64,000 nucleotides of DNA from a virus. This document shows, piece after piece, positions 1 through 64,000 of the stretch. The position numbers were made by a program, and so were the translations under genes. How positions within the stretch are numbered: the stretch's first letter is position 1; every line of letters begins with the position of its first letter. The stretch covers positions 37,798 through 101,797 of IMG/VR virus record IMGVR_UViG_3300043788_000131; one strand, 5' to 3'. The notes under the pieces were generated by a model. It did not search any database, had not been told where the DNA came from, and worked only from the letters and a program-made list of their open reading frames with translations.

Positions 1-188
1 AGGTTCGCCAGCACAAGGTTCGTGTTGGCGAGCGTCGGCGAGGCGACCTGGAGCGCCGTCGTCAGCACGGGCGTCGCGTCCATCGTGAACGCTTGGCCGA
101 TGTCGGTAACGTCGCCGTCCTGGCTCGCGCGGGCGAGTTCTTGCAATGCGGCCCGCGGGTTGTTTGGATTTATGGTGACGCGACGCAT
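1..188 (-). CDS. Partial unknown (structural-type) protein, N-terminal 62 residues
   Basis: The frame opens at an ATG at 188 and leaves the left edge without a stop. The visible part begins MRRVTINPNN and continues with helical Ala/Thr-rich sequence (LTTALQVASPTLANTN). It has the same orientation as the virion block and sits beyond its downstream end, so it may be one more virion protein. I do not recognise the family. No clear Shine-Dalgarno is seen. It is divergent from the gene starting at 298; the 109 bp between them must hold any promoters. Confidence 0.6.
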   Translation of the reverse strand, partial: MRRVTINPNNPRAALQELARASQDGDVTDIGQAFTMDATPVLTTALQVASPTLANTNLVLAN

Positions 189-297
189 TTGGACTTATCC
201 ACGGTAAGGTTTGGTTAGGGTTTTAGGGGTTGACTGCCCCCCTCGCCGTCGACAGACTGCGGCGGTATTCCGAGCATCGGAACACGGGGGAATTCAA

Positions 298-894
298 ATG
301 AGGATGAGGCTCTTGCGAGCAGCAATGCTCGCTGCTGGGACGCTTGCGCTTGCTCTATCAACAACCACTGCCGACGCGGCCCGCTATCATCACCGCGCAT
401 CACGGCACATCACCGCGCATCACTTCGGCAAATACCTTGCCTCGCGGCATTTACACTATCAGCACCGGCATTTCCGGCGGGTCATGATAGTGACGCACAG
501 ACAGCACCGCAGGGCTGAAACGGGCGCGAGGCCGAGTTGCTTCTATGTCGCCGCCTCGATGGGCGGGCCGTGTGGCTGCTGGGCCGCCTGGAATCTTCTC
601 GGGCGCGTCGAGCATGTTTGGCGCGGCGTCAACCTGTGGCTCGCGCAGGACTGGCTTAAATTCCCGCGCACCGAGCCGGCGCCGGGAACGGCCGCGGTGT
701 GGCCGCATCGGCATGTCGCGCCGGTCGTTGCCGTCCACAATGACAAGACGGGGCGGGCGGTGACAGTCACGGTGCGCGATAGTTGGGCCACACACGAGGT
801 GCGCACCGCGGGACTGATCTTCGTCCAACCGCCAACCGTTGGCGTTCCGCTCCACCGACCGCTTATCAGGTGGATGTCGGACGCGCCACTTTGA
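298..894 (+). CDS. Exported CHAP/NlpC-like cysteine-histidine protein
   Basis: Start chosen at the ATG at 298, which follows a GGGGGAA ribosome site and opens a clear signal peptide (MRMRLLRAAMLAAGTLALAL, cut after ADA). The mature part is His/Arg-rich at first. It then has a core with GGPCGCWAAWN, PGTAAVWPHRHVAPVV and a late TVRDSW, the Cys...His order of papain-fold CHAP/NlpC domains; a peptidoglycan- or amide-cleaving role is inference. It is on the plus strand, pointing away from the virion operon, and is followed 10 bp later by a membrane protein. A fairly common type of exported protein in alphaproteobacteria and their phages. Confidence 0.75.
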   Translation: MRMRLLRAAMLAAGTLALALSTTTADAARYHHRASRHITAHHFGKYLASRHLHYQHRHFRRVMIVTHRQHRRAETGARPSCFYVAASMGGPCGCWAAWNLLGRVEHVWRGVNLWLAQDWLKFPRTEPAPGTAAVWPHRHVAPVVAVHNDKTGRAVTVTVRDSWATHEVRTAGLIFVQPPTVGVPLHRPLIRWMSDAPL

Positions 895-904
895 GGAGGC
901 CCAC

Positions 905-1426
905 ATGCCGTTGCTGGACAATCCCGCCGCACTGCAGCTTATAAGTTATGGGGTCGGCTTTGTCGGTCTCATGCTGCTGGGTTTCGCCGGCTGGAGTTAC
1001 TCCTTCCGTCGAAAGAAGAAGGTGTTCGAGCCCAAGGTCGTTAGCGACTGGAAGCGGACCGAGCACATCGACTTCTCGGCGAGGGATGATGTCATGCTGT
1101 CGGAGCAGGAGGATGTTGAGGCTCAATTCGTCCTGCTCGTGCAGGAGAGGCGCCTCGTCGCCAATATCTCGGGCACACCGACGCCCGACATCCGGTGGCG
1201 ATACGCTACCAAGGCCGAGGCGAAAGAGATCGCGCACATGGTCGCGATGCACCGGCAGATCCAAGATGTCCGCGCCGATCAGTCGACCGAGATTAACTAC
1301 GTCGTTGGCGGAAGCGGCGCACTCTCGCCGCCGCATGTAATAGCCATCGACAAGTTTGCAGGCGCCGGAGGCGGCGATAGCGGCGCCCTCGACCGTAGTG
1401 GTGCGGGTGAAGATGCCCCGCTTTAG
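905..1426 (+). CDS. Single-pass membrane protein of unknown function
   Basis: The ATG at 905 has a GAGGAGG ribosome site 6 bp upstream, better than any earlier start. Residues about 9-31 form one hydrophobic segment (ISYGVGFVGLMLLGFAGW), followed by a basic stop-transfer RRKKK and a soluble domain ending in a Gly/Ala-rich tail. Probably in the inner membrane with the C-terminus in the cytoplasm. It follows the exported protein at 298-894 in the same direction and overlaps the stop of the convergent tail gene at 1423 by 4 bp. Function unknown. Confidence 0.7.
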   Translation: MPLLDNPAALQLISYGVGFVGLMLLGFAGWSYSFRRKKKVFEPKVVSDWKRTEHIDFSARDDVMLSEQEDVEAQFVLLVQERRLVANISGTPTPDIRWRYATKAEAKEIAHMVAMHRQIQDVRADQSTEINYVVGGSGALSPPHVIAIDKFAGAGGGDSGALDRSGAGEDAPL

Positions 1427-3516
1427 CGCCGCTTTGCGGTCGGCCGAATGAAGGCAACCGGCTTTCCGAGCCGCATGTAGTTGCCTGCTTCGGCGCACGA
1501 CATTTGAAGCTGCGAGTAGCGGCCTGAAATGCGGAAGTCGGTAAGCCCGGCTTGCGCTTCTTCCACGATCTCAACCTCGGTGTCCTCGGCCACAAGGTCG
1601 GTGAGGCGGTCAAAGGTGGTGACCGTGGCCGTGATGTCGCCCGATTGCTGAAAGAAGTCGAACAGAATGCCCTCGATGTCGTGGGCGACCACTCCCTCTT
1701 GCAGCGTGTAGGGCGACAGCGTGAGCGTCCAAGTCAGCGGACTACCGTTGTCGTCGAAGGTGTCGTTGATGAAGTCATGATTGTAGAGGTACCCGTCACT
1801 CCCTGCCATGATCGGCGAGGTGTCGCCGGATGTGAAATGCGAGCCTGACGCGCGGCCAGCGACCACGCCGACGCTTGAATAAAAGTTCGCGGTGCCCGTC
1901 ACCCAGCATTGATCGTCAATCGAATAGACAACGTATCTGGTCGGGTTCGAATCTCCGTTCGTGGGATAAAACCACCAAATCTCGTGGTACTTCGGCACGT
2001 AGATGGCATTGCACTGAAAGGCGAGTGTGTCCGGCACCGCATCAAACACGTACTTGCGGATGTCTTCCACGTTCATCATCGGCTGGACGGAGCCGTTGTA
2101 GGTATAGAAATTGTCCGGGCCCATCCAATAGGCGAGGCCATCGACGGTGACCGCCGCGTCGGGACCAATCAGGCCGCAGTCGCGGCCCGCGAGCGATGAG
2201 TTGTAAAGAAACTGCGAGCCGGTGTACTGGAACAGATAGGCCGCGTTATCCGACCACACCATCGAAATGAAGGGCTGCAGCGCGCGGCCAGCGACCAACT
2301 TTGAACCGACCTGGAGCGTGCGGGCGAAGGCGGTGTTGGTGGTTGCCGGCGTCCAGGTCGTGGGGTCGCCCTGCGAGCAGACGTTGACCACCATGGCGTC
2401 GGAGAGCGCGAAGATAAAGCGCTCCGGGGTGACGAAGACAAAGCGGATGTTCGTCGGGGCGCCCGTAACCGGATTGCCGCCAAAGGTCGCGACCGCGCGC
2501 GGCCACGGTTGGGCCTGCGTTGGGTCAAAGAACCAGAGCGAGCCGCCATTATAGCTCGCGACGAGGATTTGGCCGAAGTTGTCGAGCGACCACACTCGCG
2601 GCTCGAAGAAGATCGTGCTCGAAGCGCGTGGGGTGCCCCAGGTGCCCTGGCCGTAGGGCCCGGTGCCCCAGCCCTGGCCGTAGGCGCCGAGCTCGGTGCC
2701 GACCGAAATCTCGTATTGGAAGGTGACCGAGTTGCCGCCACCGGCGCCGGTCGCGTTCGCGGTTGTCGTGGCACTGATGGTGTAATGGTTGACGTCGACC
2801 AAGGTGACAACGATGAAAGTCCCGTTCATCGTCACGTTGTTGAAGGTGGACGCCCCCGCGAAGATCGCGGTGTCGCCCACGCCTCTGCCATGGTTGACGT
2901 GGGTGACCGTGACAACGGCGGAACCGTTTGAGGTCACGAACGGGCCGATGGTCGCGACCGGCGTCGAGAAGCCCGAGCCGGTGCCGCCGATATTCGCGGC
3001 CGCGGCAGAGAGCACGTCGGCGACCGTGTAGAGATCGCCCGCCGCAGTGATGGTGACGGTCGTCACTGCGCCGCCGCCGCCGACTACGATGGTGGCCTTG
3101 GCGCCGGAGCCGGTGCCGCCGGTCAGCGGCACGTTGGTATAGGTGCCTGGGGTGTAGAGCGTGCCGCCGGTGATCGCGCCGTGGGTGAGAACGCCGCCGC
3201 GCGTCAGTGACCCGGTCGAGGAAAACGGCGTGATGTCGTTGAGCGTGAAGCTCGAATCGAAGGCGTAGAGTTTGCGGTAGGTCCCGCAGGCCGTGTAGCC
3301 GTTCTGTAGGAAGTCTTGCCAGCACAGTGTCGCGCGCGGGGTGCCCGACATGGCGGTCGAGGTGACGCGCCGGTTGCCGCCGATCTTCTGCGGGCGAGCG
3401 TGGTGAAATCTGATCTTGTCGATCGGCAGGACCCAGCGGCCCTCGGCCGTGCGCAGCGACTCGGTGACCACGGCCCCCGGCGGTGGATTGATGGGGACCG
3501 GGACGAGATTGGACAT
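1423..3516 (-). CDS. Large tail protein, probable tail tube/nozzle (tubular-protein-B-like)
   Basis: About 697 residues starting MSNLVPVPIN at 3516, one base after the stop of the upstream gene. The N-terminal domain contains KIRFHHARPQKIGG and TLCWQDFLQNG; later parts are beta-rich with repeated aromatic Gly turns (LAYWMGPDNFYTYNG), as in beta-propeller nozzle proteins of short-tailed phages. Residues about 130-290 hold Gly/Thr-rich inserts. Position at the end of the structural operon, after the adaptor-like protein (4516-5421), matches the adaptor-then-nozzle order of podoviruses. The identification rests on order and architecture, not on a signature motif. Confidence 0.7.
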   Translation of the reverse strand: MSNLVPVPINPPPGAVVTESLRTAEGRWVLPIDKIRFHHARPQKIGGNRRVTSTAMSGTPRATLCWQDFLQNGYTACGTYRKLYAFDSSFTLNDITPFSSTGSLTRGGVLTHGAITGGTLYTPGTYTNVPLTGGTGSGAKATIVVGGGGAVTTVTITAAGDLYTVADVLSAAAANIGGTGSGFSTPVATIGPFVTSNGSAVVTVTHVNHGRGVGDTAIFAGASTFNNVTMNGTFIVVTLVDVNHYTISATTTANATGAGGGNSVTFQYEISVGTELGAYGQGWGTGPYGQGTWGTPRASSTIFFEPRVWSLDNFGQILVASYNGGSLWFFDPTQAQPWPRAVATFGGNPVTGAPTNIRFVFVTPERFIFALSDAMVVNVCSQGDPTTWTPATTNTAFARTLQVGSKLVAGRALQPFISMVWSDNAAYLFQYTGSQFLYNSSLAGRDCGLIGPDAAVTVDGLAYWMGPDNFYTYNGSVQPMMNVEDIRKYVFDAVPDTLAFQCNAIYVPKYHEIWWFYPTNGDSNPTRYVVYSIDDQCWVTGTANFYSSVGVVAGRASGSHFTSGDTSPIMAGSDGYLYNHDFINDTFDDNGSPLTWTLTLSPYTLQEGVVAHDIEGILFDFFQQSGDITATVTTFDRLTDLVAEDTEVEIVEEAQAGLTDFRISGRYSQLQMSCAEAGNYMRLGKPVAFIRPTAKRR

Positions 3517-3517
3517 T

Positions 3518-4507
3518 TTACCGCCGCCGCCGGGCCTGGATCTGCCCATAAGCCCCGGTGATGGTGTCGTCACACTGAGCTACGAGGAAATAGGTGGTCG
3601 GAGAAGTGACGCTGACCCGGAGACAAATTCCGTTTATAGACGGATCAAGTCCGCTGGCGTAGTGCTGGACTCCAACGATGATTGTACCCCGCGCCATCGG
3701 CAGCACCGTTGGAATGGTGGCGCTGACAGTGCTCAATGCGGCATAACAGCTAGCGGCGCTGTCGTTGAACGCGCTTTTGAAATAACAATCCGCCCAAACG
3801 TCCCAATCCCCGGCCGGAATTGACAGCGAAGTGACGTTTGCAGGCGTGGCGAACGTCAGCGGCACAGCCGAAGCGGTCTGTACCACCGCATTCAGATATT
3901 GCCCGGCAGAGCCAGCGGCTGCGCTGCTTCCATCAGTGACGCCGGTTGCCCTCCAGGTATCGACGCCCAGAGTGGAGAAGCGCCAATCGCCAGCGGCGGC
4001 TCTATACAGGCCTGACGTGGGCTCATTGATGTTTGAGTATGCTGGTGCCGCCCCCGAACCGTCCGGCATCTGCACTTGCTGCGAATTGAACGGCAGGACG
4101 ATGATGTCGTTGCTGCCGTCGCAGATGACGAGTTGCCAGCCGGAGTTTTGCGGGATCGCGGTGGAAAGAGAGCCGGACGGCGTCTTGATCTTGAGGAGGG
4201 GGGCGCCCGAGGTCTGGTTATTGACCCACCAGAATTTCGTCAGGTTGGGCACCTGGAGGGTCTGATCGGAGCCGAGTGCGCCGGTAAACACCAGCGCCGC
4301 GTAGCGGGCCTGGGAGGCGCCTGCCGGCGGCGGTGTGCCAGAGAGATCGAGCGTGCCGCCTGAAATCGCGGAAATCAGGAAGTTGGCGAGAGCGTCTTCG
4401 AAAATCTGAAAGACGTTTGCATTAGCGATGCTTCCCCAGGTGTTGTTATCGTTCCCGGTCCCCATGATGGTGAAACCGAGGGTATTTGAGAAGGTGTCAG
4501 CGGTCAT
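3518..4507 (-). CDS. Phage structural protein, fibre or appendage type
   Basis: 329 residues. The N-terminus (GFTIMGTGNDNNTWGSIANA) is the NxxxWG type of segment seen at the start of many phage fibre-like proteins. Residues 60-150 form a beta-rich domain (FTGALGSDQTLQVPNLTKFW) and the C-terminal 130 residues look like a jelly-roll receptor domain (NVTSLSIPAGDWDVWADCYF). No enzymatic motif. It lies between the adaptor-like gene and the large tail protein. A minor tail protein or short fibre is likely. Confidence 0.7.
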   Translation of the reverse strand: MTADTFSNTLGFTIMGTGNDNNTWGSIANANVFQIFEDALANFLISAISGGTLDLSGTPPPAGASQARYAALVFTGALGSDQTLQVPNLTKFWWVNNQTSGAPLLKIKTPSGSLSTAIPQNSGWQLVICDGSNDIIVLPFNSQQVQMPDGSGAAPAYSNINEPTSGLYRAAAGDWRFSTLGVDTWRATGVTDGSSAAAGSAGQYLNAVVQTASAVPLTFATPANVTSLSIPAGDWDVWADCYFKSAFNDSAASCYAALSTVSATIPTVLPMARGTIIVGVQHYASGLDPSINGICLRVSVTSPTTYFLVAQCDDTITGAYGQIQARRRR

Positions 4508-4515
4508 GGGCTAAC

Positions 4516-5421
4516 TCACGGGATGTAGGGGTCGAGCTCCATGCCGCGCTCGTGCATGTCGTTCTCCATCGAGATTGCTTCGATGGCTTGGACAAGCCGC
4601 GTCACGTATTTCTGGTATTCGGTATCGTCCTTCATGAACTCGGCCGCTGCCGCAAGGCAGGCGACCCGCATGAGCTTCGGATACCGATTGGTCAGGAAGT
4701 TCGTTTCGTTGGTGGTTTTCACCAGCAGCGGGAGGCTCTGGTAATAGTGGAGCCTGCAGAGCGTCGTCTGAAATGCCGGCTGGTCGAACTGAATGCGCTC
4801 GTCCCAGATGGCCCAGAAGAGCGGTGTACCAGGAACGATGGCGTCGCAAATATAGGTGACGGAAGCCCCGCCTCCCGCACCAGACCCGCTTGGTGTCGTG
4901 CCCAGGATCGAAATGTCGATCGTGAAATTGTTGGCGTCGGTGATCCCGTTTATCGGGAATGTGCCGGTGATTGTTGCCCCGTTGAAGGCCGCGGCACCAG
5001 TTGTGTAAAACACCGACGCCTGGGTGAAACCGTGGCCGGGGAGGTTGACCGACACTGTGTTCGAGGAGGCCGTGGTGGTGAACGGGTTTGTCCCCAGCGT
5101 CCCCGAAGTTTCTGTGTAATTCCGGTTGTTTTTGACGTAGGCGGCGTCTCTATGCTTTACCCGCGTATTGAAGGTCGCCATCTGCAGGTCGCCGATCGGA
5201 TCGAGAAACCCGGTCGGCAGCGGCAGATAGGCTTGGTTGACCGCGAGCGTGAAGTCGTAGCTCGTCTTCATTTCACGCGTGCGCAGGCGGCCTTCGCCGT
5301 ACAAAAGCGCCTGGGCCTCGTCGATCACCGTGGCGGTGTCAAGTTTTGTGTAATTGATCCAGGTAGCGATCGCGCCCGGCGTGCCCTTGGGCGCCGAAAG
5401 GCTGGTATAGGACATCGCCAT
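4516..5421 (-). CDS. Head-tail adaptor (tail tubular protein A / gp11-like)
   Basis: 301 residues. The N-terminal half is helical (DTATVIDEAQALLYGEGRLR, then LPLPTGFLDPIG). A beta insert of Gly/Thr repeats occupies about residues 90-190. The C-terminal half has DERIQFDQPA, LHYYQSLPLL, NRYPKLMRVACLAAAAEF and a final helical segment. This pattern is typical of the adaptor ring that bolts a podoviral tail to the portal. Position downstream of capsid and upstream of the large tail protein supports that. Two ATGs (5421 and 5415) are possible; GGGGCAG precedes the first. Confidence 0.75.
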   Translation of the reverse strand: MAMSYTSLSAPKGTPGAIATWINYTKLDTATVIDEAQALLYGEGRLRTREMKTSYDFTLAVNQAYLPLPTGFLDPIGDLQMATFNTRVKHRDAAYVKNNRNYTETSGTLGTNPFTTTASSNTVSVNLPGHGFTQASVFYTTGAAAFNGATITGTFPINGITDANNFTIDISILGTTPSGSGAGGGASVTYICDAIVPGTPLFWAIWDERIQFDQPAFQTTLCRLHYYQSLPLLVKTTNETNFLTNRYPKLMRVACLAAAAEFMKDDTEYQKYVTRLVQAIEAISMENDMHERGMELDPYIP

Positions 5422-5431
5422 GAGACTGCCC

Positions 5432-6169
5432 CTACTTCGTCAGCCACTTGCCCTGGACGGTGCAGAAGAACAGCGTGATGGTGCCGTTGGTGACCGTGGT
5501 CACACCGCTGCCATTCACTGTGTCGCCGCCGCCGACACCACCAAGCGCCGCGGTTGCGGCAAAGACTTGCATCGTGTGAGCGCCGTTGTTGATGACGCTG
5601 ATCTGCATTCCGGGCTGTGCAGGCGGCAAGGTGCCTCCATCGTTGTTGTTGGTGACCGTGTCGAACTCGGCCATCGACGAGGTGATCGGCGTGCCGCCGG
5701 CCGCGGTCTGCGTCGTGCCGGCAGTGAGGTTCGTCTGATAGGCGACTGTGGGATAGGCGCCGTTATTGCCGACGCCGACGTCCTGAGCGGTCCAGGTAGT
5801 GAGACCGGCCTTGATCGCGGCGGCATAGAAATTGACGCAACCGCCGGGCATAACCGGGATGCCGGTCGAGCCGGAGATACCGTTGAGGGTGTCACCACTT
5901 TGAGCGGCGTACACCTGCATGGTGTTGGCACCGGCGTTGATGACCGTGACCGCGAGGCCAGGGGCGCCGAACGGCAGCGTCCCCGCGTCGCCCGCGTTGG
6001 CGACCGTGGTAAAGCGGCAGACATTGCGGTCGATCGGCGTACCGCCAGCGATGCTGTGCGTCGTGGACGCCGTCATGCTGTCGCGGCCGCCGAACACTGG
6101 ATTGTTGCCGGCATATCCGATCCCGGCCTCGAACTGCTGCGGGCCGGACTCAGTTACAAAATCTACCAT
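5432..6169 (-). CDS. Structural protein with two tandem copies of a beta domain
   Basis: 245 residues built from two copies of a domain of roughly 100 residues. Copy 1 has AGGTPIDRNVCRF, GTLPFGAPGLAVTVINAGAN and TMQVYAAQSGDTLNG; copy 2 has AGGTPITSSMAEF, GTLPPAQPGMQISVINNGAH and TMQVFAA...GDTVNG. The ATG at 6169 has GAGG 7 bp upstream. It lies between the capsid-proximal small genes and the adaptor, so a head decoration or minor virion protein is likely. No catalytic motif. Confidence 0.7.
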   Translation of the reverse strand: MVDFVTESGPQQFEAGIGYAGNNPVFGGRDSMTASTTHSIAGGTPIDRNVCRFTTVANAGDAGTLPFGAPGLAVTVINAGANTMQVYAAQSGDTLNGISGSTGIPVMPGGCVNFYAAAIKAGLTTWTAQDVGVGNNGAYPTVAYQTNLTAGTTQTAAGGTPITSSMAEFDTVTNNNDGGTLPPAQPGMQISVINNGAHTMQVFAATAALGGVGGGDTVNGSGVTTVTNGTITLFFCTVQGKWLTK

Positions 6170-6239
6170 GGGAGAACCTCAACAGATGGCGAGGGGCGAC
6201 GCGCACTCGCGCGTCACCAAAAAGCGTTGCGGAATAGGA

Positions 6240-6860
6240 TCAGACGCTGGCGCGGCTCTCGGCCGGCGGCAGCATCTTGAGGAACTGAGGCGCCAGAGCG
6301 CTCTCATCGACCACGTTCTCGTCGAGCACGAGGTCAACCACGATCTGCGGGATCGACTGTGCAGACACGTTCTTGTGGAATTTGTCGCGCACCGCGTTCC
6401 TGATCTGGTGCGGCTGGTAGCGTTGCTCGCCCTTGAGCCACGCTGCGAGGTCGACACCGCCGCCCGGCGTTGCCCCCAGGCTGTCGGAGAATTCGTCGGC
6501 CCCCTCTTCGTCTTCGAGTCCGAAATCCTCGGCGGAAGTTTTCGCGCGCTGTTCCTCCTGCGCCTTGACCCTTGCGGTCTTGGCGGCGAGGTAGCGGCGC
6601 ATTCCCGGCGAGTAGAGCGGGTGATACTTGACGGTGATCGGATTGCCATTCTTGTCGAGGCCGGCGCCTTCGAACGGCTCCGTCTTGCCGTCATCCTCGA
6701 TCAGATTGTCTTGGGCGTCGAAGGGCAGGAGAATGACGTGTCCCCCCATCTTGCCGCCCTGCCAATTCACCACGCGATAGTGAGGATCGTCAGGGGTACG
6801 CTCACCGTGGCATTCGGAGAACGTCTTGCCGCGGTCAAGCCGCAGCTTCGGCTCAGTCAT
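6240..6860 (-). CDS. Unknown phage protein, acidic, near capsid genes
   Basis: 206 residues from the ATG at 6860, preceded by AAGGAG (CAAGGAGCAAACG). The first 90 residues look like a compact domain (GGHVILLPFDAQDN, NPITVKYHPLYSPGMRRYLA), followed by a basic-acidic helix and an acidic linker (EDFGLEDEEGADEF). The C-terminal 70 residues are helical. A 10-bp terminator hairpin lies between it and the next gene upstream. Function unknown; a small virion or assembly protein is possible. Confidence 0.65.
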   Translation of the reverse strand: MTEPKLRLDRGKTFSECHGERTPDDPHYRVVNWQGGKMGGHVILLPFDAQDNLIEDDGKTEPFEGAGLDKNGNPITVKYHPLYSPGMRRYLAAKTARVKAQEEQRAKTSAEDFGLEDEEGADEFSDSLGATPGGGVDLAAWLKGEQRYQPHQIRNAVRDKFHKNVSAQSIPQIVVDLVLDENVVDESALAPQFLKMLPPAESRASV

Positions 6861-6881
6861 CGTTTGCTCCTTGCTGGAATG

Positions 6882-6909
6882 AAAAAGGCCCCGGACGAAC
6901 CGGGGCCTT
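6882..6909 (-). terminator. Intrinsic terminator
   Basis: On the minus strand a perfect 10-bp stem AAGGCCCCGG / CCGGGGCCTT with a 5-nt loop (TTCGT) is followed by five T. It would end leftward transcripts reading out of the gene at 6934-7227, before the gene at 6240-6860. Confidence 0.85.
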
Positions 6910-6933
6910 CGTGACAAGCGGCTGCGAGACCGC

Positions 6934-7227
6934 CTAGTCGCCGGACTTGACGCTGCCAGCGGCGCCGACTGTCTCCTGCACGGCGCTGACTCCCGTCAGC
7001 GAGTGCTTGAGGTTGGTGTCGCTACCGCGCCAACTCATGTCCTCGATCGACGAGTCGATGGGCATCACGAGCTTCACGTTGTCCATCGGCAGCGCCGTAT
7101 TCAGCGTCTGCCCACGGCCGACCGAGCGCGTGTGAATGCCGTTCGACTTGCCAGAACCACCCGTGAGAGCGCCGCTGATGAAGCGCTCCGGGTTGTCCTT
7201 GCCGTAGGGGCGATTGGTCTGTGCCAT
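6934..7227 (-). CDS. Small phage protein of unknown function
   Basis: 97 residues starting MAQTNRPYGKDN at 7227, preceded by AGGAGG. Contains SGALTGGSGKSNGIHTRSVG and KHSLTGVSAVQETVG. No membrane segment or catalytic motif. It lies between the capsid gene group and a terminator, in the leftward structural operon, so it is probably a minor head-associated protein. Confidence 0.65.
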   Translation of the reverse strand: MAQTNRPYGKDNPERFISGALTGGSGKSNGIHTRSVGRGQTLNTALPMDNVKLVMPIDSSIEDMSWRGSDTNLKHSLTGVSAVQETVGAAGSVKSGD

Positions 7228-7255
7228 TCGCGTCCTCCTGTGTGGTTTGGGGGAA

Positions 7256-7486
7256 TTACTGCTCGAACGATTGGTCGGGACCCCGATAGGTCGGGCCGGC
7301 CACGCCCGAAACAGGCGGGGGCGCGCCTTGCGCGTCTGGTGATGCTCTGGAAAGCACGGTGTACCCGTCCTTGCCTGCGTCGCCGGTGTGAGTGGCGTCG
7401 TCGTGGACGGGCAGCGGGCGAGGATCGTGCATTCTGATCGGATCGTTCCGCTTCGTGTTTCCAAAAAACAAACCGAGGCCGCGCAT
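7256..7486 (-). CDS. Small phage protein of unknown function
   Basis: 76 residues from the ATG at 7486 with AGGAGC 6 bp upstream (start MRGLGLFFGNTKRN). Rich in Asp, His and Pro, with an extended rather than helical composition (DDATHTGDAGKDGYTVLS). A larger frame opens further upstream but overlaps the gene at 7555-8325 and is a shadow there. Unknown function, expressed with the structural genes. Confidence 0.55.
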   Translation of the reverse strand: MRGLGLFFGNTKRNDPIRMHDPRPLPVHDDATHTGDAGKDGYTVLSRASPDAQGAPPPVSGVAGPTYRGPDQSFEQ

Positions 7487-7554
7487 GGCGTTGCTCCTGG
7501 TGAAGGGATGAGAAAGGGAGCGGCGCCCCCTTCCTCGCTGTTGCGGTGGTTGGC

Positions 7555-8325
7555 TTACCAGACGTTGGAACCAAGCCACTGGATCTTGACGCGCGGGATA
7601 CCGCCGCCGTTTCCAGAGCCGGCGCCATTGGCCTGCAGGGTGATGACCACGTTGAGCCACACAACACCACCGGCGGTGTACGCAGTCGAGAAAGTCTGCG
7701 CGACCTCGAAGTATTGGAAGCTCGTGGAGTCGATCGCCGTCACGGCCTGTTTGTTGGCGTTGACGCTGGTCGAGCCAGTGACGCCCTGGACGCTGACGAG
7801 CATGCCGACAGTCAGATCCTTGAGCGGGGTCATGCCACCAGGGCTGCCCTGCACGTAGATGCGGCTGTGGGAAGAGTCGACGCCCTGGACGACGTTGGTG
7901 ATCGTCCATCCCGATGCCGGAATGCGGCCCTTGGGGACCACGGTCCCGTAGGAGCCGCCGGCAATACCCGACGACGTCAGCGGGCCGCCGTCAAGAACGA
8001 CGTGGCCGGTGTAGTCGGCGAGGGTGCGGGGCGGGTTGCCGGTGATGAGCTCGGCGGAGGCGCGATACGGGCCGGTGTTGTAGCCCGTAGCGGTAGCCGT
8101 GCCGAGGCGGTAGCGGCCGTAGGTCGTGTCGCCGGACGAGATACCGACCTGAAGCTCGGCAACCGAGGTGGTGCCGACCATCGAAGTGGTAATATCGACC
8201 ATGAGATCACGAACAAATCCCACTTTGCCGCGCGGCCCTACGATGTAGCGAACAACGCTCGTGGCTGCCCACGTCGTTGCTTCCGCGTACTCGTAGAGCT
8301 CGACGTCAGAGGTTTCGTAGCTCAT
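7555..8325 (-). CDS. Structural protein downstream of the capsid gene
   Basis: 256 residues, start at 8325 with AAGGAA 9 bp upstream. Beta-rich, with YIVGPRGKVGFVRDLMVDI near the N-terminus and a Gly-rich C-terminal segment (GAGSGNGGGIPRVKIQWLG). It follows the major capsid gene by 30 bp. That position commonly holds a head decoration or neck protein, but I see no diagnostic motif. Confidence 0.65.
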   Translation of the reverse strand: MSYETSDVELYEYAEATTWAATSVVRYIVGPRGKVGFVRDLMVDITTSMVGTTSVAELQVGISSGDTTYGRYRLGTATATGYNTGPYRASAELITGNPPRTLADYTGHVVLDGGPLTSSGIAGGSYGTVVPKGRIPASGWTITNVVQGVDSSHSRIYVQGSPGGMTPLKDLTVGMLVSVQGVTGSTSVNANKQAVTAIDSTSFQYFEVAQTFSTAYTAGGVVWLNVVITLQANGAGSGNGGGIPRVKIQWLGSNVW

Positions 8326-8355
8326 GTTTGTTTGTTCCTTTCCTCTCTGACGCCC

Positions 8356-9348
8356 TTACGCTGCCGAGTCCCAGAACACGACGCGCGCGTTCAGGGCATC
8401 GGTGTGCACAAGGCCAAAGCCTCCCAGGTAGTACCAAGCAATACCCCGCGAGCGACCGTAGTCGCCGGGGATCTTTGCTCGGATTTCCTCGGGGATGCAG
8501 ATCGCTTCAGTGACGGTGTCACCGCCCATGAAGATGGCCCAGGACGAGAGATTGTTGGTCCACGCCTGCGCGACGTTGCCCCACGGATCGTAGGACGTCG
8601 CGTTTGCTGCTCCACCTTTCGGAATGAACGTCTGTTCAACGTATCTGGTGGACTCGTAACGGCCGATTTCGCCGTTAAAGATGTGCGCGAGACCCGTCTC
8701 CGTGTACTGATGAATAGTTTCTAAGCTATTCTTGAAGTTACGGAAGGTTGACGGATTCGACACGCAGACGTAGTCGTCGGCCGTGTAGGGCGGAATGTTC
8801 CGCTCTTTCATGGCGTCGACGAGCGCCTTGACATGCCCCGTGCCGAGCGCGACGTTATTTGTCACCGAGGCTGTGCCGTTGGTGTCCAAATTGATCGCGG
8901 TCGTTGATGTGCCAGACGACGGCTCCGCACGAAGAACCGTATTCTTGAACTGCAGATACGATTCGATGTCGAAGTATTTTCTGGCATCATCTTTTAGGGT
9001 CTTGTCGATGATGCTCGCGACCTGATGCTTCGCGAGAGCAACAAGCTTGCCGGTGTACGGCACGCTGTTGCCTGCTTCAAACACCGTCAACTGGTGCTGA
9101 ATGATCGTGAAGCCGGTTTCAGGAAGCGGTGCGGACTCGTCGAGACGACGGCCTTGGGTGCCCACATTGCTGTAAACGTCCCAATTATACTTGTCGCCTC
9201 TGTTGAGACCTTTCTTGGTGCCATCCTCCGCGTCGCAAAGCTGACGCATCTTCGTGAGGGGCTGTACCTGCTGACGAAGCACATCGCTGAGCTCGTCAGA
9301 GTACATGTAGCCACCCTCGGTGGGGATAGCCCAGAGTTGTCCTGCCAT
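8356..9348 (-). CDS. Major capsid protein (N4-gp56-like HK97 fold)
   Basis: 330 residues. The ATG at 9348 has AAGGAG 8 bp upstream. The C-terminal region WAIFMGGDTVTEAICIPEEI ... KIPGDYGRSRG ... WYYLGGFGLVH is the conserved end of N4-gp56-type major capsid proteins; the central KALVDAMKERNIPPYTADDY and CVSNPSTFRNFK also fit that family. It follows the scaffold-like gene (9388-10794), the usual order. It would form the shell hexamers and pentamers. Confidence 0.88.
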   Translation of the reverse strand: MAGQLWAIPTEGGYMYSDELSDVLRQQVQPLTKMRQLCDAEDGTKKGLNRGDKYNWDVYSNVGTQGRRLDESAPLPETGFTIIQHQLTVFEAGNSVPYTGKLVALAKHQVASIIDKTLKDDARKYFDIESYLQFKNTVLRAEPSSGTSTTAINLDTNGTASVTNNVALGTGHVKALVDAMKERNIPPYTADDYVCVSNPSTFRNFKNSLETIHQYTETGLAHIFNGEIGRYESTRYVEQTFIPKGGAANATSYDPWGNVAQAWTNNLSSWAIFMGGDTVTEAICIPEEIRAKIPGDYGRSRGIAWYYLGGFGLVHTDALNARVVFWDSAA

Positions 9349-9387
9349 GGGGCAAGCTCCTTCTCTGCTTGTCCCGTTTGTTTGGTG

Positions 9388-10794
9388 TTAGATGCCGAGA
9401 ACCTGACCGCGCTTGCCGGCGCGATTCGCTTTCATCTGTTCGACGATTGCGGATCGGTCGCGCGGCGCGGCGGCCGCTTGCTGCGGCTGTCGTGGCACTG
9501 CTGAACGGGACGGCTGTGGCTGGATGGCCTCGCGTCTTGCATCGCGATTGACGACGATGCGCGGCGCGCCGCGTTGCGGGTCCGGGAGTGCCGGATCGGC
9601 CGGGGTTGCTGGTGCTTTGATCCCGCGCCATTCACCCACGGCGCGCGCAGCCTCGTTCAAGAGAACGTCAGGCGGACGCACGGCATGGCCGTTTGCACGG
9701 TAGTACTTGTGGGCCGAGGCGATGTCGGCTGGTGTTGTCGCTCGCCCTTCCACAAGGTTGGCGGGATCGAGCCCAAGCGCGACCAAGTCTTCCGCTTGCA
9801 AGTCGTACATTTGCCGCTCAAGAGCGGCCTGTGCGAGCTTGTCGGTCGCGAACTCGGGGTGGTCCTTCTTGAAGCTGTCGAGCACCTTCGCCGTGCGCGC
9901 ACCGTCATCACGCATGCGCTCATTGACGAGGGCGTTCTGAACCTCTTGGCGGACCTGATCCGGTTTTGCTCCCGCCATTCCTGCGATGGTGTTTCGCAAG
10001 AGGTCGCGGGCTTGTGCCGGATCGTCGCCGAACTGGATTGCCTCGATCAGCTTGGCGATCTGCTCGTCCTGGTTTTGGGCGGCAGGGTCAGGCTGTGGCT
10101 GTTCGGCTGGTTGCGTCTCTGGGGCGGCTTGGTGACCGTCCTGGGCCGGACGCGAAGCCCTAGTTCTGATCGAGGACTCAAGCTCGTTGATCTCCTTGAG
10201 CTTGGCCTTTGCAGCGTCGAGGATGTTGTCAGAAGCGAGCGCGATCTGCGCGTGCTTGACCAAATCCTCCTGCGATAATTCCATTTCCTTGCCGTTGACC
10301 TTGACCTTGAAGGTCGGCGGCGCGCGCTCTGGTTGATCAGGGTGCGCCAGATTTGGCGTACCCTCCGCACTTGCGACACTTGCGTCATCGGAAGTGTCTG
10401 GCGCGTCTGGGTTTTCCGGTGCCAACGGTTCGGCACCCGCTGCCTGTCGGAAGTCCTCCGGTAGGCCGCCGGAGCGCACGAAATCTTGGATGTCGTCGGT
10501 CTCGGGCTCATTCCTCTCGGCGCGGAATCGCGCGGTGATCGCGGCGCGCGTGTCGTCGTGCTTGCTGCGCACGGTCGGTGCCGGGCGTCCGGTGCTATCT
10601 GGCTGGGTTCCGGTGCTATTTGGCTGCGCGCCTGCGCCTGGATCTTGCGGCGAGCCGTCACCGGGCCCGAGTACAGCCTCAGTCTCGCCACCTGGAATCG
10701 GCCCCTGCGCCCCCTTTGCTCTTGTGTCCGCCTCTGCGGCCTGTGCCGCCTGCTGCGGCGTGTTCTGATGCGGCGTAACAACGGTGTCAGGCAT
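9388..10794 (-). CDS. Probable scaffolding protein
   Basis: 468 residues, start at the ATG at 10794 with GGGGAG 6 bp upstream; a TTG 12 bp earlier lacks that site. The N-terminal 170 residues are disordered, Gly/Pro/Gln/Asp-rich. The middle (about 170-350) is charged and helical (KVKVNGKEMELSQEDLVKHA, then ALVNERMRDDGARTAKVLDS). The C-terminus is basic (RDRSAIVEQMKANRAGKRGQ). A charged, coiled protein with a basic tail just before the major capsid gene is the classic scaffold. No protease motif is seen. Confidence 0.8.
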   Translation of the reverse strand: MPDTVVTPHQNTPQQAAQAAEADTRAKGAQGPIPGGETEAVLGPGDGSPQDPGAGAQPNSTGTQPDSTGRPAPTVRSKHDDTRAAITARFRAERNEPETDDIQDFVRSGGLPEDFRQAAGAEPLAPENPDAPDTSDDASVASAEGTPNLAHPDQPERAPPTFKVKVNGKEMELSQEDLVKHAQIALASDNILDAAKAKLKEINELESSIRTRASRPAQDGHQAAPETQPAEQPQPDPAAQNQDEQIAKLIEAIQFGDDPAQARDLLRNTIAGMAGAKPDQVRQEVQNALVNERMRDDGARTAKVLDSFKKDHPEFATDKLAQAALERQMYDLQAEDLVALGLDPANLVEGRATTPADIASAHKYYRANGHAVRPPDVLLNEAARAVGEWRGIKAPATPADPALPDPQRGAPRIVVNRDARREAIQPQPSRSAVPRQPQQAAAAPRDRSAIVEQMKANRAGKRGQVLGI

Positions 10795-10809
10795 TGGGCT
10801 CCCCAAATG

Positions 10810-10834
10810 AAAAAGGCCGCCGGAATGGCGGCCT
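10810..10834 (-). terminator. Intrinsic terminator upstream of the scaffold gene
   Basis: Minus-strand stem AGGCCGCC / GGCGGCCT, 5-nt loop, then five T. It separates the tail-spike gene (10892-13699) from the scaffold gene. Confidence 0.85.
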
Positions 10835-10838
10835 CTGC

Positions 10839-10864
10839 GTTCTTGGTACAGGTTCTTGGTACAG
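10839..10864. repeat. 13-bp perfect tandem repeat
   Basis: GTTCTTGGTACAG occurs twice head-to-tail at 10839-10851 and 10852-10864, between the stop of the tail-spike gene and the terminator. No function is evident. Confidence 0.7.
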
Positions 10865-10891
10865 GTTTAGTCGGACCAGGACGGCGCGAGA

Positions 10892-13699
10892 TTAGGACGC
10901 TATGAAGTTGTGCGCGCCTGCAAGGTGTCCGTATTCAAACAGATCGTATTTGATCATGCCCGCATCGGTGATGATCTCGATGATGACAATCGGCATCTGA
11001 GCAAGGTTGTCGCCAGCCATGGTGTTGTCGTAGTACCATTCCAAATAACCGAAGATCCAATCGCCTACGGCCATGGCAGGAAGCGAATCGCCAGTTACTG
11101 AGCCCGACCAAGAGCCGGCCGACCAGGATCGCACCCCCGCCGTCTTCACGTTCACGCCGAGGGTGCGGGCATACCCCACGAACGCGGGGGTGTAGCCCTG
11201 AAGCGAGTCGCAAAACAGATTTTCGGAGCCGTTGGCGCCGGTGTAGGCCCGCAGGACGTTGATATTGATCGACGTAAGCGTCCCTCGGACCTGCATGTTG
11301 TTCGTCGCGCCGAGGAGCGGGGACACGTTCCCCGTCAATACAATGTGCCCGTAAGTGAAGCCAGGACCCCCGTCGCGGCTCGGGTTGCTGCCCATCTGCC
11401 AGTTCTGAAGGAGGTGGTGACCGCGGCAATTCTTGACTGTGATCTTCGGATAGGGATGGACCGCGATGATAGAGGGCAACGGGAAAGCGCTGGGCAAGCT
11501 GCCCTGCGTCCAACTCGGCAAGCTGGTCAGCGTGGTGTCGATCAAGATATTTCCGGTGCCAGCGACGCCCGGCGTATCGCTGCGCACGTTCAGGACCGTG
11601 AAGAACGGCGGACTTTGAAAGAACCCGCCCTCGGAAAACGCGCACCGCACCCCAGGAGCCGCCCACGGCACGAGGCTGGCGGGGCCGGTATTTGGTATCG
11701 AAAAAGTGCCGTTGGAAAACGTAAATGCAGAAATGTTGTTGGCATTTCCGAAGGAGTTTCCCCATCCCGTGAAGCTGATCACGTCGACGTAGCTGTTCTC
11801 GATATAAATGCTTTCAAAGGGACCGTTGCTGCGCGGCCCCGGCGTCAAATTGCCGATATAGGAGTCTCTGATGTAGGTGTCCTTCGGCGTGCCGTTGAGA
11901 TTGCCGATGTTGCAGCCGTCGATGATCAGTTGCTGCACTGACGAGCTCTGGAATAGAAGGGTGTTGTAGTAGCCGGTGATCTCGCAATTTCGGAACGTCA
12001 GCCGCTCGATGCACTTGTCGACCTCGATGTCGCCGCCCCCCTGGATGAGGCAGTTCTCGAAGGTGATGGACTTTGCCTGTGACGGTATCGGGAAGTTGCT
12101 CGATTGCAGCCCCGGCCATTTGCAGTCCCGATAGTATTTGTTCATGACGGGCGGCATGTCGCTACCGCCGAGGAAGGTCACGCCAAAGCAGGAAACGTCG
12201 CACTCCCACTGGCCGCCGAACATCTTAGTCATGTTCCAGACCGTGGCCGGACCGCCTTCATTCACGCCGAAAGAGTTGGCCGTGTATGCCGGATAGGTGG
12301 ACAAATACGGACCACCTCGCAGATAACTGTTTAAGAAAATCACGCCGCCGCTGACGGTGGTTACCTGTACGAACTCCATGAAGTACGGATTAGGAGGGAT
12401 GCCGCCGGCCTCGATGTCGAGTGCGCCTAGCAGCAGCCAATCACCCACGCTGAATTTTGAAGCGTCGCCGGAGTTGACTAGAGTCAGTTGAGTACTGTTC
12501 TGGCCGGCGCTCTGCACTAGAGCGGAGTTTGCTGCCCCATATTGATCATTGGTTCCGCCGAACTGGTTCAGGTTCCCGCTCAGCGACGCGCCGTAGCCAA
12601 AGATGGTGAGCTTCTTAATTCCGCGCCACAGGCCGTTCGAGTTTGAAACTGAGGTGTACGTGCCCGGCGGAATATAAAGAGCGACTTCTTTGCCCTGATA
12701 GGCTTCGGTAAAGGCCTGGAAAGCGGCGCCATCATCGCCACCATTGCCCAGCGCGCCGAAATCTTTGATGTTCACCAAGCCGCCCGAGATCGCACTGGGG
12801 TTGACGTAAGTGAGCGGCGTCCAAAGAACGATCTGCGAGATCGGCGTGAAGCCGGCTGGAAGCGTCAATCCGGTGGCCGTTGGGTCTACCGTGGCCCCGT
12901 CGCCGTTGCGGGCGAACTGCCCGATGATCCGCGATGTCGTTACGTTTATAGTAAAGGTTACGCCGCCGGTGCCGGCTCCCGGATCGTTGGCGGGATCACC
13001 ATTCCAGCTTCCGCCGGGGGGCTTGACCCAAATCAGCTTCGCGACCGGATCAACCGCGACGTAATAGGTCCCGTTCGGGGTTGACCCCGTGTTTCTGTGT
13101 CCGTTTGGCGCTGGTGGCTGGGCGTTGTTTTCAAAGTAGTAGTAGCCCGTGCCGTCAGCATAGAACCCAATCCCGAGTCCGAGGTAGTCGAGAAACATCG
13201 CATTGCCGGTGGGATTCCCGTCAATGCCGATGCCGAACCCGGAACTGCCGTCGAGCACGGTGAAATTCTGACCGATGGCGAATACATATTTCTGAGCGGT
13301 TGGAAGCGTGCTTGCGCTCCTAACTCCCGCTACGCCCACATCACCCGTGACGATATTGGGATACGCGGCGTCTGATCTCTGCGCCGTCAGATTGGAATTA
13401 GAAAAGATGACGGCCGGATTCGAGAGGTTGGGCGACCACGCAAAAGACGGTATCCGAGCTAGCGAGATCAGTTGCGTAGTCGGGTTCCACCAAAGCTGCC
13501 CGGCCTGCAGAAAAACTGGCGCTATGGTCGAGATCGTAATACCGCCGCTGCCTGCGCCCGCGCCCGCATAGAGCTCGGTGAGCATTGCGTTCAGTTTGTC
13601 GACGGCCTCATTCCACTTGTCGCCGAACTCTTGGCCGAGGCCAGTGTTGGGGCCGCTGAATGGCTCGACAAGGTTCTTGTTGATGGTCTGCCGGGCCAT
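10892..13699 (-). CDS. Tail spike with pectate-lyase-like beta-helix domain
   Basis: 935 residues. Residues 1-47 (MARQTINKNLVEP ... WNEAVDKLNAMLTELYAG) form a virion-anchor module that is also found on the protein at 36958-37578. Around residue 310, VNIKDFGALGNGGDDGAAFQ and ALYIPPGTY mark the start of a pectate-lyase-superfamily right-handed beta-helix. The following 350 residues repeat short beta rungs (LTFRNCEITGYYNTLLFQ, LIIDGCNIGNLNG). The last 150 residues look like a receptor-binding or trimerisation domain. Likely binds and possibly cleaves host surface polysaccharide; catalytic residues cannot be assigned by eye. Confidence 0.82.
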   Translation of the reverse strand: MARQTINKNLVEPFSGPNTGLGQEFGDKWNEAVDKLNAMLTELYAGAGAGSGGITISTIAPVFLQAGQLWWNPTTQLISLARIPSFAWSPNLSNPAVIFSNSNLTAQRSDAAYPNIVTGDVGVAGVRSASTLPTAQKYVFAIGQNFTVLDGSSGFGIGIDGNPTGNAMFLDYLGLGIGFYADGTGYYYFENNAQPPAPNGHRNTGSTPNGTYYVAVDPVAKLIWVKPPGGSWNGDPANDPGAGTGGVTFTINVTTSRIIGQFARNGDGATVDPTATGLTLPAGFTPISQIVLWTPLTYVNPSAISGGLVNIKDFGALGNGGDDGAAFQAFTEAYQGKEVALYIPPGTYTSVSNSNGLWRGIKKLTIFGYGASLSGNLNQFGGTNDQYGAANSALVQSAGQNSTQLTLVNSGDASKFSVGDWLLLGALDIEAGGIPPNPYFMEFVQVTTVSGGVIFLNSYLRGGPYLSTYPAYTANSFGVNEGGPATVWNMTKMFGGQWECDVSCFGVTFLGGSDMPPVMNKYYRDCKWPGLQSSNFPIPSQAKSITFENCLIQGGGDIEVDKCIERLTFRNCEITGYYNTLLFQSSSVQQLIIDGCNIGNLNGTPKDTYIRDSYIGNLTPGPRSNGPFESIYIENSYVDVISFTGWGNSFGNANNISAFTFSNGTFSIPNTGPASLVPWAAPGVRCAFSEGGFFQSPPFFTVLNVRSDTPGVAGTGNILIDTTLTSLPSWTQGSLPSAFPLPSIIAVHPYPKITVKNCRGHHLLQNWQMGSNPSRDGGPGFTYGHIVLTGNVSPLLGATNNMQVRGTLTSININVLRAYTGANGSENLFCDSLQGYTPAFVGYARTLGVNVKTAGVRSWSAGSWSGSVTGDSLPAMAVGDWIFGYLEWYYDNTMAGDNLAQMPIVIIEIITDAGMIKYDLFEYGHLAGAHNFIAS

Positions 13700-13709
13700 G
13701 GCACGCGCC

Positions 13710-14606
13710 CTAATCAGACCAGGACGTCGGATAGCCCCAGAAGCGATACCAGTCCGCCTTGAGCGTCTCGTAGAAGATGCGGTTGAGTGCTGCCGCCCAT
13801 GGCGGCGTGCCGCCGCTCCCGGCGTTTCCGCTCACGAAGATCGGCTGCTCTTTGATGTCGAACTGATTGTCGGCCCCGAGTCTGATCCCCTTGAACGTGC
13901 CAACGCTGGAGCCAACGCCGATATGGGCTTTGGTAGCACCGATCGGGAACAGCGTGCCGCAGTTGACGAAGTCGCAGAAGTCAACCGCGACGTTGAGGAT
14001 GTTCTGCCCGGCCCACGCCGGCTCCAGGTCGAGGTTCGACTGCCCGGCGTTGGAGAACGTGCTGTTGGTGATCTTCACCCCATTGACGTCGATCAGCGAC
14101 GCGTTCTGTCGGTAGTTGCTGTCGAACACGACGTCGTTGATCGTGAGGTTGCTGGCGCCGATGGCTGTGAGGCCGTCACCGAAGCATTGGCTGACGGTCA
14201 ATCCGCCGTTGATCGTGACGTTCTTCGCCGCCGGGCCAAGGCCGATGCCGAAGCCCCACTGCCCTGCCGCGCCGCGAACGACGGGGTTTCCTGCGCCGCG
14301 GTCGCCGATGATCTTGCCCTTCCCGGTGATGACAAGGCCGTCCACGTTCTGCGCGAGCAGGATGACGTAGTGATCGGCCGCATTCGGGATGGCCTGGAGC
14401 GTGCCGTCGATCTGGAACGTGATCCCCGACTTCAGGGCGATGCCTGTGCGGCTGCTATAGTAGAGAGTTGGGCTGGCGATCGGGTTGATCCGGCATGTCG
14501 TGGCCTCCGGCACCCGCACGGTGTCGCCAGCTTTCGCGGCGTTGACCGCCGCCTGGACCGCCGCGGTGTCGTCCGTACCGGCGCCATAGACGTTTATTAC
14601 AGACAT
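13710..14606 (-). CDS. Beta-helix (pectate-lyase-like) protein, second spike candidate
   Basis: 298 residues, ATG at 14606 with AAGGAG 8 bp upstream. It opens directly with the spike-type sequence VYGAGTDDTAAVQAAVNAAK and continues with beta-helix rungs (GLVITGKGKIIGDRG, LTINDVVFDSNYRQN, VKITNSTFSNAGQSN). It lacks the anchor module of its neighbour, whose start lies 10 bp past its stop. It may be a depolymerase or a second spike assembling on the first. Confidence 0.75.
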   Translation of the reverse strand: MSVINVYGAGTDDTAAVQAAVNAAKAGDTVRVPEATTCRINPIASPTLYYSSRTGIALKSGITFQIDGTLQAIPNAADHYVILLAQNVDGLVITGKGKIIGDRGAGNPVVRGAAGQWGFGIGLGPAAKNVTINGGLTVSQCFGDGLTAIGASNLTINDVVFDSNYRQNASLIDVNGVKITNSTFSNAGQSNLDLEPAWAGQNILNVAVDFCDFVNCGTLFPIGATKAHIGVGSSVGTFKGIRLGADNQFDIKEQPIFVSGNAGSGGTPPWAAALNRIFYETLKADWYRFWGYPTSWSD

Positions 14607-14619
14607 TCGCCCGCTCCTT

Positions 14620-15018
14620 TTATGCTCCGCCGGAGCCCGGTGGCTCGTCGATCAGCCCGAGATCGACCGCGACGCTCTGCCCGTCCGGCCCCTGCTCCAT
14701 GAGAATGTCGAGCACCTCCTGGCGCTCTTTCTCGGTCATGTGCTGGTCGACGTTGACGCCCTCGTTGATGAAGGAGCGGACCTCCCGCATGAAAATATCG
14801 TAGGCGCGCACGCGAGCCTGAAACTCGCGAAACTCCTTCGCCTCGTACTCCTGATCGACCAGGGCTAGTGCGGCGAGGGCTTCGGCGGCCTCGCCGCGCA
14901 GGCGCCGGTAGACGTGCACGAACCAGCCCGGCGCGAGACTGGAAATCTCCGCTTCGAGTTCGGCGCTGTCTTTGATCAGTTTGAGTTCAGCAAGCGACGC
15001 AATCGGGTCGTCCGCCAT
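14620..15018 (-). CDS. Unknown helical phage protein
   Basis: 132 residues, highly helical and charged (LAELKLIKDSAELEAEISSL, MTEKERQEVLDILMEQGPDG), ending Gly/Pro-rich. No membrane segment. It lies between the GWRG-repeat gene group and the beta-helix gene. A chaperone or assembly helper for the neighbouring fibres is conceivable but not shown. Confidence 0.6.
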   Translation of the reverse strand: MADDPIASLAELKLIKDSAELEAEISSLAPGWFVHVYRRLRGEAAEALAALALVDQEYEAKEFREFQARVRAYDIFMREVRSFINEGVNVDQHMTEKERQEVLDILMEQGPDGQSVAVDLGLIDEPPGSGGA

Positions 15019-15019
15019 C

Positions 15020-15271
15020 TTAGCGCCCAGGCTTCGGCGGTATGTGCTGGTAGCGTTTTGGGTCGTAATGCCTGCTCAGCATCCTCGCCAAACCTCGTTC
15101 CAGTTGACCGTCAGTCATCTGGTCGACGGCACTCCAAATCGTGTTGGCGCCTTCGGCGCGAGTCCCTTGGTCGAACCATCTGCGGATGTCGTGATGCTCG
15201 ATGTGACTGAGTATTTCTTCGTAGATACCCTTCTCGCTCATCATCCAAGCTTTGTTGGCCTTCTCGCTCAT
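15020..15271 (-). CDS. Small unknown helical protein
   Basis: 83 residues starting MSEKANKAWMMSEKG. Its ATG at 15271 overlaps the stop of the 891-residue repeat protein (ATGA), indicating translational coupling. Helical and charged, with SHIEHHDIRRWFDQG and RMLSRHYDPKRYQ. Unknown function; a folding partner of the coupled repeat protein is a reasonable guess. Confidence 0.6.
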   Translation of the reverse strand: MSEKANKAWMMSEKGIYEEILSHIEHHDIRRWFDQGTRAEGANTIWSAVDQMTDGQLERGLARMLSRHYDPKRYQHIPPKPGR

Positions 15272-17943
15272 CCTCCCCCTCCTTTGATCCCCAGGGCCGC
15301 GAGCGCGCGTAGCGCGTCGGCCATGTCGTCTTCGTCTGTGTTCTGCTGCTGCGCCTGGGCGGCCTGGAGCGCGCGCACCGCGGCGATTGCGTCGCCGAGC
15401 TCACGGGCGTCGGCCATCTGCCGTGCGAGGCCTGCCGCATCCGGCGGCGTGTATTCGCGGAACGATGGCAGGCCGGCCGAGGTGACGATGCGCGGCGGTC
15501 CGCGGAATATCTCTTGCGGCGGAGGCTCGACCGGCGCGCGTGTGCCGGGCACCTGCGCGTTGCGGCGCCGCTCCTCTTCCCACTTGACGCGGTCCCAGAT
15601 CGGCCAGACCGGCGGCTTACGCTCCTCGACGTCCCACGGCGGCTGCGGGAATTGCTTCGGCAGGACGCGCTTGCCGCCGCCAGGAACGAGTGCGGCCGGG
15701 AAGATGACTACCTGCGGCGGCCAGCTTGCCCACTGCTGCTCGATCGCCGGGAACGGCTTGGTGAACCGATCGACCTCGTAGCCGCGCCAGCCGTCAGGAG
15801 TGAAGAACTTGACGAATTCCGGCAGCCACGCTGCCCATTGCTGTTCGTGGGCCGGCGGATAGTGCTTGGTGAAGACGTCAACTTCGTAGCCGCGCCATCC
15901 ATCCGGGAGGAGGCTGACAATCTTGCCTTGCGGTGTGAACGAGGACCATTGCTGTTCGCTTGCTGGCGGATAGTGCTTCGTGAAAGCGTCGGTCTCAAAC
16001 CCGCGCCAGCCTTCCGGCAAGGTGCTGAAGATCTTGGTCTGTGGGAACCAACTTGCTTGGGAAATAATGAAGATGCTGTGGAACGCCACGTCGCCCGACA
16101 TGACCGGAACGGGCACGATACTGGACGACACAGTCGGCCAAGCGTCCCACTTCTGATGGGCGACCGGGAACGGCTTCGCGAATATGTCGGTCTCGAAGCC
16201 CCGCCAACCTTCCGGGAAGGCGGTCGCGACGATCACAATCTTCTGTGCCGGCCATGGCGCCCATTGCTGTAGCGCGACCGGGAACGGCGTGACGAAGCGG
16301 TCTACCTCAAAGCCGCGCCAGCCCTCCGGGAATACCGAAGTGATGGTGCCGCGCGGCTCGAAGGCCTGGATATTCTGCTGCAGCGCCGCCGGGAACGGCT
16401 TGGCAAATCGCGGCGGCGGCTCGTTCCACGCTGTCAGAACCGTGTTGTACGGCGGGATTGTCGGCCAGGAATCGAAGCGCTGTTGTGCGGCGGCGAGCGG
16501 CTTCGTGAACCTGGGCGTCACCTCCTGCCATGCAGTGAGCACGGTGTTGTAGGGAGGTGTCGCCGGCCAGGAATCCCATTTCTGTTCGCTGGCCGGCGGG
16601 AATGCCTTGGCAAACCGATACTCGTGGGAGCCGCGCCAGCCCTCGACGAAAACGACGGTGCCGATCGTGCCTTGGGGCTCGAAAGCATCCCATCGCTGCT
16701 GTGCCGCGGGCAGTGGTGCCTTGAGGGCGTAATCGAGCTCGAAGGAATAGAAGTCGTTGAAGACCGGCGGCGTGAATGGCACCAGCGAAGTCTGCTGGTA
16801 GATGACGTAGTAGTCTGAGAACACACCGTCATCGAGGCCGCGCCAGCCTTCGGGGAACGCGACGGTGGCCGAAACCTGCTCTGCCGGCCAGCAATCCCAT
16901 TGCTGCCGGGCCGCCGGAACCGGGCTCTTGAAAGCGTAGTCGAGTTCGAATGAGTAGTAGTCGTTGAACGTCGGGGGCGTAAACGGCACCAAGCTAGTTT
17001 GCTGGTAGATCACGCACAGGTCAGAGAAAACGACATCGTCGAGGCCGCGCCAGCCTTCAGGGAAGGCCACGGTGGTTGGGAACGGGACAAAACTATCCCA
17101 TCGCTGCTGCGATGCCGGGAAGGCGACCTTGAATAGATCGACCTCGTACCCGCGCCAGCCCTCGAATGGAACGGAAATTACCGCTCCCTGGGGCTCGTAT
17201 GCGTCGAATTTCTGTTCCGCGATCGGGAACGGCTTGGCGAACTTGTAGTCCTGCTCGACCCAGGCCGTGAGCGCAGTGTTGAATAGGCCGAACGGCCATG
17301 CGTCCCAGCGCTGCTCGGTCACCGGGAATCGCGGTGCGAACCGCGGTGTCAGTTCTTCCCAGGCCGTAAGCACGGTGTTGTACGGCGGCAGCGAGGGCCA
17401 GGAATCGAACCGCTGTTCCGAGGCGGCAAATGACTTGGCGAACCGCGGCGTGAACTCTGCCCAGGCGGTCAGGACCGTGTTGTAGGGTGGCTGTGCCGTC
17501 CAGGACGCCCATTGCTGCTGCGCCGGGTTGAGCGGCGGTATCTTGTTGGCGTCTAGTTGGATACCGCGCCAGCCTTCGGGGAAGATGCTGACGATGGTGC
17601 CCGCGGGCTCGAAGCTCTCCCACTTCTGTTGGGCTGCGGCGAGCGGCACCTTGAAGGCATCGGTCTCAAAGCCGCGCCAGCCTTCCGGATTGACGACGGG
17701 GGTCGACACCGCCGGCACCACCAAGGTCGAGGCTTGCGATATAACAAAAATGTTATGAAAGCAGACATCACCGCCCATCGAGGGTACGGGGACGGGCGTC
17801 GGCGGCAACGCGATGAAACTGGTTGTCTGAACGATCACCGGCAACGTAACGACAACGTCGCTGACAATCTCAGGCGCAAGGCCCCCAGGTGGCGTCGGTG
17901 GCGGTGGTAGTATGCTGCCGATCGGGTAAAGGACTATACGCAT
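15268..17943 (-). CDS. 891-residue tandem-repeat protein (GWRG repeats)
   Basis: The protein is made almost entirely of about 17-19 degenerate repeats of roughly 40 residues. The fullest form reads PEGWRGFETDxFxKPFPxA, then QQWxxWP. I count 11 copies with GWRG. Others replace it with NTVLTAWxExTPRF or YYSFELDYAFK but keep the FPxAxQQxWDxW part. Two adjacent stretches sharing CVIYQQTSLVPFTPP-like sequence look recently duplicated. The C-terminal 130 residues (RVLPKQFPQPPWDVEERKPP, then helical Ala-rich) are non-repetitive. No signal peptide. It lies in the adhesin region; I recognise no family. A repeat fibre or virion-surface protein is inferred. Confidence 0.75.
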   Translation of the reverse strand: MRIVLYPIGSILPPPPTPPGGLAPEIVSDVVVTLPVIVQTTSFIALPPTPVPVPSMGGDVCFHNIFVISQASTLVVPAVSTPVVNPEGWRGFETDAFKVPLAAAQQKWESFEPAGTIVSIFPEGWRGIQLDANKIPPLNPAQQQWASWTAQPPYNTVLTAWAEFTPRFAKSFAASEQRFDSWPSLPPYNTVLTAWEELTPRFAPRFPVTEQRWDAWPFGLFNTALTAWVEQDYKFAKPFPIAEQKFDAYEPQGAVISVPFEGWRGYEVDLFKVAFPASQQRWDSFVPFPTTVAFPEGWRGLDDVVFSDLCVIYQQTSLVPFTPPTFNDYYSFELDYAFKSPVPAARQQWDCWPAEQVSATVAFPEGWRGLDDGVFSDYYVIYQQTSLVPFTPPVFNDFYSFELDYALKAPLPAAQQRWDAFEPQGTIGTVVFVEGWRGSHEYRFAKAFPPASEQKWDSWPATPPYNTVLTAWQEVTPRFTKPLAAAQQRFDSWPTIPPYNTVLTAWNEPPPRFAKPFPAALQQNIQAFEPRGTITSVFPEGWRGFEVDRFVTPFPVALQQWAPWPAQKIVIVATAFPEGWRGFETDIFAKPFPVAHQKWDAWPTVSSSIVPVPVMSGDVAFHSIFIISQASWFPQTKIFSTLPEGWRGFETDAFTKHYPPASEQQWSSFTPQGKIVSLLPDGWRGYEVDVFTKHYPPAHEQQWAAWLPEFVKFFTPDGWRGYEVDRFTKPFPAIEQQWASWPPQVVIFPAALVPGGGKRVLPKQFPQPPWDVEERKPPVWPIWDRVKWEEERRRNAQVPGTRAPVEPPPQEIFRGPPRIVTSAGLPSFREYTPPDAAGLARQMADARELGDAIAAVRALQAAQAQQQNTDEDDMADALRALAALGIKGGGG

Positions 17944-17959
17944 TTTCCCGACGCCTTAA

Positions 17960-19000
17960 TTAGTAAGCGATGATCGGGGAGCGGCGGATCAAACCTCCCA
18001 TTTGGCTGCTGAAGCTCTGGAGTGGGGCTGGCACTATCGGCGAATAGGTGAGGACGAGGATGCCGGCGCCGGCATTGAAGGCGCCTGCTGCATTGGTTCC
18101 GAAGTTGCCGACACCACCTGAGCCACCGCCGTACAAACCGCCGTTACCGGGTTTGCCCGCATTGGTCGCGCCACCATTTCCACCCGATCCGCCGCCGCCG
18201 CCGCCTGGGCCGGCCGTTGCCGAGTTGGATGTCTGGGTCCAGAGATTGTTGGTCGCTCCGTCGCCGCCTGCGCCGTTTGTGGACGTGCCTGCATTGTTGA
18301 ATGGGCCACCACCACCGCCGCCAGATCCCGTTCCGGCCGTGCCAGCCGTACCAGCCCCGCCGGGGCCGCCGGCTGCGCCGCCAGGGCCGCCTCCTGATCC
18401 ACCTTGGCCGTTGCCTCCAGTTGTCCCGGATGAGTTGGTAGTGTTCCCTTGAGCGACACCGATTGATCCACCATTCGAGCCGCCACCGCCTGCGCCGCCG
18501 CTGGATGAGGAGGTAGTATCTCCGGTGGTCGATCCGCCGGCCGCGCCTACACCGCTAGGACCGCCCGCACCACCGCCGCCGGAGCCTGGTGAAGCATTGG
18601 CCGTTGTCGCAGCACCGCCAGCGCCGCCATTGTTGTTGGCTGTTGTGCCTGTGCCGCCTGAACCGCCAGCCGGTGCCGTGCCACTATTGAATGTCGCGCC
18701 ACCTCCACCAAAGGCTTTAGTGCCTACAGTTGCGTTGTCGTCTTTCAATATCTGAGTGAAGGTGCCAGCAGTTCCGTTAGTGCTGTATGATCCGGGCCCG
18801 CCAGCGCCGATTTGACAGGTGCGTGTAGCTCCCTGTGTGTAAGCTTGGTTCTGGTTTTTCCGATATTCGCCGCCGCCACCGCCGCAAGGAAACGAGCCGC
18901 CGCCGCCAGCGCCTACGCATTCAACGAAATTATTCGCCGAGTTCCAGTCACTCGGAATTACCGTAGTCAGGCCGCTGGTGATGAAAACAACGGTTGCCAT
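17960..19000 (-). CDS. Glycine-rich (polyglycine) adhesin-like protein
   Basis: 346 residues. The N-terminal MATVVFITSGLTTVIPSDW and VECVGAGGGG are typical of the phage glycine-rich domain. From about residue 35 to 325 the protein is Gly motifs such as GGAGGAATT and GPGGAAGGPGGAG, then a short C-terminal beta segment (GAGILVLTYSP). Known analogues are phage fibre-tip adhesins whose Gly motifs pack as a polyglycine-II lattice with variable receptor loops. Here it is one of two such genes. Confidence 0.75.
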   Translation of the reverse strand: MATVVFITSGLTTVIPSDWNSANNFVECVGAGGGGSFPCGGGGGEYRKNQNQAYTQGATRTCQIGAGGPGSYSTNGTAGTFTQILKDDNATVGTKAFGGGGATFNSGTAPAGGSGGTGTTANNNGGAGGAATTANASPGSGGGGAGGPSGVGAAGGSTTGDTTSSSSGGAGGGGSNGGSIGVAQGNTTNSSGTTGGNGQGGSGGGPGGAAGGPGGAGTAGTAGTGSGGGGGGPFNNAGTSTNGAGGDGATNNLWTQTSNSATAGPGGGGGGSGGNGGATNAGKPGNGGLYGGGSGGVGNFGTNAAGAFNAGAGILVLTYSPIVPAPLQSFSSQMGGLIRRSPIIAY

Positions 19001-19015
19001 AGGTTAAAGCCCAAC

Positions 19016-19037
19016 AAAAAGCCGCCCGGAGGCGGCT
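19016..19037 (-). terminator. Intrinsic terminator
   Basis: Minus-strand stem AGCCGCC / GGCGGCT with a 4-nt loop followed by TTTTT, between the genes at 19062-19589 and 17960-19000. Confidence 0.85.
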
Positions 19038-19061
19038 CGAAATGGGAAGCGGGCGTTCTTT

Positions 19062-19589
19062 TTAGGGCTTTGGAATAACTGTTGCAGGAACAGTCTTTGG
19101 CAGTGCCGTGCCTTTGTCGCCCGGAGTGCCGGCGGGTATCGTAAATGCCGGAGCAGTGAACAATCCGGTAGCCGGGTTAAACGTGCAGCCAATGGTGATG
19201 AGCGGCGAGTAGCACAGCGCTATCGTGAAGCCGGCCGGCGCGGAATCAATGGCGGGGTCGGCGGCTACAAGCTGCTGCACCGTGTTCGTGCCGTCGATGA
19301 GGGCACAAGTCAGTTGCGGCGGCGCGACGCCGGTCGCGGTCTGAATTGCACTTATCCATTGCGGATACCCGTCGGCGCTTACCGCATTTGGCGGCACCGA
19401 CTGGATCAGCGCAGACTCGCCGGGGAGCAAAGGGTGCAAACTCGGTGGCGTGAGCGAGTGCCCGACAATGACTGCCGGGGTTGTGCCGTCCGGCATTGTT
19501 CCGAGAGAAATCTGGCCTTCGTCATCAGCAATGGTGCGCCGGTGCATCTTCGATGCCGTCGCGTAAACAATCGCATACGACGCAGCCAT
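19062..19589 (-). CDS. Unknown structural-type protein between the two polyglycine genes
   Basis: 175 residues, ATG at 19589 with AAGGGA upstream. Begins MAASYAIVYATASKMHRRTI, ends Pro/Thr-rich (PAGTPGDKGTALPKTVPAT). The middle contains GYPQWISAIQTATGVAPPQL. No signal peptide. A minor virion protein is likely because it lies among adhesin genes and ends just before a terminator. Confidence 0.6.
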   Translation of the reverse strand: MAASYAIVYATASKMHRRTIADDEGQISLGTMPDGTTPAVIVGHSLTPPSLHPLLPGESALIQSVPPNAVSADGYPQWISAIQTATGVAPPQLTCALIDGTNTVQQLVAADPAIDSAPAGFTIALCYSPLITIGCTFNPATGLFTAPAFTIPAGTPGDKGTALPKTVPATVIPKP

Positions 19590-19620
19590 GATTGTCCCTT
19601 TGCAGATCGCCGGCCTGGGA

Positions 19621-20700
19621 CTACCAGTACGGGACCATGATCGTCTGGTTCCTTAGGCGGACGAGTTGGTCTGCTCCGTCGTGAAACATTCCCGCCCAAA
19701 CAATGAGGGGGTTGAAGGTGATGCCGATCAGGCCGCCGGCACCCGTGCCACCCGCGGGAGCGGTTGTCATTGTCCCGTTGGCTGAGCCCGATCCGGCACC
19801 GCCGCCACCGTAATTTCCTCCATTCCCGCCCTTCAAAACGGAAGTGGTCGTCGACGATCCGGTGGCGCCAGAGCCGCCGCCGCCGCCGCCCGCGCCATGC
19901 GTGCCGTCATAGGTGGTGTCAGAGCCTCCATTGCCGCCTGTATTCGTGGTGGTTGCGCCGGAAGAACCGTTTGATCCTGATGCGCCGCCGCCTATGGTGC
20001 CGTTGGCCCCGGTCGTGCCGCCGCCAGTACCAGCGCCAGCGCCGCTTGTTCCTTGGCCGCCATTAGCGCCGGTCGTCGTCGTGGAGGTTGTGCCGGCGGT
20101 CGACGAGCCACCATTTGACCCGCCACCGCCACCGCCACCGGCGTTGTTCACGCTTGAAGTATTGCTGCCTCCGGCCTTGCCGCCGCCTACGGAGCCAGCC
20201 GCGCCACCGCCGCCGCCGCCGGGGGCATTTGTGCCCGTGCCGGTGGTGGACGTGCCACCTTGTCCGCCGGTTTGCGAAACGGCGGTATAAGTTACGGCAG
20301 GTGACCCGTTGGTAACCCCGGCGCCACCGGCACCGCCTGTCGCTGTCGTGCTGGCGGCCCCATCAGGTCCCGCGTTCCCGCACTGCGCTTCGTAGGTGTT
20401 TGTTGTTGTTGTGCCCTGCCAAAACGTAGCGAGGGTGTTTTGGTCGGCGGTGTTCGTATTTTGCGCGGCAATGGCGAACGCCGTGGTGGAGGAGAGAATG
20501 CCTGCGGACCATGTCAGCAGATAAGACCCACCTCCGCCGCCACCCGCCGCGCCACCTCCAGCCGTGGCGCCGTTGCCGTTGTGGCCGTTTCCACCCTTGC
20601 CACCAGAGCCCACTAACTGGACGGTATGCCCTTGCTCCTGGAAACTATTTACCTTGGCCCAGGGCGATGAACTTGCCGAGGTGAGAAAGACCTGCGCCAT
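19621..20700 (-). CDS. Second glycine-rich (polyglycine) adhesin-like protein
   Basis: 359 residues, ATG at 20700 after GGTGAG. N-terminal SSPWAKVNSFQEQGHTVQLV is followed by about 260 residues of Gly/Ser/Thr/Asn repeats (GGGGGAAGSVGGGKAGG, GGGGGGSNGGSST) and a C-terminal cap (AGGLIGITFNPLIVWAGM). Same architecture as the protein at 17960-19000 but divergent N- and C-terminal caps, so probably two alternative or cooperating fibre tips. Confidence 0.75.
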   Translation of the reverse strand: MAQVFLTSASSSPWAKVNSFQEQGHTVQLVGSGGKGGNGHNGNGATAGGGAAGGGGGGSYLLTWSAGILSSTTAFAIAAQNTNTADQNTLATFWQGTTTTNTYEAQCGNAGPDGAASTTATGGAGGAGVTNGSPAVTYTAVSQTGGQGGTSTTGTGTNAPGGGGGGAAGSVGGGKAGGSNTSSVNNAGGGGGGGSNGGSSTAGTTSTTTTGANGGQGTSGAGAGTGGGTTGANGTIGGGASGSNGSSGATTTNTGGNGGSDTTYDGTHGAGGGGGGSGATGSSTTTSVLKGGNGGNYGGGGAGSGSANGTMTTAPAGGTGAGGLIGITFNPLIVWAGMFHDGADQLVRLRNQTIMVPYW

Positions 20701-20703
20701 TTC

Positions 20704-21024
20704 TCACCCCATTACGATCGCGTCCGTGTCCATGCTGCGCTTGAAGTGCGGGTTCTCGGTGCAGCGGATCAGGTACATCTTGATTGGTAGTTGTTCGAGG
20801 ACCGCGGGATCGTTGCGCGATCTGATCCATTCGCCGACGCACCGCTCGATGGTTGCTATCAGCCATGGAATTTTCTCCCACGGCACCGGCTCCTCGACCT
20901 GCAGGCCCTCGATAACAAAGCAGAGTTCGTCGATGCGGGTGTGGTGGCAGAAGGCCTCTTTCTGATCCACGACGAAGCGCAAGCCGCCGTAGGGATCGAG
21001 GATGCCGCAAACGTCGCTCTTCAT
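20704..21024 (-). CDS. Unknown small protein
   Basis: 106 residues, MKSDVCGILDPYGGLRFVVD at the start, then charged helical sequence (WLIATIERCVGEWIRSRNDP) and a C-terminal MYLIRCTENPHFKR. Four bases separate it from the polyglycine gene downstream, and its start is adjacent to the stop of the 47-residue gene upstream. Not recognised. Confidence 0.6.
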   Translation of the reverse strand: MKSDVCGILDPYGGLRFVVDQKEAFCHHTRIDELCFVIEGLQVEEPVPWEKIPWLIATIERCVGEWIRSRNDPAVLEQLPIKMYLIRCTENPHFKRSMDTDAIVMG

Positions 21025-21168
21025 TTACCCCGAGGCCAGACTGATGATGCGCTGGATGATCGAGGGAAAATTCACGCCAAACTGCGCCCAGATCGGCAGC
21101 ACATACGGCGTGAGGTTGATCGGGTTCGACTGGTCCGCGATCAACCCGTAGTAGATCGCTGGCATCAT
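21025..21168 (-). CDS. 47-residue protein of unknown function
   Basis: Starts MMPAIYYGLIADQSN at 21168 with GAGG 9 bp upstream. The second ATG at 21165 is possible. Moderately hydrophobic (YVLPIWAQFGVNFPSIIQRI). Tucked between two structural-type genes with only 2 bp spacing to the upstream stop. Confidence 0.5.
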   Translation of the reverse strand: MMPAIYYGLIADQSNPINLTPYVLPIWAQFGVNFPSIIQRIISLASG

Positions 21169-21170
21169 CG

Positions 21171-21500
21171 TCAGATCCTCAGAAGCTTCCAGGGGAAGGT
21201 GCGGCCGGTGCCGGCCTGCTGGTTCAGCGTGACCTTGAGCGATTGATCGCTCGCGATCGGCGGGCTGATCTTGTGATCGTTCAGTTGGTTGTGCTGGTAG
21301 GTGCCCTTCCAAGCCTGGGTGAGCGCGCCGCCGTTGAGCGTGACCGTGTAGATGCGCACTTCCAGGAGATCGCCGTTCACCAGATTGGTAACGTCCACCT
21401 CAAAGACGAAGGTGGCGTTGTTGCTGTCGGTGACCAGCGTCGTTTCCGAGCCAATCGAAAGCGCACCCGTGGTGCCGCTGGAGGACAGGGTCCACGCCAT
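21171..21500 (-). CDS. Small beta-rich structural protein
   Basis: 109 residues from the ATG at 21500 (a TTG at 21509 is an alternative). Sequence such as WTLSSSGTTGALSIGSET and NATFVFEVDVTNLVNGDLLE suggests an all-beta virion protein. Neighbours are virion proteins on both sides. No catalytic motif. Confidence 0.6.
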   Translation of the reverse strand: MAWTLSSSGTTGALSIGSETTLVTDSNNATFVFEVDVTNLVNGDLLEVRIYTVTLNGGALTQAWKGTYQHNQLNDHKISPPIASDQSLKVTLNQQAGTGRTFPWKLLRI

Positions 21501-21529
21501 CGCTGCCAAACCTGAGTTTTAGGTGTTTG

Positions 21530-22345
21530 CTACTGATAGATGCCGTAGACAGAGACATCTATCGTGGAGGAGCCGGAGCCAGTTTGACACCGCGCCCACA
21601 AGTTGGTGCCGTTGGGGACTGAAATGAAGTACGGCCCCCAGGAGGCTGGCAACGGCGCCGCATAAGCCACGTTGTCCCAAAAACCGGCGACGTCAGGGAT
21701 GATGACTTGCTGTGAGCCGCCCGCACCGAGCGCAATATCCAAAAGGAAGTGGGTGTCCGTAGAGGGCGACACTTGGTTGTCCAGGCCAATCAGAAGGCCC
21801 ATGTAATCGCGTGCCGTCACGCCAAGACTGGTGTAGCTGCCTTTTGTGTTGGAGGCGCCAGCGGTGATCGTGGTGCCATGGCTGGAAGCGGTGAGGGCAC
21901 CGATCGAATCTACGCCCGCGGCGCCTTCCATCTGCGTGAAAGAGCCATCGAATAGCTGGACAGCCACGTTACAGCCGGCCGAGGCGGTGTTGGATTGGCC
22001 GCGGGCCGAAATCCTGGTGCCGGCTGGCACCGTGATCGGGAAGAAGTAGAACGAACAGATTTCGTTAACAAAGGCCGCGCAACCGGCCAGATTATTGACG
22101 ACGACTTTCTCGGATGCGGCGGCGCCTATGGCAATGTCCACTAGGAACGTGCCGGTGCCACTAGTGACGTCGATGGTGACGCCCATCCAGCAGGCGTCGA
22201 ATGCGGTTGAGGCTATTAGAGTAGTGTAGGCGCCTTTGGTGTTGGTCGAGCCAGATGCAGTGATAGCAATGCCAGAGCTTCCGGCGGCTAAAACCCCGGA
22301 TTTGCCATTGCAAATCTCAAGGCCGAGAGGAAAACCGCCCGCCAT
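21530..22345 (-). CDS. Structural protein with internal jelly-roll duplication
   Basis: 271 residues made of two similar halves. Half 1 has TNTKGAYTTLIAS, TFLVDIAIGAAASEKVV and FFPITVPAGTRISARGQS. Half 2 has SNTKGSYTSLGVT, HFLLDIALGAGGSQQVI and YFISVPNGTNLWARCQT. Each half looks like a beta-sandwich of about 125 residues. A decoration or receptor-binding head is plausible. Confidence 0.7.
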   Translation of the reverse strand: MAGGFPLGLEICNGKSGVLAAGSSGIAITASGSTNTKGAYTTLIASTAFDACWMGVTIDVTSGTGTFLVDIAIGAAASEKVVVNNLAGCAAFVNEICSFYFFPITVPAGTRISARGQSNTASAGCNVAVQLFDGSFTQMEGAAGVDSIGALTASSHGTTITAGASNTKGSYTSLGVTARDYMGLLIGLDNQVSPSTDTHFLLDIALGAGGSQQVIIPDVAGFWDNVAYAAPLPASWGPYFISVPNGTNLWARCQTGSGSSTIDVSVYGIYQ

Positions 22346-22370
22346 AACAAGCCCCGCGATGTAAGAGAGA

Positions 22371-22673
22371 TCAGGTTTTGCCGATGTCAGTCCAAAGCAT
22401 CTGACCGGCTTCGATGCGCTTCAGCTTTTCCTCGAATGGGTCACATACGCCAGTAGCCGCGCACCGAGGGCAAATAAGCCCATCGAGGTAATTCGTCCCC
22501 CCGTGGATTCGGCAAAAACCGCCGACATCAGCGGGATCGGCGAAGGGCGGGACGAACACGGCTTTCTGGCAGTGCGCACAGACGAAGCCGTCCGATTCCT
22601 TGACCCGTTGCTGTCCTTTGGATCGCTGTGGGTCATCGTCGGTCTGTATGAAGTAGAAGCCGGTGCGTCTCAT
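22371..22673 (-). CDS. Small zinc-ribbon-type protein
   Basis: 100 residues beginning MRRTGFYFIQTDDD; the ATG at 22673 overlaps the stop of the FkbM methyltransferase gene (ATGA). Contains CAHC (about residues 31-34) and CPRC (about 67-70) with intervening Cys/His (FCRIHGG), consistent with zinc binding. Co-translated with the methyltransferase. Role unknown. Confidence 0.6.
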   Translation of the reverse strand: MRRTGFYFIQTDDDPQRSKGQQRVKESDGFVCAHCQKAVFVPPFADPADVGGFCRIHGGTNYLDGLICPRCAATGVCDPFEEKLKRIEAGQMLWTDIGKT

Positions 22674-23455
22674 GGCCGTAGGATCTTCGAGGCCGGCGGT
22701 TGCTGCTGGAAGAACCTCAAGGTCGGATCGCCCTTGGGGACGCACACGACGTTGATGCCCGCCGGAATGAACTCGTAGTTCTGCCCGAGGTGAAACTTGA
22801 GCACATCCATGCCGCAGACGTGGTGCTCGATCTGTAGCACCGGCTTGAACCGCGCGATCGTCTCGCGCGCGCCGCGCAGCGCCTTCGGCTCCATGCCCTC
22901 GATGTCGAGCTTGAGGAAGTCGAGACGCGGCAGCTTCAGCGCGTCGATCGCCATCTTCCTGACCATCACCCTGCGCATCGGTTGGGCGCCTGGATCACAT
23001 TCGGCGTCCATGTGGCAGCCGCCGGAATTGTGGGGGGTTTCGCAGTCCCACTCCGGGATCTCCGCCTCGCCCGGCTCGGCGTCGAGGATTGCTCGGAAGG
23101 CGCGGGCGTTCGTACAGTTGTTGATCGCGATATTGCCGCACAGAGCGTAGAAGACGCGCTCCTGCGGCTCGATGGCGATGATGTCGCCCCAGCCGCGGAT
23201 GGCGTTGGCCCAGGCGACGGTGATGTAGCCGATGTTCGCCCCGCCATCGACTACCATCAGGTGTGTGTTTCGCGTCTGCTTGAGCGCCTGCAAAATCTGT
23301 ATGCCCGCCGCGATTTCGCGGATTTCGCAGTCGCCGTTCTCAAGGATACAGGCACCCCCGCCCAGGCCCTCGTGGTTGGTGTCGTAGTCGAGGCGATTAA
23401 CGATCAGCGTGCCGGTGTCGGCCGCCGCGAGCACAAACGAGAGCTTGCGGTTCAT
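22670..23455 (-). CDS. FkbM-family methyltransferase
   Basis: 261 residues. SAM-binding motif VVDGGANIGYITV at 68-80, the acidic IEPQ at about 95-98 and the family motif LKLDIEGME at 181-189 are all present. The family methylates hydroxyls of sugars and related natural products using S-adenosylmethionine. The gene is translationally coupled on both sides (ATGA overlaps at 23455 and 22673). It lies downstream of the TPR-glycosyltransferase gene at 24041, suggesting modification of a glycan. Confidence 0.82.
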   Translation of the reverse strand: MNRKLSFVLAAADTGTLIVNRLDYDTNHEGLGGGACILENGDCEIREIAAGIQILQALKQTRNTHLMVVDGGANIGYITVAWANAIRGWGDIIAIEPQERVFYALCGNIAINNCTNARAFRAILDAEPGEAEIPEWDCETPHNSGGCHMDAECDPGAQPMRRVMVRKMAIDALKLPRLDFLKLDIEGMEPKALRGARETIARFKPVLQIEHHVCGMDVLKFHLGQNYEFIPAGINVVCVPKGDPTLRFFQQQPPASKILRP

Positions 23456-23628
23456 GCCCGGCCCGCCATGACAGCGGTTGCATGGGCGTGGGCGACTAGA
23501 AACATCCCCGCAAAGGCGGCGCCTTGGCCGAATTCATCAACCTGGAGGAGTTTCGCCGCCGCCGAAAGAAGTCCAGCCGAAACAGTGGCCAGACAAAAAG
23601 GCAACGCGACGTCGATCAACTTCCTCAT
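23452..23628 (-). CDS. 58-residue membrane protein
   Basis: Starts MRKLIDVALPFCLATVSAGL at 23628, overlapping the stop of the upstream gene (ATGA), and its own stop overlaps the FkbM gene start. Two hydrophobic stretches (LPFCLATVSAGLLSAAA, GAAFAGMFLVAHAHATAV). Function unknown; it could hold neighbouring sugar enzymes at the membrane, which is only inference. Confidence 0.55.
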   Translation of the reverse strand: MRKLIDVALPFCLATVSAGLLSAAAKLLQVDEFGQGAAFAGMFLVAHAHATAVMAGRA

Positions 23629-24044
23629 AGCGCCTCGATCTCGATGACTTCCTCGCCCGCCTGCTGCGTGCCGTTGAGCATCGGGAAGAAGGTCTGATCG
23701 TCGGCGGCGACGGTAAGGACGAGCTCGTTCTTGCGGCGGGCTGCCTTGAACATGTCGCCGGCCCAAACGCGGGCGATGGCGTCTTTCAGTTTCTCGGCCA
23801 CGACTTCGGCGAGCTCATCCGGCGAGCACGGCACCTTAGTTATCGCCGGCTGGTTCGGATCGGGCTGAACAATCCACTTCGCGTCGAACGAAGTCTCGCC
23901 CTCGCGGATCGGCCGCCACAGGTCCTCTTTCTTGACCTTGTAGCCGGCCTCGGTGCAGCCGCCGCGCGAGGCGGTGTAGCAGATGCGGATTTCGTCGCCC
24001 TCAACCAGGGCCACGGGCTTCACGCGAGCAAAGATGGTTTTCAC
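23625..24044 (-). CDS. Unknown protein in the sugar-modification cluster
   Basis: 139 residues. A GTG start at 24044 overlaps the stop of the TPR-glycosyltransferase gene (GTGA), with GGAAA upstream. First half beta-rich (VKPVALVEGDEIRICYTASR, then GYKVKKEDLWRPIREGETSF). Second half helical (PDELAEVVAEKLKDAIARVW). Not recognised. Confidence 0.55.
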   Translation of the reverse strand: MKTIFARVKPVALVEGDEIRICYTASRGGCTEAGYKVKKEDLWRPIREGETSFDAKWIVQPDPNQPAITKVPCSPDELAEVVAEKLKDAIARVWAGDMFKAARRKNELVLTVAADDQTFFPMLNGTQQAGEEVIEIEAL

Positions 24045-25411
24045 AGGTTTTCCAGCGCGAGTTTCACGTTTGCGATGACGCTGTCCCAATCGCCGAGCGC
24101 GGGCTGACGGAAGACCTTCATCGAGGAGTACCAGATCGTTTCGTTGTCCTCGCGCATCCACGGCCAGTAGCCGTTGAAGCGCACGAGGTTCCAAACAGAC
24201 TTGCCGAGCGCGCCGGCGAGGTGCGCGACCGCGGTGTCGACCGTGATGACCAGATCGAGGTTCTTGATGAACTGCGCAGTGTCGTGCAGGTCGTCGATCA
24301 ACTCGACAAAGTTGGCGATCGGCATATCGCGCGGGATGTCCGCCTTCGGCACCTGCAGCGAGACGAAGGTGACGCCCTTGATGCCCATGAGTGGGCGGAG
24401 CATTTCCAGCGGAATCGACTTGGCGCTGGCAGAGGCCTCGGTCTCAGGCTGTAAAGGGCGGCGCCCACTCGACCAGCACAGGCCGACGCGCAAGCGCTCG
24501 GGCAGCGCCGCCAGCCGCTTAGCAAACTCGTCGGGCTGGTCGCCGTATCTCGGCTGCGTCGTAAGATAGGGGAAGGGCCGAATGTCGGCCGGCCCCATGC
24601 CAAGCAGTCGCGGCACGTCGAGCAGCGGGCACGAAAAGTCGATTGCCGCAGGGTCTTTGTACTGGTCGCCGCTGGCAAGGACATCGCTGCTGAATGACGC
24701 CTCGGCAAGCCGCTTTGCGGTTGGCCTCACTTCGAGGATAATGCGGGCGAAGGGGTAGCGCTTCTGGACATCGTCAACGAAACGCAGCGCCATGATCTCA
24801 TCGCCGTATCCCTGCTCGGAGAAGAGCAGGATCTGCCTGTCGTCGAGGTCTTGGCCCTCCCAAGGCTTGAAGGTTCGGAACGGGCGAGGCGGGAACGGCG
24901 TGTCGAACCAGCGCCAGTGGTAGTTTTCGAACCCCTCTCTCCAGCGGCCAAGCGCGAGGTAGATCACCCCCAGCTTGACGCGGGCATCCTGGTTATGAGG
25001 CTCGATCTCAAGCGCGGCCTCGAACTCCTTCGCTGCCGCATCAAGCTCCATGGTGTGGGCGAACATCCCCCCACAGAGAATGTGCGGCGTAGCGGTGTTC
25101 GCGAGTTCGAGCGCACGCTGGAACGACAGCCGCGCCGATTCCCACATGCCGTTTTCGGCGAAGGCATAGCCGCGATTCGACCAGACGTCTGGCTGGTCCT
25201 CGCGGATCGAAAGCGAGCGGTCGAAGTAAACCAGGGCGTCGAAGAACCGGCGCTCCTTGAGCAGGCAGATGCCGCGGACATGCCACGCCTCTGCGAGCTC
25301 GGGTTTCACCCGAAGCGCCTGGACGCATAGGTCGCCAGCCCGTTCGAAGGCACCCGCCTTCAACGCGCTGACCGCCAACTCCAGGATCTGGTCCCCCCGC
25401 CATGTGACCAT
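24041..25411 (-). CDS. TPR protein with GT9-like glycosyltransferase domain
   Basis: 456 residues. Residues 1-170 contain at least four TPR-like helical repeats (AWHVRGICLLKERRFFDALV, VWSNRGYAFAENGMWESARL, VKLGVIYLALGRWREGFENY). The rest resembles heptosyltransferase-type GT-B enzymes: a sensor segment ILLFSEQGYGDEIMALRFV and a C-terminal LVITVDTAVAHLAGALGKS starting at residue 387. Such proteins transfer sugars to glycans or proteins. It shares architecture with the gene at 27616-29187. Confidence 0.8.
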   Translation of the reverse strand: MVTWRGDQILELAVSALKAGAFERAGDLCVQALRVKPELAEAWHVRGICLLKERRFFDALVYFDRSLSIREDQPDVWSNRGYAFAENGMWESARLSFQRALELANTATPHILCGGMFAHTMELDAAAKEFEAALEIEPHNQDARVKLGVIYLALGRWREGFENYHWRWFDTPFPPRPFRTFKPWEGQDLDDRQILLFSEQGYGDEIMALRFVDDVQKRYPFARIILEVRPTAKRLAEASFSSDVLASGDQYKDPAAIDFSCPLLDVPRLLGMGPADIRPFPYLTTQPRYGDQPDEFAKRLAALPERLRVGLCWSSGRRPLQPETEASASAKSIPLEMLRPLMGIKGVTFVSLQVPKADIPRDMPIANFVELIDDLHDTAQFIKNLDLVITVDTAVAHLAGALGKSVWNLVRFNGYWPWMREDNETIWYSSMKVFRQPALGDWDSVIANVKLALENL

Positions 25412-25473
25412 GGCGGGAGGGTTACCAGTGGGCCACTTAGCAGCCGGTTAACGCTCCGGCGGCCTGTGAGCCC

Positions 25474-25941
25474 TTATTCCATGAAGGTGATCTGGGTCGC
25501 GATCGAGGTGTTGTAGTTCGCCGAAAGCTGACGGCAGTCGAAGCCCGCCTGGGCGGTCGCCGCGATGATCAGGAATTGCGATTCCTGGGCCGCGATCCAG
25601 CGGGTGGTGCCGCGCTGGTTGAGGCCGAAGTTCATCACCGAGGAGTTCGCGGTAACGACGGGGTCGGTCGTCAGGTTGATGGCGACTACCGCTTGGCAGG
25701 CCGCATCGGCCGGGTCGGTCGGGTTCGGGGTGAACGCGGTGCCGGCGAGGCCGGTCGTGGTCGTGAACCGCGACACGTCAAGCTGGATCTGGGTATCGGT
25801 CGCCACCGGGTTTTGCACGGCGCCGGCGATGACCTCGTACCATTTTGTACGACGCGGGGTGGCCGACTGCCATTGAGCAGCGGAGCCCTTGTAGGACGAC
25901 GACATGGTCGCCTGGAAGGCCGGAATTCCGTAGGTAGCCAT
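25474..25941 (-). CDS. Unknown structural protein
   Basis: 155 residues, ATG at 25941 with GGGAG 7 bp upstream. Starts MATYGIPAFQATMSSSYKGS; the rest is beta-rich and low in charge (NFGLNQRGTTRWIAAQESQF). Ends 60 bp before the TPR-glycosyltransferase and is preceded by a terminator. Looks like a virion protein; family not recognised. Confidence 0.6.
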   Translation of the reverse strand: MATYGIPAFQATMSSSYKGSAAQWQSATPRRTKWYEVIAGAVQNPVATDTQIQLDVSRFTTTTGLAGTAFTPNPTDPADAACQAVVAINLTTDPVVTANSSVMNFGLNQRGTTRWIAAQESQFLIIAATAQAGFDCRQLSANYNTSIATQITFME

Positions 25942-25960
25942 TGGGATACTCCCGAAAACG

Positions 25961-25982
25961 AAAAACCGCCCGGAGGGGCGGC
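25961..25982 (-). terminator. Intrinsic terminator
   Basis: Minus-strand stem CCGCCC / GGGCGG with 4-nt loop and TTTTT, between 26080 and 25941. Confidence 0.85.
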
Positions 25983-26079
25983 TTCTCAGGTCAAGGATGG
26001 CGGGCGACAGCGATTCGCCGCCGCTAGGAAAATCGCAGCGCGGCCATCCGATACGCGCTATGCGTTGAAGATCAGGTCG

Positions 26080-26733
26080 TCACCAATTCCCAAAGCCCGC
26101 AGGCGGCGTGAAGGCGTAAGCTGATTGTCCAAAGTTTGCGATCACGGCCGCACCAGCGCCTGCGATGTCGGAGCCGGCGGCAAGAGCGCCGCTTGGGCCT
26201 CCCAGAGACCCAAAGCTCAAACCACTTGTGTTTGTGGCCGGGTTGGCGGAAGGATTTGCGTTCCAATTTCCGTTATCGACGTTGAACCAAATATCGTTGT
26301 TGCCAAAGTCGACCGCCATCTGGAAAACGGAGGCAAGTGTGCGGCCGGGAAAGGCAAAATTGTTGGGGACACTATTGGCGAAAACGATGTTTCCCGACGA
26401 GGGATACCACCCAACGCTATTGCTATCTATCCCAAGGTAATTGCTGGCGCTGGGAGTGAATGAAGCATTGGCGACGCCGATACCACCAAATGCGCTGACA
26501 AACTTGAACTCCGCGTAGAACTTGCCAGTGGCGGTCTTAAAATTCTTCGCTACTATGGGCGTGTCGCCAGCACTTGAGGTGGTCCATGTGAGGCCACCAT
26601 TTGAGATCACTCCATCAGCGAAATCGCCGTTGAACCAGATGTTGGTGCCACCGGTGCCTGTAGGCGGCACAAATAGGCCCCCCGCATTCTCGAAGTTGCC
26701 GATGAGACGCGCCCGCCTGACAATGAATTGCAT
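26080..26733 (-). CDS. SPRY-like domain protein with IGNFENAGG anchor
   Basis: 217 residues, start MQFIVRRARLIGNFENAGG at 26733. The first 20 residues match those of the next gene upstream, implying a shared attachment module. Residues about 45-217 resemble the SPRY/concanavalin-like domain of phage appendages: FYAEFKFVSAFGGIGVANAS, YLGIDSNSVGWYPSSGNIVF, FQMAVDFGNNDIWFNVDNGN, ending QSAYAFTPPAGFG. Carbohydrate or protein recognition on the virion is likely. Confidence 0.72.
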   Translation of the reverse strand: MQFIVRRARLIGNFENAGGLFVPPTGTGGTNIWFNGDFADGVISNGGLTWTTSSAGDTPIVAKNFKTATGKFYAEFKFVSAFGGIGVANASFTPSASNYLGIDSNSVGWYPSSGNIVFANSVPNNFAFPGRTLASVFQMAVDFGNNDIWFNVDNGNWNANPSANPATNTSGLSFGSLGGPSGALAAGSDIAGAGAAVIANFGQSAYAFTPPAGFGNW

Positions 26734-26734
26734 G

Positions 26735-27415
26735 TCAGCCCGCCTTGAACGACGCAATGACGGCGCTGTAGTCTGTCGCAGTCGTCCATGACGGTGCCCA
26801 AGTAACCGGGGCCGTCGAGTTGACGATCTGATATGACGGCGGTCGGCCGCCTGAACCTGATCCAAGCGGAGTAAAGCCAGCGCCCTCGGTCCAGGTGCCT
26901 AGACCATTGGTGTCATTTATTCCGCAAAAAACAATCTCGTTATTCGATGACAATGCACCAGTAGAAAAGGATGTTGAGGTTACGGCACTTCCATTCCCCG
27001 TGTGATTGGTCTTGTCGAGTCCGCCGTTGGCGCCGGATACTGCTACTGCAGAGATCGACACGCTCTGAGAGCCAGAGAACGTGATAACCGTCCCGACCGG
27101 CATGTGATTGACGTTCAAGCAAGACCAAAGCGTGTCCGCGTAGCTGACGCTGTCTTCTACGGCAAAGACGAAAGTATTGCCCGCATTGTCTGTCACTGTA
27201 GCTGGTAGAAGCGAAACAGACGGCGTAGTAAATGCGCCTATTTCCAGGACCACCAAACTTCCCGCAGGCACATCTCTTGTTGTGGTAAGGGTCGTTACAT
27301 TGTTTGCGCGTGCGGCAAGTAGGAAAGGAGTACCGATAGGGGCTTGCTGAGCGGTCATCCCGCCTGCGTTCTCGAAATTCCCGATGGTGCGGATGCGGCG
27401 GACGACGGATTGCAT
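26735..27415 (-). CDS. Beta-rich adhesin-like protein with IGNFENAGG anchor
   Basis: 226 residues beginning MQSVVRRIRTIGNFENAGG, nearly the same as its downstream neighbour. The remainder is beta-sandwich-like (SLVVLEIGAFTTPSVSLLPA, VITFSGSQSVSISAVAVSGA, ending DYSAVIASFKAG). The stop is one base before the next ATG. Probably another exchangeable receptor-binding protein. Confidence 0.7.
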   Translation of the reverse strand: MQSVVRRIRTIGNFENAGGMTAQQAPIGTPFLLAARANNVTTLTTTRDVPAGSLVVLEIGAFTTPSVSLLPATVTDNAGNTFVFAVEDSVSYADTLWSCLNVNHMPVGTVITFSGSQSVSISAVAVSGANGGLDKTNHTGNGSAVTSTSFSTGALSSNNEIVFCGINDTNGLGTWTEGAGFTPLGSGSGGRPPSYQIVNSTAPVTWAPSWTTATDYSAVIASFKAG

Positions 27416-27430
27416 GCTATAGTCCGCTGA

Positions 27431-27619
27431 ATGGGTGAGCGAGAGAACAAGTGCCCCAAATGCGGCGTGTCATCCTTGGCCCAGGATTGGCAATACATTC
27501 GCATTGATTGCGACGTGTGCGGCGACCACCGAGGCGCCCGATGCCCAAAGTGCGCGGAGCCATTCGATTGGGTCTTTGATGATCACGAATTGAGATATTG
27601 GCCGCCGGAGGAGCCCTAG
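27431..27619 (+). CDS. Small zinc-ribbon protein on the opposite strand
   Basis: 62 residues with three CxxC pairs: CPKC (8-11), CDVC (27-30), CPKC (38-41). The regular pattern makes it a credible gene although no strong ribosome site is visible. It is one of the few plus-strand genes in this block, starts 16 bp from the divergent gene at 27415 and its stop overlaps that of the convergent TPR gene. Probably a nucleic-acid- or protein-binding zinc ribbon. Confidence 0.55.
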   Translation: MGERENKCPKCGVSSLAQDWQYIRIDCDVCGDHRGARCPKCAEPFDWVFDDHELRYWPPEEP

Positions 27620-29187
27620 TACCAGAGCGAGAGATCGTGCTTCGCGAGCGCGAGCGACGGCCGCCAATTCCCGATCTCGGATTGCCGGTAGAGGGTGACG
27701 CTCGGATACCAGGGCGAGTCGACGCGCCCGCCGAGTTGCCAGCGCCAGTCGGTCGAGAACTTCGGAATGAAAATCCAGGTCTGGATGCCGAGGCTCGCCG
27801 CCATGTGGGCGACCGAGGTGTCGGCGGTGATGACCAGATCGCAGTGCAGAAGCACGGCAGCGGTGTCAGCGAAGTCGGTCAAATCAAGGAATGTTATCGC
27901 CGGATGCGATAACTTCAGTAACTCCACGTCCTCGGCGTCCTCGGGGCGGACCTGCTGCACCGAGACAAAGTTGACGCCGGGCACATCGAACAGCGTCGCG
28001 AATTCCCGTAGCTTGAGCGACCGGTGGGCGTCGTTCTTGTGCTTGAAGAAGCCCGCCCAGCAAACCGCGACGTCGAGGTTGCCGTCACGGTACACGCGGC
28101 GGCCCCACTCGGCTGTCTTGTCCATCGGTATCTTCGGCACCCATGGCGGCACCGCGCGAATCTTCTCCTCAGTGTCAACGCCCAGGTAGCGCGCGAGCGA
28201 CATTTGCGCGACCCAGCAGTCGAAGGTCTCCTTGATGTCTAGCCCCACGGCTTCCTTGGCGCCGGTCCAGATGATCTTCTCCATCGGCTGCAGGACGCGC
28301 ACGCCCTCGATCTCGACGAGGTGGCGGACGGCGCGGTGGGCAACGAGGAAGATTTCGGCCGGATTTTTCCGCCGTAATTCAGGCAGGAAGCGCATGAACT
28401 GAATGCAATCGCCGACCCCCTGCTCGCAATGGACGACGATGCGCTTCCCTTCAATCGACTCGCCCGGCTTCCACTTGTTGTCGGTCGGCAGCCCGAAGTT
28501 GGCTTGCTGCATGTCCGAGGTGAGCAGCCGCGCTTCGTAGTGCTCCCAGCCCTCCTTGAATTCGCCTGTGAGCAGGTAATTGATGCCCAGATTGTAGTGG
28601 GCGTCGGCGTCATTCAAGCGGCTGACGGATTCGCTTAGCTCCTCGCGGAGCGAGAGCGAGCGCAAAAGCTCCTCGCGGCCCTCAAGATGGCGGCCGAGCC
28701 GCATGAGGACGATGCCGAGGTTATAGCGCGGGAACGGGTCATCCGGCTTGTAGGCGATGCCCTTGCGTAGCGCGTGCTCCGCATCCTTGTAGCGGCCGAG
28801 CCGTTCGAGCGTGTTACCGAGGTTGTTGAAGTGCAGCGCGCGCTCTTCGGTCGGCGCGCCCTGTTTCTCGCCGAGTGCGCACGCCCGTTCGAGGTCAGGG
28901 ACCGCCCTGGCCGGCTGCCCGAGTTGCGAGAGCGTCAGCGCGAAATTGGTCAGCGCCATTGCCTTCTTGGGGTTCGCCTCGCGCGCGCGCCAGAACCACC
29001 AGAATGCTTCGTGCAAGCGCCCGGCCTCGAAGAGCGAGGCGCCCAAGCGATTGACGATGTCCCAATTCTCCGGCTCGTGTTCGAGTATCCCCTTGAACAT
29101 CCCGGCGGCGCCGAGGTGGTTGCCTTGCGCTGCCATCCCGCGGCCGACTTCAAGCGCCTGCGGGATTGTCAGATCCATTTCCCCCAT
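27616..29187 (-). CDS. TPR protein with glycosyltransferase-like C-terminal domain
   Basis: 523 residues from the ATG at 29187 (GGGGGAG 4 bp upstream; a TTG at 29211 is less likely). Residues 1-215 are TPR-like repeats (IVNRLGASLFEAGRLHEAFW, HFNNLGNTLERLGRYKDAEH, PRYNLGIVLMRLGRHLEGRE). The C-terminal half has IVVHCEQGVGDCIQFMRFL and LVITADTSVAHMAASLG from residue 451, the donor-site region of GT9/OGT-like GT-B enzymes. Paralogous in design to 24041-25411 but only distantly similar. Confidence 0.8.
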   Translation of the reverse strand: MGEMDLTIPQALEVGRGMAAQGNHLGAAGMFKGILEHEPENWDIVNRLGASLFEAGRLHEAFWWFWRAREANPKKAMALTNFALTLSQLGQPARAVPDLERACALGEKQGAPTEERALHFNNLGNTLERLGRYKDAEHALRKGIAYKPDDPFPRYNLGIVLMRLGRHLEGREELLRSLSLREELSESVSRLNDADAHYNLGINYLLTGEFKEGWEHYEARLLTSDMQQANFGLPTDNKWKPGESIEGKRIVVHCEQGVGDCIQFMRFLPELRRKNPAEIFLVAHRAVRHLVEIEGVRVLQPMEKIIWTGAKEAVGLDIKETFDCWVAQMSLARYLGVDTEEKIRAVPPWVPKIPMDKTAEWGRRVYRDGNLDVAVCWAGFFKHKNDAHRSLKLREFATLFDVPGVNFVSVQQVRPEDAEDVELLKLSHPAITFLDLTDFADTAAVLLHCDLVITADTSVAHMAASLGIQTWIFIPKFSTDWRWQLGGRVDSPWYPSVTLYRQSEIGNWRPSLALAKHDLSLWY

Positions 29188-29350
29188 CGTCTCCCCCGTC
29201 CTCCTCTGCAAGTTTCGCCATCAGCAAAGCGACGGCGGCTTCGTCATCAGCACGCCGTCGCCGTTCGCGAGCTCGTTCGAGCAGCGCGGCGTAATCGGTG
29301 GCGTTCGGAATTTCGTAGGTGTCGAAGGTCGGCAGGCTCAGCCCGGTCAT
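29150..29350 (-). CDS. Small charged protein coupled to the portal gene
   Basis: 66 residues. ATG at 29350 overlaps the portal stop (ATGA). It ends 38 bp inside the TPR-glycosyltransferase gene. Helical charged centre (ALLERARERRRRADDEAAVA) and an acidic Gly-rich tail. Coupling to the portal suggests a head-assembly accessory; no family recognised. Confidence 0.55.
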   Translation of the reverse strand: MTGLSLPTFDTYEIPNATDYAALLERARERRRRADDEAAVALLMAKLAEEDGGDDGGNGSDNPAGA

Positions 29351-32091
29351 TCTTCCTGGAAACCGGCCACATCGCCGCGCTCGTTACGCAGCACGCGATG
29401 GGTACGCTTGCGCGCCAGATGCGCGATCATCGCCTCCATGCGGGCCATGCGGTCCTCGTTGCCGCCGCTCGGTTGATGGACCGGGGCGAGCGACATGCCG
29501 GGAGGCAGGACGGCGTGTGAAATCTTGCCGTCCGAACCGCGCACGAATTTGACTTGCGGCGAGGGCGCAGGGGGCGAACCCGATGGGCTCGCGCGGGCTG
29601 CACCACCACGGGGGGGCTGGGGGGAAGCGGCGCGGCCGGTCCCTGCACCCTCGCCTTGCTGTTGGGCCTGTTGCTCGTCGAACGTAGCCGATCTCTCCGC
29701 CATTTGCCGAGCGTGCGCGTCATTTTCTGCAGCGCGGCCAGCCTCGTTCTCCGCCATTTGCCGGCCGTGCACATCCTGCTCCACCTGATGGTGGTGTGCG
29801 CGCAGATCCAAGCCGTGGCGGAAGCCATGGTCGGCCGCTGAAAGCACCGTCTCGTGGTGCTTCATAGCGTGCTCGTGGCCCATCGCGCGGGCGTCCTGCT
29901 GGTGCCCGAGGATCATGTCGACCACGTCGGCTTCGAGCTCGCGCTTGCCGAGGGCAATCTTCGCCACGGCCGCGAGGCCTGTCAGCATCGAGGCTTGGCC
30001 CTGCTTTTTGTCCTTCTCGATCTTCGCCTGAATCGCCTGCATCTGCAGGTCGCCCATTGGATTGGGCTGGGCGTTGTCGTCTTTGATGAAGAAGCGATCG
30101 CCGCCGTCCTTGTAGCCGACAGCGCCGAACACCTCTTCGATGATGGCGTCGATGTTGAGCTTGCGCTTACCGCTCTGAAAATCCGGCGATTGCATCAGGA
30201 TCGGTGCGACGGTCTGCGCCGCGGTCGCGAATTTCGCCAGCCGCTGCTGCGGATCACCGGCACCAAGGCCGACGCTCACCCGCATCGTGATCTGCTGTTC
30301 GAGGAGATTGTCGTCGATCTGGTCGATGCCGAACTTCTCGAATAGCTGCGCGCGCTGCCCGCACAGCCCGAGCACCGTGGCGTCGTTCTCGTAATACTGC
30401 TCAAGGCGCATAAGCTGGGTCAGCGACGGCTCAGCCCATGTCATCAGCCATACACGGATGTCGAATTCTTGCACCGCATTGGCGGCGCCGGCAGCGAGCT
30501 TGAGGCCGCCGAGCGTCTTGCCGAGGGCCTGATTGTTCTCGACGTTGCCATAGTTCTGGACACCGGCGAGATCGTCCATTTCGATGTTGAGCTCACGGTT
30601 CATGACCGTGGAGTCCTGGGGCAACTGCGGCGCCTGCTCCCAGGTCACGTCGGCCGGGTCGTCGACCATGATGGAGGAGCCGAACGAACGGCGGCGGACC
30701 TGATCGAGGTCGATGCGCTTGCCGCGCTTGACCTTCGAGATCGGCATGACGTTCTGTTTGATGGCGTCAAGCTGCAGATTGCGCAGGTCGTTTACCTCGA
30801 CCTGCAACGGCTGCCAGGACTCGACCGGCGCCATCGGGAAGATGCGGTGCGATTCGAGTGCGCCGTACCCAAGAGCTAAGGGTCGTTCACCAAACTGTTC
30901 GGGATAGGCCTCGCTCGTGGGCTTGGGATCGGTCAAAAAGAACTGATCGCCGATCGTCCAAAACTGCCAATCCTCGCCCCCGATTCTCATAAACACTTCG
31001 TAGACCCAAATCACCTGGAACTCGGTCCCGGTCTGGGTCTCGTCGTAGCGGTCGAGGCCCACCTCACGCGCGCGGCGGATGGCCTCCATGTCCTGCTTGC
31101 CGAGCACGGAGGCGCCGCGAAGCTGCGCTTCGGTCAGATCGTGCCAGGGATTTACCGGCGAATCCTGCTTCTGGCGGATTTCGTCATACGTCATCGGGTA
31201 CTTGAGGATGATGAATGACGCCGTCTGCACCGGGTTGCGCCAGTCGGCGCCCGAGTGAATGACGAAGTTCTCCGGCGGGAAGTTCAGGATCTCGGGGCGG
31301 TCAACGGCGACCTCATAGACCGTGCGGACCTTGCGGACGTGCGCGCCGTCCTGGCCGGCTTCGAGGTAGTGCTCGTCTTTGATCTTGCGGTATTCGAGCT
31401 TCCAGAACTGCTTGGTGAGGCACAGTCCGGTGAGAAGCGCGTCCTGGCGCGCGCCCATCGCCACCAGGAACCAGGGGATGCCAGCCTTGCCCGAGGTCGT
31501 ATCGGTGCGGTAGTTGACCAATTCCTCCATGACAGAGGCAGCCGCGCGCTGCTTCGGGTCGCTTTCGTTGCCCGGCAGACAGGTGACGGCGTCGATCGAA
31601 TTAAAGAGCGAAGCAGAGACCGCGGCCATGTCCTTGCGGACCGCGGCGCGTGTCTTCGGGACAAACAAACGAGAGCGATTGCGCCACTCGGGCTTGGTGT
31701 ACTTACTTCCAACGAAATGCTCGTTGTGAAAGGCGCGAAGCGATTGCGACCATGCCCGCCGGTTGACCTGGGCGGTGTAAAGCTGGGCCTGCTGCTCGGC
31801 GATGCGCACGAGGCCGAGGAAATCCACATCCGGGATGTCTTGCTGCAATTCCGGGGGGTTTTCGGCGTCGTCCGCGGCTTGGTTTTCGAGCTCGTCCGGT
31901 TCCGGTTGCTGGTCGACGCCGGCCATGCCGCGCCATCTATTGTCGCGAACAAACCCGCCGTTGCCGGTTTTGCCGGCAAAGCGGCCGCGCGCGCCATCGT
32001 CTGGCGGAGTGCCGGGCGAGGAGAATGAGACCGGCAGCCCGCGCGTGCCGCGAAGCGGGTCCTCGCCGGGCGGCGTGGTGCGAAGCGCCAT
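29347..32091 (-). CDS. Portal protein
   Basis: 914 residues, long for a portal. The N-terminal 80 residues are disordered and Pro/Gly/Asp-rich. Then come helical AQLYTAQVNRRAWSQSLRAF, WRNRSRLFVPKTRAAVRKDM and VMEELVNYRTD. A central beta domain (VYEVAVDRPEILNFPPENFV) leads to the stem-crown region around 430-600 (VNDLRNLQLDAIKQNVMPIS). The C-terminal 200 residues are Gln/His/Ala-rich coiled sequence. This matches large portals of podovirus-like phages. Neighbouring genes are small virion proteins. Confidence 0.8.
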   Translation of the reverse strand: MALRTTPPGEDPLRGTRGLPVSFSSPGTPPDDGARGRFAGKTGNGGFVRDNRWRGMAGVDQQPEPDELENQAADDAENPPELQQDIPDVDFLGLVRIAEQQAQLYTAQVNRRAWSQSLRAFHNEHFVGSKYTKPEWRNRSRLFVPKTRAAVRKDMAAVSASLFNSIDAVTCLPGNESDPKQRAAASVMEELVNYRTDTTSGKAGIPWFLVAMGARQDALLTGLCLTKQFWKLEYRKIKDEHYLEAGQDGAHVRKVRTVYEVAVDRPEILNFPPENFVIHSGADWRNPVQTASFIILKYPMTYDEIRQKQDSPVNPWHDLTEAQLRGASVLGKQDMEAIRRAREVGLDRYDETQTGTEFQVIWVYEVFMRIGGEDWQFWTIGDQFFLTDPKPTSEAYPEQFGERPLALGYGALESHRIFPMAPVESWQPLQVEVNDLRNLQLDAIKQNVMPISKVKRGKRIDLDQVRRRSFGSSIMVDDPADVTWEQAPQLPQDSTVMNRELNIEMDDLAGVQNYGNVENNQALGKTLGGLKLAAGAANAVQEFDIRVWLMTWAEPSLTQLMRLEQYYENDATVLGLCGQRAQLFEKFGIDQIDDNLLEQQITMRVSVGLGAGDPQQRLAKFATAAQTVAPILMQSPDFQSGKRKLNIDAIIEEVFGAVGYKDGGDRFFIKDDNAQPNPMGDLQMQAIQAKIEKDKKQGQASMLTGLAAVAKIALGKRELEADVVDMILGHQQDARAMGHEHAMKHHETVLSAADHGFRHGLDLRAHHHQVEQDVHGRQMAENEAGRAAENDAHARQMAERSATFDEQQAQQQGEGAGTGRAASPQPPRGGAARASPSGSPPAPSPQVKFVRGSDGKISHAVLPPGMSLAPVHQPSGGNEDRMARMEAMIAHLARKRTHRVLRNERGDVAGFQEE

Positions 32092-32094
32092 CGG

Positions 32095-32403
32095 TTAGTC
32101 CGTGATGTTGTAGAAGCCCGTAATGACGCCGCTCGACCCCGTGCCCAGCGTGACCGCCGTCACCTGCAGATCAAATTGCCAGACGCCGATCGGGCATGAG
32201 CCCATGGTGACCGTGGTGCCATCGAGCATCGTGAAAGCAATGGTGGTCGCGACCGTGATGACGACGATGATCTTGGTCGGGATGGGCGTGTTGTATGTCG
32301 TTCCCGACGTCATCACGCCGATGGTGCCGTGCTTGGGCGAGACCGGGCGGCGGTCGGCCATCTGGCTTTGGACGAGAGGGGTCGTCACAGCAACAGTAGC
32401 CAT
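32095..32403 (-). CDS. Small virion-type protein
   Basis: 102 residues with AGGAG 8 bp before the ATG at 32403. Beta-rich, Thr/Val-rich sequence (PTKIIVVITVATTIAFTMLD). Ends 3 bp before the portal start. Likely a head-associated structural protein. Confidence 0.6.
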   Translation of the reverse strand: MATVAVTTPLVQSQMADRRPVSPKHGTIGVMTSGTTYNTPIPTKIIVVITVATTIAFTMLDGTTVTMGSCPIGVWQFDLQVTAVTLGTGSSGVITGFYNITD

Positions 32404-32412
32404 TGCGCGCTC

Positions 32413-32865
32413 CTATTCGGGGACTTTGAGCCAGGGCCTCACGAGGGCCGAATGTTTCTCGCGGGCGTCGAGGAATTCGCCGAGATTGAAGCGCTGGCGG
32501 CTCATGCCATAGCGTTCGAGCAACTCGCCGCCGGCACGCATCAGGAGGCCTTCGTCGAGCGGATCAGTCTTGAGGTTGATTGCCCACCAGCGATTGATCC
32601 CCATGAGGATCGGGATGTTGAAATAGGCCATGCCCTGCTGGCCGTCGTGCTTGGTGCGCCAAGTGACGCCGGGATAGTGCTTCTGCAGCACGCCCATCAT
32701 CCATTTGGCGCAGGCCATGTCCTGGGCGGCGTACTTGTCCTCGATGTGCTCGCCATCGGGACCGAATGGCGCCTCGTATTGGGTGCGCACGACGATGTCG
32801 TGGCCGGTTCCAAACACGCTTTTCGGCACCACCTGCTCATGCAAGGTGACAGCATCATCGGCCAT
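32413..32865 (-). CDS. Unknown phage protein upstream of the portal
   Basis: 150 residues starting MADDAVTLHEQVVPKS. Compact mixed sequence with MACAKWMMGVLQKHYPGVTW and ERYGMSRQRFNLGEFLDARE. No recognised catalytic motif. It is preceded by a terminator and lies first in the portal transcription unit. Confidence 0.6.
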   Translation of the reverse strand: MADDAVTLHEQVVPKSVFGTGHDIVVRTQYEAPFGPDGEHIEDKYAAQDMACAKWMMGVLQKHYPGVTWRTKHDGQQGMAYFNIPILMGINRWWAINLKTDPLDEGLLMRAGGELLERYGMSRQRFNLGEFLDAREKHSALVRPWLKVPE

Positions 32866-32882
32866 ACGCGGTACTCGAAATG

Positions 32883-32905
32883 AAAAGGCCGCCTTGCGGC
32901 GGCCT
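32883..32905 (-). terminator. Intrinsic terminator
   Basis: Minus-strand stem AGGCCGCC / GGCGGCCT with a 4-nt loop and a TTTT tract, between 32966 and 32865. Confidence 0.8.
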
Positions 32906-32965
32906 CTCTGTTGGGCTTTGCGCCCGATCCGGGCTGTGGTGCCCGGTGTGTTCAGTCAGCGGCGA

Positions 32966-33349
32966 TCAGACAACGTCCGTCTCGTGATAGCGCCATGTGC
33001 CCGTCGCGCCGATGTAGTCGTAGCGGACGCTGGTGTGGGTCGCCATGGCGGCATTGGGTGGGAATACCGACAGCGATACCGTCCCATCGGTCTTATTGAC
33101 CGCTGTGATGATGGCCGCGATTGCCAAGCCCGTGCCGGCGTCCTGATAGAGGACCGGCTGGGTGACCTTGGGGCCAATCGTGCGCGCAACAACCATGTCG
33201 GCACTCGCAAATGATACGGGTTTGAGGCGATGTTTGTGTCGCGATTGCCGATCGGCCACTACCGCGGCCATCATGACCACCAGCAGGGTGAAAAGGATGA
33301 CGAGAGCTAGAGCCCAGATGAGGAGACTATTAGTCGGCTCTGGTCTCAC
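32966..33349 (-). CDS. N-terminally membrane-anchored protein
   Basis: 127 residues. One hydrophobic segment at about 9-31 (LLIWALALVILFTLLVVMMA) precedes a basic stretch and a beta domain (DGTVSLSVFPPNAAMATHTS). The second half resembles the small beta-barrel proteins often found in phage accessory regions. Its ATG at 33349 overlaps the stop of the upstream gene. Function unknown. Confidence 0.6.
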   Translation of the reverse strand: MRPEPTNSLLIWALALVILFTLLVVMMAAVVADRQSRHKHRLKPVSFASADMVVARTIGPKVTQPVLYQDAGTGLAIAAIITAVNKTDGTVSLSVFPPNAAMATHTSVRYDYIGATGTWRYHETDVV

Positions 33350-33510
33350 TTAGTCACCTCTAGCGGCTCCACGACCTCGAAGACGCTGTACGCATCGAGG
33401 GCAGTGTTGACGAGCCACCAAATATCCCCATTGACCATTGTCACACGGACCGTGCCGTCAACGACCTCGGTCGCACTAACGATGTGCTTGGGGTTGATGC
33501 GTGTCGTCAT
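33346..33510 (-). CDS. 54-residue unknown protein
   Basis: Starts MTTRINPKHIVSATEV at 33510, with ATGA overlaps to both neighbours (33507 and 33349). Beta-rich (GTVRVTMVNGDIWWLVNTAL). Part of a chain of four co-translated small genes below the epimerase. Confidence 0.55.
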   Translation of the reverse strand: MTTRINPKHIVSATEVVDGTVRVTMVNGDIWWLVNTALDAYSVFEVVEPLEVTK

Positions 33511-33716
33511 GTGATCTGGTACACTTTGCGACGCCGCCCGTACCAATAGACCGTGAATTTGCCGCTGTGGTCCGCACGTATCAGGTGGCCGTCGCGCCGG
33601 AGCTCGTAGATTCGAGCAGACAGCCGGTAGCAGCGGAACAACGCCAACGCCGTTGGCGCGTCAAGCGGATGACCGCCGTGCATGAGGTAAGCGAGGATTT
33701 TGAGTCTCTGGCTCAT
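33507..33716 (-). CDS. Winged-helix/HTH-type small protein
   Basis: 69 residues from the ATG at 33716, which overlaps the stop of the 34-residue microgene (ATGA). Sequence RLKILAYLMHGGHPLDAPTA ... RIYELRRDGHLIRADHSGKF reads as helix-turn-helix plus wing, as in small phage winged-helix proteins. DNA binding is probable; target unknown. Confidence 0.6.
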   Translation of the reverse strand: MSQRLKILAYLMHGGHPLDAPTALALFRCYRLSARIYELRRDGHLIRADHSGKFTVYWYGRRRKVYQIT

Positions 33717-33817
33717 TTGCACTGCGGCGGCTTGCTCATATACCAAAGGAAGTCGGCCCAACTGCCCTCACCATCCCACCAGAGCTCAAACATTCCCCAA
33801 TGTGAGATCGACCTCAT
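33713..33817 (-). CDS. 34-residue Trp-rich microprotein
   Basis: A tiny frame (starts MRSISHWGMFELWWDG, ends KPPQCK) whose ATG overlaps the epimerase stop (ATGA) and whose stop overlaps the next gene's ATG. Five of 34 residues are Trp. The exact double overlap and amphipathic composition suggest a real gene translated by coupling. Function unknown. Confidence 0.5.
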   Translation of the reverse strand: MRSISHWGMFELWWDGEGSWADFLWYMSKPPQCK

Positions 33818-34791
33818 TTGCGCTGCTCCGCGATCCAATCGAACGTCCGTTCCAGGCCCACACTGAAGGGCGTGCTGGCCCGCCATCCCAAGTGTTGCTC
33901 GGCCAGATCAGTGGCCACGAGAAGCTGCTGCTTCCCAATCGGGCCGGGCACGTGCTTGACCGTCAAGGTCTTGTTCGAGCGCGCGATCGCGAGTGCCGCG
34001 ATTTCGTCGCAAGTGGTCAATTCTTTGGTGGCTATGTTCACCGGACCGTCGAATGTAGTCGATCGCGCCAGTGCTGTAATCGCATCGAGTAGATCGTCAA
34101 TGAAAACAAGCGGCCGTATTTGTTTGCCGTCGCCCCAAACCTCGACCTCGCCGCCGTGAGGGGCGTCGAGGACCTTGCGGATGATTGCCGCAACGGCCTT
34201 CTCACGGCCATCATCGAAGCAGCCCCCAGGGCCGTAAATGGTTGAGAACCGCGTGATGCAGACATTCAGACCGTAATTGCGCTTGTGCGCGAGGTAGAGT
34301 TCCTCGCTAAAGAGTTTTTCCCAGCCGTAGGAGTTCGAGGGCGGCCCGATTCGTCCAGCATCCTCTTCTCTGAGACTAAGCGAGCAGTGCTGTGCCCACT
34401 GGTCTGCCATGAAATCGTTGTAGACGCAGGACGAGGACGTGTAGAGCAACCGCCCGCAGCCGACGCGACTGAAGGTGCGCGCGACATTAGTGTTTATGAG
34501 CACATTGTCGGCGATGACCTCGGCGTCGTGCTCGCCCGTGAAGATGTAGCCGGCGCCGCCCATGTTGGAGGCGCACTGGTACACCTCGTCGAACCCCCGG
34601 TCGTCGGCGGTGCTCGTCCAAGCCCGCATCGGATGCCGAAGGTCCACGCACTGGAAGTCGTCGCACTCGATCTCGCCGAATGGACTGTGGCGGATGTCCA
34701 CCGCGCGGACCCAATGGCCTTCGCTCTTGAGCTTGGCGCAGAGCGCCTTGCCGATGAAGCCGGCGGCGCCGAGAACGAGGGCGGTTTTCAT
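33814..34791 (-). CDS. NAD-dependent sugar epimerase/dehydratase (GDP-mannose 3,5-epimerase-like)
   Basis: 325 residues, extended short-chain dehydrogenase. NAD motif GAAGFIG (8-14), SSSCVY (119-124) and catalytic YGWEK (Tyr155, Lys159) are intact. SNMGGAGYIF near 75-84 and STIYGPGGCFDDGREK after 180 are reminiscent of GDP-mannose 3,5-epimerases. It would make a nucleotide-sugar donor. Coupled to the methyltransferase gene at 34788-35531 (ATGA), and two genes below the double glycosyltransferase. Confidence 0.82.
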   Translation of the reverse strand: MKTALVLGAAGFIGKALCAKLKSEGHWVRAVDIRHSPFGEIECDDFQCVDLRHPMRAWTSTADDRGFDEVYQCASNMGGAGYIFTGEHDAEVIADNVLINTNVARTFSRVGCGRLLYTSSSCVYNDFMADQWAQHCSLSLREEDAGRIGPPSNSYGWEKLFSEELYLAHKRNYGLNVCITRFSTIYGPGGCFDDGREKAVAAIIRKVLDAPHGGEVEVWGDGKQIRPLVFIDDLLDAITALARSTTFDGPVNIATKELTTCDEIAALAIARSNKTLTVKHVPGPIGKQQLLVATDLAEQHLGWRASTPFSVGLERTFDWIAEQRK

Positions 34792-35531
34792 GCTGCTTGC
34801 CCCAACGCGGCGAGGATCTCCCGCGGATCATTCTGGACGATGTTCAGGGCGCGCACTTGTTCGTCCCAGGTTGAAGGGAACGGCTTGGAATAGTCGATCT
34901 CGACGCCTTCGCAGTCGTTAAATCTGCCAACAATCCCCAGCCCCGTTGGCGGGCAAGCCACGGTGAACGCGATCAGATCCCAGCGTTGCTCAACGATCGC
35001 CGCCATCACACGCCACGCATCCCCCGTATGAAAGGACACACCCTCGGCTTTCGGCTGGGCGGTGCGTTCGTCCATGGGGATGATGTCGTGCAGGCAGATG
35101 ATCGACGATCCCTTGGCAAGCCTTTCAAGGGTCAGGAAGTCTTTCCTCACCTGGGCCGCCGCGTGATCACCGTCAATCAAGGCCAGATCGAAGCCGAAGC
35201 ATCGCATCCGGTTCTTCTCGATCGAGAAAAAGTCGTCCGAGGTTGTCACCCCCACAAGCGTGTTTGGCCGCGGCTCCATCTGAGGTGCGGGGTCGATACC
35301 GACTACACGGGTCTCCGGCAGCGCCAGCCTGACGGTGTCGCCTCGCCGGACGCCGATCTCGACGTAGAGTTCGGGGTGTAAAATGTTGTGAAACGTCGAA
35401 AGCAGCGCGCGATAGTCTGGGCCAGGGAGCTTGAGATAGGCCAGGGCCTCGTAGCCGAGGTGATCGTGGATCGGAGCCGAGGCCAGCGTGTGCGCAATGC
35501 GCTCGCAGAGTTCAGCCTGCCGCTTGTACAT
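34788..35531 (-). CDS. Class I SAM methyltransferase (methyltransferase-24 type)
   Basis: 247 residues from the ATG at 35531, which overlaps the glycosyltransferase end by 20 bp. SAM motif I VEIGVRRGDTV at 57-67 and the motif DLALIDGDH at 114-122 identify the fold. Later ICLHDIIPMDE fits a small-molecule or sugar methyltransferase rather than a DNA enzyme. Together with the epimerase it points to a modified sugar. Confidence 0.78.
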   Translation of the reverse strand: MYKRQAELCERIAHTLASAPIHDHLGYEALAYLKLPGPDYRALLSTFHNILHPELYVEIGVRRGDTVRLALPETRVVGIDPAPQMEPRPNTLVGVTTSDDFFSIEKNRMRCFGFDLALIDGDHAAAQVRKDFLTLERLAKGSSIICLHDIIPMDERTAQPKAEGVSFHTGDAWRVMAAIVEQRWDLIAFTVACPPTGLGIVGRFNDCEGVEIDYSKPFPSTWDEQVRALNIVQNDPREILAALGQAA

Positions 35532-36921
35532 TTGCTTCCTCGGTGACGGGAGTAAGCAAGTCGCCCGCCGCACCCTTATACTCCTTGCGGCCGGCGTGGA
35601 TTATTGATGCGTAGGGGTCCAGCCAGATTTCGCCGCCGATGGCCTGCCAGCGTTGACAGAACGAGAAGTCCTCGCTCAGGCGCTCGGGGAGTTCTTGGCC
35701 CGCGCGCTTCCACATCAGGTCGAAAAACAGCGCCCACTCGCGGCCGTGGCCGTCTGTGTTGTACTCAAGCTCCGGGTAGGCCTCGCACATCTTTTCGACG
35801 ACAGATCGCTTGAGCACGACGAAGGCGAAGCCCACATGCCGCACCTTCATGAACTTGGTATGAGGATGAAGGATTTGTGTGCCGGTGATTGCGTTGTAGC
35901 AGGGCGACACTTCGTCGGTTTTCTTGACCCCGGCGATCGCCGCAAAATCGTGATCGGAGCCGATCAGGCGAATGAGGAGATTGGGCTCCCAGCCCATGTC
36001 ATCGTCAATGAAGGCGATGTGGGTGGCGTCCGGCATGGCCTTGAGGCCATTCCAAAGCAAATGCTCCCTGCCCTTGCCGATATGAGAAGAGCCGCTTTGC
36101 TGCTGGACGCGATAGCTGATCCGCTTGGCGGCGAGGGCCGACAATGTGTGAGTGAAGCTATGGTGATAGACGATGTCGACCGTATGGTTCTGGATCGGCG
36201 TCAGCAGCAGCAGTCGCACCTTCGAGAAATCCGGGGTTGAGATCGTCACTCCCAACAGGGCGGCAACGCGCTCGACTTGCTGCCGGCGCTCGTCGCTATT
36301 GCGCCATTCGGCGTAAAGCTTGGTGTCCTCGTCGAAGTCGCGCGAGCCGCGTTGGTATGTGGCGTCCCTCCCGGCGAGGGGAGTGCCGCTGAAAATCGGG
36401 TGATGGTGCTCGACGATCACGTCCTCAAGCGGGACCAGCAGCTTGAAGTCTTGTGCGAACGAACCCCAGGTGTCGTCGGAGTAGTTGTGACGCATCTTGC
36501 CGGGGGCGATGGTGCCGATCGCGCGCGCCAGATCGCCGCCCATGACGCGGCATGTGTACGGGGACGGGAAGTTTTGGCGGTTGTTGGCGATGGCGATCTT
36601 GGTGGAGCCGGCCGCCTCGACCATCTTGTCGAACCAAGCGGGGGTGATCGGCCAATAATCGTCGTCGATGATGCCGTAATAAGGCTCATCCCCCATCCGG
36701 ATGAACGCAGTTCGCACTGCCTCGCAGAAGCGCGACCCAGCTAGCACGACGAGGAGCCGCCATGTGCTAGGCCAAAATCCGCGCGCTTGCCGCTCGACAT
36801 ACTGGTCGTATGCCGGATCGTCCTGATTAACGAGGATCGCCAGATCGGCCGGCATTCCCCCAGGCGCCCCGAGCATCTTGCCGGGGGCGTCTGGGCGACC
36901 GTAGGAAGGCATTAGCCACAT
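35512..36921 (-). CDS. Double GT-A glycosyltransferase-like protein
   Basis: 469 residues with two GT-A-type halves. The first has YGIIDDDYWP (about 82-91) and the second HIAFIDDDMGWEP (about 301-313); DDD is the metal/nucleotide-sugar-binding signature. The second half continues with LIRLIGSDHDFAAIAGVKKT and ends WLDPYASIIHAGRKEY. Probably transfers two sugars or has one regulatory half. First gene of a cluster with a methyltransferase and an epimerase. Confidence 0.78.
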   Translation of the reverse strand: MWLMPSYGRPDAPGKMLGAPGGMPADLAILVNQDDPAYDQYVERQARGFWPSTWRLLVVLAGSRFCEAVRTAFIRMGDEPYYGIIDDDYWPITPAWFDKMVEAAGSTKIAIANNRQNFPSPYTCRVMGGDLARAIGTIAPGKMRHNYSDDTWGSFAQDFKLLVPLEDVIVEHHHPIFSGTPLAGRDATYQRGSRDFDEDTKLYAEWRNSDERRQQVERVAALLGVTISTPDFSKVRLLLLTPIQNHTVDIVYHHSFTHTLSALAAKRISYRVQQQSGSSHIGKGREHLLWNGLKAMPDATHIAFIDDDMGWEPNLLIRLIGSDHDFAAIAGVKKTDEVSPCYNAITGTQILHPHTKFMKVRHVGFAFVVLKRSVVEKMCEAYPELEYNTDGHGREWALFFDLMWKRAGQELPERLSEDFSFCQRWQAIGGEIWLDPYASIIHAGRKEYKGAAGDLLTPVTEEANVQAAG

Positions 36922-36957
36922 GAGGGGCGAGGTACTCCGATGCCGGTTAAGGGCCGG

Positions 36958-37578
36958 TTACGGGTAGAATTCCACCGTGAACCCGAGCAGTGAGACGTTA
37001 TTCGTCGCCGCCGAGGCATCCGCGCACGTCACGGTGATATTGAAGGTGCCGGTGATGGCGACCGAGTCCGTCCCGGCCTTGTTCGCGAGCGGGGACGTGC
37101 CCGAGCCGAAGCCCGAGAGCCAGTAGTTCTCGGCGGTGGCGCTCGTGCAAAGGTAATTGCCGTCGAGTTGCCAAGCGAAGGCCGCGCCGGTCACGGTGCC
37201 GGTAGTGATCTGGGCCGCACCCATCGCCAGGGCGATGGTCTTGGGCGCCGCGTTGTTGGCGACGGTGCCCCAGGCCATGACGCCAAGCTCCTGGCCGGGC
37301 GTCGTGAAAGTGTTGGCCGGGACAGTGTAGGACTGGAGGGTCTGCGTGGTGTTCGTGCCGACCGAATTCACGGTCGCCGTCAACTTGGCAATGTTGCCCG
37401 CCGCGCCGAAGGTCGCCGTACCAGCGCCTGCGACCAGACCACCGCCGTACAGGTCGGTGAACATCGCATTGAGCTTGCTGACGGCGACGTTCCAGGTATC
37501 GCCTTGCTCGACCGAGGTGCCGAGGTTCGGCGGGCCGATCGGCTCGACGGAGTTGCTGTTGATTACTTGCTTTGCCAT
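36958..37578 (-). CDS. Virion-anchored appendage protein sharing the tail-spike N-terminus
   Basis: 206 residues, start MAKQVINSNSVEPIGPPN at 37578 with AAGGAA upstream. Residues 1-47 (ending WNVAVSKLNAMFTDLYGG) align with the first 47 of the tail spike at 10892-13699. The rest is a beta-sandwich domain (ANTFTTPGQELGVMAWGTVA, ending VSLLGFTVEFYP). Likely a short receptor-binding or capping protein using the same virion socket. Confidence 0.72.
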   Translation of the reverse strand: MAKQVINSNSVEPIGPPNLGTSVEQGDTWNVAVSKLNAMFTDLYGGGLVAGAGTATFGAAGNIAKLTATVNSVGTNTTQTLQSYTVPANTFTTPGQELGVMAWGTVANNAAPKTIALAMGAAQITTGTVTGAAFAWQLDGNYLCTSATAENYWLSGFGSGTSPLANKAGTDSVAITGTFNITVTCADASAATNNVSLLGFTVEFYP

Positions 37579-37597
37579 TGGGGGCTTTCCTTTCAAC

Positions 37598-37620
37598 AAA
37601 AAAGCCGCCCAAGGGGCGGC
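37598..37620 (-). terminator. Intrinsic terminator
   Basis: Minus-strand stem GCCGCCC / GGGCGGC with a 3-nt loop and six T, upstream of the gene at 36958-37578. Confidence 0.85.
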
Positions 37621-37654
37621 GCGGGGGCAGCGTGAGGAGGGGTTCAAACCGGCT

Positions 37655-37900
37655 TTAAAGGCCGTAGATACGATCGTAGGCGTGGCCGATGGCCTCGCGG
37701 AGTTCAAAGGCGTCCTGGGCGTTCAGGACCATTGTGTAGCTCGCCTCGCGTTTCTTCGGACCGACGCGCATGTCGACGGTGATGCTGATGCCCTCTTCGG
37801 GCACTGGCTGGACGTCCCAGGCAACGATCCCGTTGCGGGTGCGGCCGCTGAAGCGCCGGGCGCGATCTCGGGGCATGGCGCTCATGGGTTTTCTGGTCAT
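37655..37900 (-). CDS. Unknown 81-residue protein
   Basis: Basic N-terminus (MPRDRARRFSGRTRNG) followed by a beta strand pair (GISITVDMRVGPKKREASYT) and a C-terminal helix (QDAFELREAIGHAYDRI). ATG overlaps the stop of the gene upstream (ATGA). Function unknown. Confidence 0.6.
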   Translation of the reverse strand: MTRKPMSAMPRDRARRFSGRTRNGIVAWDVQPVPEEGISITVDMRVGPKKREASYTMVLNAQDAFELREAIGHAYDRIYGL

Positions 37901-38202
37901 GCCCAGCCCTTGCCGTCTGGGACGCCCTGGTAGAGTCCAGGCACCGGATTCCCGACTGTCGGAGCGAGTGCGGCCGCAACGAGCGGATCGGGTCCGCCGT
38001 ACTGCGCGCCCACCGGGTAGACGTTTGTTTGCCTGTTGTAGGCGCCGCGCTGGTATGGATTGGAGAAGAAGGCGCGCTTGGACGTCAGATAGTCGACGTC
38101 CCAGAACTTGCCCTTGGCCCAGCCGGGGTCTACTTCGGTCACCAGTGCCAGGAGTGGCGATTGTTTGGTTGTGACATTAGTCGGTGGTTGGTACCTTGGC
38201 AT
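37897..38202 (-). CDS. Unknown Tyr/Pro-rich protein
   Basis: 101 residues from the ATG at 38202 (MPRYQPPTNVTTKQSPLLAL), overlapping the endonuclease VII-like gene by 26 bp. Composition is extended with many aromatic residues (RAFFSNPYQRGAYNRQTNVY). No motif recognised. Confidence 0.55.
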   Translation of the reverse strand: MPRYQPPTNVTTKQSPLLALVTEVDPGWAKGKFWDVDYLTSKRAFFSNPYQRGAYNRQTNVYPVGAQYGGPDPLVAAALAPTVGNPVPGLYQGVPDGKGWA

Positions 38203-38740
38203 GGGACTTATCCAAGACTCGCAACATGCGCAGGCGCTGAAATAAATCGCCTTGCGGCAGTTTGCCGTTGTGCTGTTCGATGTAATCGGCAAGCGCGCGT
38301 AACGCCGCGGGGTCTTCGCGCATTCGCCCGATGGTGAGGTTACAACTCGTGCAGAGCCAACCCCGGAATGCGCCCGTCAGGTGGCAGTGGTCGAAAGCAA
38401 TCCTCAAATCAGTTCTGTTGCAGACCTCGCACGCCTCGGGCTTTGGCCTTCCTGCAGCGGCCTCGCGACGCCTAACTCGGTAATTTATCCGCTCTGCCCG
38501 CCCTTTTGGTGTCTTTTGGCGGGCGGAGTAGTAAGCGCTTCTGTCTGCTTTGCGCTGGGGATCAGCTAGGTACTGCCGCTGATACCTCGTGTGCTTTGTG
38601 CGGCGGCAAATGATGCACTTGCCATCGCCCGTATATCTCGGAGCCACATGCCCTTTGGGGCACGGATTGCCATTAAAATACTGAGTAGCCCCTAGCGCCT
38701 TGGCTTCTTTCCGCGATTTGGGCAAACTGCGAACAGCCAT
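38177..38740 (-). CDS. Endonuclease VII-like HNH nuclease
   Basis: 187 residues, ATG at 38740 after GGAGG. Zinc pairs C104/C107 (CEVC) and C130/C133 (CTSC) frame the active-site motif FDHCHLTGAFRGWLC (Asp117, His118, His120). NLTIGRMREDPAALRALADY follows, all typical of the phage T4 endonuclease VII / recombination endonuclease family. An additional CPKGH (27-31) and CIIC (42-45) occur N-terminally. It could resolve branched DNA before packaging; it lies about 1.3 kb downstream of terminase. Confidence 0.85.
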   Translation of the reverse strand: MAVRSLPKSRKEAKALGATQYFNGNPCPKGHVAPRYTGDGKCIICRRTKHTRYQRQYLADPQRKADRSAYYSARQKTPKGRAERINYRVRRREAAAGRPKPEACEVCNRTDLRIAFDHCHLTGAFRGWLCTSCNLTIGRMREDPAALRALADYIEQHNGKLPQGDLFQRLRMLRVLDKSHAKVPTTD

Positions 38741-38825
38741 GTGACCGCCTCCAACGGTTGAATGGTCAGGGGCGCTTTCGTGTTACAAGCACGACGGCGT
38801 CCCGTTCCTTTATATGGAGGATCAG

Positions 38826-39344
38826 ATGGAATTGAAAGACTTGCCTGGGATCACTGAGCTTGCAGAGCGCCTTAACCGACTTGACCGGCTTTGCGAGCAG
38901 GATTGGCGAACCGTGGCTCTGAGATTTCCCGGCAGCGAGAACCACTACACTCTCAAATCGCTCTTTTGGCAGCCGGACGAGGCGCTCCGCGCGGCCATCA
39001 AAGAGGAGCGCACAGCGCTGCTGCGCCGGATGAAGGCGCTTGGCGTAACGGGCAAGGAGATTGATGAGTTGCCGCCGATCAATGAGCCAGCCCCGCAACT
39101 GCGGTGGGACACGGGAGCCCTGCGCCAACACTTTCGAGTCGATGGCGTGCTGACGCGAAACGACGTGCTTTGGTGGACGGAGGCCGAGCATGCCATCACC
39201 GACGCGATAAAGGCGGTCGAGAGCATGGGAGCGAGCCCGGCTTTAACTGCTGCCGTGATGTCTCTCACTAGAGCGCGGGAGCGCGTCGCTGATCACGTTG
39301 AGGGGCAAACGCCGCCGCCGAAGGATAGCGGCGCCGACCTATGA
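38826..39344 (+). CDS. Unknown helical protein, plus strand
   Basis: 172 residues, ATG at 38826 with GGAGG 5 bp upstream. Helical and charged throughout (LTRARERVADHVEG near the end), with a central LRWDTGALRQHFRVDGVLTR. Transcribed against the surrounding genes; starts 86 bp from the divergent endonuclease VII-like gene and overlaps the convergent stop at 39339. Function unknown. Confidence 0.65.
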   Translation: MELKDLPGITELAERLNRLDRLCEQDWRTVALRFPGSENHYTLKSLFWQPDEALRAAIKEERTALLRRMKALGVTGKEIDELPPINEPAPQLRWDTGALRQHFRVDGVLTRNDVLWWTEAEHAITDAIKAVESMGASPALTAAVMSLTRARERVADHVEGQTPPPKDSGADL

Positions 39345-39488
39345 CCCAGCCGAGAGTTCTGCAAAAGCGTCGAGCATTCGCTCGCCTTCCACGAACTCCT
39401 GATAGCGGTCGAATGCTCTAAACAGTCGGCGCATCGTTTCTGCGCGCACGAAGCCGTTCGCGGAGCGTTCCGCCTTTGCCTGCTCCAT
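39339..39488 (-). CDS. 49-residue helical protein
   Basis: Starts MEQAKAERSANGFVRAET at 39488, with AAGGTGG just upstream; an in-frame TTG at 39551 is an alternative. Third-position GC is high from the ATG on. It overlaps the end of the gene at 39418-39594 by about 71 bp in another frame. Function unknown. Confidence 0.45.
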   Translation of the reverse strand: MEQAKAERSANGFVRAETMRRLFRAFDRYQEFVEGERMLDAFAELSAGS

Positions 39489-39594
39489 CCACCTTGTCCA
39501 GCGGTCGAGCCGACTTTGTAGTGGGCTTTTTCTTGATCGCGCGCGCTTCAAAGCGGTTCTCCCGCATCTGGCGGAGCCAGTCGATTTTGGTCAT
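39418..39594 (-). CDS. 58-residue basic protein
   Basis: Reads MTKIDWLRQMRENRFEARAI then KKKPTTKSARPLDKVDG. The first 36 codons show GC-rich third positions; the C-terminal third lies under the gene at 39339-39488. Small phage proteins with an N-terminal MREARF-like helix are common, so the start is credible. DNA or RNA binding is possible from charge alone. Confidence 0.45.
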   Translation of the reverse strand: MTKIDWLRQMRENRFEARAIKKKPTTKSARPLDKVDGAGKGGTLRERLRARRNDAPTV

Positions 39595-39664
39595 GGCGGT
39601 CCGCTCTTACAACGGCGATGGCAAGGCCGAGGCACAGCGCCAAGAAGGTGGCGAGTTTGATCAA
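39548..39664 (-). CDS. 38-residue single-TM peptide
   Basis: Possible TTG start at 39664, 4 bp after the stop of the upstream gene, following GGTGAG. Contains one membrane span (LATFLALCLGLAIAVV) and a polar tail. It overlaps the start of 39418-39594. Weakly supported because of its non-ATG start. Confidence 0.35.
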   Translation of the reverse strand: MIKLATFLALCLGLAIAVVRADRHDQNRLAPPDAGEPL

Positions 39665-39668
39665 AAAC

Positions 39669-39857
39669 TCACCGCCACACCACCATGCCGGCGCCGGGGT
39701 GCACCGTGATCGGTCGCTCCCCCGCGTTGATAATCTGAACGAACTGGCCGACGTCGCCCGGTTGAAGCACAATATCCACCCTGGGCTCCGGCGGTTTGAC
39801 AACGGCGGCCAACGGCGCCACCGCGAGAAACGAAAACAGTTGCCGTCGCGCAATCAT
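39669..39857 (-). CDS. Small exported or anchored protein
   Basis: 62 residues, ATG at 39857 overlapping the upstream stop (ATGA). Signal-like N-terminus MIARRQLFSFLAVAPLAAVV (twin-Arg, hydrophobic), then a short beta domain (VDIVLQPGDVGQFVQIINAG, ending HPGAGMVVWR). Probably in the periplasm or inner membrane. Function unknown. Confidence 0.5.
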   Translation of the reverse strand: MIARRQLFSFLAVAPLAAVVKPPEPRVDIVLQPGDVGQFVQIINAGERPITVHPGAGMVVWR

Positions 39858-40015
39858 GGCAGGCACCGCTCAAGCAGGTCGGCGGCGTCCTTGCACAAAG
39901 CCGAAAGGTGTTTGGCCCATTCGTTGGTGCCGCCCATCCAGGCGGGCGTATTGTCAGTGATCTTGAGGTTCGCGACCTCGCGCAGCTTGCGGAGGGTTTC
40001 CTGCGGGTCAGGCAT
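39854..40015 (-). CDS. 53-residue helical protein
   Basis: Starts MPDPQETLRKLREVANL at 40015, overlapping the terminase stop by 8 bp, and its own stop overlaps the next ATG. Sequence PAWMGGTNEWAKHLSALCKD is compact and helical. Not recognised. Confidence 0.5.
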   Translation of the reverse strand: MPDPQETLRKLREVANLKITDNTPAWMGGTNEWAKHLSALCKDAADLLERCLP

Positions 40016-41990
40016 CGCCGCTGTCGTCGTCGTCGGACGAATCGTCGACTCCACCTGTCGGATCATCTTCCGGTAGCCCCGCGACCGCCCTGGCTTCGAT
40101 CTGCTCTGCGGCCGATGGCTCAATATCGTAGATGCGCGAGCACACGTCAATCAGGTCGTCGTGCGGCGCGAATGGATGCAAAATCGTTTCTTCCATGAAC
40201 ACGCGGGTAAGGTCATACGGTTGTTTGTTCTCGTCCCACCTTTTCAATGGCGCGACGATCCTGTAGCGGGCCTGGAGCTCGAACTCGCGCTGGGCCTTGG
40301 TGAGGCCGCGCACCGGGCGATAGACGATCTGGCCGGGCCGAAAGGGTGAAGACTTCTTGCCCTGGCGGTCTTCGTTTTTCGCATCCTCGGCCGACCACAC
40401 CATCCAATAGCATTGGCTGGCGAACTCACCGATCGGCACGTTGAGGCCGTGCTGGGGCGGGTTCATTTCCGGGTGATAGACGACGTTCGGGATCAGGAAG
40501 CGGCTCCCGCGCATGTCGGGTTCAAGCCGCTCGATGCGGTCCGGCTTGGAATGGCCACCCTGCTTGGGAGTATTGAGCTCCTTGATGGTGAACATGCCCT
40601 CGCGCGGCATGAGCATGTCGTTGATTACTTCGAGATCGACCTGCATGCCGTAACGCTCGTAGCCGACATCGACGTACTGAACGCCGGGGTGACGCTCCCA
40701 CTTGGTCTTGAACGCCATCATGAACTCGAACCTTTCGGTGAGCTTCATGCGATGGCAGACGCCGTCGAGGAGGTATTTTACTCCGCCGGGGTCGATGCCG
40801 ATGACGGCGATCGCGGTGCGGTCCGAGCGCTCGCCGGTGCCTTTCGAGGGGTCCACCATAATGTAGACGTTGAGCACCCTGGGGATGATCTCATATGGCC
40901 GCAGCCAGTGCGGGGAGAATGAGGCCTCGTTGCCGTGGACCGGGTCCAGCAGCATTTGGGCATTCACCGTCTTTCGCCCCTGGTCGCGCTTGATCTTCTC
41001 CCAATGCGCGGCCCCGAGGAGGACAAGGTTGGAGACAGTGCGCCCCTTCTTGTCGATGCGGGTGGCGTGCAGCGACCCGTCGAAGGTCGCCGGATAGATG
41101 CGCGGCTTGGCGCTGCCGCGCTCGATGATGACCCCATAAGTGTCCGCGAAATGGTAGCGTGTTCCCGCTATCCACTTACGGACACCGTGCCGTGTGCCGA
41201 GGTTATCGGCCAATTCAAATCGCTGCGTCGTCTTCTTTAGCTGGAGCTCGGAGAGGTAATCCTGGGTCACCACGTCATCGTAGACGTGCAGGCCAAAGTG
41301 CCTGCCGGTGGGCTGGCCGTCGATCAGTCCGTGGGCCTCGACGGTCGCTTCCTTCGGGCGCCCTTGGCGCTTGACCGTAATGCCGCGCGCGAGACCCCAT
41401 TTCGAGGGTCGGCCGTCTTCGGCGTTACGCGACCGCGGGTTCTCGTAACAGACGTCGGGGTGCGCGGTCTTCAAGAACTCGTTATTTTCAAACTCTTCTT
41501 TGATCTGCCCCAGGAATTCCGTCGCCACGGACTTGTTGACCGAGAAGATCGCGATTGTGAGTTCCGGGTCGCGCAGGATCTCCTGGATTATGCCGCCGGT
41601 GGTGATGATCGAGGATTTGCCGTGAAACCGGGCCCAGAGGTCGATGTGGCCATCCGGTTCGGCCTCTACCTCCCGGCAGCGGTCGAAGATCCAGGGGTGT
41701 AGCAAGTCACCGCGGCCGAGGACGTGGGTAAGCAAGAAGTAGCGGTCATTGCAGTCCATGATCGCTTGGCACCAGCGGTCAAATGTGTGCTCCAACTCCT
41801 TGCCATCGGCGCCATAGACCCCGCTCGGGATCGAACCGTGCTTGACCTCGTCGTACCACTCCAGCGTCTCCTCGAAGTCGAGGTAGGGGAGTTCGTCGAT
41901 CACGCGCTCGGCAACGAGGTGCTGGTATGGGTGGGCGTGAGCGCCCGTGACCTCCTTGGTGAGATAGCGGGCGCCGTAGAGTTGCCCCAT
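40008..41990 (-). CDS. terL: Terminase large subunit
   Basis: 660 residues from the ATG at 41990 (AAGGG upstream; a longer frame starts inside the terminator). The ATPase half has a variant P-loop RFHGKSS (121-127) and a Walker-B-like LHVYDDVV (234-241). The nuclease half starts with YIMVDPSKGTGERSDRTAI around 377-394, giving the metal-binding Asp380 and Asp390. The C-terminus is acidic (DDSSDDDDSGDA). It pumps DNA into the prohead and cuts it. The small subunit gene lies 1.2 kb upstream. Confidence 0.9.
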   Translation of the reverse strand: MGQLYGARYLTKEVTGAHAHPYQHLVAERVIDELPYLDFEETLEWYDEVKHGSIPSGVYGADGKELEHTFDRWCQAIMDCNDRYFLLTHVLGRGDLLHPWIFDRCREVEAEPDGHIDLWARFHGKSSIITTGGIIQEILRDPELTIAIFSVNKSVATEFLGQIKEEFENNEFLKTAHPDVCYENPRSRNAEDGRPSKWGLARGITVKRQGRPKEATVEAHGLIDGQPTGRHFGLHVYDDVVTQDYLSELQLKKTTQRFELADNLGTRHGVRKWIAGTRYHFADTYGVIIERGSAKPRIYPATFDGSLHATRIDKKGRTVSNLVLLGAAHWEKIKRDQGRKTVNAQMLLDPVHGNEASFSPHWLRPYEIIPRVLNVYIMVDPSKGTGERSDRTAIAVIGIDPGGVKYLLDGVCHRMKLTERFEFMMAFKTKWERHPGVQYVDVGYERYGMQVDLEVINDMLMPREGMFTIKELNTPKQGGHSKPDRIERLEPDMRGSRFLIPNVVYHPEMNPPQHGLNVPIGEFASQCYWMVWSAEDAKNEDRQGKKSSPFRPGQIVYRPVRGLTKAQREFELQARYRIVAPLKRWDENKQPYDLTRVFMEETILHPFAPHDDLIDVCSRIYDIEPSAAEQIEARAVAGLPEDDPTGGVDDSSDDDDSGDA

Positions 41991-42001
41991 CGCGCCCTTC
42001 C

Positions 42002-42033
42002 AAAAAGCAAAAGGGCCGCTCGGAGCGACCCTT
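42002..42033 (-). terminator. Intrinsic terminator in front of terminase
   Basis: Minus-strand stem AAGGGTCGCT / AGCGGCCCTT (one G-U pair), 3-nt loop, then TTTTGCTTTTTG. The tail is shared with the terminator at 53081-53116. Confidence 0.8.
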
Positions 42034-42040
42034 CTTTCCC

Positions 42041-42077
42041 GCAAAATAGAAGGTGCATTAAAAACCTTGTATTTTGC
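42041..42077. promoter_or_regulatory. AT-rich inverted repeat upstream of terminase
   Basis: GCAAAATAGAAGGT (42041-42054) and ACCTTGTATTTTGC (42064-42077) pair over 14 bp with one mismatch around a 9-nt loop. It sits in the 279-bp gap between terL and the basic microgene. Operator, RNA structure or packaging signal are all possible. The remainder of the gap (42078-42226) holds a 6-bp hairpin ACCGAC-TTGC-GTCGGT but no gene that I can support. Confidence 0.6.
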
Positions 42078-42226
42078 CTAGTTTATTGTCGGAACATGCA
42101 CGGCGGGGTCCCTGTTTTCAGACGGTCGCCGCAGCGAACCGCACTCCCGCATCCCTTCGCTTGCGCTACTTTACCGACTTGCGTCGGTGCGTGAGGAGGG
42201 CGTTCTCACCTCGTTATCATGTTCCG

Positions 42227-42250
42227 AAGGGCCGCTCGGAAGCGGCCCTT
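42227..42250 (+). terminator. Strong GC hairpin, possible terminator
   Basis: Perfect 10-bp stem AAGGGCCGCT / AGCGGCCCTT with a CGGA loop. It is followed on the plus strand by CTTTCCC and on the minus strand by CGGAAC, so the T tract is weak in both directions. Sequence is very similar to the terminator at 42002-42033, including the CTTTCCCG flank. Confidence 0.5.
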
Positions 42251-42269
42251 CTTTCCCGTGGTCTGCGGC

Positions 42270-42365
42270 TTACTTCTTGCGGCGCGCCTTGGTGCCGATC
42301 TTGCCGCGCTTGGTCGGCGTCTTCTTGGTCGCCGCGCGAATGCCGCGCTTCTTCGCAATGGGCAT
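42270..42365 (-). CDS. 31-residue highly basic microprotein
   Basis: MPIAKKRGIRAATKKTPTKR then GKIGTKARRKK. Start at 42365 with AGGAG 7 bp upstream. Fifteen of 31 residues are Lys or Arg, none acidic, resembling histone-H1-tail or protamine-like sequence. It lies between the terminase subunits in the packaging region. DNA binding is likely from charge; packaging-related function is inference. Confidence 0.6.
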   Translation of the reverse strand: MPIAKKRGIRAATKKTPTKRGKIGTKARRKK

Positions 42366-42430
42366 GAAATGCTCCTGTTGCCTCTCCCTTAAATGGGCGA
42401 GTCAGGAAGCCATACCTCACAGTTTTGCGA

Positions 42431-42877
42431 TTACCAAGCCGTATCTGTGGATAGCAGGCCCAGAGCCCCGGTCTCGATGCGCGCGCGCGCCTCCCGGTAC
42501 TCGATCACGCCGCCGTAGAGCGGTCCTGAAATCCGCATTGCGATGCGGTGCAACATCCGCTGCTGTGCTCGGTGTTCGCTGAAATGGCGGCACACGGCGG
42601 CATACTCGGCGATGTGCGCCGGCATTTCCTCACAGAGGCGGAACTGCGGGTCCTCGATGTAGCTTGACCACCAGCCGTCGACGTCCTCGCCCTGGCGCCT
42701 GGAGTGCACTGTCTCGTGCACCATGAGTTCTTGCGGGATCGTGATGCGGCCGGGGTTGTGGATGGTGTTCCCGAAGGTGAAGATGACCGGCCGGCCGCGG
42801 ACCTTGAACTTGGCATCAAGCTCTTTGTAGCGCGGCGGGAACGTGAAAACGACCCGCAAGGGGCTATCTAGCGTCAT
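42431..42877 (-). CDS. HEXXH putative metallopeptidase
   Basis: 148 residues from the ATG at 42877 (AAGGG upstream). HETVH at 54-58 is a zincin-type zinc motif, with downstream acidic/His residues (CEEMPAHIAEYAAVCRH) able to give the third ligand. No signal peptide. Small phage HEXXH proteins are known but their substrates are not. Divergent from the Myb-like gene at 42962. Confidence 0.65.
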   Translation of the reverse strand: MTLDSPLRVVFTFPPRYKELDAKFKVRGRPVIFTFGNTIHNPGRITIPQELMVHETVHSRRQGEDVDGWWSSYIEDPQFRLCEEMPAHIAEYAAVCRHFSEHRAQQRMLHRIAMRISGPLYGGVIEYREARARIETGALGLLSTDTAW

Positions 42878-42961
42878 TTGACCCTTGTTTTGTGTGCGTT
42901 TGGGGGCGATAAAGCTGGGGTTGAGCAGCAAATGCTCGCAATTTGGAGGAGATTGAACCTT

Positions 42962-43225
42962 ATGACCACCGCCACAAACAAGACGTTCAAGCGTCGAGAA
43001 TGGTCACCTCAAGAGATCACCCAACTCAAGCAGGCGTCCAAGAAGAAAATCCCGGTCAAGAAAATCGCCAGGACACTGCGGCGGACCGAGGGGGCAACCC
43101 GTCAGAAGGCATTCTCGATGGGGTTGTCGATGAACTCGACGTATGGGAACAGCGGTCGGAAGACCGGCACGACGGGGCGTAACATGCGCACCGCGAACCA
43201 GCGTCGGACCGGCACGCACGGTTAA
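42962..43225 (+). CDS. Myb/SANT-like DNA-binding protein
   Basis: 87 residues, ATG at 42962 after GGAGGAG. Contains REWSPQEITQLKQASKKKIP then VKKIARTLRRTEGATRQKAF, a Myb/SANT-type helix-turn-helix of the kind found in alphaproteobacterial GcrA-like and phage proteins. The C-terminus is Thr/Arg/Gly-rich and basic. Plus-strand gene lying divergent to the HEXXH gene and convergent with terS; may regulate the packaging genes. Confidence 0.68.
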   Translation: MTTATNKTFKRREWSPQEITQLKQASKKKIPVKKIARTLRRTEGATRQKAFSMGLSMNSTYGNSGRKTGTTGRNMRTANQRRTGTHG

Positions 43226-43764
43226 CGTCGTTCCGCGAGTGCCCGTTCGTAAGCCGAGTAGGACGGGCGCAGTTGGTGTCCCTCCAAGACCCGCTGGTCG
43301 AGGAGGAGTGCGCCGTCCACCCCAGGGGCCGCGGACGACGAGGTCTGCGGTCCCTGGGCCGGCGCCTTGGGCGCCAAGTTCTTCGCCAGCGTCAGCCGCC
43401 AATCGAGCCGCTGCTTCGTGCGGATCAGGTGTTCCTTGTCCTCGACGATGGCTATGGCGCCGTCCTCATTGGTCTTCGGCGTCCAGTCTCGGTCGCCGTT
43501 GTCGGCGATCTCCAGGCCCTCCATGAGCAGGTCCGCACACCGCGCTTCCATCACGTCGCGCATGAGCGCGTCAAAGTCGGGGTGCGTCTTGCGCCAGCGC
43601 ACCAAGGTCGTGGGTTTGGGCATGCCCGGCAGCGCGCAAATGATCCGAAGCGATTCGTTGGTCTCGGCCACGCGATCAAGGACGCGCTCGGCCGCTTCTT
43701 CGCTATAGGTCGAGGGGCGACCCACGCGCGGTGCCTCGTGCACCGGCGGGATGTGATTGATCAT
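43222..43764 (-). CDS. terS: Terminase small subunit
   Basis: 180 residues. The N-terminal GRPSTYSEEAAERVLDRVAE, ICALPGMPKPTTLVRW and FDALMRDVMEARCADLLMEG form the HTH plus helical domain of terminase small subunits. The middle has DKEHLIRTKQRLDWRLTLAK and the tail is Pro/Ala-rich. It recognises the packaging site and recruits the large subunit. Its stop overlaps the convergent Myb-like gene by 4 bp. Confidence 0.85.
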   Translation of the reverse strand: MINHIPPVHEAPRVGRPSTYSEEAAERVLDRVAETNESLRIICALPGMPKPTTLVRWRKTHPDFDALMRDVMEARCADLLMEGLEIADNGDRDWTPKTNEDGAIAIVEDKEHLIRTKQRLDWRLTLAKNLAPKAPAQGPQTSSSAAPGVDGALLLDQRVLEGHQLRPSYSAYERALAERR

Positions 43765-43958
43765 TACGCACCGTGGGGCTTGGCAAGGCGGACTGAAGGA
43801 TGTTTGGATACCGCCGCGTTGGCGATGCGAACCGCCTTGCCTTCGTCGCCGCTATCGGCGAGAACCTTGTTGGCGACATCGCTCCACTGTTTCTTTGTCG
43901 CGGGGGTGTTGGCCTTCTTTGTGTGACGAGAAGGCCCGTCATTTGGGGACCAGGGCAT
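43764..43958 (-). CDS. Small HTKKA-type phage protein
   Basis: 64 residues from the ATG at 43958 (an ATG at 43973 is possible). MPWSPNDGPSRHTKKANTPA, then KQWSDVANKVLADSGDEGKA and RIANAAVSKH, is a small protein type frequent in phages. Its start codon shares the palindrome CATG (43956-43959) with the divergent gene. Function unknown. Confidence 0.65.
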   Translation of the reverse strand: MPWSPNDGPSRHTKKANTPATKKQWSDVANKVLADSGDEGKAVRIANAAVSKHPSVRLAKPHGA

Positions 43959-44220
43959 GGGAAACACCGCCATATACGAGATCGGGAAGTATCTTTTGGC
44001 CGTGCCACTCGAAGCTCAGCCGGACCGCATCACCAAGGTGTGGGACATCGTCACCATTGCTGACGGCTATAGTCTCGGCGTAGTGAAGTGGTATGGCTCA
44101 TGGCGCCGGTACTGCTTTTTCCCGACCCAAAGCACCGTGTTTGAGGAGCGATGCCTCAACGACATCGCCCGCTTCATCACAGATCAAACGCGCGAACACC
44201 GCGCGTCGAACCGACGATGA
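43957..44220 (+). CDS. Unknown protein, plus strand
   Basis: 87 residues starting MGNTAIYEIGKYLLAVPL at 43957. Conserved-looking core SLGVVKWYGSWRRYCFFPTQ and TVFEERCLNDIARFITDQTR; this type of protein is common in rhizobial phages and prophages. It begins within the same CATG as the divergent gene and is coupled to the next gene (ATGA). Confidence 0.68.
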   Translation: MGNTAIYEIGKYLLAVPLEAQPDRITKVWDIVTIADGYSLGVVKWYGSWRRYCFFPTQSTVFEERCLNDIARFITDQTREHRASNRR

Positions 44221-44453
44221 GCGGCATGGAAGAATTCGAGGCCAAGAAATACATCGCGACCGCACGCGCTACAGTCGTGGTCGAGGTGATCATCGGCGCC
44301 TCGTGGGGCGGACAATGTTCGGTGGCTCAGATCGCCAAACAGGCCGCCGATGAGGCCCGCGGCAAGATCCTTAACCTCTTCGCCACGAAGGGCATCCACA
44401 TGATCGGCGAGCCAGTCGTCACTGCCGTTTTCACGAAGGTAGCCGCCTCGTGA
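44217..44453 (+). CDS. Unknown 78-residue protein
   Basis: Starts MSGMEEFEAKKYIATARATV at 44217, overlapping the upstream stop (ATGA). Contains VVVEVIIGASWGGQCSVAQI and ARGKILNLFATKGIHMIGEP. Looks like a small alpha/beta fold; not recognised. Second gene of a two-gene rightward unit. Confidence 0.65.
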   Translation: MSGMEEFEAKKYIATARATVVVEVIIGASWGGQCSVAQIAKQAADEARGKILNLFATKGIHMIGEPVVTAVFTKVAAS

Positions 44454-44513
44454 TCGGCCCGCGCGTCACGGGCGGCACAGCACCGGGGCCGGTATTGCCG
44501 AACGACAAACAGG

Positions 44514-44585
44514 TCAGAAAGGCCACGGCGTCAGGCAGCCTAGCGCGAAGAAGATGCCCCAGAAAGCGGCGATTAACAGCATCAT
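44514..44585 (-). CDS. 23-residue membrane microprotein
   Basis: MMLLIAAFWGIFFALGCLTP then WPF. Its first ATG overlaps the stop of the gene at 44582-44779 (ATGA). A single membrane span occupies almost the whole peptide. Real because of the coupling and composition, but short; function unknown. Confidence 0.4.
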   Translation of the reverse strand: MMLLIAAFWGIFFALGCLTPWPF

Positions 44586-44779
44586 TTGAAGCCCATTCCT
44601 TGTAGCGCCTCGGGGACGCGACCGAAGATGGCGTTATTGAGAAGCTCGGTCGCGCACATCGCGGCCGTCTTGAGCTTCAACCCCTTCGGGATCAGGATGT
44701 CTTGCTTGGTGATAAGTTTGCCCTCGGCGTAGAGTTCCAGGCGCAAGGAGCTTGTCCCCGCCAGCGGAAGGTCGGTCAT
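44582..44779 (-). CDS. Unknown 65-residue protein
   Basis: ATG at 44779 with GGGGGA 5 bp upstream; starts MTDLPLAGTSSLRLELYAEG. Then ILIPKGLKLKTAAMCATELL. Its start shares CATG (44777-44780) with the divergent 29-residue gene. Function unknown. Confidence 0.6.
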   Translation of the reverse strand: MTDLPLAGTSSLRLELYAEGKLITKQDILIPKGLKLKTAAMCATELLNNAIFGRVPEALQGMGFK

Positions 44780-44867
44780 GCAGTCCCCCAAAGAATTTAT
44801 TGACGGCGTTGGCGCCGGCATAGCGCTGTGCGGGCTTGCCTACTGCCTGTGGCAGCTATGGCATTAG
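44778..44867 (+). CDS. 29-residue single-TM microprotein
   Basis: MQSPKEFIDGVGAGIALCGL then AYCLWQLWH, one membrane span. GGAAGG lies 6 bp before the ATG at 44778. Its stop (TAG at 44865) overlaps the stop of the convergent gene at 44864. Precise fit between two neighbours plus a good ribosome site support it. Confidence 0.5.
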   Translation: MQSPKEFIDGVGAGIALCGLAYCLWQLWH

Positions 44868-45145
44868 GTCTTCTTCTCGACCTCGGGCGGTGCCTCGCCT
44901 TTGAGACCGGCGCCGCATCTGGTGCGGACCCGCAGCGGCGAATTTAGGCGCTGCTCGAAGCTCAGCCGCGTATCGTCGAGGGCCAGGAAGAACGTATCGG
45001 AGTGGCGGGCCTTCTCGCATTCCTCGCTCGTGGCAAAGGTGACCCCCGTGCCCTTTGAGCCAAACTCAAACGTCACGATCGGCTGCCCTGATACGGCGTG
45101 AAGCAACGTGACCAGGATGAGAACTGGAGCGGTTGGTTCGGCCAT
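44864..45145 (-). CDS. Small exported-type protein
   Basis: 93 residues. N-terminus MAEPTAPVLILVTLLHAVSG is hydrophobic and may be a signal or anchor. The rest has ATSEECEKARHSDTFFLALD and a basic Cys-containing tail (RVRTRCGAGLKGEAPP). Coupled to the gene upstream by a TGATG overlap. Not recognised. Confidence 0.55.
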   Translation of the reverse strand: MAEPTAPVLILVTLLHAVSGQPIVTFEFGSKGTGVTFATSEECEKARHSDTFFLALDDTRLSFEQRLNSPLRVRTRCGAGLKGEAPPEVEKKT

Positions 45146-45348
45146 CAGATACCTCCCATGCCCCCCATGCCGCCCATGTCATCGCCCGCGCCGGGCGGTG
45201 TGGCAAGGCCGAAGCCTTCTGGGGCTGCTGGTGTCTGTGGAGGCTTTTTGGCGGCGGCCTTCATCCGGCGCTCGCCTGCGGCGTCCTCGCGGAGGTCTTC
45301 TGGGCTGCCTTCGTAGCCCTTGTGCTTCTTGCTCTTGTGCTTCGCCAT
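45145..45348 (-). CDS. Basic N-terminus, Gly/Met-rich C-terminus small protein
   Basis: 67 residues. MAKHKSKKHKGYEGSPEDLR is strongly basic; the end is GDDMGGMGGMGGI. Such composition is seen in small phage virion proteins. GGAGG lies upstream of the ATG at 45348. Function unknown. Confidence 0.6.
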   Translation of the reverse strand: MAKHKSKKHKGYEGSPEDLREDAAGERRMKAAAKKPPQTPAAPEGFGLATPPGAGDDMGGMGGMGGI

Positions 45349-45352
45349 TGGC

Positions 45353-45547
45353 TCAGCCTCCGTGTTCGAGAATGCGCTTCATTTCGAGCGGGTGCTCTGT
45401 GAAGTTGATCGTCACCCCGTAGATCAACAGTTGGCTCATGGCCGCGCGCGGACCGGAGTCGGGCGTCCGAATGAGCAGCCCGTCGTCCGGCCTGATGTAG
45501 ACCTCGCGGCCGAGGCAATCGTGGAGCGTCACGAATTTGTCCGTCAT
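45353..45547 (-). CDS. Unknown 64-residue protein
   Basis: Starts MTDKFVTLHDCLGREVYIRP at 45547 (ATGA overlap with the upstream gene). Beta-rich (LLIYGVTINFTEHPLEMKRI). Part of a run of coupled small genes below the transglycosylase gene. Confidence 0.6.
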   Translation of the reverse strand: MTDKFVTLHDCLGREVYIRPDDGLLIRTPDSGPRAAMSQLLIYGVTINFTEHPLEMKRILEHGG

Positions 45548-45855
45548 CGAGTGAGCACCGCGATGGCTTTGCTGTAGGCCGCTTGGCGCGCCTCGCGCGT
45601 GCCGGCGTTGCCGTTCTTGGCGTCGATCTCGGCAAAACTCGGCAGCGTCTCACGCTCGGTAGCCATTGCGGCTTCAGGATCGGGCGCGGGTATTTGTGCG
45701 GCCGACCATTCCACGATCTCGGAGTGCCGCACGAAGATGGTCGTGCCCACGGCACAGCGATTGGTCTGGTGATGCGAGCGCATCATCCAGCCATCCGGCA
45801 TTTCGTAGAGGGGGTCGGCATCAAATTCAGTGCCGAAGAGGCGGACGCGAGCCAT
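45544..45855 (-). CDS. Unknown 103-residue protein
   Basis: MARVRLFGTEFDADPLYEMP then TTIFVRHSEIVEWSAAQIPA; C-terminal half helical and charged (KNGNAGTREARQAAYSKAIA). TGATG overlap with the transglycosylase stop. Unknown; possibly a structural helper. Confidence 0.6.
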   Translation of the reverse strand: MARVRLFGTEFDADPLYEMPDGWMMRSHHQTNRCAVGTTIFVRHSEIVEWSAAQIPAPDPEAAMATERETLPSFAEIDAKNGNAGTREARQAAYSKAIAVLTR

Positions 45856-47027
45856 CAGATGCCTCCGGGCGTGAGACCGTATTGCGAGAGATCGACCTCG
45901 GTGCCTGGGCGCGACATGGGGTCGGCCGGGGCCAAACTCGGCGAAGTGCTGCCCATGTTCGGTGGGTTGGGAGAAACTTGGCCGGCCTCCCCTTGGTTGA
46001 CTTTTAAGCCAACCGGCGTGCCGAACTGAGCAAAATCAATGGCTTGCGGGGCGGTCCCGGTGCCGGTTTCTGCCAGGGGTTTTGCGGTATTTTGGGTAAA
46101 ACTCGGCTGCCCGAATTCCGCGAAGTCAGGCGGCTCGTGGCCGGTGGCGCCGCCGTAGCGCGCCTCCCGCGCTGCAATATCGCCGGTGATACTACTCGTC
46201 AGGTTGCCGACCGTGCCGGCGCGGCCGAAGTGCGGATTGATCGACATTTCGTAGGGCGAGAAGACGTCCGAAGTCGACATCGAGCCGGGAATTCGGCCGT
46301 TGAGCATGGCCGCGGCGCGATCGGGCCCAAAGTGGTGGCCCAGGTAGAGTTCCTCGTTGGTGGGTTCGCGTCCGAGACGTTTCGCCATGTCCTGGCGGGT
46401 GTCGCCGATAAAGCGCGTCCACCCTTGGGCTTGAGTGTAAGGATCGCTCGAATCGCCCACGCCATACTGATGGCGGAGGTTTCCGGTCATCTGAAAGATG
46501 CCGTAGATTGACTTCGATGAGTGTGCGTTCGGATTGCCGTTGCTCTCACGTTCGGCGACGGCGAGCGCAAATGCAGGATCTTCGCCGGCCTCGTTTGCGG
46601 CCCGCGTGATCGCGTCCTGGACCTCGGGGCGCATACCGCCGCCCTTCGGTGTGGCGGTGGGTGCGGAAGTCGGTGCTGAGGTCGGTGCGGCCGCGCCGGC
46701 AAAGAATTGCTGCGGGACACGGTCCTCACGGTTGCCTTTCGCACCGCGACCTTCGTCCGGGCGCCATGCAGGATCAGGGAGCGCGTTGATCCCGGCTTGG
46801 CCCTCAAGTGACCCCTGCGGCGCCGGGAGAATGGGCGACGGCGCCGCCTGCTCTTGCTTTTGCTTTTGCTCTTTCAGCTTTTTGATTGGCGTAAGCGGGT
46901 GCTCCAGGCCGAGCTTTAGTTCGTCCCACGACAGGGTGTCAGGACGAAGCTCGTTCCACATCGCCGCAAGGCCGGAGGCCCTGTTGTCCTCCACATTGGT
47001 CGAGCGGCGGAACTGAGAATAATCCAT
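45855..47027 (-). CDS. Virion-associated lytic transglycosylase
   Basis: 390 residues. A low-complexity N-terminus (KKLKEQKQKQEQAAPSPILP, then APTSAPTSAPTATPKGG) precedes an SLT goose-lysozyme-like domain: ALAVAERESNGNPNAHSSKS with catalytic Glu161, then IYGIFQMTGN and GHHFGPDRAAAMLNG. The C-terminus carries FAEFGQPSF / FAQFGTPVG repeats. The embedded domain suggests a virion protein that opens peptidoglycan during DNA injection rather than a lysis enzyme. Confidence 0.82.
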   Translation of the reverse strand: MDYSQFRRSTNVEDNRASGLAAMWNELRPDTLSWDELKLGLEHPLTPIKKLKEQKQKQEQAAPSPILPAPQGSLEGQAGINALPDPAWRPDEGRGAKGNREDRVPQQFFAGAAAPTSAPTSAPTATPKGGGMRPEVQDAITRAANEAGEDPAFALAVAERESNGNPNAHSSKSIYGIFQMTGNLRHQYGVGDSSDPYTQAQGWTRFIGDTRQDMAKRLGREPTNEELYLGHHFGPDRAAAMLNGRIPGSMSTSDVFSPYEMSINPHFGRAGTVGNLTSSITGDIAAREARYGGATGHEPPDFAEFGQPSFTQNTAKPLAETGTGTAPQAIDFAQFGTPVGLKVNQGEAGQVSPNPPNMGSTSPSLAPADPMSRPGTEVDLSQYGLTPGGI

Positions 47028-47037
47028 GGGGGACCAC

Positions 47038-47637
47038 TTACGAGACTCGTAGGACCATGCCCCCCGGCGGCAGTGGATCGGACCGGAACTTGTGGCTCGC
47101 GGCGAGCTCGCGCGCGGCCCGATGCGTCTCGATAAGCCGCTCCGCGTTCTCCATGGCCTGTGTCAGGCCACGGACTTTGTACGCGATCATCTTGCTGATG
47201 ATGTTGTCGTCGGCCTCGAAGCGGTCGGCGAGATCGGAAAGGCGGACGGTGTCGGCTTTCAGCGTCTCCATCTGCCGCCCGATCGCAGCAATTTTCTCAT
47301 CGAAAGCGTCGGTCATTATCTTGACGACGTCGACGTGGACGATGGCGCCCTTGTCGCTGCCGAGAAAGGCAGCAATCAGTCCCTCGACTTCGATCTTGAC
47401 GAGATCAATCGCGGGATCGGGGCGCATCGCGCCGTCGTTCGCACCACCTCCGCGGTCGTAGTGGGCGCGCTTGTCAGGATCGCGCAGCACGCGGATGGCC
47501 TGCCCGAGCTCTTTGAACACCTCTTCGTCGCCGCCATTGTCGGGGTGTAACTCTTTCGCTTTTTTGCGAAAGGCCTTGTTCAGTTCGGCGGGCGAGGCGT
47601 CGCGCTTCACGCCCAGGAGCGCGTACAGATCAATCAT
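47038..47637 (-). CDS. J-domain (DnaJ-like) protein
   Basis: 199 residues. Residues 1-60 are a J domain: LYALLGVKRDASPAELNKAF, the HPD motif at 31-33 (LHPDNGG) and AIRVLRDPDKRAHYDRGGG. No Gly/Phe region or Cys-rich zinc domain. The rest is helical (SDLADRFEADDNIISKMIAY). It would stimulate host DnaK ATPase. Placed next to the transglycosylase and coupled to the gene upstream (ATGA), so a role in virion assembly is possible. Confidence 0.82.
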   Translation of the reverse strand: MIDLYALLGVKRDASPAELNKAFRKKAKELHPDNGGDEEVFKELGQAIRVLRDPDKRAHYDRGGGANDGAMRPDPAIDLVKIEVEGLIAAFLGSDKGAIVHVDVVKIMTDAFDEKIAAIGRQMETLKADTVRLSDLADRFEADDNIISKMIAYKVRGLTQAMENAERLIETHRAARELAASHKFRSDPLPPGGMVLRVS

Positions 47638-48023
47638 TGCGATCCATCGAGTGGGTCACAGCCATATCCCTTTGGTTCAGCGCGTCCGGCACGAATGTCG
47701 CCCGCCCTCTGGGAGCGCGCGGCTTCTGGGTCGATTACCGGCAGCACCACCTTCTTCGGCGCCACGGTGAGCGCCACGACGTCGCCGGACGGCTCCGCAG
47801 GCACTGTGCCCTCAAGCACGAAGCTCTCGAACGTGCCGGCGAAGCGGGTGATCTCGTCGGGGTGCGTGTCAGGTCCGCAGACCTGGGCGGAAAAGCTCAA
47901 CAGCGTCATGCGACGGTTCCAAGCTATCGTCGCTTTATTGAGTGCAGCCGTTTCCTCATGCAACAACTGCTCCGGGCTCAACGCCCGCGGGTTGCGTAGT
48001 TTCGCCCCTACCTTGCGCCCCAT
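47634..48023 (-). CDS. Unknown 129-residue protein
   Basis: ATG at 48023 with AAGGAG upstream; starts MGRKVGAKLRNPRALSPEQL. Helical first half, beta second half (VALTVAPKKVVLPVIDPEAA). Overlaps its upstream neighbour by 16 bp and the J-domain gene by 4. Function unknown. Confidence 0.6.
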   Translation of the reverse strand: MGRKVGAKLRNPRALSPEQLLHEETAALNKATIAWNRRMTLLSFSAQVCGPDTHPDEITRFAGTFESFVLEGTVPAEPSGDVVALTVAPKKVVLPVIDPEAARSQRAGDIRAGRAEPKGYGCDPLDGSQ

Positions 48024-48223
48024 ATCCACTCCTTGATCCTTGTCCAAAGGCCGCGACGCCGCAGGGCGTCTTGACGGTCCTGCTCGGCCCATTTTGCGTT
48101 GTTGGCCGCGATTGCTTCCTGGGTGACAAGATCGCGCCGACCGGCGAGGCGAGGCGAATAGCGCTCCGCCTTCATGGCGGCGATGATGTCAGGATACCGC
48201 TCGCGATGACGCCGCTCGGCCAT
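48008..48223 (-). CDS. 71-residue basic helical protein
   Basis: MAERRHRERYPDIIAAMKAE ... DALRRRGLWTRIKEWIWGAR. Amphipathic Trp-rich end suggests membrane-surface contact. Coupled by TGATG to the gene upstream. Unknown. Confidence 0.6.
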   Translation of the reverse strand: MAERRHRERYPDIIAAMKAERYSPRLAGRRDLVTQEAIAANNAKWAEQDRQDALRRRGLWTRIKEWIWGAR

Positions 48224-48648
48224 CAGTCGTCGTCGTGACCGATGAAGCCGCGGAACCTCAATTCCTGCACGACAGCGCGCGCGGTCTCGATGGTGACCGT
48301 GAGGCTTCCGTGCTTCACTACGCGAGGCGTGTTCTCGACGTCGGCAACGAATTGTTTGACGCGATCGCGCTGCACGTACCCGCGCATGGTGCGGTGGGCG
48401 GCCTCAGCGCCGTCCTGGCGCGCACGCGCGGTAAGCTGGTCGACCTCGGCCATGGTGTAGATCGGCAGCGCGCTCGCGGCTTGGTTGGACTCGGCCTTAA
48501 TCTCATCTGGCAGCCAACCGGCTGGCAATGAGGCCTTAGTCTCGGCTTCGCGGGCCTTGGCGTACTCAGTGAAGGACGGTTTCGGCCCCGGCTTCTTGAC
48601 CTTGCGGCTGTGGCTCTTGACCTTGCGGCCCTTGGCTTTGTGCTTCAT
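48223..48648 (-). CDS. Unknown protein with basic N-terminus
   Basis: 141 residues from the ATG at 48648, which has GAGGGGG 2-8 bp upstream; an ATG at 48687 is possible but weaker. N-terminal MKHKAKGRKVKSHSRKVKKP is strongly basic, then helical, then RVVKHGSLTVTIETARAVVQ. Its first 83 bp overlap the end of 48566-49390 in another frame. Function unknown. Confidence 0.55.
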   Translation of the reverse strand: MKHKAKGRKVKSHSRKVKKPGPKPSFTEYAKAREAETKASLPAGWLPDEIKAESNQAASALPIYTMAEVDQLTARARQDGAEAAHRTMRGYVQRDRVKQFVADVENTPRVVKHGSLTVTIETARAVVQELRFRGFIGHDDD

Positions 48649-49390
48649 TTCCCCCTCGTGGTTCGAAGCGATCACAAACTCGGTCATTCCGGACTAAGCC
48701 GTTGACCAATGAGCATCGGGATAGAGCCCCTCCCCTGGGGTCCATCCACATCGAGCAGTCTGCACACTGGTCGGCAGACCTTGATTTTCCGTAATCGACC
48801 GCCTCCTTGTCGATCTTGAAGGCGTCCTCGACGCCCAGGCGGCGCAGATCCCGGATGATTCGCCGGTCGTTAGCGTCCGGCTGGTCGAGTGCCGGCGCGC
48901 AGGCATAGTCCTTGTCGACCACTTTCAGCGGCTTGCGCTGGCAGAAGGCGATGGCGCGCTCCAGCCCCCGCTCGTAGCGGTGCGGCGTCGAGCCCTTATG
49001 GAGGACGAACTCGTGCTCGCCGGCAGTCGCAAATTCGTGGGCGTCGACGTACTCCTCGATCGGATTGTCGGCGTCGAGGAGGACCTTCTCGATGGCCTCA
49101 TGGGTGAGCAGGCATTGGAGTGTGTCTTGGGGCGAAAGGCCGGTGTCGATCGCCTCGCCGAGCAACTGTTCGGCAAAGGCCGGATCGTGCAGTGCGCGGG
49201 CGAATTCTCGATCGACAAATCGAGTCGTGCCAGCGACGTTGTAGCCGCACAGGTACGGGCAGTCGACGTTGGCCTCGATCTTTACCCATCGCTTCATCAG
49301 CGAGGGTGCGCCGCCGATCTGCAGGAGCTTGTGGAGCTCGCGCGTGTGCGACAGCGGGTTGGGCCGCCGGTGCCGGTGTCCTGCTGACAT
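48566..49390 (-). CDS. Unknown conserved-type phage protein with C-terminal Cys cluster
   Basis: 274 residues from the ATG at 49390 (GGGGA upstream). Middle: HEAIEKVLLDADNPIEEYVD then AHEFATAGEHEF, a pattern I have seen in alphaproteobacterial phage proteins. C-terminus: CADCSMWMDPRGGALSRCSL ... NDRVCDRFEP, a four-Cys motif like small Fe-S or zinc sites. The Gln/Gly/Pro-rich tail (AQSQGPQGQEPQPQGQEAG) overlaps the next gene. A structural or head-protein role is possible. Confidence 0.6.
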   Translation of the reverse strand: MSAGHRHRRPNPLSHTRELHKLLQIGGAPSLMKRWVKIEANVDCPYLCGYNVAGTTRFVDREFARALHDPAFAEQLLGEAIDTGLSPQDTLQCLLTHEAIEKVLLDADNPIEEYVDAHEFATAGEHEFVLHKGSTPHRYERGLERAIAFCQRKPLKVVDKDYACAPALDQPDANDRRIIRDLRRLGVEDAFKIDKEAVDYGKSRSADQCADCSMWMDPRGGALSRCSLVNGLVRNDRVCDRFEPRGGNEAQSQGPQGQEPQPQGQEAGAETVLH

Positions 49391-49391
49391 T

Positions 49392-49631
49392 TCATCCCCA
49401 CCACCCGCCGAAGAGCCGGGCGACGTTGCGGGCGAGACGGCCGCCCTTGCGCCAATCCCAGCCGCTGCGCGAGCGGGTAGGCCGATAGATGACCTGCGGA
49501 TCATCGACCTTGAAAAAGTGCCAGGGCCGCCACTCTGACCGTGCGCGCCAGCTATTGCGACGTGCCGCGCGGTAGGTGTTGGCCGGCCGCGCTCCGCCAT
49601 GCACCTGCCGGCGCAGAATGTTCCCCCACAT
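49392..49631 (-). CDS. 79-residue Arg/Trp-rich protein
   Basis: MWGNILRRQVHGGARPANTY ... WRPWHFFKVDDPQVIYRPTR ... ARLFGGWWG. Thirteen or more Arg and eight Trp. The stop is adjacent to the next ATG. Unknown; the composition suggests nucleic acid or membrane contact. Confidence 0.5.
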   Translation of the reverse strand: MWGNILRRQVHGGARPANTYRAARRNSWRARSEWRPWHFFKVDDPQVIYRPTRSRSGWDWRKGGRLARNVARLFGGWWG

Positions 49632-49647
49632 ATTTTCCCCCTAAAAC

Positions 49648-49839
49648 TCACTCGTTTGGATCAATCAACGCGGCATCGCGCTCCTGCGCGTAGCGCCCGA
49701 CAGCCGCATGCACGAGCTCGTGGTCCGAGCGGTACTGATCCTCGGCCCGCACATGCCGGCGCAGGATTCCGTTCAGGCGCTCGGCCTGGGCGCGCGTGAG
49801 GGCGCGCTCTGCGCCCTCTATGCTGGGTGCCCAGCACAT
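49648..49839 (-). CDS. 63-residue helical protein
   Basis: MCWAPSIEGAERALTRAQAE then RHVRAEDQYRSDHELVHAAV; ATG directly follows the stop of 49840-50367 (TAAATG). Helical and charged. Unknown. Confidence 0.55.
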   Translation of the reverse strand: MCWAPSIEGAERALTRAQAERLNGILRRHVRAEDQYRSDHELVHAAVGRYAQERDAALIDPNE

Positions 49840-50367
49840 TTACGCAGCGGCGGAAGTCTGGGCATGTGCGAGAGCAACACCGTTGCCCGTGGCGACCGGC
49901 TGAGTGGTCGCGCCCTTGATGACCCCGTTGACCGCGGTTTGCGCATCTTTGACCGCGTGATAGGCGGTGACGGCGGTCGAGAGCGGCGTCGAGCCGTTGA
50001 GGACCGCCTTGCCCAGCACGTTGACTGCGGCAGTGGCCGCATTGATCGCGGTGATCGCACCGGCGACTCCGGCACCCACAGCCCCGCCGCCAGGGACGAC
50101 CGCGCTGAGAATGCCGATCGCCTGCAGTGCTTCCTGGAAGATGGCGAGCAAGGAGGCCTGATGCGCCTGAATCCAGGCGAAGATGCCCTGGATGTCGACT
50201 TCGAGCGTGTGGCCTACGGTCTGCAACAACTGCCAGCCTTTGGTCACCTCCGCGACGACCCACGCCTCGTCTTTCGCGAAGCCTGCTTCGAGTTTGGCGA
50301 AGAAGCCGCTGATGCCAGTCGGGGCGACGGCTACAGGTGCGGGCGTCGGTGTGACTACGGTCGTCAT
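49840..50367 (-). CDS. Ala/Val-rich hydrophobic protein
   Basis: 175 residues. N-terminal Pro/Val region (TTVVTPTPAPVAVAPTGI), then an amphipathic helix (IFAWIQAHQASLLAIFQEAL) and a hydrophobic Gly/Ala core (GILSAVVPGGGAVGAGVAGA, ITAINAATAAVNVLG). Could be membrane-interacting (holin-associated) or a coiled virion protein. ATG overlaps the upstream stop (ATGA). Confidence 0.55.
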   Translation of the reverse strand: MTTVVTPTPAPVAVAPTGISGFFAKLEAGFAKDEAWVVAEVTKGWQLLQTVGHTLEVDIQGIFAWIQAHQASLLAIFQEALQAIGILSAVVPGGGAVGAGVAGAITAINAATAAVNVLGKAVLNGSTPLSTAVTAYHAVKDAQTAVNGVIKGATTQPVATGNGVALAHAQTSAAA

Positions 50368-50615
50368 CGGTTGAATCTCCGTTGGTTGGCCTCGTAGGCC
50401 GCGAGTTGTGATTGGATGTCCGCGATCGTCTGTTTGACGCGCGGCAGTTCAGACTGGACGACGGCCGAGAGTGCGTTAGCCTTGATCAGAAGCTCTTTGA
50501 CGCTCTCGACCTGGGCCTCGACGACGCCCGCGAGGTGGGCGAGGTTGTTCACGACGGCGTTGATGCGCGCGGGATCGAGCCCCTCGAAGCGAAGGGCAAA
50601 GTCTTCGATGGACAT
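50364..50615 (-). CDS. 83-residue coiled-coil protein
   Basis: MSIEDFALRFEGLDPARINA then VVEAQVESVKELLIKANALS and KQTIADIQSQLAAYEANQRR, heptad-like hydrophobics. Coupled to the downstream hydrophobic protein. Looks like a spanin- or tail-type coiled coil; no lipobox or signal. Confidence 0.55.
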   Translation of the reverse strand: MSIEDFALRFEGLDPARINAVVNNLAHLAGVVEAQVESVKELLIKANALSAVVQSELPRVKQTIADIQSQLAAYEANQRRFNR

Positions 50616-50621
50616 GGGGTT

Positions 50622-51149
50622 CTATTTCTTCTCAGTTCCGAGCAATCGGTCCCAGACCGATGTGCTGACGCCGAAGTTTATGTCGTCGAATGCGTGATGC
50701 AGGGCGTGCCGCCGCTTCAGCTTGAATAGCGGGCCGCTGACGATGCGGGTGTGGTGAAAAGCGGTGTGCAGGAAGGCATAGGCGACGTAGCCGACAGAGA
50801 ACCCAACCGCCAACGCGCTATAGCTGACCCCCCACACCCACCAGAAGCCGGCGTACAGGGCGAGCGTCACGGCAGGGTGGACGGCGATGTAGTCTTTCTG
50901 GTCGGCGTGATGCAGGTCATGCAAATCACGGAACGGCCAGACCTGATGCAACAGCCAGCGGTGAGTGGCGTATTCGTAGAAGGTCCAGGCGATCAGGCCG
51001 ACGATGAATTCAACCAGCCAAAGAGGCGAGAAGCCGTGCAGCGCAGACAAGCCGAGAAGGGCAGCCGTGAGCGGCGGCGTGATCAGAAAATCAGCGTAGT
51101 ATTCCCGCTTGTTCAGCTTGAACAGTGAGAGCAGCTTGTCGAGGCCCAT
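50622..51149 (-). CDS. Fatty-acid/sterol hydroxylase-superfamily membrane enzyme
   Basis: 175 residues, four hydrophobic segments (about 24-58, 91-107, 109-130). Eight or more His in di-iron motifs: HRWLLH (63-68), HDLHH (77-81), HTAFHH (128-133) and HALHH (148-152). This is the histidine-box signature of the fatty acid hydroxylase/desaturase superfamily, which oxidises lipids at the membrane with a di-iron centre. In a phage it would alter host membrane or LPS lipid. It lies just below the lysis-type genes. Confidence 0.8.
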   Translation of the reverse strand: MGLDKLLSLFKLNKREYYADFLITPPLTAALLGLSALHGFSPLWLVEFIVGLIAWTFYEYATHRWLLHQVWPFRDLHDLHHADQKDYIAVHPAVTLALYAGFWWVWGVSYSALAVGFSVGYVAYAFLHTAFHHTRIVSGPLFKLKRRHALHHAFDDINFGVSTSVWDRLLGTEKK

Positions 51150-51152
51150 GGG

Positions 51153-51437
51153 TCATACGACTTTTGCCGCCCCCACCAGGGCCCCGGTCCCCAGCCCGAA
51201 CAGAGTGTTGATCAGATCGTTATCGGCCATTTTGACGGTCCAGCCCTTGGCCGCGCACAACTGGTCGACGACAGACACGGCCAGCCACTGGCCCGGCTTC
51301 AAGATCGTCGTATTCATGATGTTCAAGACTTTGTAGTCGTTGACGTACCACGCCAGTTGGATCTCGACGGGCTTGTTTGCCGCCGCAGCTTCGAGAGCCG
51401 CGGGGACAAGGTGATTGATCGTGGAGTGGCTTTCCAT
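51153..51437 (-). CDS. Unknown 94-residue protein
   Basis: MESHSTINHLVPAALEAAAA, then VEIQLAWYVNDYKVLNIMNT and a C-terminal Gly-rich hydrophobic stretch (INTLFGLGTGALVGAAKVV). Between the hydrolase-like protein and the hydroxylase, 3 bp from each. Not recognised. Confidence 0.55.
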   Translation of the reverse strand: MESHSTINHLVPAALEAAAANKPVEIQLAWYVNDYKVLNIMNTTILKPGQWLAVSVVDQLCAAKGWTVKMADNDLINTLFGLGTGALVGAAKVV

Positions 51438-51440
51438 ATG

Positions 51441-51986
51441 TCACACGCCCAGGATGATGTGGTGAATTCGCGAGAAGATGACGTCTTGCGACCAGCCCCA
51501 ATCGTCAGGGTGGGGCGCGACGTGCGGAATGTTGCGCAGCTTGGTGTGAGTATTGCCCGGCGCGAGGTGCCACTGGCGCGAGCCGAGGCCCGCGAAGGTC
51601 ATCAGGAAGCCCAGGAGGCCGGGGTTGTAGATGTTGTCGGCGAAGTCGCAGTTCGGGGGCACGCCCACGTCCACACCGTAGATCGAAGACTGAAAGCCGC
51701 CGATGTACTCGACCTTTCGGTGACAGCGCGACGCAACGTCTGGCGCTTCGTCGGCGCCGAGGCTATCGCCAATCACTGCGACGGGGATCGCTGGCGCCGT
51801 CGCGTTGATCTCGGCCGCGATCTCGTTGACGTCACTCCACTGATACGGTGATCGCGAGGTGTCGAGCCCAATCGCTTGGCACCGTTTGATGAGGAGGCGT
51901 TGGCCGCTGCCCCACGTCTCGATGGCGGCGCCGCCCATGCCGTACGAAATGAACACGCGGCCCTTTACGGGCACAGCTACGGTCAT
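51441..51986 (-). CDS. Alpha/beta-hydrolase-like protein
   Basis: 181 residues. GDSLG at 73-77 (nucleophile Ser75) follows IPVAVIGDSL; HHIILG at the end may supply the His. N-terminal GRVFISYGMGGAAIETWG resembles an oxyanion-loop strand. No signal peptide. Could be an esterase, lipase or endolysin-like enzyme acting on the envelope, since it is coupled to a holin-like gene. Substrate unknown. Confidence 0.6.
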   Translation of the reverse strand: MTVAVPVKGRVFISYGMGGAAIETWGSGQRLLIKRCQAIGLDTSRSPYQWSDVNEIAAEINATAPAIPVAVIGDSLGADEAPDVASRCHRKVEYIGGFQSSIYGVDVGVPPNCDFADNIYNPGLLGFLMTFAGLGSRQWHLAPGNTHTKLRNIPHVAPHPDDWGWSQDVIFSRIHHIILGV

Positions 51987-52159
51987 GTCGGCTTCCGATC
52001 GCTGGCGAAGATGAGACCGACGCCGCCGAGCAGCGCCGTGAGTGCGCCGGTGACCATTTCCTGGGTGACGGTGCCCTTGCTGACGGCAAACAGGAGCGTG
52101 CCGAGGGCTGTCAGGATCATGCCGAGGCCGCCAGCAGTTGTTTTCCAGTCTTTCATCAT
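51983..52159 (-). CDS. Holin-like small membrane protein
   Basis: 58 residues: MMKDWKTTAGGLGMILTALG then TLLFAVSKGTVTQEMVTGAL and TALLGGVGLIFASDRKPT. Two hydrophobic segments separated by a short loop and a charged C-terminus, typical of small phage holin-type proteins. GGAG lies 8 bp before the ATG; the stop overlaps the hydrolase gene start (ATGA). Would form lesions in the inner membrane at lysis. Confidence 0.68.
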   Translation of the reverse strand: MMKDWKTTAGGLGMILTALGTLLFAVSKGTVTQEMVTGALTALLGGVGLIFASDRKPT

Positions 52160-52189
52160 TGGGGGTGCTCCGAGGCGTGACTTCGCAGG

Positions 52190-52222
52190 CAGGGAAACAC
52201 CTGTGTTTTCAAAGGTGCCCTG
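52190..52222. promoter_or_regulatory. Stem-loop upstream of the lysis-type genes
   Basis: CAGGGaaaCACCT (52190-52202) pairs with AGGTG-CCCTG (52213-52222) with a 3-nt bulge. Two copies of GCGTGACTT flank it at about 52175 and 52229. It lies in the 220-bp gap between the holin-like gene and the plus-strand HNH gene; no gene is supported in this gap. Confidence 0.4.
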
Positions 52223-52379
52223 TGAGAAGCGTGACTTTTTGAGGGGGCAGTAGCCGGCATGCAGGCGGCGCGTTGCCCACCGGCCACCAAGACCGCGCCT
52301 TCGCGGGGTGTCGCAACCAGCCGGGGATAGTCCGCCCGGCGCGGTAGAAAGACGGAAGCGAATCTGGTTCGCTCCACAA

Positions 52380-52847
52380 ATGGTCTACAAGGCAAGCGAA
52401 GAGCGACTACGTTTCATTGCGATCTCAAGACATCGCCGCACCCAAAGGCAGCGCGCCGAGATCATTTCCGCGCTTGGCGGAAAATGCGTTCATTGTGGCT
52501 TCGATGATCCTCGCGCCCTCAACATCGACCACGTTAATGGTGGCGGGACGGCCGAGCGACGCCGCATTGGCGGCGGTACTTTCTACAAGCACGTCCTGGC
52601 TCGTTTAGACACGCAGAGTTACCAACTGCTTTGCGCAAACTGCAACCAGATCAAGCGCATAGAGAATAAAGAACTAACCTCCCGGAGACACAACTTTGCC
52701 AACTGGCTCCCGTCCGATGACCTCGAACAGTCACGAAATTGCCGGAACTGCGAGCGCCCCTTCAAACCGGAGCGAAGCCGCCACTTCTTTTGCTCGCCAG
52801 CCTGTCGCTACCGATACTGGAACACGCCGTTCTCGGCGAGCGATTAA
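52380..52847 (+). CDS. HNH endonuclease, plus strand
   Basis: 155 residues from the ATG at 52380; a GTG at 52308 would lengthen it. KCVHCGFDDPRALNIDHVNG, then LLCANCNQIKRIENKE, is a zinc-finger HNH core. A second zinc ribbon (CRNCERPFKPERSRHFFCSP) follows. Against the local direction and without a convincing ribosome site, which is typical of a mobile homing-type endonuclease. Confidence 0.7.
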   Translation: MVYKASEERLRFIAISRHRRTQRQRAEIISALGGKCVHCGFDDPRALNIDHVNGGGTAERRRIGGGTFYKHVLARLDTQSYQLLCANCNQIKRIENKELTSRRHNFANWLPSDDLEQSRNCRNCERPFKPERSRHFFCSPACRYRYWNTPFSASD

Positions 52848-52863
52848 CGGAATTGCAAATCCG

Positions 52864-53070
52864 TTAAACTGAACCGGATGCTTGCTTCGCCGCCCCTCGC
52901 GGACAGGCTGGATTGTTGCAGGTCAGGTTGGCGCCAGCCGGGCAGATGCAGCCCTGCAGCAGCGGCGATCGAGGCAACTGCGGCGCGCACCACGCGCAAA
53001 GATTGGGATCAAGGCCGTGCACGCATCGCCACGTCAGCAGAGTCGGGGTGGAGACGCAGTAATACGCCAT
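52864..53070 (-). CDS. Cys-rich small protein
   Basis: 68 residues from MAYYCVSTPTLLTWRCVHGL with nine Cys. The end CICPAGANLTCNNPACPRG recurs in small phage proteins. Zinc or Fe-S binding is likely. Downstream of a terminator. Confidence 0.6.
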   Translation of the reverse strand: MAYYCVSTPTLLTWRCVHGLDPNLCAWCAPQLPRSPLLQGCICPAGANLTCNNPACPRGAAKQASGSV

Positions 53071-53080
53071 CGGACGAGTC

Positions 53081-53116
53081 CAAAAAGCAAAAGGGCCGGC
53101 TCTTCCGAACCGGCCC
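53081..53116 (-). terminator. Intrinsic terminator
   Basis: Minus-strand 10-bp stem GGGCCGGTTC / GAGCCGGCCC (one G-U pair), GGAA loop, then TTTTGCTTTTTGG. The T-rich tail and first stem bases are identical to the terminator at 42002-42033. Confidence 0.85.
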
Positions 53117-53145
53117 CTGCCGAGCCTTTGCACGGTGGAGAAGAC

Positions 53146-53370
53146 TTAGACGCCGGTCTGCGTCTTGGCGGCAGTGACACCGGCGTTCATGGCGTCGGCC
53201 TGGGCCTGGATGTCCTTCGCAGCGGCTTCGACCGCGGCCGGGTCAATCCCGGCGGGCGCGCCGATGAGGGCGAGGACCTTGGTGACCAAGGCAGTGATTT
53301 CAGCAGTACCGGCGGTGACCGCCGCCGCAAGATTGGCTTGTGCAGCTTTCAGATCGTCGAGTTCAGCCAT
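53146..53370 (-). CDS. Ala-rich coiled-coil protein
   Basis: 74 residues from MAELDDLKAAQANLAAAVTA with AGGGGA 6 bp upstream; an in-frame ATG at 53478 would add a hydrophobic 36-residue N-terminus (LTAILTACAGIIRGVNLIAD). Continuous Ala/Val helix. A tail-fibre assembly or virion coiled coil is possible. Confidence 0.55.
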   Translation of the reverse strand: MAELDDLKAAQANLAAAVTAGTAEITALVTKVLALIGAPAGIDPAAVEAAAKDIQAQADAMNAGVTAAKTQTGV

Positions 53371-53500
53371 GATTTTCCCCTGATTTGCGATGACCGTGTT
53401 TAGCTTGTCCGCGATCAAATTGACACCACGAATGATGCCTGCGCACGCGGTCAGGATTGCCGTCAGTTTGGCGAGCATTTGGGCGAAAACCTGGGGGGGA

Positions 53501-53576
53501 TGGTTGCAGGGGTGGGACTCGAACCCACGACCTTCAGCTTATGAGGCTGACGAGCTAGCCGCTGCTCCACCCTACA
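53501..53576 (-). tRNA. tRNA-Met (CAU), elongator type
   Basis: 76 nt including an encoded CCA (53501-53503). Acceptor TGTAGGG / CCCTGCA, D arm GAGC-AGCGGCTA-GCTC, anticodon stem TCAGC / GCTGA with loop CTCATAA (anticodon CAU) and T arm GTGGG-TTCGAGT-CCCAC. The T1-A72 pair and lack of three G-C pairs next to the loop argue against the initiator. A CAU tRNA could be modified to read AUA (Ile2), which cannot be excluded. Confidence 0.93.
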
Positions 53577-53922
53577 GGGATGATCCGTTTCGTTCGTTCC
53601 AGTGCAATTTAGCATGGCAGTTGGCGCACAGTACATCGCATTTGGCTACTTCTTCTAAAATGCGCTGGCGGGACCAGTTGCGCGACAAAAGCGTCGCCAT
53701 ATCGCCGGTCTTTTCCGACCTTCTCCGATGGTGAAACTGCAAGCAGGCTGGGTGGTTTTCTCCACAATCCTTGCAATGCAGCGTGGCCTTTAATTCCCTG
53801 AACCACTTACGGATTGCACTATTTCGCACCTTGACCGCACGCGCAGTCCGCTTCGGGTCTCGGTATTTCTTCCAATTTGCCCGCTGATAGGCGCGACGAC
53901 GGTCAGCATCTTTGTATGGCAT
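53572..53922 (-). CDS. HNH endonuclease
   Basis: 116 residues. N-terminal basic helix (MPYKDADRRRAYQRANWKKY). Zinc/HNH core HCKDCGENHPACLQFHH, then CDVLCANCHAKLHWNERNG: Cys pairs plus HH and the final His. The stop codon lies inside the acceptor stem of the tRNA (53572-53574). A solitary HNH next to a tRNA fits a homing-type or packaging nuclease. Confidence 0.78.
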   Translation of the reverse strand: MPYKDADRRRAYQRANWKKYRDPKRTARAVKVRNSAIRKWFRELKATLHCKDCGENHPACLQFHHRRRSEKTGDMATLLSRNWSRQRILEEVAKCDVLCANCHAKLHWNERNGSSL

Positions 53923-53968
53923 GGGTTAGAAGATAACAGGAAAAGCGTTCTAACCCAAGCACCAAAGG

Positions 53969-54005
53969 AAAAGGGGCCGACAACTTCTTGGGAGCAGCCG
54001 ACCCC
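53969..54005 (-). terminator. Probable intrinsic terminator
   Basis: Minus-strand 9-bp stem GGGGTCGGC / GTCGGCCCC with G-U pairs and a 15-nt loop, followed by TTTTCCTTTGG. Lies between 54069 and the HNH gene at 53922. Confidence 0.55.
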
Positions 54006-54068
54006 CTCTATCGCCAACCTTAACCAAAAGGACCCCCACGGCGCGGCGAGCGTCGAGGAGGCTGCGCC

Positions 54069-54446
54069 TTATCGCATATTCGCGATGTCGTGGGCAACAG
54101 CCACCCTGGCAGCGATCCGTGCCGCGCGCTCCCGATCGGGCCGCGCAGCTTCCTCCGCCTTCACCCGGTCATGCTCAGCCATCGCCGCGGCCCAGGCGAG
54201 CTTGTGGGCCTTGACGTACGGCAGGGTCAGATCCCGGTCGTGGAAGTTACGCGAGGTGCCATCCTTGAGCGTCACCCGCCCGAATTCAATCCCGGCATTG
54301 CTTATGAGCCCCCACTGGACCATGGCCGTGGTCGGCCCGTCCCAGAGCTCCCCAATACCGGTTAGATCGACGTGGATGCCCTGCCGATTGACAATAACGA
54401 AAGGAAGATCGGGCACATGGTCACCCGCGCGAATCTCGAATTGCAT
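54069..54446 (-). CDS. Unknown 125-residue protein
   Basis: Beta-rich N-terminal half (MQFEIRAGDHVPDLPFVIVN) and a long C-terminal helix (KLAWAAAMAEHDRVKAEEAA). Divergent from the plus-strand gene at 54458 by 11 bp. No family recognised. Confidence 0.65.
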   Translation of the reverse strand: MQFEIRAGDHVPDLPFVIVNRQGIHVDLTGIGELWDGPTTAMVQWGLISNAGIEFGRVTLKDGTSRNFHDRDLTLPYVKAHKLAWAAAMAEHDRVKAEEAARPDRERAARIAARVAVAHDIANMR

Positions 54447-54457
54447 GGGGGGATACC

Positions 54458-54676
54458 GTGGCGAGTGGGGCGGAACGAATGCGGGCGCTGCGCGAGCGGC
54501 GCCGCAAAAAGCTCAAAACCTTCACCGTGACGATCAGCCAGGATGAGGTCGATGAGGTCGGCAGGATCGAAGGCGGAATATACGAAAACATATTTTCAGC
54601 CGACCCGCGCGCCGCCGGCGAGGGCCTCGCCCTCTTCATCAGCGACACCATTGCCTGCCTCGACCACCTGCGGTGA
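54458..54676 (+). CDS. Small regulator-type protein
   Basis: 72 residues from a GTG at 54458 with GGGGGGA upstream. ASGAERMRALRERRRKKLKT then FTVTISQDEVDEVGRIEGG resembles small ribbon-helix-helix or antitoxin-like phage proteins. Its transcript ends at a stem-loop and the palindrome array (54681-54792). DNA binding is probable, target unproven. Confidence 0.6.
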   Translation: MASGAERMRALRERRRKKLKTFTVTISQDEVDEVGRIEGGIYENIFSADPRAAGEGLALFISDTIACLDHLR

Positions 54677-54680
54677 CATC

Positions 54681-54714
54681 GGGAAACTCCGGGCCATCCG
54701 CCTCTGAGTTTCCC
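54681..54714. promoter_or_regulatory. 9-bp stem-loop after the 54458-54676 gene
   Basis: GGGAAACTC (54681-54689) pairs with GAGTTTCCC (54706-54714) around a 16-nt loop, just after the plus-strand stop. No T tract, so a processing or regulatory structure is as likely as a terminator. Confidence 0.5.
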
Positions 54715-54715
54715 G

Positions 54716-54792
54716 GTGACACCGTCACGCAACGCCGTTGCAGTGCAGCGTGACACGTCACTTTACCCCGAGCTTGACAGTGACGCCGTCAC
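54716..54792. promoter_or_regulatory. Three palindromic GTGAC-N(2-3)-GTCAC sites
   Basis: GTGAC-ACC-GTCAC (54716-54728), GTGAC-AC-GTCAC (54750-54761) and GTGAC-GCC-GTCAC (54780-54792), spaced about 30 bp centre to centre, with a further half site GTGACATC near 54673. They sit between convergent genes. They look like binding sites for a dimeric protein, or iterons. Confidence 0.7.
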
Positions 54793-55032
54793 TCACACAG
54801 TCGGAAAGTAGTGCTCGGGCGGCGCCTGCGTCGGCCGCGGCCCGGCCGGTCGATGCGTCAGGACCCAGCGGCCCCCACGTACTGCAACTTCAAGAACATC
54901 GCCTTCGAGGAAAACTCGGTTCTCGTCCCAAGCGCCTGATTTAGCAGCGAATTTTCCCTTAAGGCCTAGCTCAAGGTAAACCGCGCGCCGGTCCGTCTTG
55001 AGGATGACTTCCGGCTTGCGCTTGTCGTCCAT
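54793..55032 (-). CDS. Small beta-barrel-type protein
   Basis: 79 residues: MDDKRKPEVILKTDRRAVYL, then NRVFLEGDVLEVAVRGGRWV. Reads as an SH3- or OB-like small barrel. Its stop directly abuts the third palindrome. Function unknown. Confidence 0.6.
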   Translation of the reverse strand: MDDKRKPEVILKTDRRAVYLELGLKGKFAAKSGAWDENRVFLEGDVLEVAVRGGRWVLTHRPAGPRPTQAPPEHYFPTV

Positions 55033-55069
55033 GACCCCCCCGAGGGTGCTACCGAAATTACCGAACGGC

Positions 55070-55324
55070 TCAAATCGAGAAATCGGCCCGCTTATGTTGC
55101 ACCGTCACAAGTCGACCGCCGACGACGATCTGACGCTTCATCACCACCCTGCCGCTTGGTCTGGGCTCACTGCGCGGCGGTCCGTACCTGCCGGCGAGGA
55201 TTAGAAGCTCGTGGGCAATGGCGTCCTTCTCGATGTGGAAGGCTTCCGGATCGTGATTGAGCGGCAGTAGCCTCCGCACGCGCCGCGCCAGCCCGCGGAT
55301 ATGCTCTGCGAGCTCGGCTGACAC
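55070..55324 (-). CDS. Unknown small protein
   Basis: 84 residues from a GTG at 55324 (VSAELAEHIRGLARRVRRLL). The centre NHDPEAFHIEKDAIAHELLI is a pattern common in small rhizobial phage proteins. The C-terminus MKRQIVVGGRLVTVQHKRAD is beta-rich. Start uncertain. Confidence 0.55.
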   Translation of the reverse strand: MSAELAEHIRGLARRVRRLLPLNHDPEAFHIEKDAIAHELLILAGRYGPPRSEPRPSGRVVMKRQIVVGGRLVTVQHKRADFSI

Positions 55325-55340
55325 TGGCGATGACCCAAAG

Positions 55341-55364
55341 AAAAAGGCGGGGTGGTGCCCCGCC
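55341..55364 (-). terminator. Intrinsic terminator
   Basis: Minus-strand 7-bp stem GGCGGGG / CCCCGCC, 5-nt loop, then TTTTTC, upstream of the gene at 55070. The next 120 bp to 55486 hold no gene I can support. Confidence 0.85.
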
Positions 55365-55486
55365 AAGGTTGGATTGCCTCAGTGACGAGGGGGATGTCTT
55401 TTGCGGTCGTGCCGCACGACCCCCATCATCATTTTCTTCCGTACACGAGTGCCCCGCCTCGTGACAAGCGGGACCTGCAGGCGTGG

Positions 55487-56275
55487 TTAACGAGCCGCTT
55501 TCTTCAGGCGTATCTCTTCGAGATCGCGGAGCGCGAGAGCGATCTTCATGACGCGCTGGATCTCGGCCTCGTCCTTCGGCATCAGCTTGCGCACGACCTT
55601 CTCAAGGGTGTTGCGCCAGGACAGGTGGACACGGCGCATCTTGGTGTCGACGGGCGCCGCCGCCTCAGTCGGTCGCTCTTGAGCAAAGCCGCCGAGTGCG
55701 GCCGCAATTTCTTTCTTGCCCTTCCTGGGCTTCCCGCCGCGAACAAAAAAATGCGCCATCCTGGTGAGGAAGCGGCGCAGATCCTCGTACATCGCCGGGT
55801 TGGTGGCTGTGTCGTAGACGCAAACATCGAGCACGGCTGAACGCAAGTTGCGCGGGCACGCCATGATCTCATCGCGAACAGCGTTGAAATTGGCCTCGAT
55901 CCGCGCTGTCTCATCTTCGAGGAGCTCAACCTGATCGTGGCTCAGGCGCTCCTCGGCGACGTCAGCACCACCCGAATATCCACTTTCGAGATTTGCGCTT
56001 TTTGCGGACGGCCGCATGCGCTGGCTTCGATGCCACCGCTGATACGTCTCCCTTATGCGAAATCCCACCTCCGCTTGGCTTCGGGTCACCTCCCCCGCGA
56101 ATACGAGGCGTCCGACCTCGCTTGCGTACAGTGGGTCCTCGGCCGTCGACAGCATCGCCTTCAGCCGGCCCCAGAGCGCGGGAGCCATCGTCTGTTCGCT
56201 GGGCTTTCCGCTTTTCGCCTTCCCCGCCGGCGTTCTCTCGGCCAGCGCATGACGCGGCCTCCCCTTTTTCCCCAC
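55487..56275 (-). CDS. Unknown helical phage protein
   Basis: 262 residues from a GTG at 56275 with GGGAG 7 bp upstream. Basic low-complexity N-terminus (KKGRPRHALAERTPAGKAKS), then ASEVGRLVFAGEVTRSQAEV and FRIRETYQRWHRSQRMR. The C-terminus is basic and helical (VVRKLMPKDEAEIQRVMKIA). Domain pattern known from phage proteins of unknown role. It overlaps the end of 55962-56795 by 314 bp. Confidence 0.65.
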   Translation of the reverse strand: MGKKGRPRHALAERTPAGKAKSGKPSEQTMAPALWGRLKAMLSTAEDPLYASEVGRLVFAGEVTRSQAEVGFRIRETYQRWHRSQRMRPSAKSANLESGYSGGADVAEERLSHDQVELLEDETARIEANFNAVRDEIMACPRNLRSAVLDVCVYDTATNPAMYEDLRRFLTRMAHFFVRGGKPRKGKKEIAAALGGFAQERPTEAAAPVDTKMRRVHLSWRNTLEKVVRKLMPKDEAEIQRVMKIALALRDLEEIRLKKAAR

Positions 56276-56795
56276 GCAACAACTCCCGCTGGAAACGCAC
56301 TTCGTAGGGCACCCAGGCCAGGGCGCCAGCTACCTGATCCCGCACACGCGCCGGCGACGGGTCCCCCATGAGCCCGGCCGTCACATCCACAAAATCGGTT
56401 ACTGGCGCCCTTTTGCGAGCCACATGCCCCGCCCCCGGGTTCTTTTTCGCTGGTGGTGGTGAATTTTCCGTCAGCGAGAGAGCGACGCCGCCGCGCCCCC
56501 TTCCTTCGTGCGTTCTTGCGCCCCCGCGCTGCGGACTGGTGATAATCGGACGCACATCCTCGGGGGGCGTTTCGTTTTTCACCACGTCATCGTAAATGCG
56601 GATCGTTTCGCGAGTGGTGAGCGGCGCGTCATACGTCGGGCGCGTGAAGTCCCAAGTGCTCCACGGCGGGAGGCCGCGATGCCGGCCAGGGCGGCACATC
56701 CAACGGTAATTGGCGAGCAGAACCGCTGGGTCCTCGCCCGTGTATCTGCAGGCGTCAGCGATCGCCCGCTTCACCTCGTCCAGGTCGTCAATCAT
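55962..56795 (-). CDS. Unknown protein with long overlapping C-terminal frame
   Basis: 277 residues as an open frame. Residues 1-170 look coding: DDLDEVKRAIADACRYTGED, WMCRPGRHRGLPPWSTWDFT, TRETIRIYDDVVKNETPPED. The last 100 residues are low complexity (Gly/Arg/Lys) and lie under the N-terminus of 55487-56275, where the other frame looks better. The real protein may be shorter through a frameshift, or the overlap may be genuine. Confidence 0.5.
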   Translation of the reverse strand: MIDDLDEVKRAIADACRYTGEDPAVLLANYRWMCRPGRHRGLPPWSTWDFTRPTYDAPLTTRETIRIYDDVVKNETPPEDVRPIITSPQRGGARTHEGRGRGGVALSLTENSPPPAKKNPGAGHVARKRAPVTDFVDVTAGLMGDPSPARVRDQVAGALAWVPYEVRFQRELLRGEKGEAASCAGRENAGGEGEKRKAQRTDDGSRALGPAEGDAVDGRGPTVRKRGRTPRIRGGGDPKPSGGGISHKGDVSAVASKPAHAAVRKKRKSRKWIFGWC

Positions 56796-57178
56796 TCGAC
56801 CGTTCTACCGTTCCAAGTGATCGGGTCGTAGATCGAATACCTCAACACCCCAGATTTTCCGGGGCGGTCGGCCTCTCCGATGACGGCAATAGCGTTGAAG
56901 CTCGGCGCCTCGATCTTGTCGAGGAAGATTCGCAGTTGCTTGAACATCCAGTCCCGGTAAGCGCCGACAACCTCGATCATCGGGCCTGGGTCTTTGACGC
57001 TCACACCAAACACACCAGTCGGCGCAGGCGCCAGCAACAATCGCGCGGGAGCCTGAAACGCAATGCGCAGCATGGGCCGCACGCGGGGCTCGCTGCGGTG
57101 CTCGATCGTGCGCTCAGTCTTGCGATATCCGGTGACCCGGCGCCCCGAGGGGAGTGTGATCTTAACTCTGCCGCTCAT
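56792..57178 (-). CDS. Unknown 128-residue protein
   Basis: Basic start (RVKITLPSGRRVTGYRKTER) and mixed alpha/beta (VVGAYRDWMFKQLRIFLDKI, then AIAVIGEADRPGKSGVLRYS). ATGA overlap with the gene downstream. No motif recognised; located between regulatory and replication genes. Confidence 0.6.
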   Translation of the reverse strand: MSGRVKITLPSGRRVTGYRKTERTIEHRSEPRVRPMLRIAFQAPARLLLAPAPTGVFGVSVKDPGPMIEVVGAYRDWMFKQLRIFLDKIEAPSFNAIAVIGEADRPGKSGVLRYSIYDPITWNGRTVE

Positions 57179-57229
57179 GGTGGATCACCCCACCACAGCG
57201 GCCTAAAGGCCTCGTTAAACGGCGACCTA

Positions 57230-57505
57230 TCATCGTGATAGCTTCCGCATCCCAGGCTGGATGCCGCAAAGCTCCCTGATCTGCATTTCGAACGGCGTGA
57301 AATCCTTGAACAACAGCCGCGCCTCGGCCATGAGGATCATTCGCCGCTGTAGCATCAGGTGGGCGTGGCGAATTCCGGCCGACATCGGCGGCAAGTCGCG
57401 CATAAAAGGCTCGGCAACCGCCTGACACGTCGCGTCGTGCCGGACCTGCTCAAGAAGAGCCCTGTCAATCTCGCCAAAACAGACCGGTTCAAGCCGGTGC
57501 AGCAT
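57230..57505 (-). CDS. 91-residue helical protein
   Basis: From the ATG at 57505 (a GTG at 57523 is possible): MLHRLEPVCFGEIDRALLEQ ... MSAGIRHAHLMLQRRMILMA ... FTPFEMQIRELCGIQPGMRK. Helical with conserved-looking Met-rich stretch. Unknown; possible small regulator. Confidence 0.55.
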   Translation of the reverse strand: MLHRLEPVCFGEIDRALLEQVRHDATCQAVAEPFMRDLPPMSAGIRHAHLMLQRRMILMAEARLLFKDFTPFEMQIRELCGIQPGMRKLSR

Positions 57506-57593
57506 TTCCCGCGAATCCCCCACGGCACGCAACCTTACGGGGGATAGCGCGGAAAAGCTACAAGATTGTAAAGGCTTACGAAAACCCCTTAAT

Positions 57594-58373
57594 TCATCTG
57601 GGTAAGATGAATTCCCGACCCCGGCGCGGCTCACGGACCCCCAGGGCTCGGCGGACATGGCTTGCACAGTACGGCAGCCCATTGACCGTTTGTGCACCGC
57701 AAAAAAGGTAAGCAGGCCTGTCCTGGATCGGCCAGCGGCACTTCTCCTGGCTCAGCCCGAAGAGATCGACCGCGTCGGGCGTCGGCTTCTCGCGCGGGAG
57801 GTCCTTCTTGGCGAAAGCGCCAGCCAAGGCTGGCGGCCGGACCGGGTTGTTGTTGTGGCCGCGCAGATCCGGCCGCGCCACAGAGTAGATCGACACCAAC
57901 TCGGGGCTCGGCACAAACCCCACGATTGCCGCGAAATCTTCTTCGTCTGACTCGGGTTCTGGCTCGGGCGGTGGCGGAGGTGGAGCGGGAGGCGGAGGAG
58001 GCGGCACCCAAGGCGGCTCGGGCATTGTCGCCGGCTCGGGCATTGCCGCGATTACCTCGATCTGCTCAATTCGGTGCGCGAGGCGACGGTTGTGCGCGAG
58101 GCGGCGGCTGGGGGACCAGGGGGTTGATTTCGGGCGAATCATCTTCCGCCCATTCTGAGGGGCCTGCAGCTTGAGGCCATACTTGTGTACCTGCCCGGCG
58201 ACCGCATTGCGGGTCACCGACAGGCCAAGCATCATGATCGTCGTCCTAAACTCCTTGACGATGACCTCGGCAATCTCGCCGCCGGATAGCTCCCTGGTGT
58301 CGACGAGCTCCCGCAGACGCCCGACCATTTCAGGCGTCCATTTCTTTCTCTGATTCGACCCTCTGGGCATCAT
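57594..58373 (-). CDS. GcrA-like transcription regulator
   Basis: 259 residues (start MMPRGSNQRKK; start overlaps the upstream gene by 44 bp). Residues 12-30 (WTPEMVGRLRELVDTRELSG) and LSVTRNAVAGQVHKYGLKL match the N-terminal DNA-binding region of GcrA, a sigma-70 cofactor that acts at GANTC-methylated promoters in alphaproteobacteria. A long Pro/Glu linker (PPWVPPPPPPAPPPPPPEPE) follows. The C-terminus has C212RWPI, FCG, LPYCASH (Cys225, Cys236, His239), as in the sigma-interacting domain. Phage-encoded copies could redirect host transcription. Confidence 0.82.
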   Translation of the reverse strand: MMPRGSNQRKKWTPEMVGRLRELVDTRELSGGEIAEVIVKEFRTTIMMLGLSVTRNAVAGQVHKYGLKLQAPQNGRKMIRPKSTPWSPSRRLAHNRRLAHRIEQIEVIAAMPEPATMPEPPWVPPPPPPAPPPPPPEPEPESDEEDFAAIVGFVPSPELVSIYSVARPDLRGHNNNPVRPPALAGAFAKKDLPREKPTPDAVDLFGLSQEKCRWPIQDRPAYLFCGAQTVNGLPYCASHVRRALGVREPRRGREFILPR

Positions 58374-59037
58374 GGTTCTCTTGTTGTTGGCTCTTCCGCG
58401 CTTCCAAGTCTGCCAGCACCCGCTGGGTATGCTTCCCATCGCCGATTCGATCAACCACTTTCCGGGGAGTTTGCTGAAGGGGGCGATCGGCCTCTACCGG
58501 CGCTTCCAAGATTCCGCGGCACTCTCGCAAAGCCCGCTCGTACTCCCAGGTAAGTCCGCGAACCACCCGATTGACCATATTTTCGAGGGTCTCGCCCTCC
58601 CGCCGATGCTCAAGGGTCTGTCTGATGCGCAGACAAGCTTCACGCACAGCCCAAGGCGGCTGCGCTCCCAGACTTTCCGTAATCTGCGCCACCATGCCGG
58701 TAGCGGTCTCATCATCCATTCCGGCCGGCAGCACGCTGAGAAGCATATCCGGATCAGCCGCCGGCACCGTCGCAACGGCCTGTTCCAGCGCTGCAATCCT
58801 GGTCTTCAACAGCGAGCACTCTTCCTCGGTCAACGAACGCCGAATCGCCTTTACGCTCGTATCGAAATTGCGAAAAGAGACGACGCAAGCGATTTCACGT
58901 TCAGTCGCGCGATTGAAGCGGGGCGGCAAATCCTCCCTCTTCCTGATCGGTATGACTGCTTGCTGCAGCGCGCTTCCGGGCAAGGGCGATACGCATCCTA
59001 ACTGCCCCACCTGCTCCCCGATTTGTTTGAAATCCAT
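58330..59037 (-). CDS. Unknown helical protein
   Basis: 235 residues, ATG at 59037 with AGGAGG. Helical and charged, centred on SLTEEECSLLKTRIAALEQA and EACLRIRQTLEHRREGETLE. The first 137 bp overlap the end of the replication-type gene. Coupling suggests a replication accessory; not recognised. Confidence 0.6.
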   Translation of the reverse strand: MDFKQIGEQVGQLGCVSPLPGSALQQAVIPIRKREDLPPRFNRATEREIACVVSFRNFDTSVKAIRRSLTEEECSLLKTRIAALEQAVATVPAADPDMLLSVLPAGMDDETATGMVAQITESLGAQPPWAVREACLRIRQTLEHRREGETLENMVNRVVRGLTWEYERALRECRGILEAPVEADRPLQQTPRKVVDRIGDGKHTQRVLADLEARKSQQQENHDAQRVESEKEMDA

Positions 59038-59713
59038 TATTGCCTCCTGTTTGGTGATTGCCGTTCACTGCTGCCGGCTGATCGTCCCAACGTCCACCGT
59101 TGAGCCACGTCGCTGGATTACACCAAGGCCGATCGTCCGTCTTCGCTGCATAGCGAGCGAGACCCGCCATCAGGTCGTCTATCCCCACAATCCCCATTTT
59201 GAGAATGCGCTGGAAGCTGGTGGCAGCGTCACGCTTGCCAACCTTGTGCGGATAGGCCTGCCAGAATTTTGCGAAAAGCGCCGCCCCTCGCGCGCGCGTA
59301 TCCACTTCTTTCTTCTCTTGAGAATTCGACAAATCATCAAACAAGGGAAGAGAAGGAAACAGAAACGATTCTTTGGAAGGGGTATTAGGGGGAACCTTTC
59401 TTTGATTGGTCAACCCTTCTTCCGAGGGTCCCATCACTTTATCCACTGACTCAATCCCTAGGGGTTCGGCTGATGGGGGCCCCGCCGTTGGTGGGGGGTC
59501 CGCCGTTGCTTCCGCGGAATTCCGCGGAATTCCGGGATTTTCCGCGGAATTCCGGGATTTTCCGCGAATTTTGGCGAGGCGCTTGCGCTCGCGGTCCTTC
59601 GCTCGGCGGGCCTCGCCGATCTTCTGAAGCTCCTCGAAGAGCGCCATGAGGACGTCCGCCGACGCTCCGGCGGTGTGGGCTGCGCGCATAGCCGCTGCAA
59701 TGGATTGGTCCAT
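58901..59713 (-). CDS. Putative replication protein (helicase-loader-type C-terminus)
   Basis: 270 residues, ATG at 59713 with AGGAGG. Charged N-terminus and a disordered region (about 60-135) precede LFAKFWQAYPHKVGKRDAAT and WCNPATWLNGGRWDDQPAAV, the pattern of phage replication proteins that resemble helicase loaders. The DNA for residues about 50-70 is a run of TTCCGCGGAA palindromes that may be the origin. The C-terminal 45 residues overlap the next gene. Confidence 0.7.
   Translation of the reverse strand: MDQSIAAAMRAAHTAGASADVLMALFEELQKIGEARRAKDRERKRLAKIRGKSRNSAENPGIPRNSAEATADPPPTAGPPSAEPLGIESVDKVMGPSEEGLTNQRKVPPNTPSKESFLFPSLPLFDDLSNSQEKKEVDTRARGAALFAKFWQAYPHKVGKRDAATSFQRILKMGIVGIDDLMAGLARYAAKTDDRPWCNPATWLNGGRWDDQPAAVNGNHQTGGNNGFQTNRGAGGAVRMRIALARKRAAASSHTDQEEGGFAAPLQSRD
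59510..59569. repeat. TTCCGCGGAA palindrome array in the replication-type gene
   Basis: Perfect palindromes at 59510-59519, 59520-59529 and 59540-59549, and a degenerate one from 59560; a 20-bp unit is repeated exactly at 59521-59540 and 59541-59560. One-turn spacing suggests protein binding on one helical face. Confidence 0.75.
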
Positions 59714-59761
59714 CTGGTCCTCCTGGCAAAGGACCGAGGCTCTACCGATTCGCGCCCGCTG

Positions 59762-60397
59762 TCAGCGAGAACGGGCTGGCAACGCCGGTGTTTTGCGGGG
59801 AGAAGGCTCGGGATCTCGATAGAGCCAGTCGATCACAGGACGGCTCCGGCGCTTGCGGCCGGTGTCCCAGATGTACCAAGCGTAGTCCGTCGTCCCGTTG
59901 CCGGTGGGCTTTTGGACGTGGCCCGGCGGCATCGCCGGCCGGGGGCAGATGAAATAGACCCGCACGAGTGGGGTGCTGGCGAGCCAGCGCGATCGCCGGG
60001 TGCCCTGTATCCAATTTGAGGGCAGCAGCAGGGCGACCTTGCCACCCTTCGGGGTGACGAGATCCAAGGCCCGCTCTGCGAAGGCTCTCGCAAGTGCGAA
60101 CGGCGGGTTCGAGACAATGTCCATATCGTGGATCAGGATGCCCCAGGCGAGGAAATCCCTGGTTTTTCCGCAATACTTGCTGCGTTTGACGATGTCGGTG
60201 CCGATGGCATGCAAGCCGTGGAGCCGGGCTGATTGTACGATGCGGCCCGATCCGCAGGCCGGGTCCCAGACCGCGAAGAACCTTTCAGCCTCGAAGAGCC
60301 GGCGGCTCACCCAATCGGGCTCGGTGTACCAGTCGTTCTTCTGCCTGACCCAGAGGTGGCTCTTGCGCTTGCGCAGTGGCCCGCGGTGGCGCTTCAC
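59762..60397 (-). CDS. DNA adenine-type methyltransferase
   Basis: 211 residues from a GTG at 60397 overlapping the upstream stop (GTGA). SAM motif DPACGSG (45-51) and catalytic motif SNPPF (96-100; the D/N/S-PP-Y/F box) are intact; GKVALLLPSNW follows. N6-adenine or N4-cytosine methylation of DNA is expected. A solitary enzyme with no nuclease partner, next to replication genes, fits protection or regulation. Confidence 0.78.
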   Translation of the reverse strand: MKRHRGPLRKRKSHLWVRQKNDWYTEPDWVSRRLFEAERFFAVWDPACGSGRIVQSARLHGLHAIGTDIVKRSKYCGKTRDFLAWGILIHDMDIVSNPPFALARAFAERALDLVTPKGGKVALLLPSNWIQGTRRSRWLASTPLVRVYFICPRPAMPPGHVQKPTGNGTTDYAWYIWDTGRKRRSRPVIDWLYRDPEPSPRKTPALPARSR

Positions 60398-60579
60398 CCT
60401 GTTGCGAGCCCCCGCGGCTTTGGCGGTGGCGCCTCGCGCTCGCCCTGCCAATAGGCGCTGACCTCCCGTTTGTAGGAGGAGAGGCTTTTCTTGAGCTTCG
60501 CCTGCTTGTGCTTAGTGACGCGCTCGTGCCTCCGCGCAAGGTAGCTGCGCACCCTGTTGACCCCGTGGCTCCTGGCCAT
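60394..60579 (-). CDS. 61-residue basic protein
   Basis: MARSHGVNRVRSYLARRHER then VTKHKQAKLKKSLSSYKREV; strongly basic with a Pro/Lys tail. Its stop overlaps the methyltransferase start (GTGA). Nucleic-acid binding from charge; unknown. Confidence 0.55.
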   Translation of the reverse strand: MARSHGVNRVRSYLARRHERVTKHKQAKLKKSLSSYKREVSAYWQGEREAPPPKPRGLATG

Positions 60580-60590
60580 GGGCCCCCTCC

Positions 60591-60935
60591 TCATGAAGTG
60601 AAGTTCCGTTCGCTCTTTAGTGAAACATTTTCGGATTGTTGTTTGTGTAGAAGTAGATGGCAGCCACGGCAGAGCCATTCGACCAAAAGCGGTTGTGAAT
60701 AGTCAGGATGGTGCATCTGGGTGGCGTCGCTCCCGCATGCCCTGCATGGCTGCTGGATCAACCACCCGCGCCGCTTGTAGGTGAGGGCATACGAGCGGCA
60801 ATTATCCTTCTGCCGCTGCTCAGCGTTCAGCCGATGCGTCTTCCGCCACTCCCGCATGTAGGCGGCAAAGCATCCAGCACAGTACCGATGTGCCGGCCTG
60901 GACGGATTTACCCCGCACACCGAGCAGAGACCCAT
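60591..60935 (-). CDS. HNH-like zinc protein
   Basis: 114 residues. MGLCSVCGVNPSRPAHRYCA (Cys4 cluster) and CRACGSDATQMHHPDYSQPL then WLCRGCHLLLHKQQ: a Cys-pair/HH/CxxCH core of HNH-like nucleases. May nick or cut DNA; cognate role unknown. Confidence 0.65.
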   Translation of the reverse strand: MGLCSVCGVNPSRPAHRYCAGCFAAYMREWRKTHRLNAEQRQKDNCRSYALTYKRRGWLIQQPCRACGSDATQMHHPDYSQPLLVEWLCRGCHLLLHKQQSENVSLKSERNFTS

Positions 60936-60945
60936 AATCCCCCCC

Positions 60946-61029
60946 CTATAGGTGCTGCGGCCGCGAATAGAGGATCACCAGCACGACCGCCAGTATTCCG
61001 ACGACCATCACCAAATGCGAGGCAAACAT
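60946..61029 (-). CDS. 27-residue single-TM microprotein
   Basis: MFASHLVMVVGILAVVLVIL then YSRPQHL. Its ATG at 61029 overlaps the upstream stop (TGATG). Almost entirely one membrane helix. Confidence 0.45.
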   Translation of the reverse strand: MFASHLVMVVGILAVVLVILYSRPQHL

Positions 61030-61196
61030 CAGTCGTGATCCTTTACTCTTGAGCGCTCATTCGCCCATCGTTTGACCGCCTCCGGTGTCACGCTACCGCC
61101 GCGCGTGGTCTCCCAATGCGTCGGCAGCCAAATGGAGAAGGCGACGAGGCCGACGATGATGCAGACCAGCAACAGTCGGTCGAGCCATAGCCTCAT
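61029..61196 (-). CDS. 55-residue membrane protein
   Basis: MRLWLDRLLLVCIIVGLVAF is one span, followed by a soluble tail (SVTPEAVKRWANERSRVKDH). ATGA overlap with the gene upstream. Function unknown. Confidence 0.55.
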   Translation of the reverse strand: MRLWLDRLLLVCIIVGLVAFSIWLPTHWETTRGGSVTPEAVKRWANERSRVKDHD

Positions 61197-61348
61197 AGCC
61201 ACTTCCACGGCCCCATCATGATACTCCACTGGTGCCGCCAGCAGCGGTCGCATTGCCGGTAGCGGACGTGGTCGCCGACGAAGGTATCGCCCCAGCGATG
61301 GCCGAACACCGCGCAGAGGTGCCGTTTTATAGACCCTGCGCCTTTCAT
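61193..61348 (-). CDS. 51-residue zinc-binding-type protein
   Basis: MKGAGSIKRHLCAVFGHRWG then RYRQCDRCWRHQWSIMMGPW: His/Cys spacing suggests one zinc. ATGA overlap with the HTH gene. Unknown. Confidence 0.55.
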   Translation of the reverse strand: MKGAGSIKRHLCAVFGHRWGDTFVGDHVRYRQCDRCWRHQWSIMMGPWKWL

Positions 61349-61548
61349 GCCGCCGGCCGCTGTTTGGGTTTGTAGCGCTCCATGAACCGCATCACGACGG
61401 CGACAGTGTCGAGTCCTGGCGACCGCCCGCCGCGGCACTCGTAGACAAAGCTGGGGTCGCCCATCGCCCGGCGTCCGAACTCGCGCGCCGACATGCTGTG
61501 GTGCAGCAAGAAGGCTTCGATCTCCGACATGAATTCGGCTCTATTCAT
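61345..61548 (-). CDS. HTH repressor-like protein
   Basis: 67 residues from the ATG at 61548 (other ATGs at 61584 and 61530 are possible). FLLHHSMSAREFGRRAMGDP then VYECRGGRSPGLDTVAVVMR reads as a lambda-repressor-type helix-turn-helix. It is encoded beside the inverted-repeat control region and faces away from the rightward operon, so it is the best candidate to bind those sites. Confidence 0.7.
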   Translation of the reverse strand: MNRAEFMSEIEAFLLHHSMSAREFGRRAMGDPSFVYECRGGRSPGLDTVAVVMRFMERYKPKQRPAA

Positions 61549-61561
61549 GTTGCCGAAAATG

Positions 61562-61577
61562 GCAGGGTTTTCCCTAC
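61562..61577. promoter_or_regulatory. Operator-like site 1
   Basis: GCAGGGTTTTCCCTAC, matching site 2 at 15 of 16 positions in the opposite orientation. It lies between the HTH gene start and the divergent promoter. Confidence 0.6.
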
Positions 61578-61632
61578 GGCGCAAGCCTGCCTGTTGAAAG
61601 GTAAGGACGACTGACGTTAATAAAGTGGATTT

Positions 61633-61648
61633 GTAGGGAAAACCCTAC
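61633..61648. promoter_or_regulatory. Operator-like site 2, perfect palindrome arms
   Basis: GTAGGG-AAAA-CCCTAC, immediately upstream of a TTGACG -35 box. Confidence 0.65.
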
Positions 61649-61676
61649 TTGACGGCTGTAGGCAATTCCCTATTGT
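61649..61676 (+). promoter_or_regulatory. Rightward early promoter candidate
   Basis: TTGACG (61649-61654), 16-bp spacer, TATTGT (61671-61676). It would drive the operon starting at 61751. The -35 box touches site 2 and the -10 box lies in site 3. Confidence 0.6.
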
Positions 61677-61685
61677 TCAATAGGG
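61668..61685. promoter_or_regulatory. Operator-like site 3
   Basis: CCCTATTG-TT-CAATAGGG, an 18-bp inverted repeat overlapping the -10 box. Confidence 0.6.
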
Positions 61686-61750
61686 ACGCCAGAACAAGAA
61701 CCGAAAGCGCAGACCAGCGAAGCGGCCACAGCCCGGAAACGAGAGGAATC

Positions 61751-61948
61751 ATGAATGGAGCAGGCAAAGGCAAGAGGTTCACGGTGGTCGAAAACTCGGG
61801 CTTCGAGGATGAGCGCGACATCCGCACCTTCAAGACTTACGACGCGGCGGTGCGCTGGGCCACGAGATACTACGACGTTGGCGAATCGGAGCGCCTGAAC
61901 GTCCACATCGCCCGCGACACCGCGAGCGGACGGACCTACGACTTCTAG
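61751..61948 (+). CDS. First gene of the rightward operon, unknown
   Basis: 65 residues, ATG at 61751 after GAGAGGA. MNGAGKGKRFTVVENSGFED then RTFKTYDAAVRWATRYYDVG, an alpha/beta small protein type frequent in rhizobial phages. Presumably immediate early. Not recognised. Confidence 0.65.
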   Translation: MNGAGKGKRFTVVENSGFEDERDIRTFKTYDAAVRWATRYYDVGESERLNVHIARDTASGRTYDF

Positions 61949-61958
61949 GAGGGGCAAG

Positions 61959-62165
61959 ATGACCGAGTACACCGTCCACTTCCAGAAGGGGCGCGTCGTT
62001 GGGGCACGCTCCCTGCACATGGTTCACGTCGATGCCGTGACCGTCGCTGCAGCCATCAAAGCAGCCAAGGCGGAGCACGCCACATGGGGGGACAGCGTGG
62101 GCTATCGACTGACCCGCGTCGACCACTTCGACGACGAGACCGGCCGCTTGGTGATCGACCAATGA
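61959..62165 (+). CDS. Unknown 68-residue early protein
   Basis: AGGAGG 6-12 bp before the ATG at 61959. MTEYTVHFQKGRVVGARSLH then VTVAAAIKAAKAEHATWGDS, ending DETGRLVIDQ. The stop overlaps the next ATG (ATGA). Confidence 0.65.
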   Translation: MTEYTVHFQKGRVVGARSLHMVHVDAVTVAAAIKAAKAEHATWGDSVGYRLTRVDHFDDETGRLVIDQ

Positions 62166-62449
62166 GCAGGAAACAACACTTTCAGCGAAACGGCGGCGGC
62201 GTGTTCAGGTGCGAGGTCTGTGATCGCAGCACGCGCCGCGTTGATCAGGGTCACGACAGCAGGCTATGCCCGCAGTGCTGGGACCTCGCTGGGCTCGACA
62301 ACACCGTGAACGACAACGGGCCCACAGAGCCGAGCCTGGGCGACTGGACCACCTACCGCGACGCCTTGCTCGCAGACGCCGTCGCGAAGGGCGGCAATGC
62401 CGAGCAGATCAAGAAGGAGTTCACTTATCTCTGGGGAGGTGGAGCATGA
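62162..62449 (+). CDS. Zinc-ribbon early protein
   Basis: 95 residues: CEVC and CPQC pairs around GGVFRCEVCDRSTRRVDQGH, then helical DALLADAVAKGGNAEQIKKE. Coupled on both sides (ATGA; 62446). Probable zinc-binding regulator. Confidence 0.6.
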   Translation: MSRKQHFQRNGGGVFRCEVCDRSTRRVDQGHDSRLCPQCWDLAGLDNTVNDNGPTEPSLGDWTTYRDALLADAVAKGGNAEQIKKEFTYLWGGGA

Positions 62450-62844
62450 GCAACCGCGAGCGCCTACTTAAAATCGCTGAGTGGCATCAGCAGGAAGCGT
62501 CCAAGCACCTCAAACAGTCGCGCCTCCTGAAACACCGGAAGAAAGCCTGTTTCGCCGCCCTCGCACTGGCAGATCAGCACGGCGAGGCCGCCTCCGTGCT
62601 ACGCCGTGTCGCGGAGCAAATGCCCGCGATCCTGTCATTCCGGGAACTGATCCGCGAGGATCGCGTGCTGTGCGGCCACCCGGTTGTCGGGCCTTACTTT
62701 TCTCTGTCTTGCAATCGAATTCGCGGCCATGCCGGTGCGCATCGGTCAGCGACGCTCAAGAGCGACTCGGTCGAATGCCCCCACTGTCATTGGGGTTTCG
62801 CCCCAGGGGTAATCGACCAGCACATCCGGGAGAAACACACATGA
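62446..62844 (+). CDS. C2H2-type zinc-finger early protein
   Basis: 132 residues. Helical N-terminus (MSNRERLLKIAEWHQQEASK). C-terminus CPHCHWGFAPGVIDQHIREKH is a C2H2-like finger (CxxC...HxxxxH). Coupled to both neighbours by ATGA overlaps. DNA binding likely. Confidence 0.6.
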   Translation: MSNRERLLKIAEWHQQEASKHLKQSRLLKHRKKACFAALALADQHGEAASVLRRVAEQMPAILSFRELIREDRVLCGHPVVGPYFSLSCNRIRGHAGAHRSATLKSDSVECPHCHWGFAPGVIDQHIREKHT

Positions 62845-62999
62845 ACGATGATTTTGAAGACGGCTACGACGATAAGTGCACCGACCCCGGCGGCCATAGC
62901 TGGGTCTACACCGGGACTGCATACGGTGGCGATGACGACAGTTATCACGGTGAAGGTCGCTCTTACTGCGAATTTTGCGGCGCGGATGGGGATGCGTGA
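62841..62999 (+). CDS. 52-residue acidic zinc-binding-type protein
   Basis: MNDDFEDGYDDKCTDPGGHS then SYCEFCGADGDA: Asp-rich with Cys/His placed for a single zinc. ATGA and TGATG overlaps with its neighbours. Acidic charge suggests a protein-binding or DNA-mimic role, unproven. Confidence 0.5.
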   Translation: MNDDFEDGYDDKCTDPGGHSWVYTGTAYGGDDDSYHGEGRSYCEFCGADGDA

Positions 63000-63193
63000 T
63001 GAGCAAATGGCTTATGTTGGTGGTGACGCTCGCGCTGCTGTCGGGTTGTGCGACGACCGCGCCGGTGCGGCAGATGCACGCCGTTCCCCGGCACCCGCAC
63101 CACCCTCACCAACTCCAGCGTCATCAGCCTCATCACCAGAGGCCACGCATGATGACCCCTTGGGGGGCAACACTGGCTGAGCAGGCAATATGA
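62999..63193 (+). CDS. His-rich lipoprotein
   Basis: 64 residues: MSKWLMLVVTLALLSGCATT has a lipobox (LLSGC, cleavage before Cys17). The mature part is His/Pro/Gln-rich (RHPHHPHQLQRHQPHHQRP). ATG overlaps the upstream stop (TGATG). Likely anchored in a membrane; metal binding is possible. Located in an early operon, so exclusion or envelope modification is conceivable. Confidence 0.55.
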   Translation: MSKWLMLVVTLALLSGCATTAPVRQMHAVPRHPHHPHQLQRHQPHHQRPRMMTPWGATLAEQAI

Positions 63194-63551
63194 ACCTGGG
63201 AGCGGTTCCACCGAGTCGGCCAGCGCAGGGGTCGGCTATCAGAAAGGCGGCCTGCCGGCCGCTCTCAGTTAGTAGGCATTGTGCGGTTCAAAGGCCGTCA
63301 GCCTGCGCACTTATTCAGCGATCCCGGCGGTGAACGTCGGGTTAGCGCGCCCCGGTCCCGGTCACGGTGCGCGGCTTTCCAGAGGACCGGCTAGAGCAGG
63401 GCAAGCGACGGTCGAGCGCAAGCTCGATGTGATGGCGGCCCCAACAACCGGGCACGCACTCACCAACGAACGGGACCGCGTCGTCGGACGGAAACTGTGA
63501 ATGACCTTCGCGGCGCGGTCCTTTTATAACCCGAATTCGAGGAGAAATTGG
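63194..63551. other. 358-bp stretch without a supported gene
   Basis: Weak frames occur on both strands (63279-63500 plus, 63342-63578 minus, and from 63191 plus) but none has a ribosome site or recognisable sequence. GGACCGCG (63473-63480) pairs with CGCGGTCC (63514-63521) followed by TTTT, a possible terminator with a long loop. GCGGCC-TGCC-GGCCGC near 63247 is another small hairpin. Confidence 0.5.
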
Positions 63552-63794
63552 ATGTTTAGACCTTTCACACGGCATCACGATCCGAGCGTGAGAAGCCCGC
63601 AGGCAGACGTGAACTCATGGAATGCCAACGTGGCCGTTGGCGAGAAGGTCACATACCGCAACGACCTCGGCGAGGAGATCCTGACGCGCACCCGCTCGCG
63701 CGCCCAGGTGCTCAGCAATCACACCGCAGTCGTGTGGTTGGATGGCATTACAGGATGCGTTGCGCTCGGTCGCGTCATGTCGGTGGTATCATAG
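63552..63794 (+). CDS. Unknown 80-residue protein
   Basis: ATG at 63552 with GAGGAGAAA 5-13 bp upstream. MFRPFTRHHDPSVRSPQADV then AVGEKVTYRNDLGEEILTRT; beta-rich second half (AVVWLDGITGCVALGRVMSV), barrel-like. Unknown. Confidence 0.6.
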   Translation: MFRPFTRHHDPSVRSPQADVNSWNANVAVGEKVTYRNDLGEEILTRTRSRAQVLSNHTAVVWLDGITGCVALGRVMSVVS

Positions 63795-63805
63795 GAGAGG
63801 CGACG

Positions 63806-63987
63806 ATGCACACCTACAGGAAAGACAAAGTTGTTGGGCACAAAGAAGCCATCTGGACCGTGGGATATTGGGGCATGGTCGGGGATCGCGTAATGTGGGA
63901 GCCGCCGCGGCGATTGCCAAGGGTCACTACACGAAATGTGCCGAGGCCATTCGCGCGTTCAAGATGCCCGTGGAGAACGCGAAATGA
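63806..63987 (+). CDS. Probable frameshifted or overlapping small gene
   Basis: A frame starts at ATG 63806 (AGGAGAGG upstream): MHTYRKDKVVGHKEAIWTVG, then stays open past the window edge with poor coding character after about 63900. In another frame, AAAIAKGHYTKCAEAIRAFK ends at 63987 and its stop overlaps the next ATG (ATGA), which favours it. One gene with an indel near 63895-63910, or two genes, would explain this. Confidence 0.35.
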
Positions 63988-64000
63988 CCGGCTGGAACCT
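63984..64000 (+). CDS. Start of a further gene, cut by the window edge
   Basis: ATG at 63984 overlaps the stop at 63985-63987 (ATGA) and continues MTGWN to the right edge. Too short to identify. Confidence 0.35.

Follow-up and report, generated by a model that had tools for sequence, protein, structure and literature searches.

Is a compact divergent control region in a virus genome, in which inverted repeats surround a promoter and a small helix-turn-helix (HTH) gene is transcribed away from it, a repressor-operator switch, and does it point to a temperate phage? This question is raised by positions 61549-61750 of the window, i.e., the whole stretch of 64,000 nucleotides analyzed here, which corresponds to bases 37798-101797 of a 101,797-base IMG/VR contig. 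In the initial annotation, the region was taken for such a switch, and a temperate or lysogeny-related life style was deduced from it.

Putative operator sites and promoters of the control region

The HTH gene and the elements of the control region are listed below (window positions; O, operator; P_L and P_R, leftward and rightward promoter).

61345..61548, minus strand: gene of the Cro-like HTH protein (67 aa), ATG at 61548 (family profile, tblastn)
61556..61561, minus strand: putative −10 of P_L, CATTTT, 7 nt ahead of the ATG
61562..61577, no strand: O1 (site 1), in the −35/−10 spacer of the putative HTH-gene promoter P_L
61579..61584, minus strand: putative −35 of P_L, TTGCGC, positioned as in relatives (TTGAC/TTGCNN)
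61633..61648, no strand: O2 (site 2), abutting the −35 of P_R
61649..61654, plus strand: −35 of P_R, TTGACG (sigma-70 consensus scan)
61658..61673, no strand: O3 (site 3), within the P_R spacer
61668..61685, no strand: 18-bp inverted repeat, over the −10 and the presumed start of P_R
61671..61676, plus strand: −10 of P_R, TATTGT (sigma-70 consensus scan)

The three inverted repeats of the initial annotation are present, but they are versions of one palindrome. Site 1 has the sequence GCAGGGTTTTCCCTAC (TAGGGAAAACCCTG when read on the minus strand) and is imperfect, with one mismatched arm pair, while the palindrome of site 2, GTAGGGAAAACCCTAC, is perfect. The reported match of the two sites in opposite orientation was reproduced, since O2 and the reverse complement of O1 share 15 of 16 bases. 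Site 3 reads GTAGGCAATTCCCTA at 61658-61672 and GTAGGCAATTCCCTAT when taken as a 16-bp operator. The 18-bp inverted repeat, CCCTATTGTTCAATAGGG, is composed of the right half of O3 and one extra TAGGG half-site. All three palindromes of the TAGGG-N4-CCCTA type and the overlapping fourth half-site lie within 61562-61685, and judged by their letters the repeats are one operator family rather than three independent repeats.

With up to one mismatch, TAGGGN4CCCTA was found three times in 61549-61750, compared to 0.0065 expected from dinucleotide shuffles (0 of 2000 shuffles reached three). A search of the rest of the genome for the 16-bp site had been proposed as a check; at the same tolerance, only four sites were detected in the entire contig, three of them in the control region. 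An exact 16-mer search of IMG/VR yielded 16 matches; most of these were isolated sites in contigs of differing composition and were judged to be near chance level. Among these matches, a homologous HTH gene was noticed beside the site in L013 only, where the identical 16-mer of O2 lies upstream of that gene. The spacing between O2 and O3 is 25 bp compared to 31 bp in the relative L037, and the CCCTA-N8-TAGGG spacing of the 18-bp repeat is also found between the operators of L019. This contig (37% GC) carries four TAGGG-N4-CCCTA sites at an exact spacing of 22 bp (L019:8893-8972) with no obvious gene adjoining. Five and two further sites of this type were seen in unrelated phage contigs (L018:11309-12043 and L017:5192-5448, respectively), spread across stretches between genes in which TTGGATAATTGGATAA-like repeats abound, with no HTH family member seen adjoining. 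A search of the open literature for the TAGGG operator strings gave no paper; one of the other operator strings occurs in three unrelated papers.

The P_R hexamers are separated by a spacer of 16 bp and were the sole sigma-70-like match of the consensus scan in 61300-61800. As annotated initially, the TTGACG follows directly after O2 and the −10 is located inside the 18-bp inverted repeat. A leftward promoter, P_L, had been overlooked and probably exists, with O1 in its spacer. Read leftward, it would consist of TTGCGC (61584-61579) and CATTTT (61561-61556), followed by the ATG at 61548. Both hexamers are weak against the E. coli consensus, and P_L was not returned by the consensus scan. Measured by hand, the distances from the centre of O1 are 13.5 nt to the first base of the P_L −35 and 22.5 nt to the ATG. 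These offsets are the modes of the distribution in the gene family described below, which points to the leftward promoter. A near-leaderless mRNA is predicted for the HTH gene.

The HTH protein and its family

The small HTH gene is indeed transcribed away from the control region. For its 67-aa product, no match to Pfam, PHROG, NCBIfam or PDB was found (two NCBIfam matches were far under the cut-off), and no sequence similarity to solved Cro structures was detectable. With tblastn, a Bradyrhizobium plasmid gene was identified (E 5e-9, 52.7% identity over 55 aa), followed by weaker relatives on a Sphingomonas plasmid and in two phages. A scan of IMG/VR with the window protein alone gave no match.

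Using profile and pattern scans, 45 loci scoring more than 60 bits and then 58 further loci were collected, giving a total of 103. These roughly 100 relatives are mostly located in viral contigs. L013, which encodes another HTH protein of the family, was fetched by its DNA motif. The window protein reaches 94 bits against the family profile A3, of which it is row 1, so that this score locates the gene and gives no independent evidence. By its sequence, the protein is a member of a small Cro-like HTH family that is absent from the database models. Among the ORFs divergent from family members, 33 of the 43 tested match Peptidase S24 (CI-like); the family occupies the Cro position opposite a CI-like repressor, in immunity regions of the prophage type.

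The AF2 model of the window protein has a pLDDT of 87 and contains helices at residues 3-16, 21-29, 34-39 and 46-58. The best Foldseek matches in the PDB include XRE-type proteins, e.g., C.Esp1396I (TM ~0.68), with E-values that are not significant (at least 0.24). The model is thus suggestive of an XRE-like fold, with weak Foldseek E-values. An Aca-type anti-CRISPR-associated regulator was also considered and not adopted; the HTH gene is divergent from, and not downstream in, the operon that it faces, and Aca2 was a weak fold match in Foldseek.

Most family loci show the order TTGAC[GC], palindrome, −10, 6 to 9 nt and ATG of the HTH gene, a near-leaderless arrangement. A free search for palindromes upstream of the family genes was ambiguous because promoters of the GTGTG type hold three half-sites, and it was replaced by a test anchored in the spacer. 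This strict test demands a TTG, a perfect 5/5 palindrome at an offset of 12.5-17.5 and an ATG 30-46 nt on. It was passed by 64 of the 103 loci, compared to 1.16 in shuffles. The palindrome is found ~13.5-15.5 nt from the −35 and ~20-24 nt before the ATG. The window locus fails the strict test because of the one mismatched arm pair in O1, and its offsets are those read by hand.

Recognition helix and operator class

The recognition helix of the window protein contains the motif GDP-SFVYEC. In the family, the operator varies with the residue after the Asp, which the AF2 model places at the start of helix 3: TAGG-N6-CCTA accompanies Pro, TGTG-N6-CACA accompanies Arg and CGGG-N6-CCCG accompanies Trp. 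In the first set, the TAGGN6CCTA operator was present for 13 of 14 Asp-Pro members and 1 of 31 others, the exception being the motif-fetched locus L013. The 58 loci gathered after the rule had been formulated were chosen by protein pattern only, the operator DNA motif being unused in the selection, and for one of the scans (A7) the window protein and proteins of the Pro class served as seeds; the corresponding frequencies were 14 of 17 and 0 of 41. For both sets, this amounts to 27 of 31 Asp-Pro members versus 1 of 72 others, counted among related proteins whose tree is poorly resolved and holds only two independent supported contrasts. The window protein (GDPSFV) belongs to the Asp-Pro class and its own sites are of the TAGGG type, in agreement with the rule. 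Across the loci compared, the operator class is predicted by the residue with which the recognition helix begins.

Flanking operons and gene content of the phage

The genes on both sides of the control region are as follows.

61751..61948, plus strand: first rightward gene, ORF of 65 aa without family
61959..62165, plus strand: second rightward gene, ORF of 68 aa without family
62162..62449, plus strand: third rightward gene, ORF of 96 aa whose Cys pairs resemble a zinc ribbon by eye, without a family match above the cut-off
61029..61253, minus strand: next leftward gene after the HTH gene, ORF of 74 aa without family
59762-60451, leftward, further down: methyltransferase-like gene
57594-58454, leftward, further down: GcrA-like gene (GcrA-like C-terminal domain)

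The rightward operon runs on across the contig junction to the genes of an ERF recombinase and a DUF5131 protein. In the leftward direction, the pairing of GcrA-like and DNA methyltransferase-like proteins is presumably reminiscent of CcrM/GcrA, the cell-cycle circuit found in alphaproteobacterial hosts. Besides these four proteins, the contig encodes a terminase and a portal protein. In addition, it contains 34 tRNA genes, of which 33 form a block outside the window (L021:6355-15295) and one lies at window positions 53501-53576. Outside the window, on the minus strand (contig 17635-33741), a single ORF of 5,368 aa combines ddrB-ParB, inorganic pyrophosphatase and SNF2 helicase domains; this polyvalent giant protein is kept in cousin contigs with 53-66% identity over the aligned part.

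The two ends of the contig overlap, in that bases 1-63 are found again at 101256-101318 and the last 95 bases are identical to bases 185-279. Between these flanks (contig 1-279 and 101256-101797, the latter being window 63459-64000), a differing stretch comprises 121 versus 384 bases. Owing to this overlap, the genome is probably complete, with a circular map and one strain-variable stretch.

The initial annotation mentioned that no integrase is in the window, and this now extends to the entire contig. A profile search of all 101,797 bases gave no match to PF00589 or PF00239 (integrase/resolvase), PF00717 (S24), PF01381 (HTH_3) or PF02195 (ParB), a profile-based result by which a divergent repressor, HTH family or integrase could be missed. 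No divergent CI-like (S24/XRE) repressor was found beside the HTH gene; the divergent gene at 61751-61948 is without family.

Cousin contigs share the terminase and structural genes with this phage. One of them, with a terminase 57% identical, carries a tyrosine integrase, of which no homologue was detected in the contig at E <= 1. Temperate ancestry or kinship of the phage is therefore plausible. In the cousin G001, the operon at the divergent region (L109:11343-11465) begins with a different HTH gene of the HTH_3 type (L109:11466-11693), and a palindrome, ATAATTACGC/GCGGAATTAT, is located near by. G002 has an HTH_3 gene (L114:9184-9573) close to its divergent region (L114:9574-10332), and a tyrosine integrase is encoded downstream. 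Among the terminase relatives, whose records are fragments, no member of the HTH family was found. Since other HTH genes occupy a similar place in the cousins, the regulator slot seems to be kept while the regulator cassette is exchanged at one locus.

Proposed mechanism and alternative explanations

The two parts of the initial interpretation fared differently. The repressor-operator reading is well supported by the promoter architecture of the family and the covariation of residue and operator, both drawn from sequence comparison. The temperate life style was not borne out by the profile search, in which integrase, resolvase, S24, HTH_3 and ParB were all without a match.

We propose, with a probability of roughly three in four, that two divergent early operons are shut off by an autoregulated module of the Cro type, which works without a recognizable CI. 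The HTH protein, presumably as a dimer, would bind the TAGGG-N4-CCCTA palindromes. On O1, inside the P_L spacer, it would repress its own gene and the leftward operon. The stretch covered by O2, O3 and the extra half-site begins shortly before the P_R −35 and extends to approximately +1, and protein bound there would exclude RNA polymerase from the rightward operon with its small genes and the ERF recombinase. Transcription is predicted to start at ~61548 leftward and at 61682-61686 rightward. Early after infection, both promoters would fire, and the rising level of HTH protein would then turn both down. The module would correspond to the Cro side of an immunity region like that of lambda. Because neither CI nor integrase is recognizable, it most likely times early expression instead of choosing lysogeny. 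Against this mechanism stand the P_L hexamers, which are weak by the E. coli consensus, the imperfect palindrome of O1 and an O2-O3 spacing unlike that of relatives.

Alternatively, the HTH protein itself could be the maintenance repressor of a temperate phage with an unrecognized integration system or a plasmid-like prophage state, which we regard as unlikely. Small single-domain repressors exist, P2 C being an example, and several operators over an early promoter would suit such a role, as would the related lineage G002/G003 with its tyrosine integrase and a single XRE gene near the divergent early region; the XRE genes of related contigs indicate single-HTH control regions in this group. 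Against it, a contig with overlapping ends lacks integrase, resolvase and ParB matches, the homologues are found in the place of Cro, with a separate S24 repressor next to them, and the contig has 34 tRNA genes, many tRNA genes being common in lytic phages.

Still less probable is a degenerate immunity region, in which a temperate ancestor lost CI and integrase and the HTH gene and operators persist as a relic or for weak autoregulation. The integrase of the cousin lineage, set beside a contig without integrase and CI, would agree with such a loss, but O2 is perfect, the HTH ORF is intact and the match of protein and operator is kept, whereas a decaying relic should drift; the different HTH gene in a similar position of the cousins also suggests a slot in use. 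That the operators mainly serve another protein, such as a TAGGG-class repressor of the host or a resident prophage, and form an immunity target or hijack point between phages is likewise improbable, for although the same operator class adjoins S24-type/CI-like repressors in unrelated viral contigs (L013, L037, L039), the phage's own HTH protein has the residue class matching TAGGG operators, which is a sufficient explanation.

If the Cro-type shut-off is correct, a Cro half-switch apparently works without CI. The family comparison itself provides partners and an apparently simple recognition code for roughly 100 small regulators of phages, most of them unannotated and missing from the searched libraries, and the many natural protein-operator pairs make the diversification of immunity specificities directly testable. 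Beyond this, a more speculative and rather doubtful scenario may be sketched: a Cro family outside the databases, widespread in prophage-like contigs and with a specificity largely set by the residue at the helix start (Pro: TAGG, Arg: TGTG, Trp: CGGG, others), would have been taken up without CI by a large lytic-like phage as a CI-free timer of early genes. Since some prophages have the same operators, the module could then also mediate interference or cross-immunity among phages.

Comparison with known systems

The arrangement is similar to lambda Cro with OR/OL in that a small HTH protein is combined with palindromic operators overlapping divergent early promoters, with autorepression expected, and in that homologues of the HTH gene are divergent from a CI/S24-type repressor. 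However, CI was sought and not found, so the region is not a lambda-type immunity region. Further differences to lambda are the lack of a recognized integrase, the all-helical model, the operator in the promoter spacer and the orientation, as the HTH gene heads the leftward operon whereas the most heavily covered promoter faces the other way.

The Cro protein of PY54 binds a 16-bp palindrome in the immunity region, and the cI and cro mRNAs are leaderless, as determined by RACE for cro (PMC4488713). The palindrome length and the leaderless cro mRNA of the telomere phages PY54/N15 resemble the 16-bp sites and the near-leaderless mRNA predicted here. PY54 Cro binds only one site, adjacent to cI, and its own promoter is probably not a target (PMC4488713), whereas in this phage three to four sites cover both promoters and no cI is recognizable.

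The restriction-modification controller C.Esp1396I, among the nearest solved folds, is likewise a small HTH protein controlling its own promoter via palindromes; in contrast, the window gene does not, from what was seen, belong to a restriction-modification system, and the Foldseek match is not significant. Finally, phiCbK, a virulent alphaproteobacterial phage, is a precedent for an XRE-type regulator encoded by such a phage; its TgrL differs in that it is similar to XRE proteins of the host and targets the genes of the host (PMC10688885).
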